This document shows positions 1 through 64,000 of a stretch of DNA of 64,000 bases, piece by piece. The position numbers were made by a program, and so were the translations under genes. How positions within the stretch are numbered: position 1 is the first letter of the stretch; each line of letters opens with the position of its first letter. This DNA comes from Burkholderiaceae bacterium (GTDB lineage Bacteria > Pseudomonadota > Gammaproteobacteria > Burkholderiales > Burkholderiaceae_E), in contig JAMLIR010000020.1 in the NCBI GenBank assembly GCA_023954045.1, forward strand, positions 1 to 64,000, in the 5' to 3' direction. The notes beneath the pieces are model-generated. The model worked only from the letters and a program-made list of their open reading frames with translations. It was not told where the DNA came from and made no database searches.

Positions 1-122
1 GCGATGGTGCGTACCGAGCGTCCGCCTTCGGTGCGCAGGCGCTGCAGGAAGCGCTCGGCGAGCGGGCCGATCAGGTCTGGAACAACGGCCGGACGGTCAT
101 CGTCACCGCCTGCCCGGACCAT
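1..122 (-). CDS. xerC: Tyrosine recombinase XerC, N-terminal fragment (runs off the window)
   Basis: Only the first 40 or so codons are present, because the gene reads leftward out of the window. The visible N-terminus has the pattern of the SAM-like core-binding domain of XerC-type recombinases (a helix containing LAERFLQRLR, then SVRTI). The active-site domain is not visible. The start is the ATG whose complement lies at 120-122, three bases after the stop of the DUF484 gene, so the two are probably co-transcribed. The dapF–DUF484–xerC order is typical of proteobacteria and supports the call. XerC with XerD resolves chromosome dimers at dif. Identification rests on a short fragment plus synteny. 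Confidence 0.7.
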   Translation of the reverse strand, partial: MVRAGGDDDRPAVVPDLIGPLAERFLQRLRTEGGRSVRTI

Positions 123-125
123 GGC

Positions 126-815
126 TCAATCAACCATGCGTGAGAGGGCCGCGCTAGCGATCTCGGCGATCCGCTCGAGGAAGTCGGTGCCCATGGCCGC
201 ATGGAAACGGTCGGCATCGGGCGAGCCCAGCACGATCAGCCCGAAGGCGTCGGGATCGAGCCCCTTGCGCAGGGGCAGCATGGCGACCGAGCGGGCGGCG
301 CGCCCGCGATCGGGCAACCACTCGGCCGCCGCGATCCCGGTGTTGGCACCGCATTGCGGCCGGCTCATCGCACTGGCGAGCTGGATGATCTCGACCGCCA
401 CCGGCCGGGCCACCTCGAGATCGCCATAGGGCTCGCGCACTCCCCACAGCCGCATCGCGAGCTCGGGCACCGAGAAGCTCGTGCGCAGGCCATCGAGGAT
501 GATCTCGGGCAGTTGCGCCGGGTCGCCGGCCAGCAGCAGCTGGCGGGTCCATTTCTGCAGGCGGGCACCGATCGCATCGTTTTCCTGGCCGAGCCGGACC
601 ATCTCGGCGAGCCGCCGCTCGAGGGCCCGGTGGCGCTCGCGCATGACCTCGAGCTGGCGCTCCTGCAGCGAGATCGCCCGGCCGCCATGCGGATGCGGCA
701 GGACGAGCGCCGCGAGGACGTCGGGATGGCGGCTGAAGAAGTCGGGGTGCGAACGAAGGTACTCGCCGATGACGCCCTCGGTCAGTCCGGTGTCGACTTT
801 CGGGTTTTCGCTCAC
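126..815 (-). CDS. DUF484 family protein (GAF-like)
   Basis: A 229-residue protein of the DUF484 family, which usually sits between dapF and xerC and is thought to have a GAF-like fold; its biochemical role is unknown. The N-terminal phrase [19 protein letters not shown] is characteristic of the family. A helical region of about residues 45-90, rich in Arg, Glu and Leu ([20 protein letters not shown]), looks like a coiled coil and leads into the C-terminal globular part. I chose the GTG start that overlaps the dapF stop (GTGA), because it yields the usual family N-terminus. A longer reading frame extends upstream but only mirrors dapF. Translational coupling to dapF is likely. Confidence 0.85.
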
Positions 816-1660
816 AGTTCGATCTCGCCCTCGAAGACGGTTTCGGCAGGGCCGGTCAGGGTGACCGACGCGCCCGCCCAGTGGATCCGCAACTTCCCGC
901 CCCGGGTGTGCACCTCGACGCCGGGGTCGAGCAGGCCGCGCCGGATGCCGGCGACCACCGCCGCGCAGGCGCCGGTCCCGCAGGCGAGGGTCTCGCCGAC
1001 ACCGCGCTCCCAGACCCGCAGGCGGATCTCGTCGCGGCCGAGAACCTCCATGAAGCCGATGTTGGCCCGCTGCGGGAAGCAGGCCGAGCGCTCGAGCAGG
1101 GCTCCGGCACCGGTCACATCGGCAGTATCGGCGTCCTCGACGAGGCATACCGCATGCGGGTTGCCCATCGAGAGCGCCGAGAACCAGAGCTCGCCACCGT
1201 CGGGCAACGGATGGCGCCACAGGACGTCGTCGCCCTCGCGCCGGGACTCGAGCCCGGCCGGATCGAAGGGAACCCGCGCCGGCTCGAAGCGCGGCGCGCC
1301 CATGTCGACCGCGACCCGGCCGTCGGGCGCGAAGGACAGGCTGAGCACGCCGCAGAGCGTCTCGACGCGCACCGGCTCGTGCGTCGCCAGGCCCTTGTCG
1401 CGCACGAAGCGCAGGAAGCAGCGTGCGCCGTTGCCGCAGTGCTCGACCTCGCCGCCGTCGGCATTGAAGATCCGGTAGCGGAAATCCACGCCGGAGCGGT
1501 CCGTCCGCTCGACGAGCAGGCACTGGTCGGCACCGACGCCGAAATGCCGATCGGCGAGATGCTTCCATTGCGCAGTCGAGAGATCGACCGGTTGCGACAC
1601 CCCGTCGATGACGACGAAGTCGTTGCCGGCGCCCTGCATCTTCGTGAACCGCAGCTTCAT
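812..1660 (-). CDS. dapF: Diaminopimelate epimerase
   Basis: Converts LL-diaminopimelate to meso-diaminopimelate, the last but one step of lysine synthesis and the source of the peptidoglycan cross-linking amino acid; cytoplasmic and PLP-independent. The 282-residue product has both catalytic cysteines in their motifs, Cys75 in EHCGNGARC and Cys227 in [10 protein letters not shown], and the N-terminal [15 protein letters not shown] signature. I start at the ATG giving MKLRFTKM. An ATG nine codons upstream would add MRQIGDNRP, which is atypical. The stop overlaps the start of the DUF484 gene, so dapF, DUF484 and xerC form one leftward transcription unit. Confidence 0.97.
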
Positions 1661-1694
1661 CGGGCGATTATCGCCGATTTGCCGCACCCTCCCG

Positions 1695-2573
1695 TCACCG
1701 CCGGTAGGGATCGGGCTCGCCGGGCGGTCGCGTCTTGAAGCGCTTGTGGCTCCACAGGTACTGCTCGGGCATCTCGAGCACGCGCTCCTCGATGAACGCG
1801 TTCATGCGCCGCGTCGCCGCCACGAGGTCCTCGCCGGGAAAGTCTTCCCAGGCCGGGTAGAAGCGGGCGACGTAGCCGTTGTCGGTCATCGTGGTCACCA
1901 GCGGCACGACCGCGGCGCCGGTCATGCGCGCCAGCCGCGCGACCGAAGTGACGGTCGCCGCAGGCACGCCGAAGAACGGCACGAACACGGCGTCGCGCGC
2001 GCCCAGGTCCATGTCGGGCAGGAAGTAGAACGGCAGGCCCTCGCGCAGCGCCTTGACCGCCGGGCGCAGCCCTTCGGTGCGCAACAGCATGCGCCCCTCG
2101 TTGAAGCGCACCCGCCCTCGCGTCATCGCCTCGGTGAGCGCGCGGCTCTTCTGCGCCGCGTACATCGACGCGCAGCGCTCCTCGAGCGACAGGCGGATGC
2201 CGCCGGCGTCGAGCCCGACGAAATGCGGGGCGAGCAGGATCAGCGGGCGCCCGCGGTGCGGCTCGAAGTGCTCCCTGCCCTCGAGCCGGCACAGCCGGCG
2301 GATCCGTTGCGGCGAGCCGTACCAGAAGATGAAGCGCTCGAAGAAGCTGCGCATGAAGTAGCGGAAGTGCCCGCGCCCGACGGCGCGGCGCTGCTCCTCG
2401 GTCCAGTGCGGGAAACACAGCCGCAGGTTGGTCCGCGCGACGCGCCGCCGCGGGACCGCCAGCAGCCAGGCGAGCGCGCCGGCGAACTCGCCGAGCCGAC
2501 GCACCGCCGGGTACGGCAGCCGGGCGACGGCGCGCATCAGCAGCAGCGCGAACCTGACCAGCGGTTCCGACAT
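1695..2573 (-). CDS. LpxL/HtrB-type lipid A acyltransferase
   Basis: A 292-residue inner-membrane acyltransferase of the lauroyl/myristoyl lipid A family, which transfers a secondary acyl chain from acyl-ACP to Kdo-lipid IVA. The catalytic HX4D motif is visible as His117...Asp122 in APHFVGLD. The N-terminus is a hydrophobic anchor (residues about 5-40), and the C-terminus has the family phrase [15 protein letters not shown]. It is the second of two adjacent genes of this family, with only a 7-base gap to the upstream one. The pair probably adds the two secondary acyl chains. Which chain each adds cannot be read from sequence. Confidence 0.9.
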
Positions 2574-2580
2574 CGACCCC

Positions 2581-3489
2581 TCAGCGTTGCGGTCCCGCCG
2601 CGGCGGGTCGCTTGTAGCGGTTGTAGCCCCACAGGTACTGCGTCGGGAAGCGGCGGATCAGCGCCTCCATCCGGGCATTGAGCGCCTCGGGCGTCGGCGT
2701 CTCGTCCATCCGCTCCAGGTGCAGGCGCCAGCCGCTCGCGCCGGGCAGGCGTTCGCCGACGACCAGCACGACCTGCGCGCCGGGCTGCTCGGCCAGTCGC
2801 TGCGGCAGCGTCATCGTCCAGGCCGGCCGCCCGAAGAACGGCGCCCAGCGCCCCTCGCCGGTGCCGGGCACCTGGTCGGGAAGCAGGCCGACCGCCTCGC
2901 CGGCGCGCAACGCCCGCAGCATCGCGCGCACGCCGGCGAACGTCGCTGGGACCGCGCGCATCGATCCGGTAGCGCGCGAGAACTCGACCAGCGGGCGCAG
3001 CCACGCCTTGCGCGGCGGGCGGTAGAGCACGGTGATCGGCGCGCGGCTCGCATAGAAGCGGGCGGTGACCTCGAAGGCGCCCAGGTGCGGGGTCAGGAAC
3101 ACGATCCCGCCGGCCGCCTCGGCTGCCTCGAGCACCGGCAGGTCGTCGCAGACGACGTGTCGCGCGAGTTCCGCCGGTTCGCGGCGCCAGACGAAGGGCA
3201 ATTCGCCGACCATGCGTCCGGCCTCGGCGGCCGCGCGCCAGGCATCCGCCGCCGAGCCGTAGCCGGCGGTGCGCAGGTTGGCCCGCAGCTTGCGCCGGTA
3301 ACCCGGAGACAGCAGGCACACCGCGACGCCGAGCGCCGCCCCGACGGCCCGCAACAGGCGCAGCGGCAAGGCGCCGAGCAGCCGCATCGCAGCCACCAGC
3401 ACGCTGCCGCGCTGCCCGGCTGCGCTTCCCGCGGACCGAGGCGCGCGCTGTCCGGCGGCGGGATCGGGGCTTTCGTGTTCGACGGGCAT
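2581..3489 (-). CDS. Second LpxL/LpxM-type lipid A acyltransferase (HX4E variant)
   Basis: A 302-residue paralogue of the neighbouring acyltransferase. The catalytic motif here is His135...Glu140 (TPHLGAFE), the HX4E form also known in this family, instead of HX4D. The C-terminal signature [15 protein letters not shown] is present. The first 34 residues are Pro/Ala/Gly-rich and unlike the family, so Met35 (start near 3387) is a plausible alternative start that puts the hydrophobic anchor at the N-terminus. It diverges from metK with about 200 bases between them. The role is lipid A secondary acylation, by family membership. Confidence 0.85.
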
Positions 3490-3611
3490 CCGTTTCGGCC
3501 ATGCGGGCGCCCGCCGCGTCGGGCTCGATCCGGACGCGCGGGGCGCGGCCGGAGTCTATGCGATCCTCGGATTTCGTGTCGCGTGCCTCACTTGCCCGAC
3601 CGGCGGCGCCT

Positions 3612-3617
3612 TATAAT
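3612..3617 (+). promoter_or_regulatory. Candidate -10 element for metK
   Basis: A perfect TATAAT lies 74 bases before the metK start. No good -35 sits at 16-18 bases; the nearest TTG-like hexamer (TTGCCC, 3592-3597) is only 14 bases away. The ten bases TATAATCCGG are shared exactly with the -10 region upstream of the SAH riboswitch of ahcY, so the two methyl-cycle genes may use similar promoters. Assigned by sequence only. Confidence 0.5.
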
Positions 3618-3690
3618 CCGGTCGCCCGCCTTCCGGGCGGGCGGTCTCGATCGCCGGCGTCCCCAGGGCCGTCTTCACAGGAGAGATGTG

Positions 3691-4854
<1,164 letters not shown>

Positions 4855-4996
4855 GCTGGCGGGCGCGTCGCGGCAATCGGCGGCAGGCGCGGGCCGACCG
4901 CTCGCAAGCAGCGACCTTGACGCCCGGCAGACCCGGGGTGCAACCCGGCTGACCCGGATCAAGCCGCCGGGGCGCCACCCTTGATTCAATGGCGGC

Positions 4997-5452
4997 ATGT
5001 ACGCCGTCCTGCACGCCGTCTCGCGCCTGATGGAGTGCCCTCAGTCGGACAGCCACGGGCTGTCCGACGCGGTCGCCGAGGCGCTGGCCGAGGAGCCGCG
5101 CCTGTCGATGGCCACCCGGCTGGGCCTGGTCGCGCTCGCCAGCCGGATCGAAAGCGGCGACCCGGCCGAGTGCGCGCGCCGCTGGCTGCACTCGTTCCGC
5201 GCGACGCCCGAGAGTTCGCTGCATCTGCGCGACCACCCAGGCGGATACGCGCGCGCGGGAACGCTGCCGCACAGCTATCTCCCGGCGCTGCTCGAGACCC
5301 TGGCGCGCGACGACGAACCGCACGCGATCGAGGCGCTGGTCGCCTGCGCGCCTGCGCTGCGCGAAATGGCCGAGGCGCTGGCCCGGCAGCGCGACCCCTA
5401 CGCGCTGTTGCCGCTGGCGCTGCTCGAACTGCTCGCTTCGCGGCTTCACTGA
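4997..5452 (+). CDS. Hypothetical protein, predicted helical
   Basis: A 151-residue reading frame in the gap between metK and the convergent pdxH. I do not recognise the family. The sequence looks protein-like: amphipathic helical stretches (SDAVAEALAEEPRLSMATRL, PHSYLPALLETLARDD) and a leucine-rich C-terminus, with no signal peptide or membrane segment. No convincing ribosome site precedes the ATG. Overlapping frames on both strands are more Arg/Pro-rich and look like shadows. If this gene is not real, the 620 bases from metK to pdxH hold nothing else that I can see. Confidence 0.55.
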   Translation: MYAVLHAVSRLMECPQSDSHGLSDAVAEALAEEPRLSMATRLGLVALASRIESGDPAECARRWLHSFRATPESSLHLRDHPGGYARAGTLPHSYLPALLETLARDDEPHAIEALVACAPALREMAEALARQRDPYALLPLALLELLASRLH

Positions 5453-5477
5453 CGGCGCCGCGGGCCGCGAGCCGGCT

Positions 5478-6116
5478 TCAGGGCGCCAGGCGCTGCCGCG
5501 TCCAGCTTCCGCCGGCTTCGCGGCGATAGGCGATCCGGTCGTGCAGCCGCGACGGCCTGCCCTGCCAGAACTCCCAGTAGTCGGGGGCCAGCCGGTAGCC
5601 GCCCCAGTGCGGCGGCCGCGGCGGATGCAGGCCGAACTTCAGCCCGAACTCGGCGGCGCGCGCGACCAGAGCTGCCCGTGACGACAGCGGCCGGCTCTGG
5701 TCCGAGGCCCAGGCGCCGATCCGCGAGGCCAGCGGACGCGACGCGTAGTAGGCGTCGGATTCGGCCGGGTCGACCCGCGCGACCGCCCCCTCGATGCGCA
5801 CGACGCGCTCGAGCTCGACCCAGTGGAACTGCAGCGCCGCATGCGGGTGCGCCGCCAGCTCGCGCCCCTTGCGGCTCTCGTAGTTCGTGTACCAGACGAT
5901 GCCGCGGTGGTCGAACTCCTTGATCAGGACCACGCGCGTCGAGGGTCGGCCTTCCTCGCCCACGGTCGCCACCGTCATCGCGTTGGGCTCGGGCAACTCG
6001 GCGTGCAGTGCCTGGTCGAACCAGGAACGGAACTGCTCGACCGGGTCGGCGTGCGTGTGGCTCTCGTCGAGCTCGCCGCGCTCGTAGCTCTTGCGCAGAT
6101 CCGCGATCCTGGACAT
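5478..6116 (-). CDS. pdxH: Pyridoxamine/pyridoxine 5'-phosphate oxidase
   Basis: FMN-dependent oxidase that makes pyridoxal 5'-phosphate from PNP or PMP, the last step of vitamin B6 synthesis and salvage. The 212-residue product shows the family landmarks: [20 protein letters not shown], the YTNYESRKG motif, [14 protein letters not shown], and the C-terminal [10 protein letters not shown] with WTRQRLAP as the last residues. The start is the ATG giving [12 protein letters not shown]; an upstream extension of 29 codons is atypical. It stands alone between the hypothetical gene and the divergent HD-GYP gene. Several PLP enzymes, including the aminotransferase near 42 kb, depend on its product. 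Confidence 0.95.
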
Positions 6117-6219
6117 GCGGCGAGTGTAGCGCGTCGACGGCGCCGTGCCGTCGGGGGGACGCCGGCGACCATCCGTCGGGAGCTGTGGGATCGCCGGCCA
6201 CATCGGCCCCCTGCAAGGC

Positions 6220-6249
6220 TTGGTCGCGACGATTTCCGGCGATTACGCT
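6220..6249 (+). promoter_or_regulatory. Candidate promoter of the first HD-GYP gene
   Basis: TTGGTC (6220-6225), 18-base spacer, TACGCT (6244-6249), about 45 bases before the start codon. The same -35 hexamer with an 18-base spacer and a TAC-initial -10 (TACCAT) precedes the second HD-GYP gene at 11330-11359. The match suggests that the paralogues kept a common promoter after duplication. Sequence inference only. Confidence 0.4.
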
Positions 6250-6294
6250 AGCGGCAACGGGCCCAGGCACAGGGCCGCCGCGAGGATTTGCCGA

Positions 6295-7950
6295 ATGAAC
6301 AACGTTGCCGACATCACAGCCGAAGCCGCCACCGAAGCCCCGGCGGTCGAGGACGCCGAGGAACTCGTCTACGCGGTGCCCGACACCGCGCCGGGCGGCC
6401 TGCAGCGCGTGGACACGCGGCGCCTGCTCAAGGGGATGTTCGTCGCCGAGCTCGATCGCCCGTGGTCCGACACGCCGCTGCCGCAGAGCGGCCTGCTGGT
6501 CGAGACCGACGAGGAGCTGCAGGCGGTCCGCCACTATTGCCAGTTCGTGATGGTGGACCCCGCCCGGTCCTCCGGCGAACTCGTCGCCGCGATCCGCGCC
6601 GCCGCGGTGCTGTCGGCCGACGCGACGCTGGGCGACGACGACGACGCCTCGACCCGGCACGGCCCGGCCGCCGACAGTGACGCCGCCAAAGGCGCGCAGA
6701 GCGGCGCCCGGCGGCCTGCGGCCCGGCTCGGCGAGCCGCCGAAGCCCCGCGACGACGTCCATCCGAGCGAGGCGACGCGCGCGAAGATCCTGCGGCTGGT
6801 GCGCGATGGCGAGCGGGTCGCTCCGCAGGCCCGCAGCGCACTCTCGCAGGTGCGACTCTGGCTCGGCCTGGGCCGTCGCACCCACGCCGACGACTCGCCC
6901 GACACCGAGATCCTGCGGCACCGGCAGGCGCTGCAGGTGCTGCGCGACGCCTGGGGCGACGCCATCGGCACCTGCGACTACGGCGAAGGCGCGCGGATCC
7001 GCGAATCGATCACTCTGGCGCGACCGGTGCACGCGCGCCTGGTCGCGGCCGCCGACACGGCGATCCGGCAGGTGCGCCAGGGAACGGCGCTCGCGTTCGA
7101 GCCGCTGGCCGAGGCGGCGGACGCGTTCGCGGCCAGCCTCGCGAGCGCCCCCGACGCGATGCGCTGGCTCGACGCCGTCTACGCGGACAACGCGCCGGTG
7201 CCGAACCACGCGACCGGCGTCGCCTTGCGGCTGGCCGACCTCGGCCGCGCGCTCGGCATGGAGCACGGTGCGCTGCGCGAGCTCACGCTGATCGGCCTGC
7301 TCTCCGACATCGGAAAGGCGCTGCTGCCGCGCGAGGTGCTCGAGCACCCCGGCGTCCTCAAGCCGTCCGACTACGCGCTGATGAAGCAGCACGTGACGAT
7401 CGGCCTGGACATCCTGTCGCGCGCAGGCTCGGTGCCCGAGGCGGTGACCCGCGGCATCGCCGAGCACCACGAGCGGCTCGACGGCTCGGGATACCCGCGC
7501 GGGCTGCGCGGCGAGGCGATCGGGCTCCACGGGCGGATGGCCGCGATCGTCGACACCTTCTGCGCGCTGACCGCGGCGCGCGCCTACGCCAACCCGCTCT
7601 CGGCCGACGATGCGCTGTCGGCGCTGCACGATTGGTCGGGCTCGCTGTTCTGCCGCAACCTGGTCGAGCAGTTCATCCTCGCCAGCGGCGCCTTCCCGGT
7701 CGGCACGATGGTCGAACTGCAGACCGGCGAGATCGCCGCGGTCGTCGATCGCCGTCCTGGCAGCCGGCTGCAACCGAAGCTGGTCGTGATGACCGGGGCC
7801 GACAAGGGCCCGCTGCGACGCCGCCCGCAAGGCGCAGCGCCCCGCAGCCCGTCGCAGCCGAGCCAGGGCACGCAGGTGCGCATCGCGCGTGGGCTGCCGG
7901 CGGGCGCCTTCGGCCTGCGCCTGAAGGACTACTACGCGATGCCGGCGTGA
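6295..7950 (+). CDS. DUF3391 + HD-GYP domain protein, HD pair degenerate (SD)
   Basis: A 551-residue protein. About residues 40-95 match the DUF3391 domain often found in front of HD-GYP (RRLLKGMFVAELDRPWSDTP ... FVMVDP). Residues about 300-470 are an HD-GYP domain with EHHERLDGSGYPRGLRG, and the C-terminus resembles the post-HD-GYP extension (GTMVELQTGEIAAVV). HD-GYP proteins normally hydrolyse cyclic di-GMP with a two- or three-iron site. Here the HD dyad reads Ser337-Asp338 in SDIGK, so one metal-binding His is missing, while the downstream HHE and GYP motifs are intact. It may be a c-di-GMP sensor or a weak enzyme. The middle (about 100-200) is Ala/Arg-rich linker. A paralogue lies at 11.4-13.0 kb. 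Confidence 0.85.
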   Translation: MNNVADITAEAATEAPAVEDAEELVYAVPDTAPGGLQRVDTRRLLKGMFVAELDRPWSDTPLPQSGLLVETDEELQAVRHYCQFVMVDPARSSGELVAAIRAAAVLSADATLGDDDDASTRHGPAADSDAAKGAQSGARRPAARLGEPPKPRDDVHPSEATRAKILRLVRDGERVAPQARSALSQVRLWLGLGRRTHADDSPDTEILRHRQALQVLRDAWGDAIGTCDYGEGARIRESITLARPVHARLVAAADTAIRQVRQGTALAFEPLAEAADAFAASLASAPDAMRWLDAVYADNAPVPNHATGVALRLADLGRALGMEHGALRELTLIGLLSDIGKALLPREVLEHPGVLKPSDYALMKQHVTIGLDILSRAGSVPEAVTRGIAEHHERLDGSGYPRGLRGEAIGLHGRMAAIVDTFCALTAARAYANPLSADDALSALHDWSGSLFCRNLVEQFILASGAFPVGTMVELQTGEIAAVVDRRPGSRLQPKLVVMTGADKGPLRRRPQGAAPRSPSQPSQGTQVRIARGLPAGAFGLRLKDYYAMPA

Positions 7951-7962
7951 CCGCGGTCCGGC

Positions 7963-7968
7963 TATAAT
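7963..7968 (+). promoter_or_regulatory. Candidate -10 element for the SAH riboswitch/ahcY transcript
   Basis: TATAAT placed so that transcription would start about seven bases later, right at the 5' edge of the riboswitch. The surrounding TATAATCCGG is identical to that before metK. No clear -35 is seen because the element lies just after the stop of the preceding HD-GYP gene. Confidence 0.55.
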
Positions 7969-7976
7969 CCGGCGGT

Positions 7977-8060
7977 TCCCGAGGAGCGCTGCAACGGGTT
8001 CCGGCCACGCCGGAGCCGCCAGGCTCGGGACCGTCTTCCGTTGCAACGGCGCTCGTTGAA
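7977..8060 (+). ncRNA. S-adenosylhomocysteine (SAH) riboswitch
   Basis: The leader carries the conserved SAH-riboswitch (ahcY motif) elements in order: CCGAGGAGCGCTGCAAC at the 5' side, GCCAGGCTCGGGA closing the first stem (CCGAG pairs with CTCGG), and AACGGCGCTCGTTGAA at the 3' side, whose GAGCG/CGCTC complementarity with the 5' part forms the pseudoknot. It lies about 90 bases before ahcY, the usual target. In this class SAH binding turns expression on, so accumulation of the toxic by-product raises SAH hydrolase. Boundaries are approximate. No terminator hairpin is obvious, so control may act on translation. Confidence 0.9.
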
Positions 8061-8146
8061 CCGTGACCCCCGCACGGCCGACGAGCGCACCGCAACCCGG
8101 GCGCCCGCCACGGCCCCGGCAGGGGTCACCCTTTGATGGAGTGACC

Positions 8147-9568
<1,422 letters not shown>

Positions 9569-9635
9569 CGTCGTCGCGCGCGGATGCGCGGCGGCGCGCC
9601 CGCCGCGCACGTCGCGCGCGCCCCGGACCCCGAAG

Positions 9636-10388
9636 ATGCGCGCCGACCAGCTCCTCGTCGCGCGCGGCCTCGCGGCCTCGCGGGCGCGGGCACGTGAGCT
9701 GATCCAGGCAGGCGCGGTCAGCGCGCGCATCGGCGCGCGCGACGAGGTGCTGCGCAAGCCCTCGGTCGAGCTCGCCGAGGACACGCCGCTGGCGGTCGAG
9801 GACGGCGCCGGGCTCCGCTACGCGTCGCGCGGCGGGCTGAAGCTGGCCGGGGCGCTCGATCGCGCGCATGTCGATGCGCGCGGCCTCGCCTGCCTCGACC
9901 TGGGCCAGAGCACCGGCGGCTTCACCGATTGCCTGCTGCAGGCCGGGGCGGCGCGGGTGGTCGGCGTCGACGTCGGGCACGGCCAGCTTCGCGAGCGGCT
10001 GCGCCACGATCCGCGGGTGCGGGCGTTCGAGGGCGTCAACGTGCGCACGCTCGCGCCGGAGGTGCTCGGCGCGGCGTTCCCGCCCGCGGGCTTCGACCTC
10101 GTCGTGGCCGACCTGAGTTTCATCTCGCTGGTCCACGCACTGGGCCCGGCCCACGCGCTGACGCGACCCGGCGGGCGCCTCCTGGCGCTGGTCAAGCCGC
10201 AGTTCGAGGTCGGGCCGGGCGGCGTCGACCGGCACGGCATCGTGCGCGACCCGGCCCTGTACGAGACCGTCCGCCGCAAGGTCTGCGACGCCGCGGCTTG
10301 CGCCGGCTGGACCGTCGACGGCTGGTTCGAAAGCCCGATCCGCGGCGGCGACGGCAACCGCGAATTCTTCCTTTGCGCAAGAAAATGA
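9636..10388 (+). CDS. tlyA: TlyA-family rRNA (cytidine-2'-O)-methyltransferase (hemolysin A family)
   Basis: A 250-residue protein with an N-terminal S4 RNA-binding domain (about 1-60, MRADQLLVARGLAASRARAR) and a C-terminal FtsJ-like SAM methyltransferase domain (about 65-250). The SAM motif is CLDLGQSTGGFTDCLLQAGA, followed by VVADLSFISL and LVKPQFEVG. Family members 2'-O-methylate 16S and/or 23S rRNA cytidines. Its stop overlaps the metF start (ATGA), showing coupling. The gap to ahcY is 67 bases with no clear promoter, so it is probably part of the riboswitch-controlled transcript. Confidence 0.92.
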   Translation: MRADQLLVARGLAASRARARELIQAGAVSARIGARDEVLRKPSVELAEDTPLAVEDGAGLRYASRGGLKLAGALDRAHVDARGLACLDLGQSTGGFTDCLLQAGAARVVGVDVGHGQLRERLRHDPRVRAFEGVNVRTLAPEVLGAAFPPAGFDLVVADLSFISLVHALGPAHALTRPGGRLLALVKPQFEVGPGGVDRHGIVRDPALYETVRRKVCDAAACAGWTVDGWFESPIRGGDGNREFFLCARK

Positions 10389-11233
10389 CGACACCTTCCG
10401 GCCCCGCACCGAGTTTCGAGTTCTTCCCGCCCAACACGCCGGAAGGCATGGTCAAGCTGCGCGAGGTGCGGGCGCGTCTCGCCGCGTTCGACCCCGAGTT
10501 CTACAGCGTCACCTACGGCGCCGGGGGCGCGACACGCGAGAAGACGCTCGCGACCGTGCTCGAGATCGCGGCCGAGGGGCGCCCCGTCGCGCCGCACCTG
10601 TCGTGCGTCGGAGCCACCGGCGAGTCGGTGCGCGAATTGCTCGCGCTGTACCGCTCTCACGGCATCCGCCGGCTGGTGGCGCTGCGCGGCGACCTTCCGT
10701 CGGGGATGCGCGAAGCGGGCGACTTCCGCCACGCGAGCGACCTGGTCGCGTTCGTGCGCGCGCAGACCGGCGACTGGTTCCACATCGAGGTCGCCGCCTA
10801 CCCCGAGATGCATCCGCAGGCGCGCAGCCCGCGCGACGACCTCGAGGCGTTCGCGACCAAGGTCCGTGCCGGCGCCGACTCGGCGATCACGCAGTACTTC
10901 TTCAACGCCGACGCGTACCTGCGCTTTCGCGACGAAGCGCGCCGACTGGGCGTCGACGTGCCGATCGTCCCGGGCATCATGCCGATCGGCAATTTCGCGC
11001 AGCTGGCGCGCTTCTCCGATGCCTGCGGCGCCGAGATCCCGCGCTGGATCCGGCTCAAGCTCGCGAGCTTCGGCGACGACGTCCAGGCGATCCGGGACTT
11101 CGGCGCCGAGGTCGTCGCGGCGATGTGCCAGCGCCTGCTCGCGGAAGGCGCGCCGGGCCTGCACTTCTACACGCTGAACCAGAGCGCGATCACCGTGCGC
11201 GTCCTGGAGGCGCTCGGCCTGCCCCGCGGCTGA
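10385..11233 (+). CDS. metF: Methylenetetrahydrofolate reductase
   Basis: FAD enzyme reducing 5,10-methylene-THF to 5-methyl-THF, the methyl donor for methionine synthesis. The 282-residue TIM-barrel protein begins with the family phrase SFEFFPPNTPEGMVKL (the Glu is the catalytic acid position). It contains YSVTYGAGGATREKTL, the HLSCVGAT segment, GDLPSG, and the FAD-site phrase TQYFFNADAYLRF. Length is typical. Translation is coupled to tlyA by the ATGA overlap. It completes the methyl cycle together with metK and ahcY. Confidence 0.97.
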   Translation: MTTPSGPAPSFEFFPPNTPEGMVKLREVRARLAAFDPEFYSVTYGAGGATREKTLATVLEIAAEGRPVAPHLSCVGATGESVRELLALYRSHGIRRLVALRGDLPSGMREAGDFRHASDLVAFVRAQTGDWFHIEVAAYPEMHPQARSPRDDLEAFATKVRAGADSAITQYFFNADAYLRFRDEARRLGVDVPIVPGIMPIGNFAQLARFSDACGAEIPRWIRLKLASFGDDVQAIRDFGAEVVAAMCQRLLAEGAPGLHFYTLNQSAITVRVLEALGLPRG

Positions 11234-11329
11234 GCGCGGCCGCGGCGCAGCCCCGGCGGCCGCCGATGGCGGTGCGACGCCCGCTCGTCGGCTCCTGTTG
11301 TCGCGGCCCCGAACCACGCCCCGGCGGCG

Positions 11330-11359
11330 TTGGTCGGCCCACCCGGGCGTGGCTACCAT
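11330..11359 (+). promoter_or_regulatory. Candidate promoter of the second HD-GYP gene
   Basis: TTGGTC (11330-11335), 18 bases, TACCAT (11354-11359), about 57 bases before the start. Same hexamer and spacing as in front of the paralogue at 6220-6249. The 180 bases between metF and this gene hold no other signal that I can see. Confidence 0.4.
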
Positions 11360-11415
11360 GAACCGGAAACCCGAACCCGACCCGGCGCCCGCGGGCGCCT
11401 TCGCCGCACACCGAC

Positions 11416-13011
11416 ATGCCGATCAATCCGCACGTCCCCGGCGCCGTCCCGGCCACGCGCTGCCAGATCCCCGCCGAGAGCCTGCGGTGCGGGATGTACG
11501 TGGCCGAGCTCGACCGGCCCTGGTTCGACACGCCGTTCCTGCTGCAGGGCTTCCGCATCGACAGCCAGATCGAACTGGACACGCTGCGCCGCTATTGCCG
11601 CTACGTCTACGTCGACCCCGAGCTGTCCGACATCGGCCTGGCCGAGGTCATCCGCAGGGTCGAGCTGGGCGACGATCCGTTCGAGCCTGCGTCCGCGGCC
11701 GGCGCGAGCGAGCCGCTGCGCTTCGACACCGTGCTCGACGATCGCAGCCTGCGCCAGAGCCGCCCCGCGCGGCCGGTGCGCATCCGCTCCGACGTCAAGA
11801 TCAGCAACCAGACCCGCGAGCGCTTCCGGCGCTTCATCAAGGCCACGGCGGTCGCGAGCGACGCCGTCGCCACGCGCTCGTCGCTGCTCGACCGCACGTT
11901 CGGCTGGCTGCGCGGCCTGGCCGGCCACGACCCCGACTCCGACGAGGCGCGCGCATCGCTCGCGCAGGCGCGCAGCGCGATCCGCGGCCAGCTGCCGCCC
12001 GAAGCGCGCCTGCGCCGCTACGCCGATCGCGCGCCGATCGAGGACGAACTGCCGCGCGCGCGCGAGGCCTGGGCGAACGCGTCGCGCCAGTTGCAGGCGA
12101 TGGGCGCCTGCGTGCGCGAGCGTCGCACCCCCGACGTCCAGGAGTTCGGGCGCGCCGTCGACGAAGTCGCCGACAGCATGATCGACAATCCGGACGCGCT
12201 GATGTGGGTGGCGCGACTCGACGAGAACGAGCGCGACGCGACCTCGCACGGGCTGAAGGTCGCGCTCTACCTGATCGCGCTGGGGCGCCACCTCGGGCTG
12301 CCGCGGCGCGAGCTCGCGCACCTGGGCACCATCGGCATGCTGGCCGACATCGGCAAGACGCTGCTGCCGCAGGCGCTGCTGGAGAAGTCCGGCATGCTCA
12401 CGCTGCCGGAACACAACGTGGTCAAGGAGCACGTGCGCCTGGGCCTCGAGGCCCTTCACCGCGACATGCGGCTCGCCCGGGCCGTCGAGGAAGGCATCGC
12501 GCAGCACCACGAGCGGCTCGACGGCTCCGGCTACCCGAAGGGGCTCCGGGGCGACGAGATCGGCGTCTACGGCCGCATGGCCGCCATCGCCGACAGCTTC
12601 GCCGCGCTGATCGCGGCGCGCGCCTACGCGAACGCCTCGGCGCCGCAGGACGCGCTGATGAACCTCTACGAATGGGCCGGCACGTCGTTCGACGAGCCGC
12701 TGGTCGAGCAGTTCGTGCAGGCGATCGGCCTGTTCCCCGTCGGCAGCCTGGTCGAGCTGTCGACCGGCGAAGTGGCCGTCGTCCTGGCCCACAATCGGGT
12801 GCGCAGGCTCGAGCCCCGCGTGATGGTGCTCACCGGCGCCGACAAGTCTCCGACGGCCACGCCGTTCGAGCGCGACCTGCTGGCCGGCTCGAGAGACCGC
12901 GAGCACGGCCAGGTCCGGATCGTCCGCGGCCTGGCCGACGGCGCATACGGGCTCAGGCCCGCGGAGCACCTCGGCGACCGGCTCGCCTGCGCCGACGACG
13001 CCGCGCCCTGA
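11416..13011 (+). CDS. DUF3391 + HD-GYP domain protein, HD pair degenerate (AD)
   Basis: A 531-residue paralogue of the protein at 6.3-8.0 kb. The DUF3391-like N-terminus is clear (residues about 15-75: IPAESLRCGMYVAELDRPW ... YVYVDPELSDIG), followed by a charged linker, the HD-GYP domain (about 270-430) and the conserved C-terminal extension (FPVGSLVELSTGEVAVVL). The HD dyad reads Ala310-Asp311 in LADIGK, again losing the metal-binding His, while QHHERLDGSGYPKGLRG is intact. Both paralogues lose only that residue, so the loss probably predates or accompanied their duplication. Predicted role: c-di-GMP binding or residual hydrolysis; not provable from sequence. Confidence 0.85.
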   Translation: MPINPHVPGAVPATRCQIPAESLRCGMYVAELDRPWFDTPFLLQGFRIDSQIELDTLRRYCRYVYVDPELSDIGLAEVIRRVELGDDPFEPASAAGASEPLRFDTVLDDRSLRQSRPARPVRIRSDVKISNQTRERFRRFIKATAVASDAVATRSSLLDRTFGWLRGLAGHDPDSDEARASLAQARSAIRGQLPPEARLRRYADRAPIEDELPRAREAWANASRQLQAMGACVRERRTPDVQEFGRAVDEVADSMIDNPDALMWVARLDENERDATSHGLKVALYLIALGRHLGLPRRELAHLGTIGMLADIGKTLLPQALLEKSGMLTLPEHNVVKEHVRLGLEALHRDMRLARAVEEGIAQHHERLDGSGYPKGLRGDEIGVYGRMAAIADSFAALIAARAYANASAPQDALMNLYEWAGTSFDEPLVEQFVQAIGLFPVGSLVELSTGEVAVVLAHNRVRRLEPRVMVLTGADKSPTATPFERDLLAGSRDREHGQVRIVRGLADGAYGLRPAEHLGDRLACADDAAP

Positions 13012-13057
13012 AGCGCGGCGCCGCGCCGGCCGCGCAGCGCGCGAGCGCGCGGCGGGT

Positions 13058-13672
13058 TCACGCCGGCGCGATCGTGCGCGTCTCGGTGACGATCGCGGAC
13101 ATCGGCCGGTCGTGGGGCTCCGGCACGAAGCAATCGATCTCGCAGGCGTCGTAGGCGACCCCGACCGCGGGCAGCGGGCGTTCGTCCAGCGTGCGGTCGT
13201 AGTAGCCGCCGCCGTAGCCGAGCCGGTAGCCGCGCACGTCGAAGCCCACGCACGGCACGACGAGCAGCGTAGGCCGCAGCGTGTCGAACGGCTCGGGCAG
13301 CGGGATGCCGAAGCGTGCCTCGCGCATCGATGCCGTCGGAGTCCAGCGCCCGAACTCGAGCGCCGCGCCGTCGGCCGCGACGCGCGGCAGCGCGATCGCG
13401 CTGCCGGCGCGATGCCAGCCGGCCATCGCCCCGCGCAGGTCGGGCTCGCCGCGGACCGGCCAGTAGACGCCCAGGACCGCGCGGTCGGCCGCCGGGCGCG
13501 CGGCCAGCCACGCTTCGAGGCGCGCCGCGATCGCGGCGTCGGCCGCACGGCGGAGCTGCGCGTCCATCGAGCGGCGCCACGCGATCAGCGTGTTGCGTGC
13601 GTCGCGACGCCCGGCTTCGTCGCCGATGCTGCGTGGTATCCTCGGTCTCGAGTTACGAGTCGTGTCGTTCAT
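13058..13672 (-). CDS. 5-formyltetrahydrofolate cyclo-ligase
   Basis: ATP-dependent conversion of 5-formyl-THF to 5,10-methenyl-THF, recycling a folate form that inhibits one-carbon enzymes. The 204-residue product has the family signature VPCVGFDVRGYRLGYGGGYYDRTL, the N-terminal RRDARNTLIAWRRSMD, and the C-terminal PHDRPMSAIVTETRTI. Start chosen at the ATG giving MNDTTRNSRP. It is convergent with the second HD-GYP gene and divergent from the lytic transglycosylase with about 50 bases between start codons. It fits the folate/methyl theme of metF, folB and the pteridine reductase in this window. Confidence 0.92.
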   Translation of the reverse strand: MNDTTRNSRPRIPRSIGDEAGRRDARNTLIAWRRSMDAQLRRAADAAIAARLEAWLAARPAADRAVLGVYWPVRGEPDLRGAMAGWHRAGSAIALPRVAADGAALEFGRWTPTASMREARFGIPLPEPFDTLRPTLLVVPCVGFDVRGYRLGYGGGYYDRTLDERPLPAVGVAYDACEIDCFVPEPHDRPMSAIVTETRTIAPA

Positions 13673-13723
13673 GCAGCGTTCGCTGCAGTGATGCCTGTTG
13701 TGGCCTGTTGTGAGTTGTCGGCG

Positions 13724-15685
13724 ATGAGACACCGTATCGCCCTTGCCGCGATTGTAGGACTGATCGGCGTGTGCACCCTGGCGCCGGTGCAGGCCGGCAA
13801 GCGCCCGGCGGCGCGCGCGGCGGCGATGACTCCCGACGACGCGCTGGTGGCGGCGCGCGAGGCCTTCGTCCGCAACGACCTCCCCCGCTTCGACGCCGCG
13901 GCCGCCCAGGCGCGCGAGCACCCGCTGGCCGAATACCTCGACTTCTGGCGGCTGCGCCTGCGGCTGCAGCCGCCGCAACCCGACGCCGATTCGGGCGCAG
14001 CCGACGCCGAGATCCGCCGTTTCATCGACGCCCACGCCGGCACGCTCGTCGCCGACCTGATGCGCCGCGACTGGCTGCTGAACCTGGGCCGGCGCGGCAT
14101 CTGGACCACCTTCGACGGCGAGTACGCGAAGTGGGTGCTGCGCGACGACGACGAGGTCCACTGCTACGCGTCGCTCGGGCGGCTGCAGCGCGGCGAGCCG
14201 GCACCGGCCGCCGCGCGCGAACTGGTGTTCTCGGTGCGCAAGTTCGGCGACGGCTGCGGGGCGCTGCTCGAGGCCATGGTGCGATCGGGTGCGCTGCAGC
14301 GCGACGACCTGCGCGCGCGCCTGCGCGTGGCGCTCGAATCGAACTCGCCCGACGCGATCCGGCGCGTCGCCGAGCTGCTCGGCCTCGATCGCGCGGCGGT
14401 CGAGGCGGCCCTGTCGAAGCCTTCGCGGGCGCTCGGCCAGGCCGCGGGCAGCGAGATCGCGCTGATCGCGCTCGGCCGGCTCGCCCGCAACGACCCTGCT
14501 GCCGCGGCCGAGCGGCTCCAGGCGGGCGTGGCGGCACTGCGCGGCGAAGACCTCGACTTCGCGTGGTCGCAGGTCGCCGCGGCCGGCATGCGCCGCCTCG
14601 CGCCCGAGTCGCTCGACTGGACGCGCCGCGCGCTGAACGCGCAGGCCACCGACGAGACCTGGGTATGGCTGGCGCGCGCGGCGCTGCGCGCCCAGGACTG
14701 GCCGACGCTGCGCGCGGTCGTCGGGCGGATGTCCGAGGCCGGCCGACGCGATCCCACCTGGATCTACTGGATGGCGCGCGCGATGCGCGAGACCGGCGAG
14801 TCCGCCGGCGCCGACGCGCTGCTGCACACGGTGGCCGGCCAGTTCAGCTTCTACGGCCAGCTCGCCGCCGAGGACCTCGGCCAGCTCACGGCGCCGCCGC
14901 CGCGCGCCGCCGACCCCACCGAAGCCGAGCTCGCCGAGCCGGCACGCAATCCGGGTTTCGCGCGGGCGCTGAAGTTCTACGAGCTGGGCCTGCGGCTCGA
15001 AGGCAACCGCGAATGGAATTTCCAGCTGCGCGGGATGAACGACCGCCAGCTGCTCGCCGCGGCCGAGTGGGCCTGCCAGCGCAAGGTGCTCGACCGCTGC
15101 GTGAACACCGCCGACCGCACCGAGACCGAGCACGACTTCCGGCTGCGCTTCGTCTCGCCGTTCCTCGACGAGCTCAAGCCGGTGGCGGCCGAGCGCGGCC
15201 TCGACCCGGCCTGGGTCTACGGGCTGATCCGCCAGGAATCGCGCTTCGTCATGGACGCGCGCTCGTGGGCCGGCGCGCAGGGACTGATGCAGATCATGCC
15301 GTCGACCGCGCGCTGGATCGCGCGCAAGCTGGGCGAGCGCGACTTCCGCGTCGAGCAGCTGCACGACCTTCCGACCAACCTGCGCTTCGGCACGTTCTAC
15401 CTGCGCAGCGTGCTCGACGACCTCGAGGGCTCGCCGGTGCTCGCCTCGGCCGCGTACAACGCCGGGCCGGGTCGGCCGCGGAACTGGCGCGCGACGCTTC
15501 CGCGGCCGGTCGAGGGCGCGATCTTCGCGGAGATCATCCCGTTCAACGAGACGCGCGACTACGTGAAGAAGGTACTGTCGAACGCCGTCTTCTACGCGGC
15601 GCTGTTCTCGGGCGAGCCGCAGTCGTTGAAGGCGCGGCTCGGCAGCGTCTTGCCGCAGCCGGCCTCGACCAGCGAACTTCCCTGA
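13724..15685 (+). CDS. Soluble lytic murein transglycosylase (Slt70-like)
   Basis: Periplasmic enzyme that cleaves peptidoglycan between MurNAc and GlcNAc, forming 1,6-anhydro ends. The 653-residue precursor has a signal peptide (residues 1-24, cleavage after VQA), a long alpha-helical superhelix region (about 30-460, Ala/Arg/Leu-rich) and a C-terminal goose-lysozyme-like SLT domain. The catalytic Glu is Glu505 in LIRQESRF, followed by GAQGLMQIMPSTARWIARKLG and ASAAYNAGPGRPRNW. I chose the ATG giving MRHRIALAAIVG because it starts directly at the signal peptide; an ATG 11 codons earlier is possible. The next gene follows after 12 bases. Confidence 0.93.
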   Translation: MRHRIALAAIVGLIGVCTLAPVQAGKRPAARAAAMTPDDALVAAREAFVRNDLPRFDAAAAQAREHPLAEYLDFWRLRLRLQPPQPDADSGAADAEIRRFIDAHAGTLVADLMRRDWLLNLGRRGIWTTFDGEYAKWVLRDDDEVHCYASLGRLQRGEPAPAAARELVFSVRKFGDGCGALLEAMVRSGALQRDDLRARLRVALESNSPDAIRRVAELLGLDRAAVEAALSKPSRALGQAAGSEIALIALGRLARNDPAAAAERLQAGVAALRGEDLDFAWSQVAAAGMRRLAPESLDWTRRALNAQATDETWVWLARAALRAQDWPTLRAVVGRMSEAGRRDPTWIYWMARAMRETGESAGADALLHTVAGQFSFYGQLAAEDLGQLTAPPPRAADPTEAELAEPARNPGFARALKFYELGLRLEGNREWNFQLRGMNDRQLLAAAEWACQRKVLDRCVNTADRTETEHDFRLRFVSPFLDELKPVAAERGLDPAWVYGLIRQESRFVMDARSWAGAQGLMQIMPSTARWIARKLGERDFRVEQLHDLPTNLRFGTFYLRSVLDDLEGSPVLASAAYNAGPGRPRNWRATLPRPVEGAIFAEIIPFNETRDYVKKVLSNAVFYAALFSGEPQSLKARLGSVLPQPASTSELP

Positions 15686-15697
15686 GCGCGCGCGGCG

Positions 15698-16663
15698 ATG
15701 GCCCATGCGCGCGTGCTCCTGATCGGCGGCGCCGGCTTCATCGGCAGCCAGATCGCCGGCCGGCTCGCGGCGGCCAACCGGCGCGTGCTCGTCCCGACGC
15801 GCCGCCACGAGCGGGCCCGGCACCTGTTGCCCCTGCCCACCGTCGAGGTCGTCGAAGCCGACGTCCACGACGACGGTCAGTTGCGCCGGCTGGCAGCGGG
15901 CGTCGACGCGGTGATCAACCTCGTCGGCATCCTTCACGGCCGTCGCGGCTCGCCCTGGGGCCCCGAATTCGAGGCGGCGCACGTCCGCCTGCCCGCGCGC
16001 GTCGCCGCCGCCTGCGCCGAAACCGGCGTGCGCCGGCTGCTGCACATGTCGGCGCTCGGCGTGCAGGAGGGCGGCGAGCGCTCCCTGCCCTCGATGTACC
16101 TGCGCTCGAAGGCCGCCGGCGAGCGCGCGGTGCGCGAGGCGAAGGCGCTCGACTGGACGATCTTCCGCCCGTCGGTCGTCTTCGGCCCGGGCGACAACTT
16201 CCTGAACCTGTTCGCGCGCCTGCAGGCGTGGCTGCCGCTGATGGCGCTGGGGCGCTCGACCGCGCGGTTCCAGCCGGTGTTCGTCGGCGACGTCGCGCAG
16301 GCCTTCGTCAACGCGCTCGACGAGCCGGCCACGCACGGCGGCTGCTACGAACTCGCCGGGCCCGACGTCTTCACGCTGCGCGAGCTGGTGGCGCTGGCCG
16401 GCCGCCAGTGCGGCCACGCGCGCCGGATCGTCGCGCTGCCCGACGCGCTGGGACGGCTGCAGGCGACGCTGCTCGAGTTCGCGCCCGGGCCGACGCTGAT
16501 GTCGCGCGACAACTTCGACTCGATGGCGATCGACAACGTCGCGCGCGGCCCGATCGCCGCGGAGCTCGGCGTCACCCCCACGCCGCTCGCGGCGATCGCG
16601 CCCTCGTACCTGGCCCGCGGCGCGGCCCGCTACGGCAACGAGCGCGCCCGCGCGCGCCGCTGA
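15698..16663 (+). CDS. NDUFA9-like atypical SDR (NAD(P)-binding) protein
   Basis: A 321-residue atypical short-chain dehydrogenase/reductase. The N-terminal dinucleotide motif is [16 protein letters not shown]. The segment INLVGILHG and the phrase [20 protein letters not shown] match the bacterial group related to the complex I accessory subunit NDUFA9. The classical YxxxK catalytic pair is present only loosely (YLRSK). Function is not established in bacteria; suggestions include quinone or complex I related roles. It sits between the lytic transglycosylase (12-base gap) and cca (34-base gap), so the three probably share a transcript. Confidence 0.85.
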
Positions 16664-16697
16664 ACCCGGCGCCGATGCGGACTTCGCGCCCGATCCG

Positions 16698-17921
16698 ATG
16701 AGGATCTACTGCGTCGGCGGGGCGGTACGCGACGAGCTGCTGGGCCTGCCGGTCAAGGACCGCGACTGGGTGGTCGTCGGCGCCACGCCCGAGATGCTGA
16801 TCGAGCGCGGCTTCCAGCCGGTGGGCCGCGACTTCCCGGTGTTCCTGCACCCGAAGACGCACGAGGAGTACGCGCTGGCGCGAACCGAGCGCAAGACTGC
16901 GCCCGGCTACCGGGGCTTCGCGGTGCACTACGCGCCGGACGTGACGCTCGAAGACGACCTGCTGCGCCGCGACCTGACGATCAACGCGATGGCGCGCGAC
17001 GCCGACGGCACGCTGATCGACCCGCACGGCGGGCTTGCCGACCTGCGCGCCGGCGTGCTTCGCCACGTCGGCGCGGCATTCACCGAGGACCCGGTACGCA
17101 TCCTGCGGCTGGCGCGCTTCGCCGCGCGCTTCGACCGTTTCGTCGTCGCGCCCGAGACGATGGCGCTGATGCGCCGGATGGTCGAGCACGGCGAGGCCGA
17201 CGCGCTGGTGGCCGAGCGCGTCTGGCAGGAGATCTCGCGCGGGCTGATGGAGCGGCACCCGTCGCGGATGTTCGCGGTGTTGCGCGATTGCGGCGCGCTG
17301 GCGCGGATCGTCCCCGAAGTCGACCGCCTGTGGGGCGTGCCGCAGCCGCCCGAGCATCACCCGGAGATCGACACCGGCGCTCACGTGATGATGGCGATCG
17401 ATCACGCCGCCGCCGTCGGGGCGACGCTGCCGGTGCGCTTTGCGACGCTGCTGCACGACGTCGGCAAGGGCGTGACGCCGCGCGACCAGTGGCCGCGGCA
17501 CCCCGGGCACGAAGAGCATTCGGCGCGAATCGTCGACGAGTTGTGCGAGCGGCTGCGCGCGCCGGTCGAGTGCCGCGACCTGGCGCGCCTGGTCGCGCGC
17601 GAGCACGAACTGATGCACCGGGCGCTCGAGTTGCGCGCCGGCACCCTGACCCGGCTGCTCGAACGGCTCGACGTGCTGCGCAAGCCGCAGCGGCTCGAGG
17701 ACCTGATCGCGGCCTGCGAGTCCGACTGGCGCGGCCGCCTCGGATTCGGCGACCGGCCGTGGCCCCAGGCCGAGCGGCTGCGCCTGGGCGCGCAGGCGAT
17801 GCGGTCGGTCGACGCGGGCGCGATCGCCGCGGCGCACGCCGGCTCGGCGACCGGCATCCGGGAAGCGATCCACGCCGCGCGCGTCGCGGCAGTCAGCGCG
17901 GCGATCGCCGGCGAGCGCTGA
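16698..17921 (+). CDS. cca: CCA-adding tRNA nucleotidyltransferase (with HD domain)
   Basis: Adds or repairs the 3'-CCA of tRNAs. The 407-residue protein opens with the class II nucleotidyltransferase signature [20 protein letters not shown] and has [10 protein letters not shown], the [11 protein letters not shown] region and the neck/body helices. An HD phosphohydrolase domain follows at about 225-330 ([20 protein letters not shown]), as in E. coli-type bifunctional Cca. Start chosen at the ATG giving [10 protein letters not shown]; upstream sequence is low-complexity GC. Length agrees with the E. coli enzyme. Confidence 0.96.
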
Positions 17922-18004
17922 CCGGCGCGGCCGGCGCGCACGGCCCGCGCGACGCACACCGGGCGCACAGCCGGCGCGCACTCGGCGCACGGCGGCCGTC
18001 CGGC

Positions 18005-18199
18005 TCAGACCAGTTTCGCGATCAGCGCGGCGAGCAGCGAAAGCAGCACGGTCGACGCGAGCGGGATCGACCAGTCGCGCCCGAGGGCGCGGAACTCGAA
18101 GTCGCCGGGCAGGCGGCCGATGCCGAAACGGCGCAGCACCGGCATCAGGCCCGAGAACAGCACCAGCGCGAGCGTCACCACGAGCAGCCACTTCAGCAT
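18005..18199 (-). CDS. DUF2905 small membrane protein
   Basis: A 64-residue protein with two predicted transmembrane helices (residues 1-24 and about 44-64) around the short conserved segment RRFGIGRLPGDFEFRALGRDWSIPL, which is the DUF2905 signature. No function is known. It lies just downstream of the diheme cytochrome gene on the same strand and may be its co-transcribed neighbour. The 80 bases towards cca contain only a degenerate GCGCAC-rich stretch. Confidence 0.85.
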   Translation of the reverse strand: MLKWLLVVTLALVLFSGLMPVLRRFGIGRLPGDFEFRALGRDWSIPLASTVLLSLLAALIAKLV

Positions 18200-18221
18200 C
18201 GCCTGGACTCCGGACGAGCGC

Positions 18222-19079
18222 TCAAGGCCGCGCGTGACGCTGCAGGAACGCGACGATGTCGGCCGCGCGCAGCTGGGGCTCGCGCGCGTCGACCCGCGTG
18301 CCGGCCACCCGGTTCATCCAGAGCATGTTGGCCTGCATCCGGCGCACCACCCCGGGCCACTCGGACGCGCGATGGCGCTTCGGATCGGGCAGCACGTGGC
18401 ACTGGTCGCAGGCGTGGCGGAACATCCGGCCGGCCTCGGTGCCGAGCGCGCTCGCGAGCCCGGGTTGCGTCGCGTCGAGCGGCTTCTGCGCGTGGCGTTG
18501 CAGGTAGGCGACGATCTCGCGCGCCTCGTCGGCGCGGGGCGCGGCGAGGCCCGGTGCCTGTTCGCTGCCGGGCGCCTTCACGCCGGGCGCCTTCATCATG
18601 TCGGCCATCAGCGCGCCGAGGTTTCCCTTGCCCTCCATCCGCGGCACCATCCGCTGCACCACGCCGCGCCAGCGCGCCGGGTCGTGCATCGCCGGGTTGG
18701 GCAGGTGGTGGCACTGCACGCAGTACAGCGCGGTGAGGCGGGCGCCGCGCGAGTCGGCATCGGGCAGTTGCGACGGCCGCGGCCCCTCCGGCAGGATGCG
18801 CAGCAGCATCTGGCCGTGCCGGCTCGTCGACCAGCGCTCGCGCGACTCGGCCGCGAGCCGATCGAGATCCGTGGCCGACAGACGCTCGACGTCGGGTCGC
18901 AGCCCCCGCGCGGTGGACTTCGCCGGCACGCGCGCCGACAGTTCCCGCGTCACCGGTTCCGGGCCCGGCTGCGCCGAGGCAGCGGGCGCGAGTGCCGACG
19001 CGCAGGCCGCCGCGAGCGCGGCCGCGGCGCCGGCGCGTCGCGCCGGCGAGCATGCCGGGTCGGGTCGGAGGTGCGCCAC
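18222..19079 (-). CDS. Periplasmic diheme c-type cytochrome
   Basis: A 285-residue precursor with a signal peptide (about 1-36, ending APAASA) and two CXXCH haem sites, Cys120-His124 (CVQCH) and Cys224-His228 (CDQCH). Each is followed by the repeated pattern HLPNPAMHDPARWRGVVQRM / HVLPDPKRHRASEWPGVVRR, so the protein is an internal duplication of a monohaem unit. Candidate distal Met ligands lie in MQANMLWMN and MADMM. Role: periplasmic electron transfer, partner unknown. The start is only three bases after the stop of the MidA-like gene, so these genes are co-transcribed. Confidence 0.88.
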   Translation of the reverse strand: MAHLRPDPACSPARRAGAAAALAAACASALAPAASAQPGPEPVTRELSARVPAKSTARGLRPDVERLSATDLDRLAAESRERWSTSRHGQMLLRILPEGPRPSQLPDADSRGARLTALYCVQCHHLPNPAMHDPARWRGVVQRMVPRMEGKGNLGALMADMMKAPGVKAPGSEQAPGLAAPRADEAREIVAYLQRHAQKPLDATQPGLASALGTEAGRMFRHACDQCHVLPDPKRHRASEWPGVVRRMQANMLWMNRVAGTRVDAREPQLRAADIVAFLQRHARP

Positions 19080-19082
19080 GGC

Positions 19083-20273
19083 TCATTGCAGCACGGCGCG
19101 CCGGTCGCGGGTGGCGAATCCCGGCGCGTCGTCGGGGACATCGCGGCCGAACGCGATCGCCTTGAACAACTCGCCCATCTCCGCCTCGGACAGCAGCATC
19201 TGCGCCGCCCGGGCCTGCCGCGCCCACTCGCGCGCGTCGTCGCGCGGCAGCGCTCCGAGACGGTCGAGCAGCCCGCAGTCGAGCAGGAAGCGGGCCTGCG
19301 AGTTGTAGCCGAGCGGCGCCAGTCCCGCGCCGAGCGCGGCGCGGCTCACCGCGGTGAAGTCGACGTGGGCCGTGACGTCCTGCAGCCCGGGCCACAGGAA
19401 CGGGTCGCCGTGCACGCGATGGCGGTAGTGGCACTGCAGGGTGCCGCCGGACCGGTCCGGGTGGTAGTACTCGGCGCGCGGGAAGCCGTAGTCGAGCAAC
19501 AGCATCGCCCCGCGAGCCAGCCGCGCGGCGACCGTGGCGACCCAGCCCTCGGCCTGCTCGCCGATCTCCGAAACGTAGTCGCCGGCCGGCGCGCCCGCGG
19601 CCCCCCAGGCCTCGGAAACCGCCTGGCGCACGCGCGCCGCGAACGCGTCGTCGCCGGGGCGGTCGGCGAACGCGAAGCCGCCGCCGGGCGCGCGCGCGAC
19701 GCCGCGCTCGAAGACCCGGTCCTCGGAGAAGCGGAACAGCCGCACCGGCATCGCGTCGAGCACCTCGTTGGCCAGGACGACGCCCTCGATGCGCAGCGGC
19801 AGCGCGTCGAGCCAGCTCACGCGCCCGAGCAGCGCCGGCACGCGCCGCGCCAGCAGTTCGCGCTGCCGGCCGCGCAACTCGGCCGAGAGCTCGACGATCT
19901 CGTAGCGCTGCGGCGCCGCGCCGAGCGTCTCCAGCGACTCGAGCAGCTGGGCCGCCATCTCGCCCGAGCCCGCCCCGAACTCGACGATCGACGCGGGCGC
20001 CGAGTCGAACCAGTGCGCGCACTGCGCCGCAAGGCACTGCCCGAACAGCGGCGACAGCTCGGGCGCGGTGACGAAGTCGCCGTCGGCGCCGAACTTCCGG
20101 CTGCCCGCCGCGTAGTAGCCGAGCCGCGGCTCGTAGAGCGCCATGTCCATGTAGCGGTCGAAGCCGATCCAGCCCCCGGCTTGCCCGATCGCATCGGCGA
20201 CGCGCGCAGCGAGCTCGCGGGAGACCTGCGCGGCGTGCGCCGGCGGAGCCGGCAGGATCTCGTCGGGCCTCAC
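19083..20273 (-). CDS. MidA/NDUFAF7-family SAM-dependent methyltransferase
   Basis: A 396-residue protein of the COG1565 family. Its eukaryotic member NDUFAF7 (MidA) symmetrically dimethylates an arginine of the complex I 49-kDa subunit. Visible landmarks are GWIGFDRYMDMALYEPRLGYYA, the SAM motif VEFGAGSGEMAAQLL, VLANEVLDAMPV and MLLLDYGFPRAEYYHPDRSG. The bacterial substrate is unknown. Together with the NDUFA9-like gene 4 kb away it gives two homologues of complex I accessory/assembly proteins in one neighbourhood. Transcribed after the PlsC-type gene with a 27-base gap. Confidence 0.9.
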   Translation of the reverse strand: MRPDEILPAPPAHAAQVSRELAARVADAIGQAGGWIGFDRYMDMALYEPRLGYYAAGSRKFGADGDFVTAPELSPLFGQCLAAQCAHWFDSAPASIVEFGAGSGEMAAQLLESLETLGAAPQRYEIVELSAELRGRQRELLARRVPALLGRVSWLDALPLRIEGVVLANEVLDAMPVRLFRFSEDRVFERGVARAPGGGFAFADRPGDDAFAARVRQAVSEAWGAAGAPAGDYVSEIGEQAEGWVATVAARLARGAMLLLDYGFPRAEYYHPDRSGGTLQCHYRHRVHGDPFLWPGLQDVTAHVDFTAVSRAALGAGLAPLGYNSQARFLLDCGLLDRLGALPRDDAREWARQARAAQMLLSEAEMGELFKAIAFGRDVPDDAPGFATRDRRAVLQ

Positions 20274-20300
20274 GCGCGGCGAGCCCCGGGTCCGGGCCGA

Positions 20301-21230
20301 TCAGCGCGGCGCATCGGCGCCCTGCGCGCCGGGCGCGGTGGCGGCGAGCAGTTCGTCGATGCGACGATCCTTGCGCTGCCACAACTCGTGCAGCCACGCC
20401 TGGACGCGCTTGCGCAGCCTGGAGTCGGCCATGTAGTTCCCGCTGCAGAACTCGGGCGGGATCGCGTGCCGGTCGACGCGCACCACGATGCGCTCGACGT
20501 CGCCGCGCAGGAACTGCCAGAAGCTGGGCGCGCCGCCCGGATAGACGATCGTCACGTCGATCATCGAGTCGAACCTGTCGCCCAGCGCATTGAGCGACAG
20601 CGCCAGCGCGCCCGCCTTCGGCTTGAGCAGGTGCCGGTACGGCGAGCGCTGTGCCGCGTGCTTGTCCGGCGTGAAGCGCGTGCCCTCGACGAAGTTCATC
20701 ACGCTGGTCGGCAGCAGCGCGAATTTCGCGCAGGCGCGCCGCGTCGTCTCCAGGTCCTCGAGCCGCTTCTCGGGGTGCTTCCTCAGGTACTGGTCGGAGT
20801 GCCGGCGCATGAACGGGAAATCGAGCGCCCACCACGCCAGGCCCATCACCGGCACCCAGATCAGCTCGTGCTTCAGGAAGAACTTGAGCAGCGGGATGCG
20901 CCGGTTGAACAGGTGCTGCAGCACGAAGATGTCGACCCAGGTCTGGTGGTTCGCGCAGACCATGTACCAGCCGCGATACTCGAAGCCCTCGAGCCCCTGG
21001 ACGTCCCAGGCGGTGCGCTGTGTCAGCCGCATCCAGGCGCTGTTGCCCGCGATCCAGCGGGTGGCGACCCCGTTGAGCATCGGATCGATGGCCGCCCGCA
21101 CTGCGGCGAACGGCAGCACCAGCTTCACCAGTGCCAGCGCGAACAGCAGCAGGCACCAGAACAGCGTATTGGCCACCAGCATCAGGAAGGCCGCGACCGC
21201 GCGTACGGTCGGGGGCAGGAAGCTCAGCAT
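20301..21230 (-). CDS. PlsC-family acyltransferase (YihG/lysophospholipid type)
   Basis: A 309-residue inner-membrane 1-acyl-glycerophosphate-type acyltransferase. The catalytic HX4D motif is His95...Asp100 (ANHQTWVD) and the glycerol-phosphate/substrate motif is VEGTRFT. Two N-terminal hydrophobic helices (about 10-45) anchor it. KFFLKHELIWVPVMGLAWW and FPFMRR are typical of the YihG/YihG-like subgroup. I start at the ATG giving MLSFLPPTVR, which opens at the first helix. Divergent from the pteridine reductase gene with about 100 bases between. Acyl donor and acceptor cannot be read from sequence. Confidence 0.88.
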   Translation of the reverse strand: MLSFLPPTVRAVAAFLMLVANTLFWCLLLFALALVKLVLPFAAVRAAIDPMLNGVATRWIAGNSAWMRLTQRTAWDVQGLEGFEYRGWYMVCANHQTWVDIFVLQHLFNRRIPLLKFFLKHELIWVPVMGLAWWALDFPFMRRHSDQYLRKHPEKRLEDLETTRRACAKFALLPTSVMNFVEGTRFTPDKHAAQRSPYRHLLKPKAGALALSLNALGDRFDSMIDVTIVYPGGAPSFWQFLRGDVERIVVRVDRHAIPPEFCSGNYMADSRLRKRVQAWLHELWQRKDRRIDELLAATAPGAQGADAPR

Positions 21231-21332
21231 GCGCGCGAACGCCCGGGGATCCTCGGAGATGCGGCGATCGTACCAGCCCGGCCCGCCGGCCGGATGCTTT
21301 AAACTGCCCACGCCCCGGCCTCCCCCCTGGAC

Positions 21333-22091
21333 ATGGAAGCGGACTGCGTCGTCCTCGTCACCGGCGCGGCCCGGCGCATCGGCGCCGAGGTCGCGCGCCA
21401 CCTGCACGCCCTGGGCTGCAGCGTCGCGCTGCACTACCGGCGTTCGGCCGACGACGCCCACCGGCTCGCGGAGTCGCTGAACGCCGCGCGCCCGGACTCG
21501 GCGCTCGCGCTGGCCGCCGACCTGTCGAGCGCGCACGAATGCGCGCGGGTGGTCGCCGAGGCGGCGCACTGGAAGAACCGGCTGGACGCGCTGGTCAACA
21601 ACGCTTCGAGCTTCTACCGCACGCCGATCGGCAGCATCGACGAGCGACAGTGGTCCGAACTGGTCGACGGCAACCTGAAGGCCGCGCTGTTCACCAGCCA
21701 GGCAGCGGCCCCCTGGCTGCGCCTGCGCGGCGGCGCGATCGTCAACGTCTGCGACGTCCACACCGAGCGCCCGCTGCCGCAGTTCTCGGTGTACACCGCG
21801 GCCAAGGCCGGCATCGTCGCGCTGACCCGCGCGCTCGCCCTCGAACTGGCGCCGCAGGTTCGCGTCAATGCAGTGTCGCCGGGCTCGCTCGACTGGCCCG
21901 AGACGCCGGTCTTCAGCGACGAGGAGCGTCGCGCCGGCGAGGCGGCGATCCCGCTCGGGCGGTTGGGCACCGGGCACGACATCGCCCGCGCGATCGAGTT
22001 CCTGCTGTTCGGCAACGACTACGTGACCGGGCACGTGCTCGCCGTCGACGGCGGCGCGAGCCTGGTGTCGCACTGGATCGAGCCGCGCTGA
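21333..22091 (+). CDS. Pteridine reductase / FolM-like short-chain dehydrogenase
   Basis: A 252-residue classical SDR. The cofactor motif is TGAARRIGAEVARHL; the Arg pair after TGAA is typical of pteridine reductases and FolM, which prefer NADPH. The active site is YTAAKAG (Tyr/Lys), preceded by NNASSFYRTPIG and VNVCDVHTERPL. The C-terminus YVTGHVLAVDGGASL is standard for SDRs. Predicted reaction: dihydrobiopterin/dihydrofolate-type pteridine reduction. The gene immediately precedes folB, which supports a pterin role. Confidence 0.85.
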   Translation: MEADCVVLVTGAARRIGAEVARHLHALGCSVALHYRRSADDAHRLAESLNAARPDSALALAADLSSAHECARVVAEAAHWKNRLDALVNNASSFYRTPIGSIDERQWSELVDGNLKAALFTSQAAAPWLRLRGGAIVNVCDVHTERPLPQFSVYTAAKAGIVALTRALALELAPQVRVNAVSPGSLDWPETPVFSDEERRAGEAAIPLGRLGTGHDIARAIEFLLFGNDYVTGHVLAVDGGASLVSHWIEPR

Positions 22092-22122
22092 GCGGCGCTC
22101 CCGCACTCCCGACCGGACCGTC

Positions 22123-22497
22123 ATGCAAGACACCTATCACGACTGCTATCGCATCCTCGTCCAGGACATCGAGATCGACTGCTTCCTGGGCGTCTACGAA
22201 CGCGAGCAGGCGCGGCGCCGGCCGGTCGTCATCGACGTCGAGCTGTACGTGCCGCACGCGGCGAAGATCCATCGCCGCGACACGCTCGCCGAAACCGTCA
22301 ACTACGAGCGCGTGGTGGAGGCCGTCGAGCGCATCGTCGCCGACCGCCGCTTCAAGCTGGTCGAGACGCTGTGCGGCGAACTCGCCGACGACCTCGCGCG
22401 GCTGCCGGGCCTGCGCGCGCTGAAGGTGTCGGTCACCAAGCCGCAGCCGCTGCCGCGCGCGCGCGCGGTGCGCGTCGAGGTCTGGAGGCACCCGTGA
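22123..22497 (+). CDS. folB: Dihydroneopterin aldolase
   Basis: Cleaves 7,8-dihydroneopterin to 6-hydroxymethyl-dihydropterin and glycolaldehyde in folate synthesis. The 124-residue sequence has the family features [20 protein letters not shown], the [12 protein letters not shown] segment, and [14 protein letters not shown] (Glu in the pterin pocket), then [20 protein letters not shown]. Its stop overlaps the ttcA start (GTGA). It forms a short operon with the upstream pteridine reductase (31-base gap). Confidence 0.93.
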
Positions 22498-23393
22498 GCG
22501 CCGTCGAACTGCCCGCCACGCGCCGCGACGAGAAGCTCGCGTACGAGCGCAACAAGCTGCACAAGCGCCTGCTGCGGCTCGCCGGGCAGGCGATCGGCGA
22601 CTACGGGATGATCGAGGCCGGCGACCGCGTGATGGTCTGCCTGTCGGGCGGCAAGGACAGCTACGCGCTGCTCGACCTGCTGCTCACGCTGCGCAGCCGC
22701 GCGCCGGTGCCGTTCGACGTCGTCGCGGTCAACCTCGACCAGAAGCAGCCCGGCTTCCCGGCCGACGTGCTGCCGCGCTACCTCGAGTCGCTCGGCGTGC
22801 CGTTCCACATCGAGAACCAGGACACCTACTCGATCGTCACGCGCGTGATCCCCGAGGGACGCACGATGTGCTCGCTGTGCTCGCGGCTGCGGCGCGGCAT
22901 CCTGTATCGCGTCGCCGACGAGCTCGGCGCGACGAAGATCGCGCTGGGCCACCACCGCGACGACATCCTCGAGACCTTCTTCCTCAACATGTTCTTCGGC
23001 GGCAAGCTCAAGGCGATGCCGCCCAAGCTCGTCTCCGACGACGGCCGCCACATCGTCGTCCGGCCGCTCGCCTACGTGAAGGAGGAAGACCTCGCCGCCT
23101 GGGCCGAGTGGCGCGAGTTCCCGATCATCCCGTGCAACCTCTGCGGCTCGCAGGAGAACCTGAAGCGCCGCGAGATCAAGCAGCTGATGCGTGAATGGGA
23201 GCGGCGCTTCCCCGGGCGCGTCGAGAACGTGTTCGCGTCGCTCGGCCGCGTCGCGCCGTCGCACCTGATGGACCGCTCGCGGTTCGACTTCGCGGGCCTG
23301 CGGGCCACCGGCGAGCCGTCGCCCGACGGCGACATCGCGTTCGACGCCGATCCGGCGCTCGAATCGCCTCCGCCGCCGCGCCGTCAGCTGTAG
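22494..23393 (+). CDS. ttcA: tRNA 2-thiocytidine(32) synthetase TtcA
   Basis: Iron–sulfur enzyme that thiolates cytidine 32 of tRNA using ATP. The 299-residue product carries the PP-loop SGGKDS (51-56), the two CxxC pairs that hold the 4Fe-4S cluster (Cys126/Cys129 in MCSLC and Cys214/Cys217 in PCNLC), and [20 protein letters not shown]. The start is a GTG overlapping the folB stop. The last ten bases overlap the 3' end of the convergent AraC-family gene, an unusually tight convergent arrangement with no room for a terminator. Confidence 0.95.
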
Positions 23394-24385
23394 GCGCTGC
23401 GGCTCAGCGTCTCGGAGGGCAGTTCGCCGAACATCCGGCGATAGTCCGAGGCGAAGTGGCTCAGGTGCCAGAAGCCCCAGCGGGCGGCGATGTCCTGCAC
23501 CGACCCGCACTGGCGGTCTGCCGACTTCAGGGCGCGACGGACGCCGTTCAGCCTCAGCGCCCGCAGGTAGCTCACGGGATTCACGCGGAGCACCTCGCGG
23601 AAGCTGTACTGCAGAGTGCGCCTGCTGACCCCGAGGTTGCGGCAGAGGTCCTCGATGGTGAGCGGGTCCTCGACGTGCAGCCGCATGTAGTCCTGCGCGC
23701 GACTGACGATCGCATGGCTGCGAGTCGGCGCGTCGCCGCCGACGCGGTCGCAGTCGGGGCCGAGCACGTCGAGCACGCCCGCGAAGATTGCGTGGCCCAG
23801 CGCCTTCTGCATCGCGGCATGCTGGAGCTTTTCCGGGTTGTACGAGATCGACTCCAGGGCCATCAGCAGCAGCTTGCGGAATCGCTCGACGCGCTCGGGC
23901 GGAGGCGAGACCACGCGCACCCCGCGAAGCTCGCGTTCGATGTCGCGCCCCTCGATCTCGCGCGCGTAGCGGCCCAGGTCGTCCACCGGCATCGAGACCG
24001 CAACCAGGTCGAGCTTGGGCGGCGCGCGCAAGTCCAGTTCCTGGCCGTCGCGCAGGACGATCACCGACTGGCGGTGGATCGGCCTGCCGCCGTGATAGCC
24101 CTCGACCTCGGTGGCCACCGGCACGCCGAACATGTACGCGCCCGCCCGCCCGCTCCCGGATTCGTGGACCACCTGGCTGGTGGCCTCGCGAAACAACTGG
24201 ATGCCGCCGAACAGCACCTCGACGAGACTGCCTTCGAACGGACCGGGGGTCAGCTGCTCGTAGACCTGGTCCCAGGCGCTCAGCCGCGCCGCATGCTCGT
24301 CGACGTCGCGCGAGTGCAGCCGGGCGAACGAATACGGCGCGGCGCCCGCGCCGCGGCCCGTCGGCTCCCGGTCGATTGCGGTCAT
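23384..24385 (-). CDS. AraC-family transcriptional regulator of the amine locus
   Basis: A 333-residue regulator. The C-terminal 100 residues form the AraC/XylS double helix-turn-helix domain: [39 protein letters not shown], then [20 protein letters not shown]. The first 220 residues are an effector domain resembling those of ethanolamine/amine-responsive AraC regulators. I start at the ATG giving [10 protein letters not shown], since sequence further upstream is intergenic. It is transcribed divergently from aauB across a 275-base region with direct repeats suited to an AraC dimer, so it is the likely activator of the amine dehydrogenase locus. The inducer is unknown. Confidence 0.88.
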
Positions 24386-24515
24386 CGTCGTCCCCAGCGT
24401 TCGTTGCGCGGATGGCAGCGGCCCCGTGGCGTTCCCGACCGCCCGGGCAGACGGTCGAGTTAACACGAAGGCCGGCCCGGTGGCAATGATCCAGCCCCTT
24501 CCCTCGGTCGATCCG

Positions 24516-24614
24516 TTGCATCGACAACCATTTTGGCCGGAAAAGGTGCACCAAAAAGGTGCGTTTGCGGTTGCCATTTTCGGCTAACGCCAAAACCCCG
24601 CCGAAACCTAGAAT
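24516..24614 (+). promoter_or_regulatory. Candidate AraC-controlled promoter region of aauB
   Basis: Two copies of AAAAGGTGC start 13 bases apart (24541-24549 and 24554-24562). They are flanked by a second repeated element, CCATTTT followed by GGC, at 24528-24534 and 24574-24580. A possible -10, TAGAAT (24609-24614), has no recognisable -35 at 16-18 bases, as expected of an activator-dependent promoter. AT-rich blocks here contrast with the surrounding GC. The regulator is most likely the divergent AraC protein. Confidence 0.45.
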
Positions 24615-24660
24615 CCCCGGGCAATCCGGCGAAGACCGGAACCCGACGAGGAGATCGAAC

Positions 24661-25812
24661 GTGGCGAGTCGCAAGGGTGCCCGGCACCTGGTGGGTCTGA
24701 TCCTGGCCTTCGGCCTGACCGCAGCCGTGGCCGATTCGTTCCCCGAGAAACAAACGGTGACGGTACCTCCGCCGGCCGGGCCGTACCGGGTCTACGTCTC
24801 CGACATCGCGATCAACCACATGGTCGACGGGCGCCTGCACGTGGTCGACGTCGACACCGGCCGCTACGTCGGCGTCATCCCCACCGCGTTCGCAGGACAG
24901 TCGGTGCTCTCGCCGGACCGTCGCGAGGTCTACGTCTCCACCACCTACTATTCGCGCCTGTCGCGCGGCACGCGCACCGAGGTGGTCGACATCTGGGACG
25001 CCGCGACGCTCGCCCACAAGGGCGAGATCGTGATTCCCGACCGGCGCGCCCAGGCGCTGAACTACAAGGGCCTGATCACGGTCTCGGCCGACAGCCGCTG
25101 GCTGTTCGTGCAGAACGCCACCCCTGCGAGCACCGTCAGCGTCGTCGACCTGCGCGAGCGCAGGCTGGCCAGCGAGATCGCGACGCCCGGCTGCTGGCTC
25201 GCGCTCCCGGTGCGAAGCGCGCCGCAGCGCTTCGCCACGTTGTGCGGCGACGGGACGATCGAGACGATCACGATCGACGAGGCCGGCGCCCTGAAGTCGC
25301 AGGCCCGCAGCGGGCCGATCTTCGACGCGGACGGCGATCCGCTCTTCGTGCACGCCGAGGCGATCGGCGACCGCCTCTTCTTCGTCTCGTATCTCGGGCA
25401 GGTCCACGAGGTCGACCTGTCGCAGGACAAGCCGCGGCTGCTGGCTCGCTGGCCGCTGGTGCAGGGCGCGGATGCGAAGAAGGCCTGGCGGCCCGGCGGA
25501 TACCAGCTGTTCGCCGTCCACGCGGCCAGCGGCCGGCTGTTCGTGGCCATGCACCCGGGAGGCGCCGAGGGATCGCACAAGAACCCGGCCGCCGAAATCT
25601 GGGCGTTCGACATCGCGACCCGCAAGCGCGTCGCCCGCATGCCCGGCCAGAACGCGATCGCACTGGTCGCGGTACAGGCGACGGCGCCGCGCCTGGTGGC
25701 GCTGGATGCCGTGAAGATGGGCCTGGTGCTGATCGACGCCGGCGCGAAGCCGCGGGTCATCAGCCGGATCGACGGCGTGGCCGACTCGGCCACCCAGCTG
25801 GAACTGCACTGA
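24661..25812 (+). CDS. aauB: Aromatic amine dehydrogenase heavy (alpha) subunit
   Basis: Large, cofactor-free beta-propeller subunit of a periplasmic TTQ amine dehydrogenase (R-CH2-NH2 + H2O + acceptor to aldehyde + NH3). The 383-residue precursor has a signal peptide (about 1-26, cleavage near VADS). WD/YVTN-like blades follow, with repeated phrases such as YRVYVSDIAINHMVDGRLHV, VVDVDTGRYVGVI and SPDRREVYVSTTYYSR, matching MauB/AauB heavy chains. The start is a GTG with AGGAGAT seven bases upstream; a longer frame exists upstream but runs through the promoter region. The stop overlaps the next start (TGATG). The B-E-D-A order and the type of light chain favour aau over mau. Confidence 0.87.
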   Translation: MASRKGARHLVGLILAFGLTAAVADSFPEKQTVTVPPPAGPYRVYVSDIAINHMVDGRLHVVDVDTGRYVGVIPTAFAGQSVLSPDRREVYVSTTYYSRLSRGTRTEVVDIWDAATLAHKGEIVIPDRRAQALNYKGLITVSADSRWLFVQNATPASTVSVVDLRERRLASEIATPGCWLALPVRSAPQRFATLCGDGTIETITIDEAGALKSQARSGPIFDADGDPLFVHAEAIGDRLFFVSYLGQVHEVDLSQDKPRLLARWPLVQGADAKKAWRPGGYQLFAVHAASGRLFVAMHPGGAEGSHKNPAAEIWAFDIATRKRVARMPGQNAIALVAVQATAPRLVALDAVKMGLVLIDAGAKPRVISRIDGVADSATQLELH

Positions 25813-26363
25813 TGCCGGCCCTCGCGACCGACCCGGTGCTCGGGCACGCCGCCGCGGCGGCGCTGGCGATCGTCCTGCTCGCCGGTGCCTGGCACAAGTT
25901 CGCCGACCTGGACGCGTTCGGCCTGGCGGTCGAACGCTACCGCCTGCTTGCACCGGCGGCTGCCCGCGCCACCGCGCTGTGCCTGCCGCCGCTCGAGGCG
26001 CTCGCCGGGCTCCTGCTGCTGCATCCGGCTTCACGCACGGCCGGCGTGGCGCTGGCTGCCGCGATCCTGCTGCTGGTCACCGGGGCGGTCGCGACCAACC
26101 TGCTGCGCGGCCGGCGCGACATCGACTGCGGATGCGGCGCGCCGGGCTCGGCGCAGCGCCTGTCGTGGATCCTGGTCGCGCGCAATGCCGCCCTTCTCGG
26201 CCTGTGCGGGCTCGCCGTCGCACCGACGGCGCCGCGCGAGCTGGTCTGGCTCGACGGATTCACGACCGCGTTCGCCGCGCTGGCGCTCTGGGCGGTCTAC
26301 GGCGCCGTCAACGAACTGTTCTCCGACCCGCAACGATTCAACGCCTCACGGACCGAACCATGA
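25812..26363 (+). CDS. aauE: MauE-like membrane protein for amine dehydrogenase maturation
   Basis: A 183-residue inner-membrane protein with four to five predicted transmembrane helices and the MauE/DoxX-like pattern GAWHKFADLDAFGLAVERYRLL. The cysteine cluster DIDCGCG after the third helix is typical of MauE. Family members are required for disulfide formation or folding of the light subunit in the periplasm, working with MauD. Start and stop overlap the neighbours (TGATG upstream, ATGA downstream), so all four aau genes are translationally coupled. Confidence 0.88.
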   Translation: MPALATDPVLGHAAAAALAIVLLAGAWHKFADLDAFGLAVERYRLLAPAAARATALCLPPLEALAGLLLLHPASRTAGVALAAAILLLVTGAVATNLLRGRRDIDCGCGAPGSAQRLSWILVARNAALLGLCGLAVAPTAPRELVWLDGFTTAFAALALWAVYGAVNELFSDPQRFNASRTEP

Positions 26364-26959
26364 TCGAAGCCCTCGTCGTCTCGAACATCGTCCTGTGGGT
26401 CGCCGTGCTCGCGCTGCTGGGCACGGTGTTCGCGCTGGCGCGCCAGATCGGCGTGTTGTACGAGCGCGTCGCGCCGATGGGCGCGCTGATGCTCGACAGC
26501 GGCCCGAAGGTGGGCGAAGCCGCGCCGGCGCTCGACCTGGTCACGCTCGACGGCCGGCCGTTCCAGACCGGGGGGGCACGCCCGAAGAGCCTGCTGCTGT
26601 TCTTCCTGTCGCCCACCTGCCCGGTGTGCAAGAAGCTGCTGCCGATCCTGCAGCGCGTGGCGGCCGAAGAAGAGCGATGGCTCGAACTCGCGTTCGCCAG
26701 CGACGGCGACCCCGAGGAGCACGCGGCGTTTCGCGCCCGCGCGGGCCTGCAGGGCCATCCGTACCTGCTCTCCGCCGACCTCGGCATGGCCTACCGGATC
26801 GGCAAGTTGCCCTACGCGGTGCTCGTCGACGAGTCCGGAAAGGTCCGCGCCAAGGGGCTGGTCAACTCGCGCGAGCAGATCGAAAGCCTGTTCACCGCCC
26901 GCGACCTCGGCGTCGCGTCGGTCCAGGAGTACCTCGGCATGGAGGCGCGCAGCGCATGA
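26360..26959 (+). CDS. aauD: MauD-like thioredoxin-fold maturation protein
   Basis: A 199-residue membrane-anchored thioredoxin-like protein. One N-terminal transmembrane helix (about 5-28) is followed by a periplasmic thioredoxin domain with the redox motif CPVC in SPTCPVCKKLLP, and KLPYAVLVDESGKVRAKGL near the cis-Pro loop. MauD proteins are needed to form the six or more disulfides of the light subunit; without them the light chain is degraded. It overlaps aauE and aauA by four bases each. Confidence 0.9.
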   Translation: MIEALVVSNIVLWVAVLALLGTVFALARQIGVLYERVAPMGALMLDSGPKVGEAAPALDLVTLDGRPFQTGGARPKSLLLFFLSPTCPVCKKLLPILQRVAAEEERWLELAFASDGDPEEHAAFRARAGLQGHPYLLSADLGMAYRIGKLPYAVLVDESGKVRAKGLVNSREQIESLFTARDLGVASVQEYLGMEARSA

Positions 26960-27483
26960 AGTGGCTCGACGACGCATTCGAACGCTCGACCCGCGCGGCG
27001 GCACAGCGCACCTCGCGACGCAGCGCGCTTGCGCGCGCCGGCCGCTTCCTGGTCGGTGCGACGCTCGCGCTGCCGGTGCTTCCTTTCGACCGCACGTCGC
27101 ACGCCGCGGCCGGCCACGGCGGCGGCAAGTCGAAGGGGCCCGACGACCAGCAGTGCGACTACTGGCGCTACTGCGCGGTCGACGGCTTCCTCTGCTCGTG
27201 CTGCGGCGGAACCGTCAACAGCTGCCCGCCCGGCACCGAACCGTCCAAGGTCTCGTGGATCGGCACCTGCCGCAACCCGGCCGACGGCAAGGACTACCTG
27301 ATCAGCTACTACGACTGCTGCGGCAAGGCCGCGTGCGGACGCTGCCTGTGCAACACCAACCTCGGCGAGCGACCCGCCTACCGGATCACGCTGCACAACG
27401 ACATCAACTGGTGCATGGGAAGCACCAGCACGATGTTCCATTGCACGGCCTCGCTGGTGGTCGGCATCGCTGACAAGAAGTGA
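26956..27483 (+). CDS. aauA: Aromatic amine dehydrogenase light (beta) subunit, TTQ-bearing
   Basis: Catalytic small subunit carrying tryptophan tryptophylquinone. The 175-residue precursor has a long leader with a twin-arginine pair (Arg21-Arg22 in TSRRSALARAGRFLVG), consistent with Tat export. The two Trp that would be cross-linked and oxidised are Trp101 (KVSWIGTC) and Trp152 (DINWCMG). CDYWRYCAVDGFLCSCCGG, GKDYLISYYDCCGKAACGRC and HNDINWC resemble the Alcaligenes faecalis aromatic amine dehydrogenase more than methylamine dehydrogenase. The mature part has 14 Cys, two more than the 12 of methylamine dehydrogenase, as in the AADH type. Likely substrates: phenylethylamine/tyramine-like amines. 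Confidence 0.9.
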   Translation: MKWLDDAFERSTRAAAQRTSRRSALARAGRFLVGATLALPVLPFDRTSHAAAGHGGGKSKGPDDQQCDYWRYCAVDGFLCSCCGGTVNSCPPGTEPSKVSWIGTCRNPADGKDYLISYYDCCGKAACGRCLCNTNLGERPAYRITLHNDINWCMGSTSTMFHCTASLVVGIADKK

Positions 27484-27499
27484 CACGACAGGAGACGAC

Positions 27500-28864
27500 A
27501 TGAAGGGCTGGAAGAAACTGTCGGCAGCCGTCGCGCTTGCCGTCGCCTCGGCCTCCGCGGGCTCCGCGGTGGGCGAGCAGGAAGCCGCGAGACTGGGCAA
27601 GGACCTGACTCCGGTCGGCGCCGAGAAGGCCGGGAGCAAGGACGGGACGATTCCGGCCTGGGATGGCGGCATCACCAAGCCGCCGGCGGGATGGAAGCCG
27701 GGCGATCCGCGCGTCGATCCGTTCAAGGACGACAAGGTCCTGTTCTCGATCGACGCGTCGAACGTCGACAAGTACAAGGACAAGCTCTCCGAGGGCCAGC
27801 AGACGCTGATCCGCACGCTCAAGGGCTACCGGATGGACGTCTACCCGACGCGGCGCTCGTGCGGATATTCCGACGAGATCTACCAGAACAGCGCGAAGAA
27901 CGCCCGCGTGGCGCGACTGGCCGATGGGGGCTGGCAGCTCGAGAACGCGGTCGGCCGCGGCGTGCTGTTCCCGATCCCGAAGAATGGCGCCGAGGCGGTC
28001 TGGAACCACAAGCTGCGCTTCCAGGGCGAAGGGCGCATCGAGCACTACTCGTCGCTGTTCTCCAGCAAGAGCGGCAACTTCTCGCAACTGGCGCAGAACC
28101 AGTGGGTCGTCTATCCGCTGCACGAGACGTCGACCAGGAACTTCGACGACGTGAAGAAGTCGGAGGCCAAGATCCTGAACGAGGTCGTTGCGCCGGCCGC
28201 GCGCGCCGGCGAGATGATCCTGGTGCACTGGTTCCTGGACCGCGGCTCCGACGCCTGGCTGTACTTCCCGGGGCAGCGCCGGGTGCGCCGGGCCCCCTCG
28301 TTCGCCTACGACAACCCGGTGCCCGGCTACGAGAACCTCGAGACGGTCGACCAGTACCCGATGTACGCGGGCGCGATGGACCGGTACGACTGGAAGCTCG
28401 TCGGCAAGAAGGAGATGTACATCCCGTACAACAACTGGAAGCTGATCGACAAGAGCCGCAAGTACAAGGACATCTACCTTCCCGAATACGTCAACCGCGA
28501 CCTGATGCGCTACGAGCTGCACCGCGTCTGGGTCGTCGAGGCGACGCTCAAGGACGGAATGCGGCACATCTTCCCGCGCCGCGTGATGTACATCGACGAG
28601 GACAGCTGGACGCTGATCCTCACCGACCTGTACGACGCGCAGGGCAAGGTCTGGCGCGTCCAGGAGGCCAGCCTCTGGGTCGCACCCGAGATCCCGGCCT
28701 GCGTGAGCCAGGAATTCGTCGGCTACGACCTCAACGTCGGCCGCTACATCGCCGAGACGGCGACGCAGGAGCATCCGCCCACCGACTGGCTCGCCGGCCG
28801 CGAAGGGCGCATCAACCCGAACATGTTCAGCCCCGACGAGCTGCGCCGACGCGGCGAGCGCTGA
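27500..28864 (+). CDS. DUF1329 periplasmic protein (LolA-like fold expected)
   Basis: A 454-residue exported protein: signal peptide at 1-24, then the DUF1329 landmarks ARLGKDLTPVGAEKAGSKDG, IPAWDGGITKPP, DDKVLFSIDASNVDKY, FLDRGSDAWLYFPGQRRVRR and YVNRDLMRYELHRVWVVEA. DUF1329 proteins occur with DUF1302 outer-membrane proteins and RND permeases in clusters for hydrophobic compounds such as aromatics, steroids and long-chain molecules. They are thought to shuttle ligands in the periplasm. GGAG precedes the start and the gap to aauA is only 16 bases, so it is part of the amine transcript. Confidence 0.9.
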   Translation: MKGWKKLSAAVALAVASASAGSAVGEQEAARLGKDLTPVGAEKAGSKDGTIPAWDGGITKPPAGWKPGDPRVDPFKDDKVLFSIDASNVDKYKDKLSEGQQTLIRTLKGYRMDVYPTRRSCGYSDEIYQNSAKNARVARLADGGWQLENAVGRGVLFPIPKNGAEAVWNHKLRFQGEGRIEHYSSLFSSKSGNFSQLAQNQWVVYPLHETSTRNFDDVKKSEAKILNEVVAPAARAGEMILVHWFLDRGSDAWLYFPGQRRVRRAPSFAYDNPVPGYENLETVDQYPMYAGAMDRYDWKLVGKKEMYIPYNNWKLIDKSRKYKDIYLPEYVNRDLMRYELHRVWVVEATLKDGMRHIFPRRVMYIDEDSWTLILTDLYDAQGKVWRVQEASLWVAPEIPACVSQEFVGYDLNVGRYIAETATQEHPPTDWLAGREGRINPNMFSPDELRRRGER

Positions 28865-28893
28865 GGGCTCGGCCATCGGCATCCGATTCGACG

Positions 28894-28918
28894 CGCGCCG
28901 GGCTCCGGGCCCGGCGCG
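28894..28918 (+). other. Intercistronic GC-rich stem-loop
   Basis: A perfect 10-base inverted repeat (CGCGCCGGGC / GCCCGGCGCG) with a 5-base loop, lying in the 81-base gap between the DUF1329 and DUF1302 genes. It lacks a T-run, so it is more likely an mRNA processing or stability element than a full terminator. Confidence 0.5.
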
Positions 28919-28945
28919 ACAACGACAACCAGGAGGAACGGGACC

Positions 28946-30778
28946 ATGACCAGCAGCATCAGCAGCACGGGGGTGGCGCGTGCGGTCGCGGGCGCACTCG
29001 CCCTCGTCGCCGCGGGCGCGATCGCCCCACCGGCGCACGCCTTCAAGTTCGGCAACGAAACGGTCTCTGGAAACTTCGATTCGACCATCTCGTTCGGGTT
29101 CATCAAGCGTCTGCAAGGCCCGAGTCGCAGCATCATCGGCAACGACAACGGCGGAAACGTGCCGACCACCAGCGAGCTGGAGTCGCGCATGAACGCCTTC
29201 TACGGCGGTGGCGCGATCGCGAACCCCGACTTCAACTTCCTGCAGGCCGACGACGGCAACCTGAACTACAAGAAGGGCGACATTGTTTCCGCGGCCCTCA
29301 AGGGCACGCACGAGCTGCTGCTGCACGGGCCGGGCGGCCTGAGCGGCATGCTGCGCGCGACCTGGTTCAAGGACTGGAAGACCGACGACACCGACCGCAC
29401 GCCGCTCGATCCCGCGTCGCGCGCGGTGGCGGTCGACAAGTGGACCTGGCTCGACGCGTGGGTGGCGAAGGAGTTCGAGATTGCGGGACGCCCGGCGAAG
29501 GTCAAGGTCGGCAACCAGGTGATCAGCTGGGGCGAGGACATCTTCATCTACGGCGGCGTCAACGTCACCAATGCGATCAACCTGCAGAACGCCCACGTAC
29601 CCGGCACGCAGTTGAAGGAGATCTTCAAGCCCGCACCGATGATCTCCCTCAACGCGAACATCGCCGAGGGCCTGAGCGTCGAGGGGTACTACCAGTTCCG
29701 CTGGAACGCGTTCACCTTCGACCCGGTGGGCACCTTCTTCTCGGTGACCGACGTGATCGGCAAGGGCGGGCGCAACGCGTTCATCAACTCCACGCTGCTC
29801 GGCCTGCCGCCCGGGACGGTCGGGGACATCGGCACGATCAACCCGACCACCGGCCAGCCGTTCACGCTCCCGGAACTGGCGGCGGGCACCGCGACGGTGC
29901 CGGTCGCCGGCGTCGCGTTGCCGACGCTCGTCTACCCGATGGCGACCAGGGAACCGAAGGACTCGGGCCAGTTCGGCCTCGCCACGCGCTGGCTGCCTGC
30001 CGACTCCGAGACCGAGTACGGCCTGTACTGGATCCGCTACCACGACAAGCTGCCCTTCGTCGGGTTCAACTTCGACCCCGGCCGCCACACGACCAACGTC
30101 GCCGGCCTGGCTTACTACGTCGACTACGGCGAGAGCCGCAACGTCTTCGGCCTCTCGGCGAACACGCGGGTCGGCACCTGGGCAGTCGGTGCCGAGCTTT
30201 CCTACCGACCCAAGGACAGCGTCGGCATCGACACGACGGTTCCCGCGAGCGGCAAGTACTCGGTGTTCGATTACGTGGGCAAGACCACCCGCGGCTTCGT
30301 CGAGGAGCGCAAGTGGCAGGCGCACCTGACCGGCTTCAAGCTGATGGCGCCGGCCGACCTCGGCGGCCTGATCGGCAAGCTCGGCGCCGAAGAGGGTTAC
30401 TTCCTCGGCGAGGTCGCGGTCGCGCACTACCCCGGGCTCGACCGCTCCGGCCGCATCCCGTACCTGCTCACCGACTACTCGCTTCCCGACCGGACCTCGG
30501 CCGGCATGGTGATCTCCACCGGGCTCACCTACGCGAACGTCGGCGACACCGGCTGGAACATGATGCCGCAGCTCGACGTCGCCTGGGACTTCCACGGCAC
30601 CTCGCCGAACGCGGTGCCGTTCGTGGAAGGCCGCAAGGCGGCGACGCTGTCGCTGAACTTCAACCGCTCGGACAAGTGGAAGGCCGGGATCGGCTACACC
30701 CGCTTCTGGGGCGGCGGCGGCAACAACCTGATGAGGGACCGCGACTTCCTGTCGGTGATCACCTCGGTGTCGTTCTGA
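28946..30778 (+). CDS. DUF1302 outer-membrane beta-barrel protein
   Basis: A 610-residue exported protein: signal peptide about 1-31 (ending PPAHA), then the DUF1302 start FKFGNETVSGNFDSTISFGF, followed by alternating aromatic beta-strand patterns to the C-terminal Phe (VITSVSF). A C-terminal phenylalanine is typical of Bam-assembled barrels. Diagnostic phrases are KVKVGNQVISWGEDIFIYGG and YWIRYHDKLPFVGFNF. The family forms putative channels for hydrophobic substrates and pairs with DUF1329. Preceded by AGGAGGAACGG about nine bases from the ATG. Stem-loops lie in the gaps on both sides. Confidence 0.9.
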   Translation: MTSSISSTGVARAVAGALALVAAGAIAPPAHAFKFGNETVSGNFDSTISFGFIKRLQGPSRSIIGNDNGGNVPTTSELESRMNAFYGGGAIANPDFNFLQADDGNLNYKKGDIVSAALKGTHELLLHGPGGLSGMLRATWFKDWKTDDTDRTPLDPASRAVAVDKWTWLDAWVAKEFEIAGRPAKVKVGNQVISWGEDIFIYGGVNVTNAINLQNAHVPGTQLKEIFKPAPMISLNANIAEGLSVEGYYQFRWNAFTFDPVGTFFSVTDVIGKGGRNAFINSTLLGLPPGTVGDIGTINPTTGQPFTLPELAAGTATVPVAGVALPTLVYPMATREPKDSGQFGLATRWLPADSETEYGLYWIRYHDKLPFVGFNFDPGRHTTNVAGLAYYVDYGESRNVFGLSANTRVGTWAVGAELSYRPKDSVGIDTTVPASGKYSVFDYVGKTTRGFVEERKWQAHLTGFKLMAPADLGGLIGKLGAEEGYFLGEVAVAHYPGLDRSGRIPYLLTDYSLPDRTSAGMVISTGLTYANVGDTGWNMMPQLDVAWDFHGTSPNAVPFVEGRKAATLSLNFNRSDKWKAGIGYTRFWGGGGNNLMRDRDFLSVITSVSF

Positions 30779-30793
30779 AGCCCGCGGGCGGAA

Positions 30794-30814
30794 GGCCGGC
30801 CACCCGGGCCGGCC
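30794..30814 (+). other. Intercistronic GC-rich stem-loop
   Basis: An 8-base perfect inverted repeat (GGCCGGCC on both arms) with loop ACCCG, within a longer imperfect hairpin (outer GGGCG and GCCCG arms). It sits in the 94-base gap between the DUF1302 and RND genes. There is no T-run. Confidence 0.45.
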
Positions 30815-30872
30815 TGCCCGCCACCTCGCACCGCGTCGGCACCGTCCGCGCCCCCCGAACCGCCCCCCGTTC

Positions 30873-33233
30873 ATGATCGCGAACCTCGTCGACCGGCTCG
30901 AACGCCTGATCTTCGGCCATCGCGGCATCCTGCTCGCGTCGCTGGGGCTGCTCACCGTTGTCATGGCGCTGTTCGCGAGCCAGCTGCGCATGGACGCCGG
31001 CTTCGACAAGCAACTGCCCCAGCACCACGAATACGTCCGCACCTTCTTCCAGTACCGCGACCAGGTCTTCGGCGCAAACCGCGTGATCGTCGTGGTGCGC
31101 GCGCGCGACGGCGAGATCTGGAGTGCGCCCGGCCTGCGCCGGCTCTACGACGTCACGCAGTCGGTGATGTTCCTGCCGGGGATCGACCGGCGCACGGTCA
31201 CCTCGCTGTGGACCCCGAACACTCGGGTGCTCGGCGTGACCGAAGAGGGCTTCAAGGCCGAGGACGTGATCGGCGGCGACATCACGCCCGACCGGCTCGA
31301 CCCGGGCCGCATCGAGCGCATCCGCGCCAATGCGCTGGCGGGCGGCTACATCGGCACGCTGGTCTCCACCGACAACGCCGCCGCGATGGTCGTCGCCGAC
31401 CTTCTCGAGACCGACCCGGCCAGCGGCAAGCGGCTCGACTACCTCGACTTCGCGCGGCGCATCGAGGACGAGGTGCGCGGCCGGCACGAGGACGCGTCGT
31501 TCGAGGTGCAGATCATCGGCTTCGCCAAGCAGATCGGCGACATCGCCGACGGCGCGCGCAGCGTGGTCGAATTCTTCACGCTGGCGTTCGTGCTCACCGC
31601 GCTGTCGGTATGGCTGTACTGCCGGTCGGCCGCGCTCACCGCGATCACGCTGCTGTCCTCGCTGGTGTCGGTGGTCTGGCAGTTCGGCACGTTGAAGCTG
31701 CTCGGCTACGGGCTCGATCCGCTTGCAGTGCTGGTTCCGTTCCTGGTGTTCGCGATCGGCGTCTCGCACGGCGTCCAGCAGATCAACTTCGTCGTGAAGG
31801 GCGTTTGCGCCGGCGCCGACAGCACGACCGCGGCGCGGCGCGCGTTCAGCGGGCTGCTGGTGCCGGGCTCGATGGCGCTGGTGACCGCTTTCGTCGGCTT
31901 CGCCACGCTGACGCTGATCCCGATCCCGATGATTCGCGAGCTCGGCATCACCGCTTCGATCGGCGTGGCGTACAAGATCGTGACCAACCTGGTGATGCTG
32001 CCGGTCTGCGCCTCGTACCTGCGCTTCGACGACGCCTACGTCGCGCGGCTCACGCGGTTGCGCGCGGCGCGCGAGAAGGCGATGGCGGTCCTCGGGCGGG
32101 TCGCCGAGACGCGCAACGCGGCGATCGGCACGCTGGTCTGCGCGGCGCTGTTCGCGGTCGCGTTCGTGCAGAGCCAGGGCCGCCACGTCGGGCACCTCGC
32201 CTCGGGCGCACCCGAGCTGCGCCCCGATTCGCGCTACAACCTCGACGCGGCGTCGATCGTCGGCAGCTTCGACCTCGGCCTCGACGTGCTCACCGTGGTC
32301 TTCGAGACGCCGAAGGACGGCTGCTATCGGCTCGACGTGATGGCCCACGTCGACCAGTTCGCCTGGCAGATGCAGAACGTGCCGGGAGTGATCTCGGTCG
32401 CCTCGGTCGCGCAGCTCGCCAAGCAGGCCTATTCGGGCACCAACGAGGGCCACCCGAAGTGGACCGCGCTCGCGGCCGACGAGCGCTCGCTGGCGAACTC
32501 GGTGGGGCTGATCCCCGAGGGAACCGGGCTCTTCAACCCCGGCTGCACCGTGCTGCCGGTCAACGTCTACCTCACCGACCACAAGGCGTCGACGGTCAAG
32601 CAGGTCATCGCGGCGGTCCGCGAGTTCCGCGACAGCGAGAAGCTCGACGGCGTGAACCTGCGCCTCGCCAGCGGCAACGTGGGCGTGCAAGCGGCGACGA
32701 ACGAGGTGCTCGAGACCACCGAGCTGCCGATGATGCTCTGGGTCTACGCGACGATCGTCGCGCTGGTCTTCTTCACCTACCGCGACTGGCGGGCGATGAT
32801 CGCCTGCTGCCTGCCGCTCACGCTTGCCACCTTCCTGGGCTACTGGTTCATGAAGGCGCTCGACATCGGCCTGACGGTGGCCACGCTGCCGGTGATGGTG
32901 CTGGCGGTGGGCATCGGCGTCGACTATGCGTTCTACATCTACAACCGGCTGCAGCTGCACCTCTCCCAGGGCGCGGACATCGTGGTCGCGTTCAAGCAGG
33001 CGTTGATGGAGACCGGCAACGCGACGATCTTCACCGCGATCACGCTGTCGGTAGGGGTGGCCACCTGGTCGTTCTCCGACCTGAAGTTCCAGGCGGACAT
33101 GGGCATGCTGCTGACGTTCATGTTCATGGTGAACATGCTGATGGCGATCACGCTGCTGCCGGCGCTCGCAGTGATGATCGACGTGCTGGTTCCACGGCGG
33201 CGTCCGGTGCGCGCGCCGTTCCTCGTCCACTGA
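30873..33233 (+). CDS. RND/MMPL-family inner-membrane transporter
   Basis: A 786-residue permease of the hydrophobe/MMPL branch of the RND superfamily. Topology: helix at about 18-36, large periplasmic loop, helices II-VI (about 225-390, including VPFLVFAIGVSHGVQQINF), second loop (about 420-610) and helices VIII-XII (about 625-775, including MVLAVGIGVDYAFYIYNRLQ). The GVSHG and GVDYAFY motifs on helices IV and X are the proton-relay region of MMPL proteins. This type is regularly encoded beside DUF1302, DUF1329 and YCF48 proteins. The direction of transport (uptake of a hydrophobic amine or export of a product) is not known. Confidence 0.88.
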   Translation: MIANLVDRLERLIFGHRGILLASLGLLTVVMALFASQLRMDAGFDKQLPQHHEYVRTFFQYRDQVFGANRVIVVVRARDGEIWSAPGLRRLYDVTQSVMFLPGIDRRTVTSLWTPNTRVLGVTEEGFKAEDVIGGDITPDRLDPGRIERIRANALAGGYIGTLVSTDNAAAMVVADLLETDPASGKRLDYLDFARRIEDEVRGRHEDASFEVQIIGFAKQIGDIADGARSVVEFFTLAFVLTALSVWLYCRSAALTAITLLSSLVSVVWQFGTLKLLGYGLDPLAVLVPFLVFAIGVSHGVQQINFVVKGVCAGADSTTAARRAFSGLLVPGSMALVTAFVGFATLTLIPIPMIRELGITASIGVAYKIVTNLVMLPVCASYLRFDDAYVARLTRLRAAREKAMAVLGRVAETRNAAIGTLVCAALFAVAFVQSQGRHVGHLASGAPELRPDSRYNLDAASIVGSFDLGLDVLTVVFETPKDGCYRLDVMAHVDQFAWQMQNVPGVISVASVAQLAKQAYSGTNEGHPKWTALAADERSLANSVGLIPEGTGLFNPGCTVLPVNVYLTDHKASTVKQVIAAVREFRDSEKLDGVNLRLASGNVGVQAATNEVLETTELPMMLWVYATIVALVFFTYRDWRAMIACCLPLTLATFLGYWFMKALDIGLTVATLPVMVLAVGIGVDYAFYIYNRLQLHLSQGADIVVAFKQALMETGNATIFTAITLSVGVATWSFSDLKFQADMGMLLTFMFMVNMLMAITLLPALAVMIDVLVPRRRPVRAPFLVH

Positions 33234-33256
33234 GCCCTTCACCGACCGCAAGCCGC

Positions 33257-33739
33257 ATGCTCGAACGCCTGATCGCCCGCCTCTCCGGCGAACCCGCCCC
33301 GCCGCCCGGCGACGACCCTGCCGCGCGACGCCGCCTCGCGGTGGCCGCGCTGCTGGTGGAGGCGGTGCGCGTCGACCGCCACGCCGACGCCGACGAGCGC
33401 GACGCGGTCGTGTCGCTGTTGCGCGAGCGCTTCGAGCTGCCCGACGACGAAGCCGAGCGCCTGGTCGAGCTGGCCGAGACACGCTTCGCGTCGGTGCTCG
33501 ACGACTGGATCTTCGCGCGCGCGGTCAGGCAAGGCTACGACCACGACGAGCGCGCCGAGATCCTCGGCATGCTCTGGGAGACGGTCTACAGCGACGGGCG
33601 GCTGGCCGCCTTCGAAATGGACCTGCTGCAGCGGCTGACCGGGGCGCTGGAAGTCGAGCCGGCCGCGGCCGAGGCGGCGCGCGCACGCGCGTTCGCGCGC
33701 ATCGGGCTGCGCGAGCCCGAAGGCGGAGCCGACGAATGA
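33257..33739 (+). CDS. TerB-like (tellurite resistance B family) cytoplasmic protein
   Basis: A 160-residue all-helical protein whose pattern ALLVEAVRVDRHADADERDA ... LGMLWETVYSDGRLAAFEMDL matches the TerB/DjlA-N acidic helical repeat fold, with Asp/Glu residues that may bind metal. No signal peptide. The function in this setting is unknown; stand-alone TerB-like proteins are often found beside membrane complexes. The stop overlaps the start of the YCF48 gene (ATGA), so it belongs to the same transcript. Confidence 0.75.
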   Translation: MLERLIARLSGEPAPPPGDDPAARRRLAVAALLVEAVRVDRHADADERDAVVSLLRERFELPDDEAERLVELAETRFASVLDDWIFARAVRQGYDHDERAEILGMLWETVYSDGRLAAFEMDLLQRLTGALEVEPAAAEAARARAFARIGLREPEGGADE

Positions 33740-34731
33740 ACCGGGGTGCGCGCAGGACGCTGCGGACGCTCGCGTCGATCGCCGCCTGCATGGCGGCCGC
33801 GCTGCAGGCGCCCGGCGCCGGCGCAGCCGACGCCGCCGCCAACCGCGCGCCCGCTGCCGGCGTCGCCCGCCAGCAGGCGCAGAAGGTGGCGCACCCGGAG
33901 CGCGCGCCGCTGATGGCCGCGACCCGGGCCGGCGCGCGCATCGTCGCGGTCGGCGACTTCGGCACGGTGCTGCTGTCCGACGACGAGGGCGCGAGCTGGC
34001 GGCAGGCGGCCGAGGTGCCGACGCGGGTGACGCTCACCGGGGTGCAGTTCCTCGACGCCGGGCGCGGCTGGGCGGTGGCGCACGGCGGGATCGTCCTCGC
34101 CACCGAAGACGGCGGCGAACACTGGCGCGTCGCGCACCGCGCCGGAGCGGGAACCTCGTTCTTCTCGGTGCACTTCGCCGACGCGAGGCGCGGACTGGTG
34201 GTGGGAGCCTTCGGCGCCGCGATCGCCACCGAGGACGGTGGCCGAACCTGGAACGAGGTCACCGTCGGCGAGGGCGAGTTCTCCGATCGCCACCTCTACC
34301 AGATCTTTGCCGATTCGAGCGGAACCACCTGGATCACCGCCGAGAGCGGCGTCGTCTACCGATCGACCGACGCGCGCACGTTCGCTCCGGTGGCCTTGCC
34401 GTATCGCGGCTCGATCTGGGGCGGCATGGCGCTACCCGACGGCGCGATCCTGGTCTGGGGCATGGGCGGGCACGTGCTGCGCAGCCAGGACGCCGGCGCA
34501 TCGTGGCGCGAGATCCCCAGCGGCACCGAGAACCCGCTGACCACGGGGTTGCTGCTGGGCAAGCGGCTCGTGCTCGCCGGACTCGGCGGGGCGGTGCTCG
34601 CCAGCGACGACCTCGGCGCGAGCTTTCGCGCCGAGATCCGCCCCGACCGGCTGTCCTACACCGCGGCGGTCGAAGCGGCCGGCGCGCCGCTGCTCACCAG
34701 TCTCTCCGGAATCGCCGCGACGCGCCACTGA
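33736..34731 (+). CDS. YCF48/BNR-repeat periplasmic beta-propeller protein
   Basis: A 331-residue exported protein with a signal peptide (about 1-30, ending AGAA). Repeated BNR-type blades follow: VLLSDDEGASWRQ, VLATEDGGEHWRV, AIATEDGGRTWNE, VYRSTDARTFAPV, VLRSQDAGASWRE and VLASDDLGASFRA, one every 40-48 residues. This is the YCF48/HCF136-like propeller usually encoded next to RND–DUF1302–DUF1329 sets. HCF136/YCF48 is a photosystem II assembly factor; here the propeller is probably an accessory to the transport module. Binding partner unknown. Confidence 0.88.
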   Translation: MNRGARRTLRTLASIAACMAAALQAPGAGAADAAANRAPAAGVARQQAQKVAHPERAPLMAATRAGARIVAVGDFGTVLLSDDEGASWRQAAEVPTRVTLTGVQFLDAGRGWAVAHGGIVLATEDGGEHWRVAHRAGAGTSFFSVHFADARRGLVVGAFGAAIATEDGGRTWNEVTVGEGEFSDRHLYQIFADSSGTTWITAESGVVYRSTDARTFAPVALPYRGSIWGGMALPDGAILVWGMGGHVLRSQDAGASWREIPSGTENPLTTGLLLGKRLVLAGLGGAVLASDDLGASFRAEIRPDRLSYTAAVEAAGAPLLTSLSGIAATRH

Positions 34732-34737
34732 ACACCC

Positions 34738-34758
34738 GGTCGCCGCGCCGCGGCGGCC
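34738..34758 (+). other. Intercistronic GC-rich stem-loop
   Basis: A 9-base stem (GGTCGCCGC / GCGGCGGCC, one G-T wobble) with a 3-base loop in the 47-base gap between the YCF48 and ALDH genes. It ends about ten bases before the strong ribosome site GGGAGGAGAGG of the ALDH gene. Confidence 0.4.
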
Positions 34759-34778
34759 ATCTACCAGGGAGGAGAGGA

Positions 34779-36272
34779 ATGAACCAGTCCGTCCAGAGCC
34801 AGCAACCCGAACTCGCCGCGATCCGGCAGAAGATGTTCGTCGACGGCAAGTTCGTCGACGCGCGTTCCGGCAAGACGCTACCCGTCTTCAATCCGGCCAC
34901 CGGCGCCGAGATTGCCCGCGTGCCCGACGCCCAGGCCGAGGACGTCGACGCGGCCGTGCGCTCGGCGCGCGCGACCTTCGAGTCGGCGGCCTGGCAGGGC
35001 ATGCTGCCGGCCGAGCGCGAGCGGCTGCTGCTGAAGCTGGCCGACCTGATCGAGCAACACGGCGAGGAACTCGCCCGCCTCGAAACGCTGAACAACGGCA
35101 AGCTGCTGATGTTCTCGCGCATGCTCGAGGTGGGAGCCAACGCGCAATGGACGCGCTACATGGCCGGCTGGGCCACGAAGATCGAAGGCTCGACGCTCGA
35201 CGTGTCGATTCCGTTTCCGCCGGGCGTGCGCTACACCGCGATGACCCGCCGCGAGCCGGTCGGCGTCGTCGGCGCGATCGTGCCGTGGAACTTCCCGCTG
35301 CTGATGGCGATGTGGAAGATCGCGCCGGCGCTGGCGTGCGGCTGCACGGTGGTGCTCAAGCCGGCCGAGGAGACGCCGCTCACCGCGCTGCGCCTGGCCG
35401 AACTGGCGATGGAGGCGGGTTTCCCGGCAGGCGCGGTCAACGTGGTCACCGGCTACGGCGAAAGCGCGGGCGCAGCGCTGGTGCGCCATCCGGGCGTCAA
35501 CAAGATCGCCTTCACCGGCTCGACCGAGGTCGGCAAGATCATCGGCCGCAGTTGCATGGACGACATGAAGCGCGTCTCGCTCGAGCTGGGTGGCAAGAGC
35601 CCGGTGATCGTGCTCGACGACTGCGATCCCGCGGTCGCGGTCGCGGGCGCGGCCGGCGCGATCTTCTTCAACCACGGCCAGGTCTGCACCGCGGGCTCCC
35701 GACTGTTCGTGCACAAGAGCCGCTACGACCAGGTCCTCGCCGGGCTCGCGTCCGCGGCCGAGTCGACGAAGCTCGGCGACGGTTTCGACGAGACCGCGCA
35801 GATGGGCCCGATGGTGTCGGCGACGCATCGCGACCGCGTGGTGCGCTACATCGAGTCGGGCAAGGCCGAAGGGGCCGAGCTGCTCGCCGGCGGCCAGGCG
35901 CAGCCCGGATCGGGCTACTTCGTGCGGCCTACCGTGTTCTCGAACACCACCGGCAAGGACCTCACGATCTCGCGCGAGGAGATCTTCGGGCCGGTGGTCG
36001 TGGCCACGCCCTTCGACGACCTCGACGACGTGGCGCGCAAGGCCAACGACAGCCGCTACGGACTGGGCGCCAGCATCTGGACCAACAACCTGACGCAGGC
36101 CTACCGGCTGATCCCGAAAGTGCAGGCCGGCACCGTCTGGCTGAACTGCCACAACATGGTCGACCCGAACCTTCCGTTCGGCGGCTACAAGGACTCCGGC
36201 GTCGGGCGCGAGCACGGCCGGGCGATGATCGACGTCTACACGGAGACGAAGTCGGTGTGCGTGGCCTATTGA
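34779..36272 (+). CDS. NAD-dependent aldehyde dehydrogenase (phenylacetaldehyde dehydrogenase-like)
   Basis: A 497-residue ALDH that would oxidise the aldehyde formed by the amine dehydrogenase. Landmarks: VPWNFPLLMAMWKIAPALAC, the NAD glycine motif FTGSTEVGK, the general base Glu in LELGGKSP, and the catalytic Cys in NHGQVCTAGSR. EEIFGPVVVATPF and PFGGYKDSGVGREHG are in place. The sequence is of the FeaB/StyD phenylacetaldehyde dehydrogenase type, cytoplasmic with no leader. Very strong ribosome site GGAGGAGAGG. The stop overlaps the TTG start of the small cytochrome gene. Aldehyde specificity is inferred from context. Confidence 0.92.
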   Translation: MNQSVQSQQPELAAIRQKMFVDGKFVDARSGKTLPVFNPATGAEIARVPDAQAEDVDAAVRSARATFESAAWQGMLPAERERLLLKLADLIEQHGEELARLETLNNGKLLMFSRMLEVGANAQWTRYMAGWATKIEGSTLDVSIPFPPGVRYTAMTRREPVGVVGAIVPWNFPLLMAMWKIAPALACGCTVVLKPAEETPLTALRLAELAMEAGFPAGAVNVVTGYGESAGAALVRHPGVNKIAFTGSTEVGKIIGRSCMDDMKRVSLELGGKSPVIVLDDCDPAVAVAGAAGAIFFNHGQVCTAGSRLFVHKSRYDQVLAGLASAAESTKLGDGFDETAQMGPMVSATHRDRVVRYIESGKAEGAELLAGGQAQPGSGYFVRPTVFSNTTGKDLTISREEIFGPVVVATPFDDLDDVARKANDSRYGLGASIWTNNLTQAYRLIPKVQAGTVWLNCHNMVDPNLPFGGYKDSGVGREHGRAMIDVYTETKSVCVAY

Positions 36273-36640
36273 GTTCGGGCAGGCTCGCGGCCGGGCTGCT
36301 GGCGGCCGGGCTGCTCCACGGCGGCGCGGCGGCGGCCGCGCCGCCCGCAGTCGCATCGGCGCCGCAGAACGCGGCGACGCTGTACGCACTGAACTGCATG
36401 GGTTGCCATCCGCCGCCGCGCACGCCCGTCGCGGACCCCGGGCCCCTGCGCGGCGAGTTCTATCTGAACGCGCGCGGCCGCAACTTCTACATCCGCGTGC
36501 CGCAGGACGGCAAGCGCGTGCTCGGCCCCGACGAGGAAGCGCGGCTGCTCGACGAGATCATGACCTGGAAGCGCAGTTGCGCGGTGATCCTGCAGGAGGC
36601 GCCCCAGGTGAACTACAGCGGCGAGCGCTTCGTCAAATGA
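36269..36640 (+). CDS. Small periplasmic monohaem cytochrome c
   Basis: A 123-residue precursor with signal peptide (about 1-24, Ala-rich) and one haem site, Cys43-Met-Gly-Cys-His47, followed by PPPRTPVADPGPLRGEFYLN. The remainder lacks an obvious Met ligand motif; a single further Cys occurs in WKRSCAV. The start is a TTG overlapping the ALDH stop (ATTGA), the only start that gives a leader. It is the natural candidate to take electrons from the TTQ enzyme or to serve the two diheme proteins. No azurin or amicyanin gene is seen in the window. Confidence 0.75.
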   Translation: MSSGRLAAGLLAAGLLHGGAAAAAPPAVASAPQNAATLYALNCMGCHPPPRTPVADPGPLRGEFYLNARGRNFYIRVPQDGKRVLGPDEEARLLDEIMTWKRSCAVILQEAPQVNYSGERFVK

Positions 36641-37803
36641 GTGCACGTGCGCTGCTTCGGGTCGTCGGCGCGGCGCTGCCTTCCGCGCTGCGCTTCGTGC
36701 CGCACACCGTGCTGGTCTTCGGGCTGCTCGCGGCGACGCCCGCACCCACGCCCGCGGCGACCCCTGCCGCGGCGCCCGCGCGCGCAGCCGATCGCGTCTT
36801 GCCGCCACCGTCGCCGGCAGCCGGCGCAGCGCTGCTCGAGCTCGGCCGCCACCTGTTCTTCGAGTCGCGCCTGTCCGGCGACGGCAGCCGCAGCTGCGCG
36901 AGCTGCCACGCGCCGGCGCGCGCCTTCTCGGAGGGCGCCGCGCTGTCACGCGGCTACAACCACACCGGGCACTTCCGCAACGCGCCCGGCCTGCTCGGCC
37001 TGCGGCTGAAGGAGCGACTCGGCTGGGACGGGCGCTACCGCATCGACGAGCTGCCGAAGCTGGTCGAGGAGATGCTGACCTCGCCGATCACGATGAACGG
37101 CAACCCGGGCATCATCGCGGAGCGCGTGCGCCAGGTGCCCCAGCTGCTGCAGTTGTGGCAGCGGGCGTTCGGCGAACGCACGCAGCCCTCGTTCGAAGGC
37201 GCGGCGCGCGCGATCGCCGCCTGGTCGGCCGCGCACGACGGCAGCGACACCGCGGTCGACGCGGCGCTGCGCGGCGACGCGTCGGCGCTGTCGCCGCGGG
37301 CCGCCGAGGGCCTGCGGCTGTTCACCGGCAAGGCGGGCTGCTCGCGCTGTCATTCCGGACCGGCGTTCTCCGACGGCCTGGCGCACCGGCTGGGCGTCCC
37401 CGAATCGCCGCAGATCCTGCGCGATCCGGAGCGCACGGTCGCGCTGCTGGCCCATCACGCGAGCCACGGCTCGGCCGACCCGATGAGCGAGCGCAGCGAC
37501 ACCGGCGTGCACGCGCTGACCCGCAGGGCCGCCGACCGGGGCCGCTTCTTCACGCCCGGCCTGCGTGGCGTGGCGCAGACCGCCCCGTACATGCACAACG
37601 GTACCCTGCCCGATCTCGCGGCCGTCGTCGCGTTCTACGACCGCGGCGGCGGCCGCGGCTCCGAGACGAAGCCGCTGGGCCTGTCCGCGGGCGAGCGCGA
37701 AGCGCTGGTGGCGTTTCTCGAGGCGCTGACGCCGCGCGCCCCGGTCGCCGTGGCGCCGCCGCCCGCCTTCGACTACGCCACGCAGGCGGGAGCCGGGCGA
37801 TGA
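36637..37803 (+). CDS. MauG/cytochrome c peroxidase-family diheme protein, first copy
   Basis: A 388-residue exported diheme protein: signal peptide about 1-51, haem 1 at Cys87-His91 (CASCH) and haem 2 at Cys235-His239 (CSRCH), with the family phrases RHLFFESRLSGDGSRSCASC, LRLFTGKAGCSRCHSGPAFS and RGVAQTAPYMHNGTLPDL. In methylamine dehydrogenase systems MauG completes TTQ by a six-electron oxidation of the precursor, using H2O2 or O2. A MauG homologue in a TTQ locus probably does the same. It overlaps both neighbours by four bases. Whether the distal ligand is Tyr (MauG) or Met (peroxidase) needs an alignment. Confidence 0.88.
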   Translation: MSARALLRVVGAALPSALRFVPHTVLVFGLLAATPAPTPAATPAAAPARAADRVLPPPSPAAGAALLELGRHLFFESRLSGDGSRSCASCHAPARAFSEGAALSRGYNHTGHFRNAPGLLGLRLKERLGWDGRYRIDELPKLVEEMLTSPITMNGNPGIIAERVRQVPQLLQLWQRAFGERTQPSFEGAARAIAAWSAAHDGSDTAVDAALRGDASALSPRAAEGLRLFTGKAGCSRCHSGPAFSDGLAHRLGVPESPQILRDPERTVALLAHHASHGSADPMSERSDTGVHALTRRAADRGRFFTPGLRGVAQTAPYMHNGTLPDLAAVVAFYDRGGGRGSETKPLGLSAGEREALVAFLEALTPRAPVAVAPPPAFDYATQAGAGR

Positions 37804-39002
37804 AGATCCGGCTCGTGACGGGCGTGCTGCTCGCGCTCGCCGCGAGCGCCGCGGTCGCCGTCGCCGCCCTGTCGGCCGCGCGCACCCCGACGCCGGATTC
37901 GGGCGGCCCGGTGCCTGCGCTTGCACTACTGCCGCCGGTCCCGGTGCCGGCCGACAACCCGATGAGCGCTGCCAAGGTCGAGCTCGGGCGGCGGCTGTTC
38001 TTCGATGCGCGCCTGTCGGGCGACACCTCGACCTCGTGCGCGTCGTGCCACGTCGCGCAGATGGGCTGGACGCACGACGACGCGCTCGCCCCCGGCTATC
38101 CGGGCCACCGGCTGTGGCGCAACAACCCGACGGTGCTCAACGCTGCGCATTTCCGCCGGCTGATGTGGGACGGCAGCCTCGACCGGCTCGAGGTCCAGGC
38201 GCGCTCGGCGATGCAGGCGCCGGTCGAGGGCAACGGCAACGCGGCGATCGTCGAAATGCGGCTGCGTCTGGTGCCCGAGTACGTCGACCGCTTCCGCGAG
38301 GCGTTCGGCACCGAGTGGCCGAAGCTCGACGATGCCTGGCGGGCGATCGCGGCCTTCGAGCGCACCGTGGTCTCCGATCCGCGCAAGGTGCCGTTCGACC
38401 GGTTCCTGGCCGGCGATGCGAAGGCGCTGACCGCCGCGGCGCAGCGCGGCTACGCGCTGTTCACCGGCAAGGCGGGCTGCATCGCCTGCCACCACGGCCC
38501 GCTCGCGAGCGACGAGGGCTATCACGCGCTCGGCGTCCCGCGCCAGTCGCTGTACGACTCCAGCGCGCTGGTGCAGGTCGCGGTGCGCTGGCAGAACGCC
38601 CAGCGCGATGCGCCGCGCGCGCTGTACCGTGGCGCCGAGGAAGACCTCGGCCGTTACTACCGCACCCGCGATCCGGCCGACATCGGCAAGTTCCGCACGC
38701 CGTCGCTGCGCGAACTGCGCTACACCGCCCCCTACATGCACAACGGCGTGTTCCGCACGCTGCAGGAGGTGGTCGACTTCTTCGATCGCGGCGGCGGCGA
38801 CGCGCCCAACAAGTCGCCGCTGCTGCGCCCGCTCGGGCTCACCGGCGACGAGAAGCGCGACCTGGTCGCCTTCCTCGAATCGATGAGCATGGACGAGCCG
38901 CTGCTCATGGCCGCGCCCGAGCTGCCGCCGATGCAGCCGCTGGTCGAGGACACCGCAGGCAGCTGCAGCACGCACGACGCACCGGGAGGAGGGGCGGGAT
39001 GA
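37800..39002 (+). CDS. MauG/cytochrome c peroxidase-family diheme protein, second copy
   Basis: A 400-residue paralogue of the preceding gene: signal peptide about 1-24, haem sites Cys80-His84 (CASCH) and Cys227-His231 (CIACH). It shares ELGRRLFFDARLSGD, YALFTGKAGCIACHHG and LRYTAPYMHNGVFRTL, but has a different middle and a C-terminal tail with a Cys-x-x-His (SCSTHD). The copies are clearly diverged, so they may act on different substrates or as a heteromeric pair. The ATG overlaps the previous stop and its own stop overlaps the start of the NorB-like gene, showing tight coupling across this block. Confidence 0.88.
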   Translation: MKIRLVTGVLLALAASAAVAVAALSAARTPTPDSGGPVPALALLPPVPVPADNPMSAAKVELGRRLFFDARLSGDTSTSCASCHVAQMGWTHDDALAPGYPGHRLWRNNPTVLNAAHFRRLMWDGSLDRLEVQARSAMQAPVEGNGNAAIVEMRLRLVPEYVDRFREAFGTEWPKLDDAWRAIAAFERTVVSDPRKVPFDRFLAGDAKALTAAAQRGYALFTGKAGCIACHHGPLASDEGYHALGVPRQSLYDSSALVQVAVRWQNAQRDAPRALYRGAEEDLGRYYRTRDPADIGKFRTPSLRELRYTAPYMHNGVFRTLQEVVDFFDRGGGDAPNKSPLLRPLGLTGDEKRDLVAFLESMSMDEPLLMAAPELPPMQPLVEDTAGSCSTHDAPGGGAG

Positions 39003-41344
39003 CGAACGCCGGCAGGCTCTGGAACCGGTTCGTGATGAACCCCCGCGGCTGGTGGCTGCCGCTGCTCGCGGTGCTCGCGATCGGCGTGGGCAGCATGTTG
39101 TACATGGGCACGCGCACCTACCTCGATGCGCCGCCGGTGCCCGACTTCGTCGACGAGCGCGGCGTCGCGGTGGTCCCCGCGGCGGCGATCACGCGCGGGC
39201 AGGCGGTGTTCCTGAAGTACGGGCTGATGAACTACGGCAGCATGTTCGGCGACGGCGCCGGCCGCGGCCCGGACTTCACCGCCGACGCGCTGCACCAGGT
39301 GGCGCGCGCGATACGCGACCATCACGCGTCCGCCGACGGCGTCGACGCCGATTCGGCGCTCGCCGCCGCGCAGCGCGAGATCAAGCGCAATCGCCACGAT
39401 GCGGCCACCGGCACGGTCACCGTCGGCCCCGCGCAGGCCTATGCCGCGCGCGAGATCGAGCGCCGCGTCGCAGCGATGTTCCGCGGCGAGGGCAGCGAAG
39501 CCTTCCACCCCGCCGGCTTCATCGCCGACGAGGCCGAACTGCGCGACCTCGCGGCGTTCTTCTTCTGGGGCGCATGGGTCTGCGGGGTCGAGCGGCCCGG
39601 CAAGGCCTACACCTACACGCACAACTGGCCGTACGACGAGCTGGCGGGCAACCGGCCGAGCGCGCAGGTCATGCTGTGGAGCGTGATCGCGGTGCTCGCG
39701 CTCGTAGCCGCGCTCGGCGCGGTGCTGTTCCTTTACGGCCGATACGCGTCGATCGCCGGATGGCGTCCCGCGCAGCGCGGCGACGCGTTCCCGCAGGCGG
39801 GGACGATGGCCGGCGCAGCGGCGGTCGATGCGCTGCGTCCCGGCGCGCTGCAGCGCGCAACCTACAAGTTCTTCGCCGCCGCCGCGGTGCTGTTCGTGCT
39901 GCAGGTCGCCGCCGGCATCCTGACCGTGCACGACTTCCTCGGCATCACCCGCGTGTTCGGCGTCGATCTCGCGCAGGCGCTGCCGATTCCGGTGGTCCGC
40001 GGCTGGCACCTGCAGCTCGCGCTGCTGTGGATCACCGCCTGCTGGGTCGGCGCGTCGATCTTCGTCGTCTCGACGGCCGCGCCGCGGGCACCGGCCGGAC
40101 AGTTGCGGCTGGTCGAGCGGCTGTTCGGCCTGTTCGTCTTCACCGCGGTCGGCGGGCTGGCCGGCGTGGCGCTCGGGCCGCACGGACTGCTCGGCGACTG
40201 GTGGCACCTGCTCGGCAGCCAGGGCTGGGAGTTCGTCGAGCAGGGCAGGCTCTGGCAGGCGCTGCTGTTCGCGGTGTTCGCGCTGTGGTGCGTGGTGCTC
40301 GCGCGCGCGGTCCGGCCGATCTGGCACTCGGGCGATGCGTGGATGCTGCCGAAGTGGCTGCTCTACTGCGTCGCCTGCGTGCTGGTGCTGTTCGTCTCCG
40401 GGTTCGTCGCGACGCCGCAGACCAACTTCGTGGTCGCCGATTTCTGGCGCTGGGCGGTGATCCACATGTGGGTCGAGGCGTTCTTCGAAGTCTTCACCAC
40501 CGCGGTGCTCGCGTACTTCATGGTGCTGATGGGACTGGTGAGCCACGCCGCGGCCTCGCGCATCGTCTATCTCGCCGCGCTGCTGTTCCTGGGCTCGGGC
40601 CTGCTCGGCATCTCGCACAACTTCTACTGGAACGCCAAGCCGGTCGAGACGCTGGCGATCGGCAGCGTTTTTTCGACGCTGCAGGTCGTGCCGCTGATCC
40701 TGCTCACGCTCGAAGCCTGGCAGTTCCGCAACGCGCCGCAGCGCGCGGGCGCCGCCGGCGGCTTCGGCCAGTCGGAGGCGTTCCTGTTCCTGCTCGGCGT
40801 GAATTTCTGGAACTTCCTGGGCGCCGGCATGTTCGGCTTCATGATCAACCTGCCGATCGTCAACTACTACGAGCACGGCACCTACCTGACCGTGAACCAC
40901 GGCCACGCCGCGCTGATGGGCGTCTACGGCAACCTGGCGATCGCGACGATCGTCTTCTGCGCGCGCTGCCTGGTCGAGCCGGCCCGCTGGAACGCCGCAC
41001 TGCTGCGCCGCGCGTTCTGGTCGCTCAACGTCGGGCTGCTGCTGATGGTGGCCGCCGACCTGTTTCCGGTGGGCATCGCGCAGCTGCTCGACGTGCTCGA
41101 AAACGGCTTCTGGCACGCGCGCTCGCAGGCGTTCATCGGCAGCGAACTGTTCCAGGCGCTCACCTGGGCGCGCATCGTCGGCGGCGCGCTGTTCGTGCTG
41201 GGCGGCGTGCTGCCGCTGGCCTGGTTCGTCGTGACCCGCGCCGCCGCGCTGAAGGCGCCCCTCCCAGAGCCAGCCGAGGACGAAGCGACCCGCACTGCGC
41301 CTGGAGCGGCCGCGCTGCCGTTGCCCGAGAGCCCGCGCGCCTGA
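38999..41344 (+). CDS. Putative nitric oxide dismutase (NorB/qNOR homologue with altered active site)
   Basis: A 781-residue haem-copper-superfamily protein of quinol-NO-reductase layout: N-terminal helix, periplasmic cytochrome-like domain without CXXCH, then 12 or more helices. Retained: His489, Glu493 and Glu497 (HMWVEAFFE) and His540, which align with His508, Glu512, Glu516 and His559 of Geobacillus qNOR at a constant offset of 19. Changed: the third FeB ligand His560 is Asn541 (SHNFYW) and Glu581 is Gln562 (STLQ). The quinol-site motif near His328/Glu332 reads His311-D-F-L-Gly315. As I recall, these changes mark nitric oxide dismutase (2 NO to N2 + O2) described from Methylomirabilis. 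It is the last gene of the amine run. A divergent NO reductase is the alternative. Confidence 0.8.
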   Translation: MTNAGRLWNRFVMNPRGWWLPLLAVLAIGVGSMLYMGTRTYLDAPPVPDFVDERGVAVVPAAAITRGQAVFLKYGLMNYGSMFGDGAGRGPDFTADALHQVARAIRDHHASADGVDADSALAAAQREIKRNRHDAATGTVTVGPAQAYAAREIERRVAAMFRGEGSEAFHPAGFIADEAELRDLAAFFFWGAWVCGVERPGKAYTYTHNWPYDELAGNRPSAQVMLWSVIAVLALVAALGAVLFLYGRYASIAGWRPAQRGDAFPQAGTMAGAAAVDALRPGALQRATYKFFAAAAVLFVLQVAAGILTVHDFLGITRVFGVDLAQALPIPVVRGWHLQLALLWITACWVGASIFVVSTAAPRAPAGQLRLVERLFGLFVFTAVGGLAGVALGPHGLLGDWWHLLGSQGWEFVEQGRLWQALLFAVFALWCVVLARAVRPIWHSGDAWMLPKWLLYCVACVLVLFVSGFVATPQTNFVVADFWRWAVIHMWVEAFFEVFTTAVLAYFMVLMGLVSHAAASRIVYLAALLFLGSGLLGISHNFYWNAKPVETLAIGSVFSTLQVVPLILLTLEAWQFRNAPQRAGAAGGFGQSEAFLFLLGVNFWNFLGAGMFGFMINLPIVNYYEHGTYLTVNHGHAALMGVYGNLAIATIVFCARCLVEPARWNAALLRRAFWSLNVGLLLMVAADLFPVGIAQLLDVLENGFWHARSQAFIGSELFQALTWARIVGGALFVLGGVLPLAWFVVTRAAALKAPLPEPAEDEATRTAPGAAALPLPESPRA

Positions 41345-41356
41345 AGCCTGCGGCGC

Positions 41357-42715
41357 TCAGGCGCCGCAGCTGACGAGCGCCGCCTCGAGCGCGTCGACGA
41401 TCAGGTCGATTTCCGGCCGCTGGATCACCAGCGGCGGCGACAGGATCAGGTTGCCGCCGGAGACGCGGACCATCGCGCCGTTGCGGAAGGTCTGCGCGGC
41501 CACCGCCGCGGGCAGCGCCGCCTTGCGGTCGAGCGGCGTGCGCTTCTCCTTGTCGGCCACCAGCTCGACGCAGGCCATCAGCCCGATGCCGCGCACGTTG
41601 CCCACGGCGCGGAACTTCTGCTCGAGCGGCTTCAGCCGCGACATCAGGTACTCGCCCTGCACGCGCGCGTTCTCCGGCACGTTCTCGCGCTCGACGATGT
41701 CGAGCGCCGCGAGCGCCGACGCGCAGGCCACCGGATGGCCGCTGTAGGTGTAGCCGTGCATGATCGCGCCGCTGCCGGTCTGGTCGCCGAGGAACGCGTC
41801 GGCGACGCGGGTCGAGACCGCGGTCGCGCCCAGCGGCACGTAGCCCGAATTGATGCCCTTGGCCAGGCACATGATGTCGGGCTGCACGCCCCAGAGCCGC
41901 GCGCCGAACATCGAGCCGGTGCGGCCGAAGCCGGTCACCACCTCGTCGGCGATCAGCAGCACGCCGTGCGCGTCGCAGACCTTGCGCACCAGCGGCCAGA
42001 AGTTCGGCGGCGGCACGATCACGCCGCCGGCGCCCTGCACCGGCTCGGCGATGAACGCCGCGACCGTGTCCGGGCCCTGGAAGCGGATCTCGCGGTCGAG
42101 CAGCTCGGCGCAGATCTCGCCGAGCCGCTGCGGGTCGTCGGTGTACGGGTTGCGGTAGTCCCACGGCGTGTCGATGTGGAAGCACCCCGGGAGCAGCGGC
42201 TCGTAGGCGCGCCGGAACGCGGTGTTGCCGTTCACCGACATGCCGCCGAAGTGCACGCCGTGGTAACCCTGCTTCAGCGCGATGAACTTGTGGCGGTCGG
42301 CCTGGCCCTCGAGCTTCCAGTACTGGCGCGCGATCTTCAGCGCGCCCTCCACCGCGTCGGAGCCGCCGCTGGAGAACGCGACGCGCGCCATGCCCTCCGG
42401 CTGAAGCATCCCGACCAGCCGCACCGACAGCTCGATCGCGCGCGGATGCGTGGTGCCGCGAAAGCACGAATAGAACGCCAGCTCGTCGAGCTGGTCGGCG
42501 ATCGCCCGCTTGATCTCCTCGCGCCCGTAGCCGAGGTTGATGTTCCACAGGCCACCCACGCCGTCGACCACGCGATGACCGTCGACGTCGGTGATCCAGA
42601 CGCCGTCGCCGCGGGCCACGATGATCGGGGGCTGTTCCTGCATCTGGCGCGGGTGCGCCATCGGGTGCAGCATGAAGCGCGCGTTGTGCGCGCGCAGCGC
42701 GTCCGGGCCGGTCAT
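41357..42715 (-). CDS. Class III PLP aminotransferase (omega-aminotransferase / phospho-lyase family)
   Basis: A 452-residue fold-type I PLP enzyme. Visible: DGVWITDVDGHRVVDGVGGL, AFSSGGSDAVEGALKIARQY, the PLP-binding LLIADEVVTGFGRTGSMFG, the Schiff-base Lys in CLAKGINSGYVPLGA, and MHGYTYSGHPVACASALAAL. The class includes omega-amino acid:pyruvate transaminases, taurine-pyruvate transaminases and the amino-alcohol-phosphate phospho-lyases. Here it ends an operon with a phosphotransferase pair and a HAD protein, so a phosphorylated amine substrate is possible. The start ATG overlaps the HAD stop by four bases. Specificity cannot be decided from sequence alone. Confidence 0.9.
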   Translation of the reverse strand: MTGPDALRAHNARFMLHPMAHPRQMQEQPPIIVARGDGVWITDVDGHRVVDGVGGLWNINLGYGREEIKRAIADQLDELAFYSCFRGTTHPRAIELSVRLVGMLQPEGMARVAFSSGGSDAVEGALKIARQYWKLEGQADRHKFIALKQGYHGVHFGGMSVNGNTAFRRAYEPLLPGCFHIDTPWDYRNPYTDDPQRLGEICAELLDREIRFQGPDTVAAFIAEPVQGAGGVIVPPPNFWPLVRKVCDAHGVLLIADEVVTGFGRTGSMFGARLWGVQPDIMCLAKGINSGYVPLGATAVSTRVADAFLGDQTGSGAIMHGYTYSGHPVACASALAALDIVERENVPENARVQGEYLMSRLKPLEQKFRAVGNVRGIGLMACVELVADKEKRTPLDRKAALPAAVAAQTFRNGAMVRVSGGNLILSPPLVIQRPEIDLIVDALEAALVSCGA

Positions 42716-43425
42716 GAGGATTCTCCGGGAGCGAAGCGGTCGATGCCGAGCCGGGCGCGCACGCGTGCGAAGCTGCCTTCGGGGTCGGCGAGGTCGAAGT
42801 AGATCGCGTCCATGCCCACCGCGCGCGCCCCCTCGACGTTGCGCGGCTGGTCGTCGACGAACAGCGCGCGCGCCGCGGGCACGCCGAGTGCCTCGAGCGC
42901 TGCACGGTAGGCGCGCGGATCGGGCTTGAGCACGCCGGTGTGCGTGGCGTCGACCAGCACGTCGATCTCGCGCAGCAGCGCGAGCCGATCCATGAACGGC
43001 CGGCCCCAGAAGAGCTCGAGCTCGTTCGAGACGATGCCCACCCGAAGGCCCGCGGCGCGCGCTGCCGCGATCGTGCGCCGCGCGCATTCGCGCACCGCCC
43101 GGTTCGGGTCGTCGCCGCGGATCGCCTTGAAGAAGTCGAGCGGCGTCCACGCGTCGTGGCCGAGCATGCGGCCGACCTCGGCCGCGCGCTGCGCCCAGTA
43201 GTCGCGCTCGCTGATCGCACCGGCGGCCATGCTGCGCCACAGCGGATCGGTGGCCGGATCGACCGGCCCGAGCCAGCCGAGCGTGCCGGGCGCCAGGCCG
43301 AGGATCGTCTCGATCTCGCGCTGCCGCTCGAAGGCCGAGATCGTGATCACGCTGCCGAAGTCGAGCAGCAGTGCGTCGAACAGGCGCTCTTCGACCCGAT
43401 GGGCGCGCGCTTCGGGGGCGTTCAT
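42712..43425 (-). CDS. HAD-superfamily hydrolase
   Basis: A 237-residue HAD protein. Motif I is LLLDFGSVIT, with nucleophile Asp but Gly at the +2 position, as in YihX- and sEH-like HADs. Motif II is IVSNELE, motif III includes GVLKPDPRAYRAAL, and motif IV is VDDQPRNVEGARAVG. The alpha-helical cap lies between I and II. It could dephosphorylate a metabolite made by the upstream dikinase-like pair. It is translationally coupled on both sides by 4-base overlaps, so it is integral to this operon. Confidence 0.85.
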   Translation of the reverse strand: MNAPEARAHRVEERLFDALLLDFGSVITISAFERQREIETILGLAPGTLGWLGPVDPATDPLWRSMAAGAISERDYWAQRAAEVGRMLGHDAWTPLDFFKAIRGDDPNRAVRECARRTIAAARAAGLRVGIVSNELELFWGRPFMDRLALLREIDVLVDATHTGVLKPDPRAYRAALEALGVPAARALFVDDQPRNVEGARAVGMDAIYFDLADPEGSFARVRARLGIDRFAPGESS

Positions 43426-44489
43426 GTCATCCTGGCTCCATAGCGCAGTGCGTAGCGCACCGGGTCCCACTGCGGCGGATCGGTCGGGCCGGCACCGGCG
43501 GCGGTCACCGGCCGCGCCTGCACCAGCACGATCGTGTCGCCTTCGCGGCGCCCGCGCTGCAGCACCCATTCGATGTCTACGGGGTAGCCGTAGTGCGTCT
43601 CGACCGCGACGGCGCTGCGCGCGATCGCCGCGATCTCGTCGTCGTCGAGCACGCGCGCGGTTGCGAACGCGGGCGGCATCGGACGCTCGACGACCGCGCC
43701 GCGCCGGTAGTCCATCACCGAGATCACCGTCTTGTCGGCGATCCGGTAATCGAGCAATTCGAAGCCGTCCTTGTCGAGCTCGGCGTGATCCGGCACGACC
43801 AGCCCGCCGACCACCGCCTCGCCGTATCCCCAGGAGCCCTCGACCACCACGCGGTCGCGCCGCCCGGTGAGCGGATGCACCGAGAACGCGACGCCTGCGG
43901 CGCGCGCTCGCACCAGCTCGAGCACCCCCACGGCCATCGGCATCGCCGCGGCGCCGAGCCCGGACCGGGCCCGGTAGCCGATCGCCCGCGCCGAGAACAG
44001 GCTCGACCAGGCGCGCCTGATGCTGTCGTCGACCGCGTCGAGCCCCGAGACGCCGAGGAAGGTTTCGTACTGGCCGGCGAAGCTGTGGTCGGCCGCGTCC
44101 TCGCCGACCGCCGAGCTGCGAACCGCCACCGGCTTGTCGACTTCGCGCACCTCGAAGCACAGCGCATCGTAGGCGCGCTCGAAGCACGCACGCATCGCGT
44201 CGGGCAGCGGCTGCGCCGCGAAGCGCCCACGGATCCGCGCCGACGCGGCTTCGAGCCGGTCCAGATCGCCGGCGTCGCCGATCGAGGCGAGTTCGGCGGC
44301 GATCGCGCTCTCGAGCCGCGTTTCGCGCACGAAGTGCCGATAGGCCTCGACCGTCACCGCGTATCCGGTGGGCGCCTGGAAGCCCGCCCGCCGCAGCTCG
44401 GCCAGCCGCGCCAGCTTCGGGCCGACGATTTCGGCGTTCACGGCGGCCGGCTCGGCCATCGCGACCACCCACGGGCTGCCGACCGGCAT
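43422..44489 (-). CDS. PEP/pyruvate-binding (ATP-grasp) subunit of a PEP-synthase-like phosphotransferase
   Basis: A 355-residue protein equal to the N-terminal nucleotide-binding half of PEP synthase or pyruvate phosphate dikinase: [66 protein letters not shown] and DIEWVLQRG. It lacks the phosphohistidine domain, which is encoded by the gene just upstream (3-base gap). The sizes (about 40 kDa plus about 63 kDa) recall the two core subunits of phenylphosphate synthase, where this part uses ATP to phosphorylate a His on the partner. The substrate here is unknown. Confidence 0.85.
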   Translation of the reverse strand: MPVGSPWVVAMAEPAAVNAEIVGPKLARLAELRRAGFQAPTGYAVTVEAYRHFVRETRLESAIAAELASIGDAGDLDRLEAASARIRGRFAAQPLPDAMRACFERAYDALCFEVREVDKPVAVRSSAVGEDAADHSFAGQYETFLGVSGLDAVDDSIRRAWSSLFSARAIGYRARSGLGAAAMPMAVGVLELVRARAAGVAFSVHPLTGRRDRVVVEGSWGYGEAVVGGLVVPDHAELDKDGFELLDYRIADKTVISVMDYRRGAVVERPMPPAFATARVLDDDEIAAIARSAVAVETHYGYPVDIEWVLQRGRREGDTIVLVQARPVTAAGAGPTDPPQWDPVRYALRYGARMT

Positions 44490-44492
44490 CGC

Positions 44493-46217
44493 TCAGGCCG
44501 CCTTCAGCACGGTGACGGTGCCCGCACTGCCGTCGACGTCGACCAGGTCGCCGTCGGCGATGACGCGCGTGGCCACCGCGGTGCCGACCACGCAGGGCAC
44601 GCGGTATTCGCGGCTGATGATCGACGCGTGCGCCAGCGTGCCGCCCTGGTCGCAGACGCAGGCGGCGATCTTGGTGAAGGCCGGCGTCCAGCTCGGCGAA
44701 GTGCCTTCGCAGACCAGCACTTCCCCGGCCTGCACGCGGTGCAGGTCCTGCGGGCCGTGCAGCACGCGCGCGCGCCCGCTCGCCCGGCCCGGCGCCGCCC
44801 CGAGCCCGCGCAGCCGCTCGCCCGGCGCCGCGCCGACGCGCACCGCAGCGAGGAACTCGTCGGTCACGCCGTCGATCTCGATCAGGATCGGGTCGCTGAT
44901 GGACTCGGGTGCCGCGCCGAGGTACTTCGGCATCGTCTTGCGGCATTCGCGCCAGGACGCGTGATACGCGCGCCGCGCGTCGATCAGCGCGTCGAACGAA
45001 GCGATCGGCTCGCCGCGCGCGACCCGCAGCAGCTCGGGGTAGAAGAGGAAGAACACGTCGTCGGGGTTGCGCCCGGGCGCGCGCGCGCCGATCGCGAGCG
45101 CCGCGCGGCGCAGCGGGATCGTCGCGCGAAGGTCGATGTAGTGGTTGTGGTCCTCGTTCCACCAGACGAAGTTGGCGCGCTCGCAGCTCGCCAGTGCCGC
45201 GTCGAACGCGCGGCGCTCCGCGCGCGTGAGCCGTTTCCTGGCTGCCGCGATCGCGCCTGCGCGCTCGGCGCGCGCCGCCTCGATGCCGGCGTCGAAGTCG
45301 TGTCCTTCGCCCGCGCCGAGGAGGAAGGTGCGGATGTTGCCCAGCGGCGTGGTCGGATCCTCGCGCCAGCTGGGCAGCATCGGATCGGCCATCCCGTCGG
45401 TGCGCCATCCCCATTCGTCGAGGAACGCGCCGAAGCGCGCCATCCAGCGAGTGCCGTCGGCGCCCACCGCGGCGAGCGCCGCGACGATCGCTTCGGGCGG
45501 GTTGTCGACGAACGCGCGCGCGAGCGCCGTGCCGCGCAGTTCGCGCGCGAAGCCCCACAGCGCGCGGTCGCAGCGCGTCATCGGCGTTTCGTAGCCCTGA
45601 AGGAAGCGCGGCACCTCGGCGCGCGCGATGCCCAGTTCGGCGCAAAGCCCGTAGAAGCCCGCCTGGTTCAGCAGCAGCGGGTACATCAGATCGAAGTGCA
45701 CTTCCCAGGCGCGGCGCTGGAAGGCGCGCGCGCGCTCGAGGTATTCGGCCTGCTCGCCGGGCGGATCGGTACGCGGATCGTGGCGCTCGAGGGCGCGCGC
45801 ATCGCGGTCGAGCCCGCTCGCGACCTGCTCCCACATCTCGGGGAAGCGTTCGAGGAAGGCTGGCAGCGCGGCGCCGAGCGCGTCCGCGCGCTCGCGCGCC
45901 TCGTCGGGCGAGGGCTGTTCGATCTCGGTGAAGTAGACGTGCGTGCCCGCGCAGCGCACGGTGAGCCCGTTGGAGGTGGGCAGCGGGACGGACTGCGCGG
46001 CACGTTGCGTCGCCCACGCGTAGCCGTCGTCGAGCAGGCACATCCCCAGCGGCGTGATGCCGTCGGGAAAGCGATACTCGAGCAGCCAGAACCGGTCGAG
46101 ATCGTCGCGGCGAAGCGGCGCGACGCGCTCGAAGCGGACCACGTCGGGACGATGCGCGTCGTCGGCGCCCGGATAGCCGGGGTCGTCCACGATTCGCTGC
46201 AGGAGGTCCGCGTGCAT
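44493..46217 (-). CDS. PEP-utilizing enzyme: substrate domain plus phosphohistidine swivel domain
   Basis: A 574-residue protein. Residues about 490-574 are the mobile phosphohistidine domain: VLVCEGTSPSWTPAFTKIAA, then CDQGGTLAHASIISREYRVP, whose His in TLAHAS would be phosphorylated. The first 480 residues are mostly helical, rich in Trp, Arg and Glu (FLDEWGWRTDGMADPMLPSW, ANFVWWNEDHNHYIDL). They resemble the substrate-binding region of phenylphosphate synthase or rifampin phosphotransferase types, not the PEP/pyruvate barrel. I start at the ATG giving MHADLLQRIVDD; an upstream ATG 26 codons earlier would run into the palindromic control region. First gene of a four-gene leftward operon. 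Confidence 0.82.
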   Translation of the reverse strand: MHADLLQRIVDDPGYPGADDAHRPDVVRFERVAPLRRDDLDRFWLLEYRFPDGITPLGMCLLDDGYAWATQRAAQSVPLPTSNGLTVRCAGTHVYFTEIEQPSPDEARERADALGAALPAFLERFPEMWEQVASGLDRDARALERHDPRTDPPGEQAEYLERARAFQRRAWEVHFDLMYPLLLNQAGFYGLCAELGIARAEVPRFLQGYETPMTRCDRALWGFARELRGTALARAFVDNPPEAIVAALAAVGADGTRWMARFGAFLDEWGWRTDGMADPMLPSWREDPTTPLGNIRTFLLGAGEGHDFDAGIEAARAERAGAIAAARKRLTRAERRAFDAALASCERANFVWWNEDHNHYIDLRATIPLRRAALAIGARAPGRNPDDVFFLFYPELLRVARGEPIASFDALIDARRAYHASWRECRKTMPKYLGAAPESISDPILIEIDGVTDEFLAAVRVGAAPGERLRGLGAAPGRASGRARVLHGPQDLHRVQAGEVLVCEGTSPSWTPAFTKIAACVCDQGGTLAHASIISREYRVPCVVGTAVATRVIADGDLVDVDGSAGTVTVLKAA

Positions 46218-46269
46218 CGGTCGTCTCGGAGGGTGCTCGCCCGGCGCCAGTGTGCAGCGGCGCTTGATC

Positions 46270-46296
46270 GTTGTCAATGCAACTAACGTTTTCAAC
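46270..46296. promoter_or_regulatory. Imperfect 27-base palindrome, candidate MarR operator
   Basis: Half-sites GTTGnnAA and TTnnCAAC flank a central AACTAA-like core, in the 235-base region between the divergent phosphotransferase operon and the ALDH gene. Read leftward, TTGAAA-N17-AACGAT overlaps the palindrome and could be the leftward promoter. A MarR-family gene ends the rightward operon, which makes it the likely ligand. Confidence 0.4.
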
Positions 46297-46392
46297 GCGA
46301 CCGGTTCCGATGCGCCCGCGGCCGGCCGGATTCGCTTCCCGGCGAATGGGTGTGCGCGTCGATGCGCAGGCCCGGGAAGGTCGCCAAATTGG

Positions 46393-46422
46393 TTGCAAAT
46401 AAAACTGTCTGGCGACTATCAT
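46393..46422 (+). promoter_or_regulatory. Candidate promoter of the rightward ALDH–permease–marR operon
   Basis: TTGCAA (46393-46398), 18-base spacer, TATCAT (46417-46422), 31 bases before the ALDH start. The area is AT-rich relative to its surroundings (GGTTGCAAATAAAACTG), as expected of a promoter in this high-GC DNA. Confidence 0.5.
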
Positions 46423-46452
46423 CTGCGTCAGCGCCACGCATCGACGACCAGC

Positions 46453-47934
46453 ATGCTTCCCGAGCCCGCCCCCGTCCCGGATCCGGCAGCGCCTGCGGCC
46501 GCCTACCCCGCCCCTCGCCTGTACGTCGACGGCGCCTGGATCGCATCGACCGCCGCCACCGTGCGGCTGACCGACCCGGCCACCGGCGAGCCGCTCGGCG
46601 AATTGCCGCTGGCCAGCGACGAGCAGGTGCTGGCGGCGGCGGCAGCCGCGCAGCGCGCGCAGGCCGAATGGGCCGCGAGCACGCCGCTGGCGCGCTTCCA
46701 GGTCATCAGTCGCGCCACCGCGCTGCTGCGCGAGCGCGCCGAGGCGATCGCACGCGTGATGACGCTCGAGCAAGGCAAGCCGCTGTCGGAATCGCGGCGC
46801 GAAGTGCTGCTGTCGGCGGACATCATCGAATTCCTCGCAGAGGAGGGCAAGCGGGCCTACGGGCGGCTGGTGCCGCCGCGCACGCCGGGCGTGGTCGCGC
46901 AGATCGTCAGCCCGGTGCCTGTCGGGCCGGCTGCGCTCTTCACGCCCTGGAACTTCCCGCTGAACCTGCCGGCGCGCAAGGTCGGCGCGGCGCTGGCCGC
47001 CGGCTGCACCGCGGTGCTCAAGCCGTCGGAAGAAACGCCGGGCAGCGCGATCGCGCTCGCAGGGGCGTTTCACGACGCGGGGCTGCCACCGGGCGTACTG
47101 AACCTGGTCTGCGGAGCGCCGGCGCGGATCTCCGAACTGCTGATCTCGGCGCCGCAGATCCGCAAGGTCTCGTTCACCGGCTCGGTGCCGGTGGGCAAGT
47201 CGCTCGGCGTGCTCTGCGCGCAGCGCGTCAAGCGCTACACGGCCGAGCTCGGCGGCCACGCACCGGTGCTGGTGCTGCCGCAGGTCGACGTGCAGGGCGT
47301 GGCCGCGCTGTCGGTCGCGGCCAAGTACCGCAATGCCGGGCAGATCTGCACCTCGCCGACCCGGTTCTTCGTGCACGAGTCGGTCGCCGACGGCTTCATC
47401 GACGCCTTCGCCGCGGGCGCAGCGGCGCAGCGGCTCGGCCACGGCCTCGAGCCGGGCACCACGATGGGGCCGCTGTCGAACGCGCGCAGGCTCGCCGAGG
47501 TCGGCGCCCTGGTGCGCGACGCGGTCGAGCGCGGTGCCCGCCTCGTCTGCGGCGGCGCCCCCCGTCCGGGCCCGGGCCACTTCTACGCGCCGACGCTGCT
47601 GGCCGACGTGCCGGCCTCGGCGCGCATCATGCGCGAAGAGCCGTTCGGGCCGGTAGCCATCGTCAACCGCTGGACGCGGCTCGACGACGCGATCGGGCTA
47701 GCCAACGGCCTGCCCTACGGCCTGGCGGCCTACCTGTTCACGCAAGACCTCGGCCTCGCGCATCGGGTGGCGGCGCGGCTCGAGGCAGGCATGGTCGGCG
47801 TCAACCAGTTCGGAATCTCGCAGCCCGAGACGCCGTTCGGAGGCGTCAAGGAGAGCGGCCTCGGATCCGAGAGCGGCAGCGAAGGGCTCGCCGCCTACTT
47901 CGACACGAAACTGGTCACCATCGGCGCCGGTTGA
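46453..47934 (+). CDS. NAD(P)-dependent aldehyde dehydrogenase (semialdehyde type)
   Basis: A 493-residue ALDH with FTPWNFPLNLPARKVGAALA, FTGSVPVGKSLG, the base Glu in AELGGHAPVLV, the nucleophile Cys in RNAGQICTSPTRF, and EEPFGPVAIVNRW. GISQPETPFGGVKESGLGSE places it in the succinate-semialdehyde dehydrogenase-like group. It would oxidise the (semi)aldehyde made by the aminotransferase or lyase encoded divergently. I chose the ATG giving MLPEPAPVPDP; a longer frame upstream crosses the promoter. It is distinct from the phenylacetaldehyde-type ALDH at 34.8 kb. Confidence 0.9.
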   Translation: MLPEPAPVPDPAAPAAAYPAPRLYVDGAWIASTAATVRLTDPATGEPLGELPLASDEQVLAAAAAAQRAQAEWAASTPLARFQVISRATALLRERAEAIARVMTLEQGKPLSESRREVLLSADIIEFLAEEGKRAYGRLVPPRTPGVVAQIVSPVPVGPAALFTPWNFPLNLPARKVGAALAAGCTAVLKPSEETPGSAIALAGAFHDAGLPPGVLNLVCGAPARISELLISAPQIRKVSFTGSVPVGKSLGVLCAQRVKRYTAELGGHAPVLVLPQVDVQGVAALSVAAKYRNAGQICTSPTRFFVHESVADGFIDAFAAGAAAQRLGHGLEPGTTMGPLSNARRLAEVGALVRDAVERGARLVCGGAPRPGPGHFYAPTLLADVPASARIMREEPFGPVAIVNRWTRLDDAIGLANGLPYGLAAYLFTQDLGLAHRVAARLEAGMVGVNQFGISQPETPFGGVKESGLGSESGSEGLAAYFDTKLVTIGAG

Positions 47935-47991
47935 CGACGCCGCGAGGACGCGCGCGGCGCGAACGCAGGAACGAGCGACAAGGGGGCGGAC

Positions 47992-49374
47992 ATGCAGCAG
48001 GCATCGGCAGGGCCGGCGGAAACGCGCGCCGGCCTCGGACTCAGGGCACTGGTGGCCACCGCGGTCGGCGTCGTCGTGGTGCAGAGCACGATGATCAGCA
48101 TGCTCAACGGCGCGGGCCTCGGCGCGATCAACTACCTCGCGGCCATCGGGCTGGCGGCGCTGCTCGCGCTCAGCTACGTGCTCTCCTTCGCCGAGCTCGC
48201 GCTGATGCTGCCGCAGGCCGGGTCGGTCAGCGCGTACACCCAGGTCGCGCTGGGGCCGGGGCTGGCGATCGTCGCTGCGCTGTCGGGCTACGTTGCCGTC
48301 GCGCTCCTCGGCATCCCGGCCGAGCTGATCCTGGTCGACGCGCTGCTCGAACAACTCGTGCCGCAGCTGTCCCGGTGGGCGGGGCAGCCGAGCCTGCTGC
48401 TGCTGGCGCTGTTCTGCCTGCTCAACCTGCAGGGAATCGACATGTTCGCGCGCATCCAGAGCGGACTGGTCGCGACGATGTTCGCCGGCATCCTGGTGAT
48501 CGGCGGCATCGGCGTCGCGAGCGGCCACCCTTCGACGATCGCCACGGTCCAGGCGTTCGAGCCGGCTGCCGCGCTGTCGCTGGTGGCGCTCGCGATCTGG
48601 GGGCTGGTCGGGCTCGAATTCGTCTGCCCGATGATCGGCGAGGCCCGCGCGCCGGAGCGCGACGTGCCGCGCGCGATGTTCATCGGGCTCGTGCTGATCG
48701 TGGTCGCCTACGGCCTGTACTGCGCGGCCGGCATCGCGACGCTCGCGCCCGACAGGTTGACCGAGGCCACGCCGCACATGGACCTGGCGGTCCGGGTGTT
48801 CGGGCCCGGCGCGCGGCTCGGCTTCGGCCTGCTCGCGATCCTCGGCAGCGCCACGCTGCTCAACACCGTGCTGGCCAGCGTGTCGCGGATGATCCAGGGC
48901 ATGGCGCAGAGCGGCCAGCTGCCCGCGTTCCTGGGCCGCGAGAACCGGCGCGGCGCACCGGCGTCGGCGCTCGTGGCGCTGGCCCTCGCGATCGGCGTGG
49001 TGCGGATTCCACTGGGCATGGACGCGGGCTCGATCCTCACGCTCACCGTCGCGGCCGCCGGCTGCTGGCTGATCGCCTACATGATCGCGCACCTCGACCT
49101 GATGGTGCTGCGCTACCGCCTGCCTGCGATGCCGCGACCTTTCCGGTCGCCGTGGTTCCCGCTTCCGCAGATCCTCGGGATCGTCGGCATGGCCTACGTA
49201 TTCGCTAACATCTCGCCGACGCCGGAACTCGCCGGCCCGATATACCGCAACGTCACGATCATGCTCGGCATCACCTGCGCGTACTCGCTGCTCTGGACCC
49301 TGTTCGTAATCCGCCGCAACCCCTTCAAGGCCGTTCCGCTGCCCGCCTCTGCGGCCGACCGGGTCGGCAGCTGA
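47992..49374 (+). CDS. APC-superfamily amino acid/amine permease
   Basis: A 460-residue membrane protein with about 12 hydrophobic helices: LVATAVGVVVVQSTMISMLNG, YLAAIGLAALLALSYVLSFA, FAELALMLPQAGSVSAYTQV and so on. The N-terminal Gly-rich helix and PQAGSVSAYTQVALGPG after helix 2 are typical of the APC family. Likely imports the amine or amino acid handled by the surrounding genes. The gap to the ALDH gene is 57 bases and the gap to marR is 14, so the three form an operon. The substrate is not readable from sequence. Confidence 0.9.
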   Translation: MQQASAGPAETRAGLGLRALVATAVGVVVVQSTMISMLNGAGLGAINYLAAIGLAALLALSYVLSFAELALMLPQAGSVSAYTQVALGPGLAIVAALSGYVAVALLGIPAELILVDALLEQLVPQLSRWAGQPSLLLLALFCLLNLQGIDMFARIQSGLVATMFAGILVIGGIGVASGHPSTIATVQAFEPAAALSLVALAIWGLVGLEFVCPMIGEARAPERDVPRAMFIGLVLIVVAYGLYCAAGIATLAPDRLTEATPHMDLAVRVFGPGARLGFGLLAILGSATLLNTVLASVSRMIQGMAQSGQLPAFLGRENRRGAPASALVALALAIGVVRIPLGMDAGSILTLTVAAAGCWLIAYMIAHLDLMVLRYRLPAMPRPFRSPWFPLPQILGIVGMAYVFANISPTPELAGPIYRNVTIMLGITCAYSLLWTLFVIRRNPFKAVPLPASAADRVGS

Positions 49375-49388
49375 CGGGCGGCGCGCAG

Positions 49389-49922
49389 ATGCCGGCACGC
49401 AAGACCCCCGCGACACCACGCGTGCGGCCGTCCGTCTCCGAGGACGGCGGTGCACTCTGGCTGAACGACTTCATCCCTTACAAGCTCGCCGTCGTCGCGA
49501 ATCGCCTGAGCCAGTCGATCGGCGCGTTGTTCGAGGAGCGCTTCGGCATACAGATTCCCGAGTGGCGCATCCTGATGGCGCTGCACGCGCACGGCCCCAG
49601 CGCTCCCAACGAAGTGGTCGAGCTGACCAGCATGGACAAGGCCAGGGTGAGTCGCGCGCAGCGACGCCTGGTCGAGCAGGATCTCGTCGCGGTCAGCGAA
49701 GACCCGCGCGACCGGCGCCGACTGGTGCTGTTCCTGACCAGGAAGGGCGCGGTCATCTGCAGCGACATCATTCCCGAGGTGCGACGCATGGAGCAGTGGT
49801 TCCTCGCGGTGCTCGACGCGCGCGAACGCGCCGCGCTCGACCAGACGCTGAGCCGCCTGCTCGAGCGCAGCCAGGAGTTGCGCCAGCTTGGCGGCCGGAT
49901 ACCCGGCGGCGACGGCTCCTGA
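49389..49922 (+). CDS. MarR-family transcriptional regulator
   Basis: A 177-residue winged-helix protein: IPEWRILMALHAHGPSAPNEVVELTSMDKARVSRAQRRLVEQDLVAV is helix-turn-helix plus recognition helix, and EDPRDRRRLVLFLTRKG is the wing with its conserved DxRxRR element. The N-terminal 20 residues are a basic extension. MarR proteins usually repress divergent catabolic or transport genes and are released by small aromatic or amine-derived ligands. Its place at the end of the ALDH–permease operon suggests control of both arms of the locus through the palindrome at 46.3 kb. Confidence 0.9.
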   Translation: MPARKTPATPRVRPSVSEDGGALWLNDFIPYKLAVVANRLSQSIGALFEERFGIQIPEWRILMALHAHGPSAPNEVVELTSMDKARVSRAQRRLVEQDLVAVSEDPRDRRRLVLFLTRKGAVICSDIIPEVRRMEQWFLAVLDARERAALDQTLSRLLERSQELRQLGGRIPGGDGS

Positions 49923-49936
49923 AGGTGCCGCGCCGC

Positions 49937-50281
49937 TCAGCGCGCCAGTTCCCCGATCCGGTACTTCGGAAGCAGCTGCGCTGCGTACGGCGAGTGCGGC
50001 CGGCCGGCGTCCTTCGTCCTGAACGCTTCGGTCGCTTCCGTGCCGCAATGCCGCGGCATCGCGTCCGCGGGAGCCGGGTGCTGCGGCAGGTAGTCGGTGA
50101 AGTCGTAGACCACGCCGTCGATCGCCATCCAGCAGCTCTTCGCGTCGGCGTGACGCGCGATTTCGGCCAGCGTGAAGCGCGACGCACCGTCGGCGGCGGA
50201 CGGCTCGCGCGTCGCCATCAGGTTCAGGCCGGCTACGGCGATCCAGAACGCGATCGTCGCGAACGTGACGGTGTGTTTCAT
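49937..50281 (-). CDS. Membrane-anchored cytochrome b5-like haem protein
   Basis: A 114-residue protein with one N-terminal helix (about 4-22), then a cytochrome b5 fold: SRFTLAEIARHADAKSCWMA, IDGVVYDFTDYLPQHPAPAD and HCGTEATEAFRTKDAGRPHS. The axial His pair would be the His of LPQHP and the His of PRHCG; the usual HPGG is HPAP here. Translation is coupled to the upstream ferric-reductase-like gene by a 4-base overlap. Together they suggest a short membrane electron-transfer chain from NAD(P)H via flavin to haem b5. Confidence 0.85.
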   Translation of the reverse strand: MKHTVTFATIAFWIAVAGLNLMATREPSAADGASRFTLAEIARHADAKSCWMAIDGVVYDFTDYLPQHPAPADAMPRHCGTEATEAFRTKDAGRPHSPYAAQLLPKYRIGELAR

Positions 50282-51459
50282 CGGAAATCGAACCTCTCGC
50301 TGTGGATGTCGCCCGTCGCGACGCCGGCCGCGGCCAGACGCGGGCGCAGCGCGTCGACCAGCGCCGGCGGACCGCAGAGGAACACCTGGCGTCCCGCCAG
50401 CGCGCCGAGGCGCGCGGTAATCGCCGCCCAGACGTCGCCGACGTCTCCCGCGGTCTCGATCGCGAGCAGGCGCGCCTGCTGCGGCAGCGCCGACGGCAGG
50501 TCCGGCAGGCAGGCGCGCGCCGGCACGTCGCCCGGGCGGTGAACGTGGACCAGGTCGATCGGCGCCGCCGGGCCCGTTTCGTTGCCCAGCGCGGCGAGGA
50601 ACGGCGTGATGCCGATTCCGCCGGCGACCCACAACTGCGGCCGGCGCGCGTCGCGCTGCGCGAGGAACGCACCGTAAGGGCCCTGCACGCTCGCCGCGAC
50701 ACCGACCCGTACCGTCTGGAGATGCGCCGTGCAGTCGCCGAGCGAGCGGATCAGCAGGCGCATCCGCTGCCCGGCACCGCGCCCGGCGATCGTGTACGGG
50801 TGGTACTCGCCGCAGCCGCGCCACCCGGGGCCTTCGCGAAATGCGACGAACACGAACTGTCCCGGTTGCCAGCCGATCGGCGCACCGATCGGCTCGAGGT
50901 CCAGATCGAGCAGCCCCTGGCCTGGGTGCCCGACGCGCGCGACACGGTACGGATGCGCGCGCACCCACCCGCGCGCCAGCGCGTAGCGCCAGGCGAGCGC
51001 GCCGAGCGCGACCGCGAGCATCGACGCCAGCGCCCCGCGCAACCCCGGGCCCGCGAACGACCACGCGTGCGCGATCGCCGCGACGAACGCGGGCGCGGTG
51101 ACGGCGTGCACGACGCGCCAGCGCGCGTACGCCAGCCGGACCTGGAAGGTCGCGATCATCATCGCCATCAGCAGCGCCAGCGCGAGCCAGCCCGCGCGCA
51201 CCGCGGCGCCCTCGCCCGGCGGGGTGGCGACCGCGGCGGCGGCCCGCCACCCGCCCGCGTCGAAGGCCTGCGCCGCCAGCGCCAGCGGGTGCGCGAGCAC
51301 GGCGAGGTAGGCGAACGCCCCGCAGGCGTGGTGCCACCAGTACAGCCGGTCGAGCCCGCCTGCGGCCCGCTCGAGCGCGCGCAGCCGCAACATCAGCACG
51401 AAGCTGGCGCACCACAGCGCGAGCGCCGCGATGCCGAGTGCCGAGGCCGTCGCCTGCAT
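50278..51459 (-). CDS. Ferric-reductase-like transmembrane flavoprotein (FAD/NAD oxidoreductase)
   Basis: A 393-residue protein. The N-terminal ferric-reductase-like membrane domain (about 1-190, six helices) has His residues in YWWHHACGAFAYLAVLAHPL and VVHAVTAPAFVAAIAHAW for haem. It is followed by an FAD domain (GQFVFVAF, GEYHPYTIAG) and an NAD(P) domain (VAGGIGITPFLAAL, VFLCGPPALVDAL). This is the layout of NOX/FRE-type reductases moving electrons across the membrane. The start is the ATG giving MQATASALG. It is likely the NAD(P)H entry point for the b5 protein encoded next. Confidence 0.88.
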   Translation of the reverse strand: MQATASALGIAALALWCASFVLMLRLRALERAAGGLDRLYWWHHACGAFAYLAVLAHPLALAAQAFDAGGWRAAAAVATPPGEGAAVRAGWLALALLMAMMIATFQVRLAYARWRVVHAVTAPAFVAAIAHAWSFAGPGLRGALASMLAVALGALAWRYALARGWVRAHPYRVARVGHPGQGLLDLDLEPIGAPIGWQPGQFVFVAFREGPGWRGCGEYHPYTIAGRGAGQRMRLLIRSLGDCTAHLQTVRVGVAASVQGPYGAFLAQRDARRPQLWVAGGIGITPFLAALGNETGPAAPIDLVHVHRPGDVPARACLPDLPSALPQQARLLAIETAGDVGDVWAAITARLGALAGRQVFLCGPPALVDALRPRLAAAGVATGDIHSERFDFR

Positions 51460-51479
51460 CCGGTCCTTGCGCCTTCCCG

Positions 51480-52541
51480 CTACGCCGCGCCGGCCGTGCG
51501 CAGCCGGCGCGCGAGCTGTCGAAGCAGCCCGGCGAAGGCCGCGACCCATGCGAGCAGTGCAGCCGCCAGGAACATCGGCGGCAGGAAGTCGAGGAACCCG
51601 AACTGCATCGCCCGCGCCATCTCGTGCGTGCTCGCCGCGTACATCCCGAGCGGAAACACCGCGCCCCAGTACAGCGGGTCGTAGCGCAGCGGAAAGCGCT
51701 TGTAGACGTAGCGCCAGGCGGCCAGCACCAGCAGCATCGGGATCCACCAGGTCCCGGTCGCCCAGTAGAACACGGTGAAGCCCTTCAGGAACGGCAGAAG
51801 CGAACGCAGGAACGGCGCGTCGGGTGCATTGCCGATCAGCAGCGAGCCGGCGAGCGTCGAGATCGCCATCGCGCCCATGTTGATCCAGTACGGCGGCGCG
51901 AGGTCGCCGGGCGAGAACCTGAAGAACGCGTAGCGGTAGAAGATCAGCGACATCATCCAGATGTAGAGCATCCCGCCCCACAGCCACATCGACAGCGCGA
52001 AGAAGTTCAGCTCGAGCTTCCAGGGCTGGTCGATGTGGGCGGCGATCAGCGCGCTGAGCACCGCGATCGACTGCGTCGCGACGACGGCGAGCAGCCACCC
52101 GCCGGTGATGCCGCGGTCCAGCGTCGGCTTGTCCTCCTTGATCGTGAACGCGGCGAACACCGTGTAGGTGAGGCCGACCCAGAGCGCGATCGCGAGCGCC
52201 CACAGCGCCACCGCGACCCGGTATTCGCTCGCCAGCAGCGCGCACTGGCTGCCGAGGACCGCCGTGCCGGCCACCGTCGTGAAGAAGCCCGGGCCGCGCA
52301 GGTGATCGACCATGTCGCCGAAGAAGCGCCGTCGATGGCGAACCATCCGCAGCAGGCTGAGCACCCACAGCGCGACCCACGCCACGACGTTCAGGCCGAA
52401 CAGCGCGACGGCGATCGCATGCAGCCCGAGCTGCTGCGACGCGAGCGAGACGATGCCGGTGGCCATCACCAGCGCGAAGTAGGCGGGCGACATCCCGGCC
52501 AGACCGGCCGGCACCTCGACCGGAAGCGGCGGCGCGCTCAC
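51480..52541 (-). CDS. TDT-family permease (TehA/SLAC1-like)
   Basis: A 353-residue membrane protein with ten predicted helices of the tellurite-resistance/dicarboxylate transporter family. It begins after a short tail with GMSPAYFALVMATGIVSLAS, the family-typical first helix, and has GPGFFTTVAGTAVLGSQ and PLYWGAVFPLGMYAASTHEM. TehA-type proteins form trimeric anion channels; family members carry malate, sulfite or other anions. Coupled to the preceding 137-residue membrane protein by a 4-base overlap. The transported solute here is unknown. Confidence 0.88.
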   Translation of the reverse strand: MSAPPLPVEVPAGLAGMSPAYFALVMATGIVSLASQQLGLHAIAVALFGLNVVAWVALWVLSLLRMVRHRRRFFGDMVDHLRGPGFFTTVAGTAVLGSQCALLASEYRVAVALWALAIALWVGLTYTVFAAFTIKEDKPTLDRGITGGWLLAVVATQSIAVLSALIAAHIDQPWKLELNFFALSMWLWGGMLYIWMMSLIFYRYAFFRFSPGDLAPPYWINMGAMAISTLAGSLLIGNAPDAPFLRSLLPFLKGFTVFYWATGTWWIPMLLVLAAWRYVYKRFPLRYDPLYWGAVFPLGMYAASTHEMARAMQFGFLDFLPPMFLAAALLAWVAAFAGLLRQLARRLRTAGAA

Positions 52542-52951
52542 GAGAACCAGCGCAGGAACGCCGCGGCGGCGAGCGCGACGGCAGCGAGCGCCGCGAGCCC
52601 CTTCCAGGCTCGCCGCCGCGCCGCCTCGCTCCAGCCGGCGGCGCGCCGCAGCCAGAGCGCGGCGAGCACGAAGCCGGCGAGCGCGCAGGCGACCTTGATC
52701 CGCAGCGCCGCCACCGCGATGCCGTGAATGTCGGGGAACTGGCCGTAGTAGTGCAGGCTGACCGCCCCGAACGAAGCGCCGCTGGCCGCCTGCGCCGCCC
52801 AGCCTGCCAGCACCAGCCAGGCCAGGCCCCGCTGGCGTCCGGGGTCGCCCCCGGCCAGCCAGAGCGCGCCCACCGCGCCGCCGACGACCGCCGCCGCGCC
52901 GAAGTTGTGGACGACCTGGACGACCGCGTAGGCGAGGTTCTCGGCGCTCAT
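52538..52951 (-). CDS. Four-helix membrane protein, unknown function
   Basis: A 137-residue protein with four predicted helices (about 5-30, 40-62, 78-98 and 115-133). His residues occur near the membrane (VVQVVHNFGAAAVVGG, VSLHYYGQFPDIHGI), a pattern seen in small haem- or copper-related membrane proteins such as CopD-like domains, but I cannot assign a family. First gene of the coupled set with the TDT permease, ferric-reductase-like and b5-like genes. Confidence 0.7.
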   Translation of the reverse strand: MSAENLAYAVVQVVHNFGAAAVVGGAVGALWLAGGDPGRQRGLAWLVLAGWAAQAASGASFGAVSLHYYGQFPDIHGIAVAALRIKVACALAGFVLAALWLRRAAGWSEAARRRAWKGLAALAAVALAAAAFLRWFS

Positions 52952-52961
52952 CGCCCGCCGG

Positions 52962-53303
52962 TCACTCGACAGTCGCGGTCACGCAGTCCTGGACCCCGAT
53001 CGGCGTGTGCGCCTTGTTCACGACCTTGATGCACAGCGTGTGGCGTCCCGGTGCGAGCGTCTCGAGTGCGTAGCTGCCCTTCAGCTGGCGCAGGATGCCG
53101 ACCTCCTTGTCGTCGACGTAGACGTGCACATGGTCGCCGCGCGGCCCGGGCTCGACCTCGTAGACGAGGCGGTTCTGCTCCATCGCGTCGAGCCGCGCGC
53201 CGTTGGCCGGCTGGGTGATGCGCACGTACGGCGCCCCGGCCGCCGAGGCGCCGAGCGGCGCGAAGATCGCGATCGCGACGACGAGGGTGCTGCGGATGTG
53301 CAT
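52962..53303 (-). CDS. Small periplasmic Ig-like domain protein
   Basis: A 113-residue exported protein: signal peptide 1-21 (APLGASAAG), then a single beta-sandwich-like domain (YVRITQPANGARLDAMEQNR, GDHVHVYVDDKEVGILRQLK, YALETLAPGRHTLCIKVVN). Two Cys near the end (LCIKVV, DCVTATV) may form a disulfide. HVHVYVD and PGRHTL resemble periplasmic domains that bind metal or act as redox accessories, but no function is known. Eleven bases from the next gene on the same strand, so it likely heads the membrane redox operon. Confidence 0.75.
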   Translation of the reverse strand: MHIRSTLVVAIAIFAPLGASAAGAPYVRITQPANGARLDAMEQNRLVYEVEPGPRGDHVHVYVDDKEVGILRQLKGSYALETLAPGRHTLCIKVVNKAHTPIGVQDCVTATVE

Positions 53304-53356
53304 GGCGCCTCCGTGCCTGTCTGCGCTGAAGGGGAATATACCGCAGCGCCCCCCGC

Positions 53357-53959
53357 TCATCGGCGGCCGCGCCAGCGGCCCGATAGCCGGCCGCCGAAGC
53401 GGTAGGCGATCCAGCCGCCCGCCATGCCGCCCAGGTGCGCGAAATGCGCGACGCCGGTCGCCGTGCCGGTCACGCCCAGCGCGAGTTCGAGCGCGCCGTA
53501 CAGCAGCACGAACACGCGCGCCGGCAGCGGGATCGGCGGAATCAGCAGCATCACGATCCGGTTCGGGAACACGATCGCGTAGCCGGCCAGCATCGCGAAC
53601 ACGCCGGCCGATGCGCCCACGACCGGCACGTTCCGGCCGCCGAAGGCGGCGACGACGAAGACCTGCGCGAGCGCGCCGATGACGACGCCCCCGAAGTAGC
53701 CGAGCGCAAGGCGCTTCGCGCCCCAGACGCGCTCGAGGTCCGAGCCGAACATCCACAGCGCGAACATGTTGAACAGCAGGTGCGTGACGCCGGCGTGCAG
53801 GAACGAATAGGTCACCAGCGTCCACGGCGCCGACGCGAGAGCGCCCCAGTCGCCGGGCCAGAGCGCGAACCATTCGATCAGCGGGTCACCGAGCAGGTTC
53901 TCCGCCAGGAAGGCGACGAAGTTCGCGATGATCAGCCACTGGACGAACGGAGGCAGCAT
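53357..53959 (-). CDS. Rhomboid-family intramembrane serine protease
   Basis: A 200-residue six-helix membrane protease. The catalytic Ser118 is in VVGASAGVF (GxSx motif) and the His175 partner in AHFAHLGG. The upstream His/Asn pair in FLHAGVTHLLFNMFALWMFG (His60, Asn64) is the oxyanion region of rhomboids. Length is typical for bacterial minimal rhomboids. It is divergent from the HtrA/DegP gene with about 90 bases between start codons. Both being proteases of the envelope, shared regulation is possible. Substrate unknown. Confidence 0.92.
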   Translation of the reverse strand: MLPPFVQWLIIANFVAFLAENLLGDPLIEWFALWPGDWGALASAPWTLVTYSFLHAGVTHLLFNMFALWMFGSDLERVWGAKRLALGYFGGVVIGALAQVFVVAAFGGRNVPVVGASAGVFAMLAGYAIVFPNRIVMLLIPPIPLPARVFVLLYGALELALGVTGTATGVAHFAHLGGMAGGWIAYRFGGRLSGRWRGRR

Positions 53960-53982
53960 GGCGTTCCCGGCCGGTCGCGCGT

Positions 53983-53999
53983 CCTAAGCGTCTCCTAAG
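53983..53999 (+). promoter_or_regulatory. PmrA/QseB-like direct repeat upstream of the HtrA gene
   Basis: CCTAAG-N5-CCTAAG, two hexamers one helical turn apart, about 50 bases before the protease start. The layout equals the CTTAAG-N5-CTTAAG box of PmrA/QseB-type OmpR-family response regulators, with C for T at the second base. It is also close to the rhomboid start on the other strand. Confidence 0.4.
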
Positions 54000-54048
54000 G
54001 TCGGCGGAGAACACTGCGACGGTCGAAGCTTCGTTGAAAGGACTCGCC

Positions 54049-55542
54049 ATGAATACCCGATCGTTCGAGGCGAAGCAAATCGTCGCGGCGCTGGCCACGG
54101 CGGGCGTTCTCGTCGCCGGCGCCGGCACGGCCTGGCGCGCGGGGCACGCCGCGTCGCTTGCCCCTGCCGCCGTAACGGCTTCGGGCGCCGGCGCCGCGGC
54201 GTCCACGGCCGTCCCGGGGCTCGCCGCCCTGCCCGACTTTTCCGCGATCGCCGCCCGCTACGGCCCGGCGGTCGTCAACATCAGCGTGACTTCGATGAGC
54301 CCCGCCGCGGCGATCGAGCCCGGCGACGGCGCCGAGCCGTTCGGCGACGACCCGTTCTACGAGTTCTTCCGGCGCTTCATGGCCCCGAACGGCGCGGCTC
54401 CCGGCCTGCGCGCGCAACCGGTGCGCGGCGAGGGATCGGGCTTCATCGTCGACCCCGACGGCATCGTGCTGACCAACGCGCACGTGGTGCGCGACGCGAA
54501 GGACGTGACCGTCAAGCTCACCGACCGCCGCGAGTTCCACGCGAAGGTGCTCGGCACCGATCCGAAGACCGACGTCGCCGTGCTGAAGATCGACGCGAAG
54601 AACCTGCCGGTGGTGCCGCTGGGCAGCGCGCGCGACCTGAAGGTCGGCGAGTGGGTGCTGGCGATCGGCTCGCCGTTCGGCTTCGAGAACTCGGTGACCG
54701 CGGGCGTGGTGAGCGCCAAGGGCCGCTCGCTGCCCGACGACGGCTTCGTGCCGTTCATCCAGACCGACGTCGCGGTGAACCCGGGCAACTCGGGCGGCCC
54801 GCTGTTCAACTCGCGCGGCCAGGTGGTCGGCATCAACTCGCAGATCTTCAGCCGCACCGGCGGCTACCAGGGCCTGTCGTTCGCGATCCCGATCGAAGTG
54901 GCCGAGCGCGTGCGCGAGCAGATCGCCGCCACCGGCAAGGCCAGTCACGCGCGCCTCGGCGTCTCGATCCAGGAAGTGAACCAGACGCTGGCCGATTCGT
55001 TCAAGCTCGACAAGCCCGAGGGCGCGCTCGTCGCGAACGTCGAGAAGGGCGGCCCCGCGGACACGGCCGGGCTGCGCAGCGGCGACGTGATCCTGAAGGT
55101 CGACGGCAAGCCGATCGTCGCCTCGGGCGACCTGCCGGCGCTGATCGGCCAGGCCCGGCCGGGCGAGAAAGTCGCGCTCGACTACTGGCGCGACGGCAGC
55201 GAGCACCAGGCGGTCGCGCAGCTCGGCGAGGCGAGCGACACGGTCATCGCCGGGACGAACGACCGCAGCGCAGGCGCGGGAACGCTCGGCCTCGCGGTGC
55301 GGCCGCTGCAGCCGCAGGAACGCCGCCAAGCCGGCGTCGAAGGCGGACTGCTGATCGAGGATGCCGCCGGCGCCGCAGCGATGGCGGGCATCCATTCGGG
55401 CGACGTCCTGCTGGCGGTCGATGGAACGCCGGTGAAGAGCGTCGAACAGCTGCGGGCACTGATCGCGAAGTCCGACAAGTCGATGGCGCTGCTGATCCAG
55501 CGCGGCCACGACCGGATCTTCGTGCCGGTTCACATCGGTTGA
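54049..55542 (+). CDS. HtrA/DegP-family periplasmic serine protease (Do-like)
   Basis: A 497-residue envelope quality-control protease/chaperone. Signal anchor about 8-35, trypsin-like domain with catalytic triad His145 (LTNAHVV), Asp175 (KTDVAVLK) and Ser248 (GNSGGPLF). Two PDZ domains follow: about 290-385 (RLGVSIQEVNQTLADSF, ADTAGLRSGDVILKVDGK) and 400-497 (AAMAGIHSGDVLLAVDGTPV). I start at the ATG preceded by AAAGGA; an in-frame TTG five codons earlier overlaps that ribosome site. A direct repeat resembling a PmrA box sits upstream. A small secreted protein gene follows after 17 bases. Confidence 0.95.
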   Translation: MNTRSFEAKQIVAALATAGVLVAGAGTAWRAGHAASLAPAAVTASGAGAAASTAVPGLAALPDFSAIAARYGPAVVNISVTSMSPAAAIEPGDGAEPFGDDPFYEFFRRFMAPNGAAPGLRAQPVRGEGSGFIVDPDGIVLTNAHVVRDAKDVTVKLTDRREFHAKVLGTDPKTDVAVLKIDAKNLPVVPLGSARDLKVGEWVLAIGSPFGFENSVTAGVVSAKGRSLPDDGFVPFIQTDVAVNPGNSGGPLFNSRGQVVGINSQIFSRTGGYQGLSFAIPIEVAERVREQIAATGKASHARLGVSIQEVNQTLADSFKLDKPEGALVANVEKGGPADTAGLRSGDVILKVDGKPIVASGDLPALIGQARPGEKVALDYWRDGSEHQAVAQLGEASDTVIAGTNDRSAGAGTLGLAVRPLQPQERRQAGVEGGLLIEDAAGAAAMAGIHSGDVLLAVDGTPVKSVEQLRALIAKSDKSMALLIQRGHDRIFVPVHIG

Positions 55543-55559
55543 AAGGAGGTTTCGACACC

Positions 55560-56009
55560 ATGAAGACGCAATTCGTCCATGCCATCGGGGCGGCCGCGAT
55601 CGGCGCGGCCTTGCTCGGCACCGCGCCGGCGCAGGCGGCGGGCCTGCCGCAGGTGCGACACAGCGGCGCGGTCGAGTACCTGAGCGGAGGCATCGGTCAC
55701 GACGAGGCGGCCGCGATCGAGGCGGCCAGCGCGCACTGGCCGGTGACGATGGAATTCGCGGTGCGCGACGGCAAGCGCTCGGACTTCGCCGCCGACGTGA
55801 AAGTCGAGGTGCGCGACGCGAAGGGCCACGTCGCGCTCGACACGCGCTCGGATGGCCCGTTCCTGCTGGCGCGCCTGCAGCCGGGCAGCTACACGGTGCA
55901 CGCCACGCTGCGCGAGCGCACGCTGCGCCAGGCGCTCACGGTGAGCCGCGACAAGCCGTCGCGGGTCGTCTTCGTCTGGCCGGCGGGAACCGACGAGCGC
56001 AGCGGCTGA
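55560..56009 (+). CDS. Small secreted protein with carboxypeptidase-regulatory-like domain
   Basis: A 149-residue exported protein: signal peptide 1-26 (APAQA), then one beta-sandwich segment (VKVEVRDAKGHVALDTRSDG, FLLARLQPGSYTVHATLRER) of the carboxypeptidase-regulatory/transthyretin-like type. The stretch EAASAHWPVTMEFAVRDGKR is conserved-looking, but I cannot name a family. It has an almost perfect Shine-Dalgarno, AAAGGAGGT, nine bases before the ATG and follows the HtrA gene directly, so it is probably co-transcribed and well translated. Confidence 0.75.
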   Translation: MKTQFVHAIGAAAIGAALLGTAPAQAAGLPQVRHSGAVEYLSGGIGHDEAAAIEAASAHWPVTMEFAVRDGKRSDFAADVKVEVRDAKGHVALDTRSDGPFLLARLQPGSYTVHATLRERTLRQALTVSRDKPSRVVFVWPAGTDERSG

Positions 56010-56026
56010 CGCGCGCGCGACGTCGA

Positions 56027-57346
56027 TCAGCGGCCGAAGATGCCGCGGATCGCGTCGATCGCGCGCCCGGGGTTGGGCAGGCCGGGAATCGACGGCATCG
56101 CGTCCTGCCCGGCCTGGCCGGGCGCCTGGCCCGGCTGGCCGGGCCGGGCTTCCGACGGCTCGCGCGCCGGCGCCGCCCCACCAGCCATGTCCGCACCTAG
56201 CATCGCCATCGTCGTCGCCTTGACGCGCACGCGCACACTCCACTCCGGCTCCCACGGCGTGCGCGGGTCGCTCGGACGCGGCGGGTGGGCGAGGTTCAGC
56301 TCGCTGCCCCAGGCGATCATCCGCAGCATCGCGCCCTGGTCCTGGCCCGATGCGAAGATTCCCTTGGGCACCGCGCAGCGCGTGGCCGACGCCGGCAGCA
56401 GGACCTTCTCCGCGACCCAGCGATCGATGGTCGCATTCGACAGGTAGTCGAACAGCCCCATCCCGGTGTCCGGGGTCTCGGAGGAACTCCACAGCACCAT
56501 GTCCTTGCCGACGCTGGCCATCGCGTGCAGGAAGTAGCCGCGCGCGTTCGGCACCGTCGGCCACTGCAGCGCGATGCTGTCTGCAAGTGCGCCGCTGGCC
56601 GACAGCTCGATCGCCGGCATGAAGTCCTGCGTCGGGCCGATCGCGAACTTCATGCTCGCCGGGACCCCCTCGCCGCTGATCGCGTGCTGGCCGGACAGCG
56701 ATGCGCCGCGCGGCACCATCGCACGGCTCTTCTCGTTCGGCCACAGCGAATAGCCGGGCGCGACTCGCGCTCCGCGGTCCGGTGCAAAGCGCCCCCCCAG
56801 CGCGCGGGCGAACACCTGCGGGTCGGCGCTGGCCAGGTCGATGATGCGGGGTTGTCCCGGACGCACCGCCTCGCCACAACCCCAGTAGATCAGCAGGCGG
56901 CCCGTCGGGCGGTCGCGCACGTCGTCGGTGACGTCGCCGGGTTCCCGATCGGGCGTGCGCGGCGCCGCGGTCAGCGGCACCAGCGGCAGGCTCTCCCCCA
57001 TCTGCATGCCCGGCGGAATCGCGTGGGCGCCCTCGCTGCCCGAGGGCTTGCTGCGCGTGTACAGGGCCAGGTCGAGCCAGCGGCCCGGTGCCATGCCGCG
57101 GGCGTTGCCGTAGTGGTTGCCGCCGCCGCCCCCGCCGCCCAGGAATCCGGGCAGCGAAGGCATCGCCGGCATCTCGGGCATCCCTGCCATCGAGTGCGTG
57201 GCGACGTCCATCCAGTACTGGGCGATCGGCGGCTTGACCACCTGCTGGGCGGCGACGCCCGTCGCGAACAGGGCGGCGAATCCGGCGGTCAATCCGGCGG
57301 CCAATCCGGCCGCGGAACGGTGGGCAAGGCGAATCGGGGGAAGCAT
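56027..57346 (-). CDS. Secreted protein of unknown function with Met/Pro/Gly-rich ends
   Basis: A 439-residue precursor: Ala/Gly-rich signal peptide (about 1-32, ending GVAAQ), then a Met-Pro-rich segment (HSMAGMPEMPAMPSLPGFLG) and a seven-glycine run. A central domain (about 90-370: RWLDLALYTRSKPSGS, LLIYWGCGEAVRPGQPRIID, IALQWPTVPNARGYFLHAMA) looks like a folded beta-rich region. The tail is Gln/Pro/Gly-rich (GQPGQAPGQAGQDAMPS). The phrases AMPSLPGF near the start and AMPSIPGLPNPG at the end are near repeats. I chose the ATG with GGAG eight bases upstream. No function can be given. Convergent with the preceding small secreted protein gene. Confidence 0.75.
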   Translation of the reverse strand: MLPPIRLAHRSAAGLAAGLTAGFAALFATGVAAQQVVKPPIAQYWMDVATHSMAGMPEMPAMPSLPGFLGGGGGGGNHYGNARGMAPGRWLDLALYTRSKPSGSEGAHAIPPGMQMGESLPLVPLTAAPRTPDREPGDVTDDVRDRPTGRLLIYWGCGEAVRPGQPRIIDLASADPQVFARALGGRFAPDRGARVAPGYSLWPNEKSRAMVPRGASLSGQHAISGEGVPASMKFAIGPTQDFMPAIELSASGALADSIALQWPTVPNARGYFLHAMASVGKDMVLWSSSETPDTGMGLFDYLSNATIDRWVAEKVLLPASATRCAVPKGIFASGQDQGAMLRMIAWGSELNLAHPPRPSDPRTPWEPEWSVRVRVKATTMAMLGADMAGGAAPAREPSEARPGQPGQAPGQAGQDAMPSIPGLPNPGRAIDAIRGIFGR

Positions 57347-57444
57347 GCTGGCACTCCGGCGGTCGATCGTCGTGATCATATCCCCGCCGGGGCCGCGGAT
57401 AGAATGGCGCGTTCGCTCCGGGCCACCCCTCTTTCCCCGACGCC

Positions 57445-59007
57445 TTGCGCACCACCCGCCTGATCCGCATCGTCTTCGTCGCCTGGCGCTACGGCCTGGA
57501 CGAACTCGCCGCCTCGGGCGCCGCGGCGACGACCGGCTCGCGCTGGGCACTTGCGGCGGCGCGCGTGCTGCGCTTCGGACGCCGGCTCGACATGCCGCGC
57601 GGCGTCAGGCTGCGCCGGGCGCTCGAGAGCCTCGGCCCGATTTTCGTGAAGTTCGGCCAGGTGCTGTCGACGCGGCGCGACCTGCTTCCGCCCGACGTCG
57701 CCGACGAACTGGCCAGGCTCCAGGACCGCGTGCCTCCGTTCCCCGGCGAGGTCGCGGTACGCGAGATCGAGCGCGGTCTCGGCCGCCCGATCGGCGAACT
57801 GTTCGACGACTTCGACCTCACCCCCCAGGCCTCGGCGTCGATCGCGCAGGTGCACTTCGCGCGGCTGAAGGACGGCCACGAAGTCGCGGTCAAGGTGCTG
57901 CGGCCCGACATGGCGCCCGTGATCGAGCGCGACCTCGAGCTGCTGCGCACCGCGGGCAGCCTGCTGATGCGCGTGTCGGCCGATGCTCGCCGGCTGCGGC
58001 CGCTCGACGTGATCGACGAGTTCGACACGTACCTGCACGACGAGCTCGACCTGGTCCGCGAAGCGGCCAACGCCAACCAGCTGCGACGCAACTTCGAGGG
58101 ATCGCGGCTGCTGCGGGTCCCCGAGATGTACTGGGACTGGTGCGCGACCAACGTGCTGACGATGGAGCGGATGCACGGCATCCCGGTCAGCCAGATCGAG
58201 CGGATGCGCGAGGCCGGCATCGACCTGAAGCAGCTCTCGCGCGACGGCGTCGAGATCTTCTTCACGCAGGTGTTCCGCCACGGCTTCTTCCACGCCGACA
58301 TGCACCCCGGCAACATCCTGGTCGGCGACGCCGCACCCGACTTCAACCGCTACATCGCGCTCGACTTCGGAATCGTCGGCACGCTGTCGGACTTCGACAA
58401 GAACTATCTCGCGCAGAACTTCCTCGCGTTCTTCCGCCGCGACTACCGGCGCGTGGCCGAACTGCACGTCGAGTCGGGCTGGGTGCCGGCGACGACGCGA
58501 GTCGAGGAGCTCGAGGGAGCGGTGCGCGCCTGCTGCGAGCCGTTCTTCGACCGGCCGCTGAAGCAGATCTCGCTCGGGCTGGTGCTGCTCAGGCTGTTCC
58601 AGGCGTCGCGCCGCTTCAACGTCGAGATCCAGCCGCAGCTGGTGCTGCTGCAGAAGACGCTGCTCAACGTCGAGGGGCTGGGCCGACAGCTCGACCCCGA
58701 CCTCGACCTGTGGGTCACCGCCAAGCCGATCCTCGAGCGCTGGATGCAGGAGCAGATCGGCGTGGCCGGCTTCAACGAGCGGATGCGCAAGGAGTCGGTG
58801 CACTGGGGCCGGCTGCTGCCGGAGCTGCCGCGGCTCGCCCACGCCGCGCTCTCCCGCGCGGCCCGCGGCGACGCCGATCCGGCCACGCGCGCGCTGCTCG
58901 AGCGTCTGGTCGCCGAGCAGCGACGCACGCAGCGCTGGATCGGCTTCTTCGTCGCGCTGCTGGCCGTCGTGCTGGCCCTCCAGGCCGGTCGTCTCCTCGG
59001 CTGGTAG
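57445..59007 (+). CDS. ubiB: Ubiquinone biosynthesis ABC1/UbiB family ATPase
   Basis: A 520-residue atypical kinase/ATPase needed for ubiquinone synthesis, membrane-bound. Landmarks: the KxGQ-like [20 protein letters not shown], the alanine-rich loop [13 protein letters not shown], the Lys in [22 protein letters not shown] and [10 protein letters not shown]. Two C-terminal hydrophobic segments end the protein ([20 protein letters not shown]). The start is a TTG, giving (M)[20 protein letters not shown], which matches the family N-terminus; no clear ribosome site precedes it. The gene stands alone rather than beside ubiE/ubiJ. Confidence 0.93.
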
Positions 59008-59088
59008 CAGCCCCCGGCGCGGCGCGCGCTTTACCGTGCCGTCGAGTTACGCTACTGTGTCGCCCGCCCTGCCCGGACCGCCCCGACC

Positions 59089-60546
59089 ATGCTGACCTTC
59101 CTGGTGCTCGTCTACCTCGCCGTCACCGTCGGCATCGGGCTCTACGCGGCCCAGCGGGTCAGGAACTCGAAGGATTTCCTGGTCGCCGGGCGCAGCCTGC
59201 CGCTGTACATGAACGTCGCGACCGTGTTCGCGACCTGGTTCGGCGCCGAGACCGTGCTCGCAGTGTCGTCGACCTTCCTGCGCGACGGCCTGCACGGCGT
59301 CGTCGCCGATCCGTTCGGCGCCGCGTTCTGCCTGATCATCGTCGCGCTGCTGTTCGCCCGGCCGTTCTACCGGATGGAGCTGCTGACGATCGGCGACTTC
59401 TATCGCAAGCGCTTCAACCGCACGGTCGAGATCGCCACCGGCGTCGCGATCACGCTGTCCTACCTCGGCTGGACCTCCGCGCAGATGGTCGCGCTGGGCA
59501 TCGTCTTCAACACGCTGTCGGGCGGCGCGATCACGCTGTCGCAGGGAATCGTGCTGGGCGCGGGCGTCGTGCTCGTCTACACGCTGTTCGGCGGCATGTG
59601 GTCGGTGGCGTTCACCGACCTGTTCCAGACCGTGATCATCGTGCTCGGGCTGCTCTACATCGCGTGGCTGCTGGGCGGGATGGCGGGCGGCTTCGGCGCG
59701 GTGTTCGAGACCGCAGCCCGCGAAGGCAAGCTGCAGTTCTGGCCCCAGGCCGGGCTGAAGGACTGGATCGCGTTCGTCGCGGCCTGGGCGACGATGGCGA
59801 TCGGCTCGATCGCGCAGCAGGACGTGTTCCAGCGCGTGACCTCGGCGAAGAACGAGAACACCGCCGTGCGCGGCACCCTTCTCGGCGGCACCTTCTACCT
59901 GGTCTTCGCGTTCGTGCCGATGTTCATCGCGGTATCGGCGCTGCTGATCGAGCCGGAGAAGGTGCGCGCCGTGCTCGGCGAGGACGGGCTCGACTTCCAG
60001 CTGATCCTGCCGCAGCTGATCCTCGCGAAGACGCCGCTGTTCGCGCAGGTGATGTTCTTCGGCGCGCTGCTCTCCGCGATCCTGTCCACGGCCAGCGGCG
60101 CGCTGCTCGCGCCCACCGCGGTGTTCACCGAGAACGTGCTGCGCCCGCTGGTCGGCGGGCGCGTGCCCGAGAAGCAGATGCTGCTGATGCTGCGGATGGT
60201 GCTGGTCACCTTCGCGCTTTGCGTGATGACGTTCGCGCTGAACAGCCAGTCTTCGATGTTCCAGATGGTGCAGAACGCCTACAAGGTGACGCTGGTCGCG
60301 GCGTTCACGCCGCTCGCGTTCGGCCTGTTCTGGCGGCGCGCGACCCCGCAGGGCGCGATGATGTCGATCGTCCTCGGCCTGACCGCGTGGGGCATCATGG
60401 AGCTGTCGGCCCCCGACGCGCTGCTGCCGCCGCAGATCGTCGGCCTGGGCGCCGCGATGTTCGGCATGCTCGCCGGCTCGCTCGCCCCGCAGGTGGCCGG
60501 CGGCCGCGGCCACCCGGACGCGGTCAGCGGGCCGCCAGCACGCTGA
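59089..60546 (+). CDS. Sodium:solute symporter (SSS family)
   Basis: A 485-residue permease with about 13 helices. Typical SSS features are the N-terminal LVYLAVTVGIGLYAAQRVRN followed by SKDFLVAGRSLPL, then GAETVLAVSSTFLRDGLHGV, GDFYRKRFNR and GAGVVLVYTLFGGMWSVAFTD. The sodium-site region AILSTASGALLAPTAVFTEN is on helix 8. The substrate (sugar, amino acid, organic acid or other) is not readable. Its 3' end overlaps the convergent DUF6279 gene by 23 bases. Confidence 0.9.
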   Translation: MLTFLVLVYLAVTVGIGLYAAQRVRNSKDFLVAGRSLPLYMNVATVFATWFGAETVLAVSSTFLRDGLHGVVADPFGAAFCLIIVALLFARPFYRMELLTIGDFYRKRFNRTVEIATGVAITLSYLGWTSAQMVALGIVFNTLSGGAITLSQGIVLGAGVVLVYTLFGGMWSVAFTDLFQTVIIVLGLLYIAWLLGGMAGGFGAVFETAAREGKLQFWPQAGLKDWIAFVAAWATMAIGSIAQQDVFQRVTSAKNENTAVRGTLLGGTFYLVFAFVPMFIAVSALLIEPEKVRAVLGEDGLDFQLILPQLILAKTPLFAQVMFFGALLSAILSTASGALLAPTAVFTENVLRPLVGGRVPEKQMLLMLRMVLVTFALCVMTFALNSQSSMFQMVQNAYKVTLVAAFTPLAFGLFWRRATPQGAMMSIVLGLTAWGIMELSAPDALLPPQIVGLGAAMFGMLAGSLAPQVAGGRGHPDAVSGPPAR

Positions 60547-61399
60547 AGTCGTCGGCGAAGCCGCGCAGCCGCTCGTGGAACTGGCGGCGCTGCTCGGGCC
60601 GCGCCAGGATCGTCGCCGACAGCGCATCGCCGGCCGCCGTCGACTTCGCGATCGCCTCGCGCCGCGCCGGGTCGGTGCTGCGCCACAAGCCGGCCAGCGT
60701 CTCGCGCACCCACTGCTGCGCGATGTCCTGCGGCGGACGCTCGCGGACGATGCGCCCGAGCACGTCGAGCACGGCCTTCTGCCGCGCCTCGCGCTCGGCC
60801 AGCCAATCGGCTTCGCTCGGCGGCAACGCAACCGCCAGCGCCCGGATCTCCCGCTCCTGCCGCGACGACAGATCGCCCACGAAGAAGCGCACCCGCTCGA
60901 GCACGCGATCGGCGCGCGCGGCCTCGCGGCGCTCGGCAGTATCGGGCAGCAGCTTGCGGCGCTCGTCGCGGTTCGACTCCTCGAAGCGACGCGCCATCCG
61001 TTCGAGCTGCGCCGGGCGCAGCGTCAGCGCCAGCGCGGCGACGTCCGGCGCCATCCGCTCGGCGAGCGGAGTCCAGGCAGCGAGCGCATCCTCGCGCCAG
61101 CGGCTGATCTCCTCGGCCCCGATCGAGCCGCCGAGGCGCGACTGGACCGAAGCGAGGAAGGCGGTGTACGCGGGCAGCTGCGTTTGCCGGTGCCAGCGAT
61201 GCAGCGCCTCGATCCGGGCCGACGCCAGTTCGCGCTGCTCGCTGTCCAGGCCCAGGTAGCGGTCGAGTTGCCAGCCGAGCCACATCGGCATTGCGTCGTA
61301 GCCCAGCCGGGTCGACGAGCACGCCGCGAGCAGCAGGCACAGGGCGACGATCGGTAGCCAGGCCCGCCATCGGCGCGTGATAAGCTGTTCGAGAAACAC
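60524..61399 (-). CDS. DUF6279 family lipoprotein
   Basis: A 291-residue lipoprotein: basic start, hydrophobic stretch and lipobox LLLAACSS (Cys would be acylated). A mainly helical, Arg/Glu-rich domain follows (WLGWQLDRYLGLDSEQRELA, RIEALHRWHRQTQLPAYTAF), typical of DUF6279, often annotated as a negative regulator-like lipoprotein. Function unknown. The start is a GTG at 61397-61399, since no ATG precedes the lipobox within the frame; a GGGGAAG sequence lies upstream of it. Divergent from glmU with only 40 bases between starts. Confidence 0.82.
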   Translation of the reverse strand: MFLEQLITRRWRAWLPIVALCLLLAACSSTRLGYDAMPMWLGWQLDRYLGLDSEQRELASARIEALHRWHRQTQLPAYTAFLASVQSRLGGSIGAEEISRWREDALAAWTPLAERMAPDVAALALTLRPAQLERMARRFEESNRDERRKLLPDTAERREAARADRVLERVRFFVGDLSSRQEREIRALAVALPPSEADWLAEREARQKAVLDVLGRIVRERPPQDIAQQWVRETLAGLWRSTDPARREAIAKSTAAGDALSATILARPEQRRQFHERLRGFADDFSVLAAR

Positions 61400-61439
61400 C
61401 CCGGATTCTTCCCCTAAGTAGCTGAAAAACAAGGAAAAG

Positions 61440-62807
61440 ATGAACGTCGTAATCCTCGCGGCCGGGAAGGGCAAGCGGATGCGCTCCGACCTGCCGAAGG
61501 TGCTGCATCCGCTGGCAGGCAAGCCGCTGCTCGCGCACGTCGTCGACTGCGCGCGCAGCCTGGGCCCGAGCCGCATCGTCATAGTGTACGGGCACGGCGG
61601 CGAAACCGTCGTGCGCGCGATCGAGGGCGACGACCTGCGCTGGGCGCTGCAGGAACCGCAGCTGGGCACCGGCCACGCGGTGATGCAGGCGCTGCCGCAC
61701 CTCGATCCGGCGGTGCCGACGCTGGTGTTGTACGGCGACGTTCCGCTCACCACCCACGAGACGCTGGCGCGGCTGGTCGAGTCGGCCGGCGCCGACAAGC
61801 TCGGGCTGCTCACCGTCGAGCTGGCCGACCCCGCGGGCTACGGCCGGATCGTCCGCGAAGGCGGCCGGATCGTCCGGGTGGTCGAGCACAAGGACGCCGA
61901 TGCCGCCACGCGCGCGATCCGCGAGGTGAACACCGGCATCATGGTCGCGCCCACCGCCGCGCTGGCGCGGTGGCTCGGCGCCCTGTCGACCGACAACGTC
62001 CAGAAGGAGTACTACCTCACTGACGTGGTCGCGACCGCGGTGCACGATCGTGTAGCGGTGGTATCGGCTCGGCCCGCGGACGCCTCCGAGACGCTCGGAG
62101 TCAACAGCAAGCGGCAGCTGGCCGAACTCGAACGCATTTTCCAGAACAGGGTGGCAACGAGACTGATGGACGAAGGCGTCAGGCTGGCCGATCCCGCGCG
62201 ACTCGACGTGCGCGGCGAACTCGTCTGCGGGCGCGACGTCTCGATCGACGTGAACTGCGTGTTCGAAGGCAGGGTCGTCATCGGGGACGGCGCGAGCGTC
62301 GGCGCCAATTGCGTGATCCGCGACACCCGGATCGGCGCGGGCGCGCAGATCCTTCCGTTCACGCTGATCGAGGACTCGTCGATCGGCGCGCGCGCGCGCA
62401 TCGGCCCGTACGCGCGCCTGCGCCCTGGCACCGACCTCGGCGAGGAGACCCACGTCGGCAACTTCGTCGAGATGAAGAACACGCGGATGGCGGCAGGATC
62501 GAAGGCCAACCACCTGTCGTACCTCGGCGACACCGTCGTCGGCGAGCGCGTCAACATCGGCGCCGGCACGATCACCTGCAATTACGACGGCGCCAACAAG
62601 CACCAGACCGTCATCGAGGACGACGCGTTCATCGGCAGCGACACGCAGCTGGTCGCGCCGGTGCGGGTGGGCCGCGGCGCGACGCTCGGCGCGGGCACGA
62701 CGCTGACGCGCGATGCGCCCGAGCACAAGCTGACCATGTCTCGTGCCAAGCAGACGACGGTCGAATCGTGGAAGCGGCCGGTCAAGAAGCCCGCCGCCAG
62801 GTCCTGA
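61440..62807 (+). CDS. glmU: Bifunctional UDP-GlcNAc pyrophosphorylase / GlcN-1-P acetyltransferase
   Basis: Makes UDP-N-acetylglucosamine for peptidoglycan and lipopolysaccharide. The 455-residue protein has the N-terminal uridyltransferase domain (about 1-228; [42 protein letters not shown]) and a C-terminal left-handed beta-helix acetyltransferase domain of hexapeptide repeats (about 250-455; [33 protein letters not shown]). The ribosome site AAGGAAAAG runs into the ATG. glmS follows after 34 bases, giving consecutive steps in one operon. Confidence 0.98.
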
Positions 62808-62841
62808 CCCGCAGGGCCAGGCCGCCGCAAGGAGCAGCAAG

Positions 62842-64000
62842 ATGTGTGGAATCGTCGGAGCCGTCGCGCAGCGCAACGTCGTCCCGATCCTGATCGAGGG
62901 CCTGCGCAAGCTCGAGTACCGCGGCTACGACTCGGCCGGCATCGCGATCATGAACGGCAGGATGGAACGCGTGCGCGCCGTCGGCCGCGTCGCCGACCTC
63001 GAGGCGCGCGCGCGCGAGGTGCACGCCGACGCGCCGACCGGCATCGCGCACACCCGCTGGGCCACGCACGGCGGCGTCACCGAGAACAACGCGCACCCGC
63101 ACTACTCCTCGGGCAAGGGCATCGAGGTCTCGGTGGTCCACAACGGCATCATCGAGAACCACGAGGTGCTTCGCAGCCGCCTGAAGGCGGCAGGCTACGA
63201 GTTCGCGAGCGACACCGACACCGAGGTGATCGCGCACCTGCTGCACAGCTACGTCGCGTCGGGCGACGAGCTGTTCGTCGCGGTGCAGAAGGCGGTGCGC
63301 GAGCTCGAAGGCGCCTACGCGATCGCCGCGATCAACAACGCCGAGCCGAACACCGTCGTCGGCTCGCGCAGGGGCTCGCCGCTGCTGCTGGGCATCGGCA
63401 ATTCGGGCTCGGGCAAGGGCGAGAACTTCCTCGCCTCGGACACCTCGGCGCTGCTGCAGGTGACGAAGTACGTCGCCTACCTGGAGGAAGGCGACGTCGT
63501 GCAGATCAGGCCCGACGGCTACGCGATCGTCGACCGCGAAGGCCGCGCGGTCGAGCGACCGATCGTCGAGAGCCAGCTCTCGACCGACGCGATCGAGCTG
63601 GGCAAGTACCGGCACTACATGCAGAAGGAGATCTTCGAGCAGCCCGGCGCAATCGCCAACACGCTCGAGATGGTCGCGAACGCCGCGTCGCTGTCGGCTG
63701 GCCTGTTCGGCGCGAAATCGGAGGACATCTTCGCGCGCACGAAGCAGGTGCTGATCCTGGCCTGCGGCACCAGCTACCACGCGGGCTGCGTCGCCAGGTA
63801 CTGGATCGAGTCGATCGCCGGCCTGCCGGTGTCGGTCGAGATCGCGAGCGAGTACCGCTATCGCGACTCGGTCGCGCTGCCGAGCACGCTGGTGATCACG
63901 ATCTCGCAGTCGGGCGAGACCGCCGACACCCTCGCGGCGCTGCAGCACGCGACGTCGATGGGCCTGCGCGACACGCTGACGATCTGCAACGTGCCCGAGT
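62842..64000 (+). CDS. glmS: Glutamine–fructose-6-phosphate aminotransferase, N-terminal part (runs off the window)
   Basis: First enzyme of amino-sugar synthesis: fructose-6-P + Gln to glucosamine-6-P + Glu. 386 of about 608 residues are in the window. The N-terminal nucleophile Cys2 (MCGIVGAV), the glutaminase loops IAHTRWATHGGVTENNAHPH and VVHNGIIEN, and the first SIS domain (LACGTSYHAGCVARYWIE, ISQSGETADTLAAL) are visible. AAGGAG seven bases before the ATG. The second SIS domain lies beyond position 64000. Its product feeds GlmM and then the GlmU encoded just upstream. Confidence 0.97.
   Translation, partial: MCGIVGAVAQRNVVPILIEGLRKLEYRGYDSAGIAIMNGRMERVRAVGRVADLEARAREVHADAPTGIAHTRWATHGGVTENNAHPHYSSGKGIEVSVVHNGIIENHEVLRSRLKAAGYEFASDTDTEVIAHLLHSYVASGDELFVAVQKAVRELEGAYAIAAINNAEPNTVVGSRRGSPLLLGIGNSGSGKGENFLASDTSALLQVTKYVAYLEEGDVVQIRPDGYAIVDREGRAVERPIVESQLSTDAIELGKYRHYMQKEIFEQPGAIANTLEMVANAASLSAGLFGAKSEDIFARTKQVLILACGTSYHAGCVARYWIESIAGLPVSVEIASEYRYRDSVALPSTLVITISQSGETADTLAALQHATSMGLRDTLTICNVPE

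Follow-up and report, generated by a model that had tools for sequence, protein, structure and literature searches.

A putative nitric oxide dismutase gene ends an aromatic amine dehydrogenase island of a Burkholderiaceae bacterium, beside a peroxidase pair akin to that of iodate-reductase-type clusters

The window, i.e. the whole stretch of DNA analysed, comprised 64,000 nt from a Burkholderiaceae bacterium (GCA_023954045.1, contig JAMLIR010000020.1, positions 1 to 64,000, forward strand). A divergent AraC-type regulator gene, assigned by domain scan (23384–24577, minus strand), heads an island of plus-strand genes. The first of these encodes the large subunit of an aromatic amine dehydrogenase (24559–25812; PF06433, 8.7e-43; PDB 2h3x, 2.6e-88), with an uncertain start, followed by an AauE/MauE-like protein (25812–26330) that was assigned by position and conservation only, its order being kept in relatives and no NCBIfam model matching. 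The AauD/MauD accessory protein (26360–26959; TIGR02661, 201.6 bits; cut-off 188.6; start picked by eye) precedes the small TTQ subunit (26956–27483), which scored 172.6 bits with TIGR02659, below the cut-off of 196.85. Domain scans then assigned a DUF1329 protein (27500–28864), a DUF1302 protein (28946–30778) and an MMPL/RND transporter (30873–33233), after which come a Ycf48-like beta-propeller (33736–34731; PF14870, 2.7e-15) and a phenylacetaldehyde dehydrogenase of the StyD type (34779–36272; NF045735, 902.6 bits; cut-off 850; start picked by eye). Two di-heme peroxidases of the CCP_MauG family, CCP1 (36637–37803; start picked by eye) and CCP2 (37800–39002), lead to the nod-type gene (38999–41344), whose start is overlapped by the CCP2 stop and which has an aminotransferase gene on its other side. 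The amine-oxidation run that a preliminary description had placed ahead of nod is real, consisting of an aromatic amine dehydrogenase (TTQ) operon and the phenylacetaldehyde dehydrogenase gene, then the two peroxidase genes and nod; the claimed location of nod within an amine catabolic cluster was likewise confirmed. Neither an oxygenase nor a recognisable NO-stress gene was found among the island genes scanned.

The large subunit matched aromatic amine dehydrogenase (2h3x, 2.6e-88) far better than methylamine dehydrogenase (6.6e-34), so the enzyme of the island is predicted to be of the aromatic (AADH), not the methylamine, type. The small subunit carries the TTQ tryptophan pair, Trp101/Trp152, 51 residues apart, which we take to be the spacing of the pairs in MADH (57/108) and AADH (109/160). 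Known aau operons are ordered large subunit, E, D and small TTQ subunit; the window island shows the identical order, but differs in ending with peroxidases and nod. The peroxidase pair was absent from 18 of 19 nod-less amine dehydrogenase loci within the stretch examined, which was shorter than 20 kb in five of the 19, so that neither nod nor the pair seems to be needed for TTQ in general.

The nod-type gene is a single, intact open frame of 781 residues on the plus strand, with the qNOR fold (COX1, 2.3e-43; NorB_cytochrome_c-like, 5.9e-40), and the closest solved structure is Geobacillus qNOR 3ayf (E = 1.3e-142). Alignment with 3ayf reproduced the catalytic residues given in the preliminary description: His489, Glu493, Glu497 and His540 match His508, Glu512, Glu516 and His559, Asn541 lies opposite the FeB ligand His560, and Gln562 lies opposite Glu581, all at the constant offset of 19 claimed for positions 508/512/516/559/560/581. 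At the quinol site, where the offset is 17, the motif HDFLG lacks its glutamate, as described, with Gly315 opposite Glu332. The Asp746-equivalent, which the same description had singled out for checking, is also lost (Gly729), Phe336 is replaced by Val319, and the quinol-site histidine is kept (His311 opposite His328). The protein contains no CxxCH heme c motif. A degenerate DNA signature of nod matched once in the window, compared with a mean of 0.00 across 100 shuffles, and dN/dS values of 0.10–0.31, computed for five pairs of genus members, indicate purifying selection.

Residues and phylogeny both assign the predicted product to the NOD family, in agreement with the candidate membership originally proposed. 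For comparison, the tree contained 20 rows of qNOR and a single row of cNOR, with eNOR, bNOR, sNOR, gNOR and nNOR left out, and the named NOD anchors were Muricauda sp. and Algoriphagus, without Methylomirabilis and HdN1 rows. The 45 NOD-signature rows were found on one side of a single branch (SH-aLRT 100), with the window protein inside the NOD clade and apart from qNOR, and this placement was unchanged after removal of the catalytic and quinol-site columns. Against this comparison set, the protein did not fall among quinol- or cytochrome-dependent NORs, the placement that had been proposed as a refutation. It grouped instead with the rows of Muricauda sp. and Algoriphagus, lineages named as nod carriers (PMC3413370, PMC10264387). 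The constancy of Asn560 and Gln581 was not taken as evidence, because both are part of the NOD search pattern. The Asp746 column held Gly or Ala in all 115 NOD rows with a letter (122 NOD rows, 7 gapped), whereas Asp was present in 48 of 52 non-NOD rows with a letter; similarly, Glu332 was kept in none of the 91 NOD rows that have a residue there (31 gapped) vs. 47 of 54 other rows with a letter. Phe336 and His328 were kept in 42/113 and 53/112 NOD rows with a letter, respectively, so replacement of the former does not define the NOD clade, nor does replacement of the latter define the clade as a whole.

Assignment to qNOR was rejected, as the His-His pair of metal ligands is incomplete, Glu581 and the quinol residues Glu332/Asp746 are missing and the protein falls outside the qNOR rows in trees; cNOR was rejected in view of the missing CxxCH and of the lack of an adjoining NorC partner. 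The putative NOD family (Methylomirabilis, HdN1, Muricauda, Algoriphagus) and the window protein have in common a qNOR fold lacking heme c, the substitutions His560Asn and Glu581Gln, and the loss of Glu332/Asp746. The window protein differs in keeping His328, where the other NOD group commonly has Thr, and its gene adjoins amine genes rather than methane monooxygenase. As judged from the alignment, this kept histidine counts against a reading as NOD.

Both peroxidases had MbnH (TIGR04039) as their best NCBIfam match, though at 163.8 (CCP1) and 214 bits (CCP2) they scored below the cut-off of 362.85, and membership of that family was rejected. MauG membership was also rejected (TIGR03791, 151.7 bits for CCP1 and 212.6 for CCP2; cut-off 443.85); the axial Tyr of MauG type is present in CCP1 only, CCP2 having Phe where MauG and BthA have this Tyr. 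The peroxidase tree, which was midpoint-rooted and contained several long branches, placed the two window genes in separate clades, supported at 99/97 and 96/95; the pairs of Azonexus, Thiothrix, Vibrio and G594 each contributed one member to each of these clades, and the MauG row lay outside. A one-to-one orthology is accordingly predicted between CCP1/CCP2 and the two peroxidases that in these organisms adjoin and precede Rieske/molybdenum genes of iodate-reductase type. Both group with idrP1/P2 of iodate reductase clusters (PMC8692401, PMC10989891), CCP2 with the second peroxidase, and in the clusters of the four organisms named, which may reduce iodate, the molybdenum enzyme sits where the window has nod. 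No IdrAB adjoins the pair in the window, in which nod follows instead, and in the aromatic amine island of one relative iodate-reductase-type genes occupy the place of nod. The molybdenum and Rieske subunits of G594 both scored below arsenite oxidase cut-offs, the large one on a cut stretch. In Rhodobacteraceae S2214, a related peroxidase occurs alone, with no such molybdenum gene in the stretch shown. The shared pair suggests that its partner may generate an oxidant.

Of 18 genomes of the genus, nine contain nod, and these same nine are the ones with the amine dehydrogenase (Fisher p 4e-5, uncorrected for kinship). Eight of the nine carry the amine genes, the peroxidase pair and nod side by side in kept order, one of them on a 3.7-Mb contig, and a chimeric assembly was rejected since the linkage recurs in eight genomes; in the ninth, G002, nod stands away from the amine genes. 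The link between peroxidase pair and nod extends to Polaromonas sp. and to Sulfuritalea sp., where rearranged amine genes accompany them. Linkage in Rhodocyclales G494 was rejected (amine genes on contig C94, nod on C11), and nod has different neighbours in other lineages. With nod as query, no other NOR-family match was found in this genome (97% complete); such matches occurred in three of nine nod genomes vs. eight of the nine others in the genus (Fisher p 0.0498), so nod tends to replace NOR. In this genome the nirS-family domain Cytochrom_D1 scored 511.5 bits, no copper nitrite reductase exceeded the cut-off in any of the 18 genus members, and nosZ was present in all nine nod genomes and five of the nine others.

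The preliminary description had considered a nod gene in a betaproteobacterial amine cluster to be undescribed. This does not hold, as PMC13386854 (June 2026) already reports such a pairing, with two cytochrome c peroxidases and mauABED adjoining nod in Burkholderiales. The window likewise combines nod with a pair of cytochrome c peroxidase genes and a gene set for an amine dehydrogenase; it differs in the aromatic type of the dehydrogenase and in the phenylacetaldehyde dehydrogenase, DUF1329/DUF1302 and RND transporter genes in between. The main text of PMC13386854 contains none of the terms "aromatic amine", "iodate", "MauG" and "tryptophylquinone". What is new here is the predicted one-to-one orthology of the peroxidase pair with the idr-type pair, together with the relative that carries such genes in the place of nod.

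We slightly favour, at little better than even confidence for the joint claim, a NOD-family enzyme within an aromatic amine island that rearranges NO, with O2 or peroxide serving anoxic amine use. The NO would come from a nitrite reductase of the organism itself, and at the heme b3/metal site two NO would be rearranged into N2 and O2, as proposed for the family, probably with no need for outside electrons since the quinol site is damaged. The island for aromatic amine dehydrogenase is tightly packed, and nod is its final gene. CCP1 and CCP2, encoded directly ahead of nod and presumably periplasmic, may deal with oxidants arising beside its product, as their peroxidase kin suggest. The O2 or peroxide could then be consumed wherever the use of aromatic amines in anoxia calls for oxygen, possibly in building the TTQ cofactor or in a later oxygenation of the ring. 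The absence of an oxygenase among the scanned island genes, the separate nod of G002, the lone peroxidase of S2214 and the 18 of 19 pair-less loci weigh against this preferred reading. A rather unlikely extension is that the pair, with either nod or an iodate-reductase-type enzyme, forms an interchangeable module yielding O2 or peroxide in the anoxic cell, MauG-family di-heme enzymes using either to finish TTQ; if true, this oxygen-requiring cofactor could be built in anoxia.

The main rival, which we consider somewhat unlikely, is an N2O-forming NO reductase supplied with electrons by a periplasmic carrier, e.g. one reduced by the amine dehydrogenase, and not by quinol, with NosZ completing denitrification. 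The amine dehydrogenase is expected to pass electrons to periplasmic carriers, Glu512 and Glu516 are kept, and six of the nine nod genomes lack another NOR-family match; the occurrence of nosZ in all nine makes a N2O-making enzyme the simpler account and counts against the NOD reading. PMC6636425, which notes that foraminifera producing N2O have nod-like sequences, points in the same direction. Against this rival, one metal His and Glu581 are lost clade-wide along with Glu332 and Asp746, the protein has no heme c motif to accept electrons, and the adjoining peroxidase pair points to oxidants. That nod is a passenger travelling with the amine island, with no functional tie, appears distinctly improbable: G002 keeps nod without the adjoining island, neighbours differ in other lineages and co-occurrence in the genus may stem from few events, but the CCP2/nod overlap, the order kept in eight of nine genomes, the linkage surviving rearrangement in Sulfuritalea and the purifying selection on nod all argue for a tie. 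Least probable is NO detoxification by other chemistry with no physiological O2 supply. PMC13386854 lists regulators of NO and oxidative stress near several nod genes and regards them as a possible hint of such detoxification, whereas the regulator heading the window island is of AraC type and stands beside amine genes, and no NO-stress gene was recognised among those scanned.

Apart from methane oxidation, the use to which NOD-derived oxygen is put is listed as an open question in PMC13386854. The conserved nod–peroxidase–amine dehydrogenase island of betaproteobacteria and the relative with iodate-reductase-type genes narrow it to whether NO-derived oxygen would serve TTQ formation or peroxide handling, and denitrifiers that combine a NOD with nosZ offer a clean setting to distinguish O2 from N2O release. 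Beyond the genus, the degenerate nod DNA signature had no match in viral contigs. Among 398 sampled genomes of the phylum, with two candidates scored per genome, the best nod match besides this genome reached 39%. Among plasmids, 318 records matched nod, all at less than 60% identity, and the 37–39% identity of the best 15 of the 318 suggests that these are qNOR-like.

The nod-type gene (38999–41344, + strand) forms a single frame of 781 amino acids, the product of which carries a heme-copper oxidase domain and a NorB cytochrome c-like domain in Pfam and matched no NCBIfam model at E 0.001. Alignment with Geobacillus qNOR, the closest solved structure, placed His489, Glu493, Glu497, His540, Asn541 and Gln562 opposite positions 508, 512, 516, 559, 560 and 581, respectively, at an offset of 19, so the six catalytic positions had been read correctly in the preliminary description. 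At an offset of 17, His311, Gly315, Val319 and Gly729 face His328, Glu332, Phe336 and Asp746. The residue equivalent to Asp746, which had been singled out for checking, is thus lost, and the retention of His328 is a further addition. In the five pairs of genus members for which it was computed, selection on nod is purifying.

According to the available text of Ettwig et al. 2012 (PMC3413370), putative NODs combine a metal-site His-to-Asn change, a nearby Glu-to-Gln change and an unfit quinol site, and the carriers named are Methylomirabilis, HdN1 and Muricauda ruestringensis. A search pattern (HN-x-Y-[FYW] ... LQ) retrieved at least 115 stretches in named genomes, and NOD-like frames were present in 114 of the 115 among the matches listed, the exception being stretch L115. 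The resulting NOD set of 122 rows, drawn from the matches listed plus eight genus loci and including three that duplicate genus loci (L093, L116 and L141), was compared with 55 other rows, comprising qNOR, a few cNOR-type sequences and one nod fragment (L009). Asn560 and Gln581 were built into the pattern and are fixed in its set by construction. Two positions independent of it separated the sets among the matches listed: position 746 was Gly or Ala in all 115 lettered NOD rows and Asp in 48 of the 52 lettered other rows, and position 332 was Glu in 0/91 versus 47/54. Since His328 was kept in 53/112 NOD rows and Phe336 in 42/113, again among the matches listed, neither residue defines the NOD clade. 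These rows fell into an NAKP group (91, including the protein of the window), an I/G-KP group (30) and one other; in the I/G-KP group, position 328 was most often Thr (14/30 among the matches listed). The available text of PMC10286720 gives Thr and Arg in place of His328 and Glu332 in 55 of 88 sequences.

A 66-row tree (45 NOD-signature, 20 qNOR and one cNOR), hand-picked from the matches listed, separated all NOD rows from the others at a branch with SH-aLRT 100, and the same split was recovered with 65 rows after removal of the catalytic and quinol-site columns; both were quick searches without bootstrap or rows from Methylomirabilis or HdN1. Muricauda sp. and Algoriphagus lay inside the NOD clade; the available text of PMC10264387 lists Algoriphagus among nod carriers. 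The closest rows outside the genus among the matches listed were those of Polaromonas sp. nzgw554 and Sulfuritalea sp. (~72%). The gene is almost certainly a genuine NOD-family member; judged from sequence, its product has roughly an even chance of being a dismutase. Of note, NOD-signature genes at ~55–59% identity to the protein of the window were found in Melainabacteria/Obscuribacterales, cyanobacterial kin (loci L121, L140 and L151), and one Deltaproteobacteria contig (L062) holds two nod-type motifs separated by ~2.5 kb, of which the second lies in a frame that is short in the stretch covered.

The amine island lies 5' of nod, with all genes on the same strand as nod except a divergent AraC regulator. 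It encodes the large and small subunits of aromatic amine dehydrogenase, the latter with a Trp pair at a spacing of 51, MauE-like and MauD proteins, DUF1329 and DUF1302 proteins, an RND transporter, a Ycf48-like protein, a phenylacetaldehyde dehydrogenase exceeding its NCBIfam cut-off and a pair of di-heme proteins of the CCP_MauG family. The nod start and the stop of the second of these peroxidase genes overlap. Convergent with nod is a class III aminotransferase gene (41357–43240, − strand), which also adjoins nod in loci L180–L182 at 95% identity.

Across the 18 genomes of the genus, nod was found in nine, all of which, and no others, also have the large subunit. In eight of these, including the source genome, amine genes, peroxidase pair and nod stand together, with an aldehyde dehydrogenase in six and none found in the island stretches of G011 and G017. 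The ninth, G002, has a large-subunit copy just 40% alike on another contig; its nod has a divergently oriented AraC gene as neighbour, followed by a sigma-54 activator, and the amine island is absent there (L183). In G005 (L181), the large subunit, DUF1302 and second peroxidase are each split into two frames, perhaps through read errors of the assembly. In Polaromonas, the pair, nod and an aldehyde dehydrogenase gene fragment (41%) share one short contig, and the amine genes sit on a different one. In Sulfuritalea, the amine genes are divergent from aldehyde dehydrogenase (37%), pair and nod; the linkage is preserved and the gene order altered. The large subunit was present in 21 of 399 Burkholderiales genomes, source genome included (E 1e-40); none of the other 20 gave a NOD-level match, and six gave weaker qNOR/cNOR matches. 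Outside the genus, 56 different genomes with nod among the matches listed (57 of the 115 named loci) were searched, and eight had a large-subunit match, three of them at ≥48% identity. The pair adjoined nod only in L088, L116, L141 and L143 among the matches listed (115 stretches, each ≤8 kb), two of these being genus members; the arrangement thus belongs to a single branch of the NOD tree.

MauG identity of the pair was rejected, as both peroxidases scored under the MauG cut-off; their best NCBIfam match, the MbnH family, was likewise sub-threshold. The axial position is Phe in the second peroxidase (9/9 copies read) and Tyr (7/9) or His (2/9) in the first, and BthA illustrates that Tyr ligation by itself does not make a MauG (PMC6405878, available text). 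In the peroxidase tree, which includes long branches, first and second genes of pairs formed two separate clades with one window gene in each, and MauG lay outside. The best plasmid matches were the pairs of Azonexus hydrophilus, where the next genes carry annotations for the small and large subunits of arsenate reductase (azurin), Thiothrix subterranea, where the small-subunit gene comes next and the record then ends, and Vibrio sp. THAF190c, an unannotated record with both subunit types in its DNA; the next match, Rhodobacteraceae S2214, had no arsenate reductase-type neighbour in the stretch shown. According to the available texts, the two peroxidases are a feature of idr neighbourhoods, absent from those of aio, and their proposed role is peroxide removal (PMC8692401); the idr order is P2-P1-B-A, and one Methylomirabilis genome has nod and idr genes on different contigs (PMC10989891).

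Among 19 large-subunit loci without nod (five stretches short; G577, at 37%, excluded), the pair occurred only in G594, from another Burkholderiales family. Its aromatic amine island (contig 34; L234/L276) ends in the pair and a Rieske/molybdenum enzyme of iodate reductase or arsenite oxidase type, the Rieske and molybdopterin proteins being of arsenate reductase (azurin) type and the large one 58% identical to the Azonexus and 44% to the Vibrio counterpart. No NOR-family match was obtained in G594 with the nod query. Kin of the pair adjoin iodate-reductase-type genes, so nod here stands where an enzyme of a type believed to generate oxidants is found elsewhere.

The preliminary description had held a nod gene in such a cluster to be undescribed; this no longer stands, as the available text of PMC13386854 reports 66 nod MAGs, almost two-thirds Pseudomonadota, with two cytochrome c peroxidases and mauABED adjoining nod in Burkholderiales, and states that a clear system for consuming oxygen was not identified. 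Among the best matches in open-licence PMC full texts without supplements, no report was found that links nod by name to aromatic amine dehydrogenase, places iodate-reductase-type peroxidases beside it or ties it to TTQ formation. As far as those texts show, the iodate-reductase kinship and the G594 swap are new, and they make the case more than one further nod gene.

A strong Cytochrom_D1 match, interpreted as cd1 nitrite reductase, and a nosZ propeller domain are present in the source genome, with no further NOR-family match using the nod query. Across the genus, such further matches occurred in 3/9 nod genomes versus 8/9 others, consistent with nod as the NO sink. nosZ was present in 9/9 versus 5/9 (Fisher p 0.08), a pattern for which an N2O-making nod product would be no worse an explanation than a dismutase, with nosZ then retained for outside N2O. 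Kinship is ignored in both comparisons, and several of the genomes are incomplete. A SLAC1-type anion channel gene (51480–52541, − strand) lies ~10 kb from nod, and similar channels occur ~4 kb from nod in a Thermoanaerobaculia contig (L082) and ~1.3 kb in an Obscuribacterales contig (L140).
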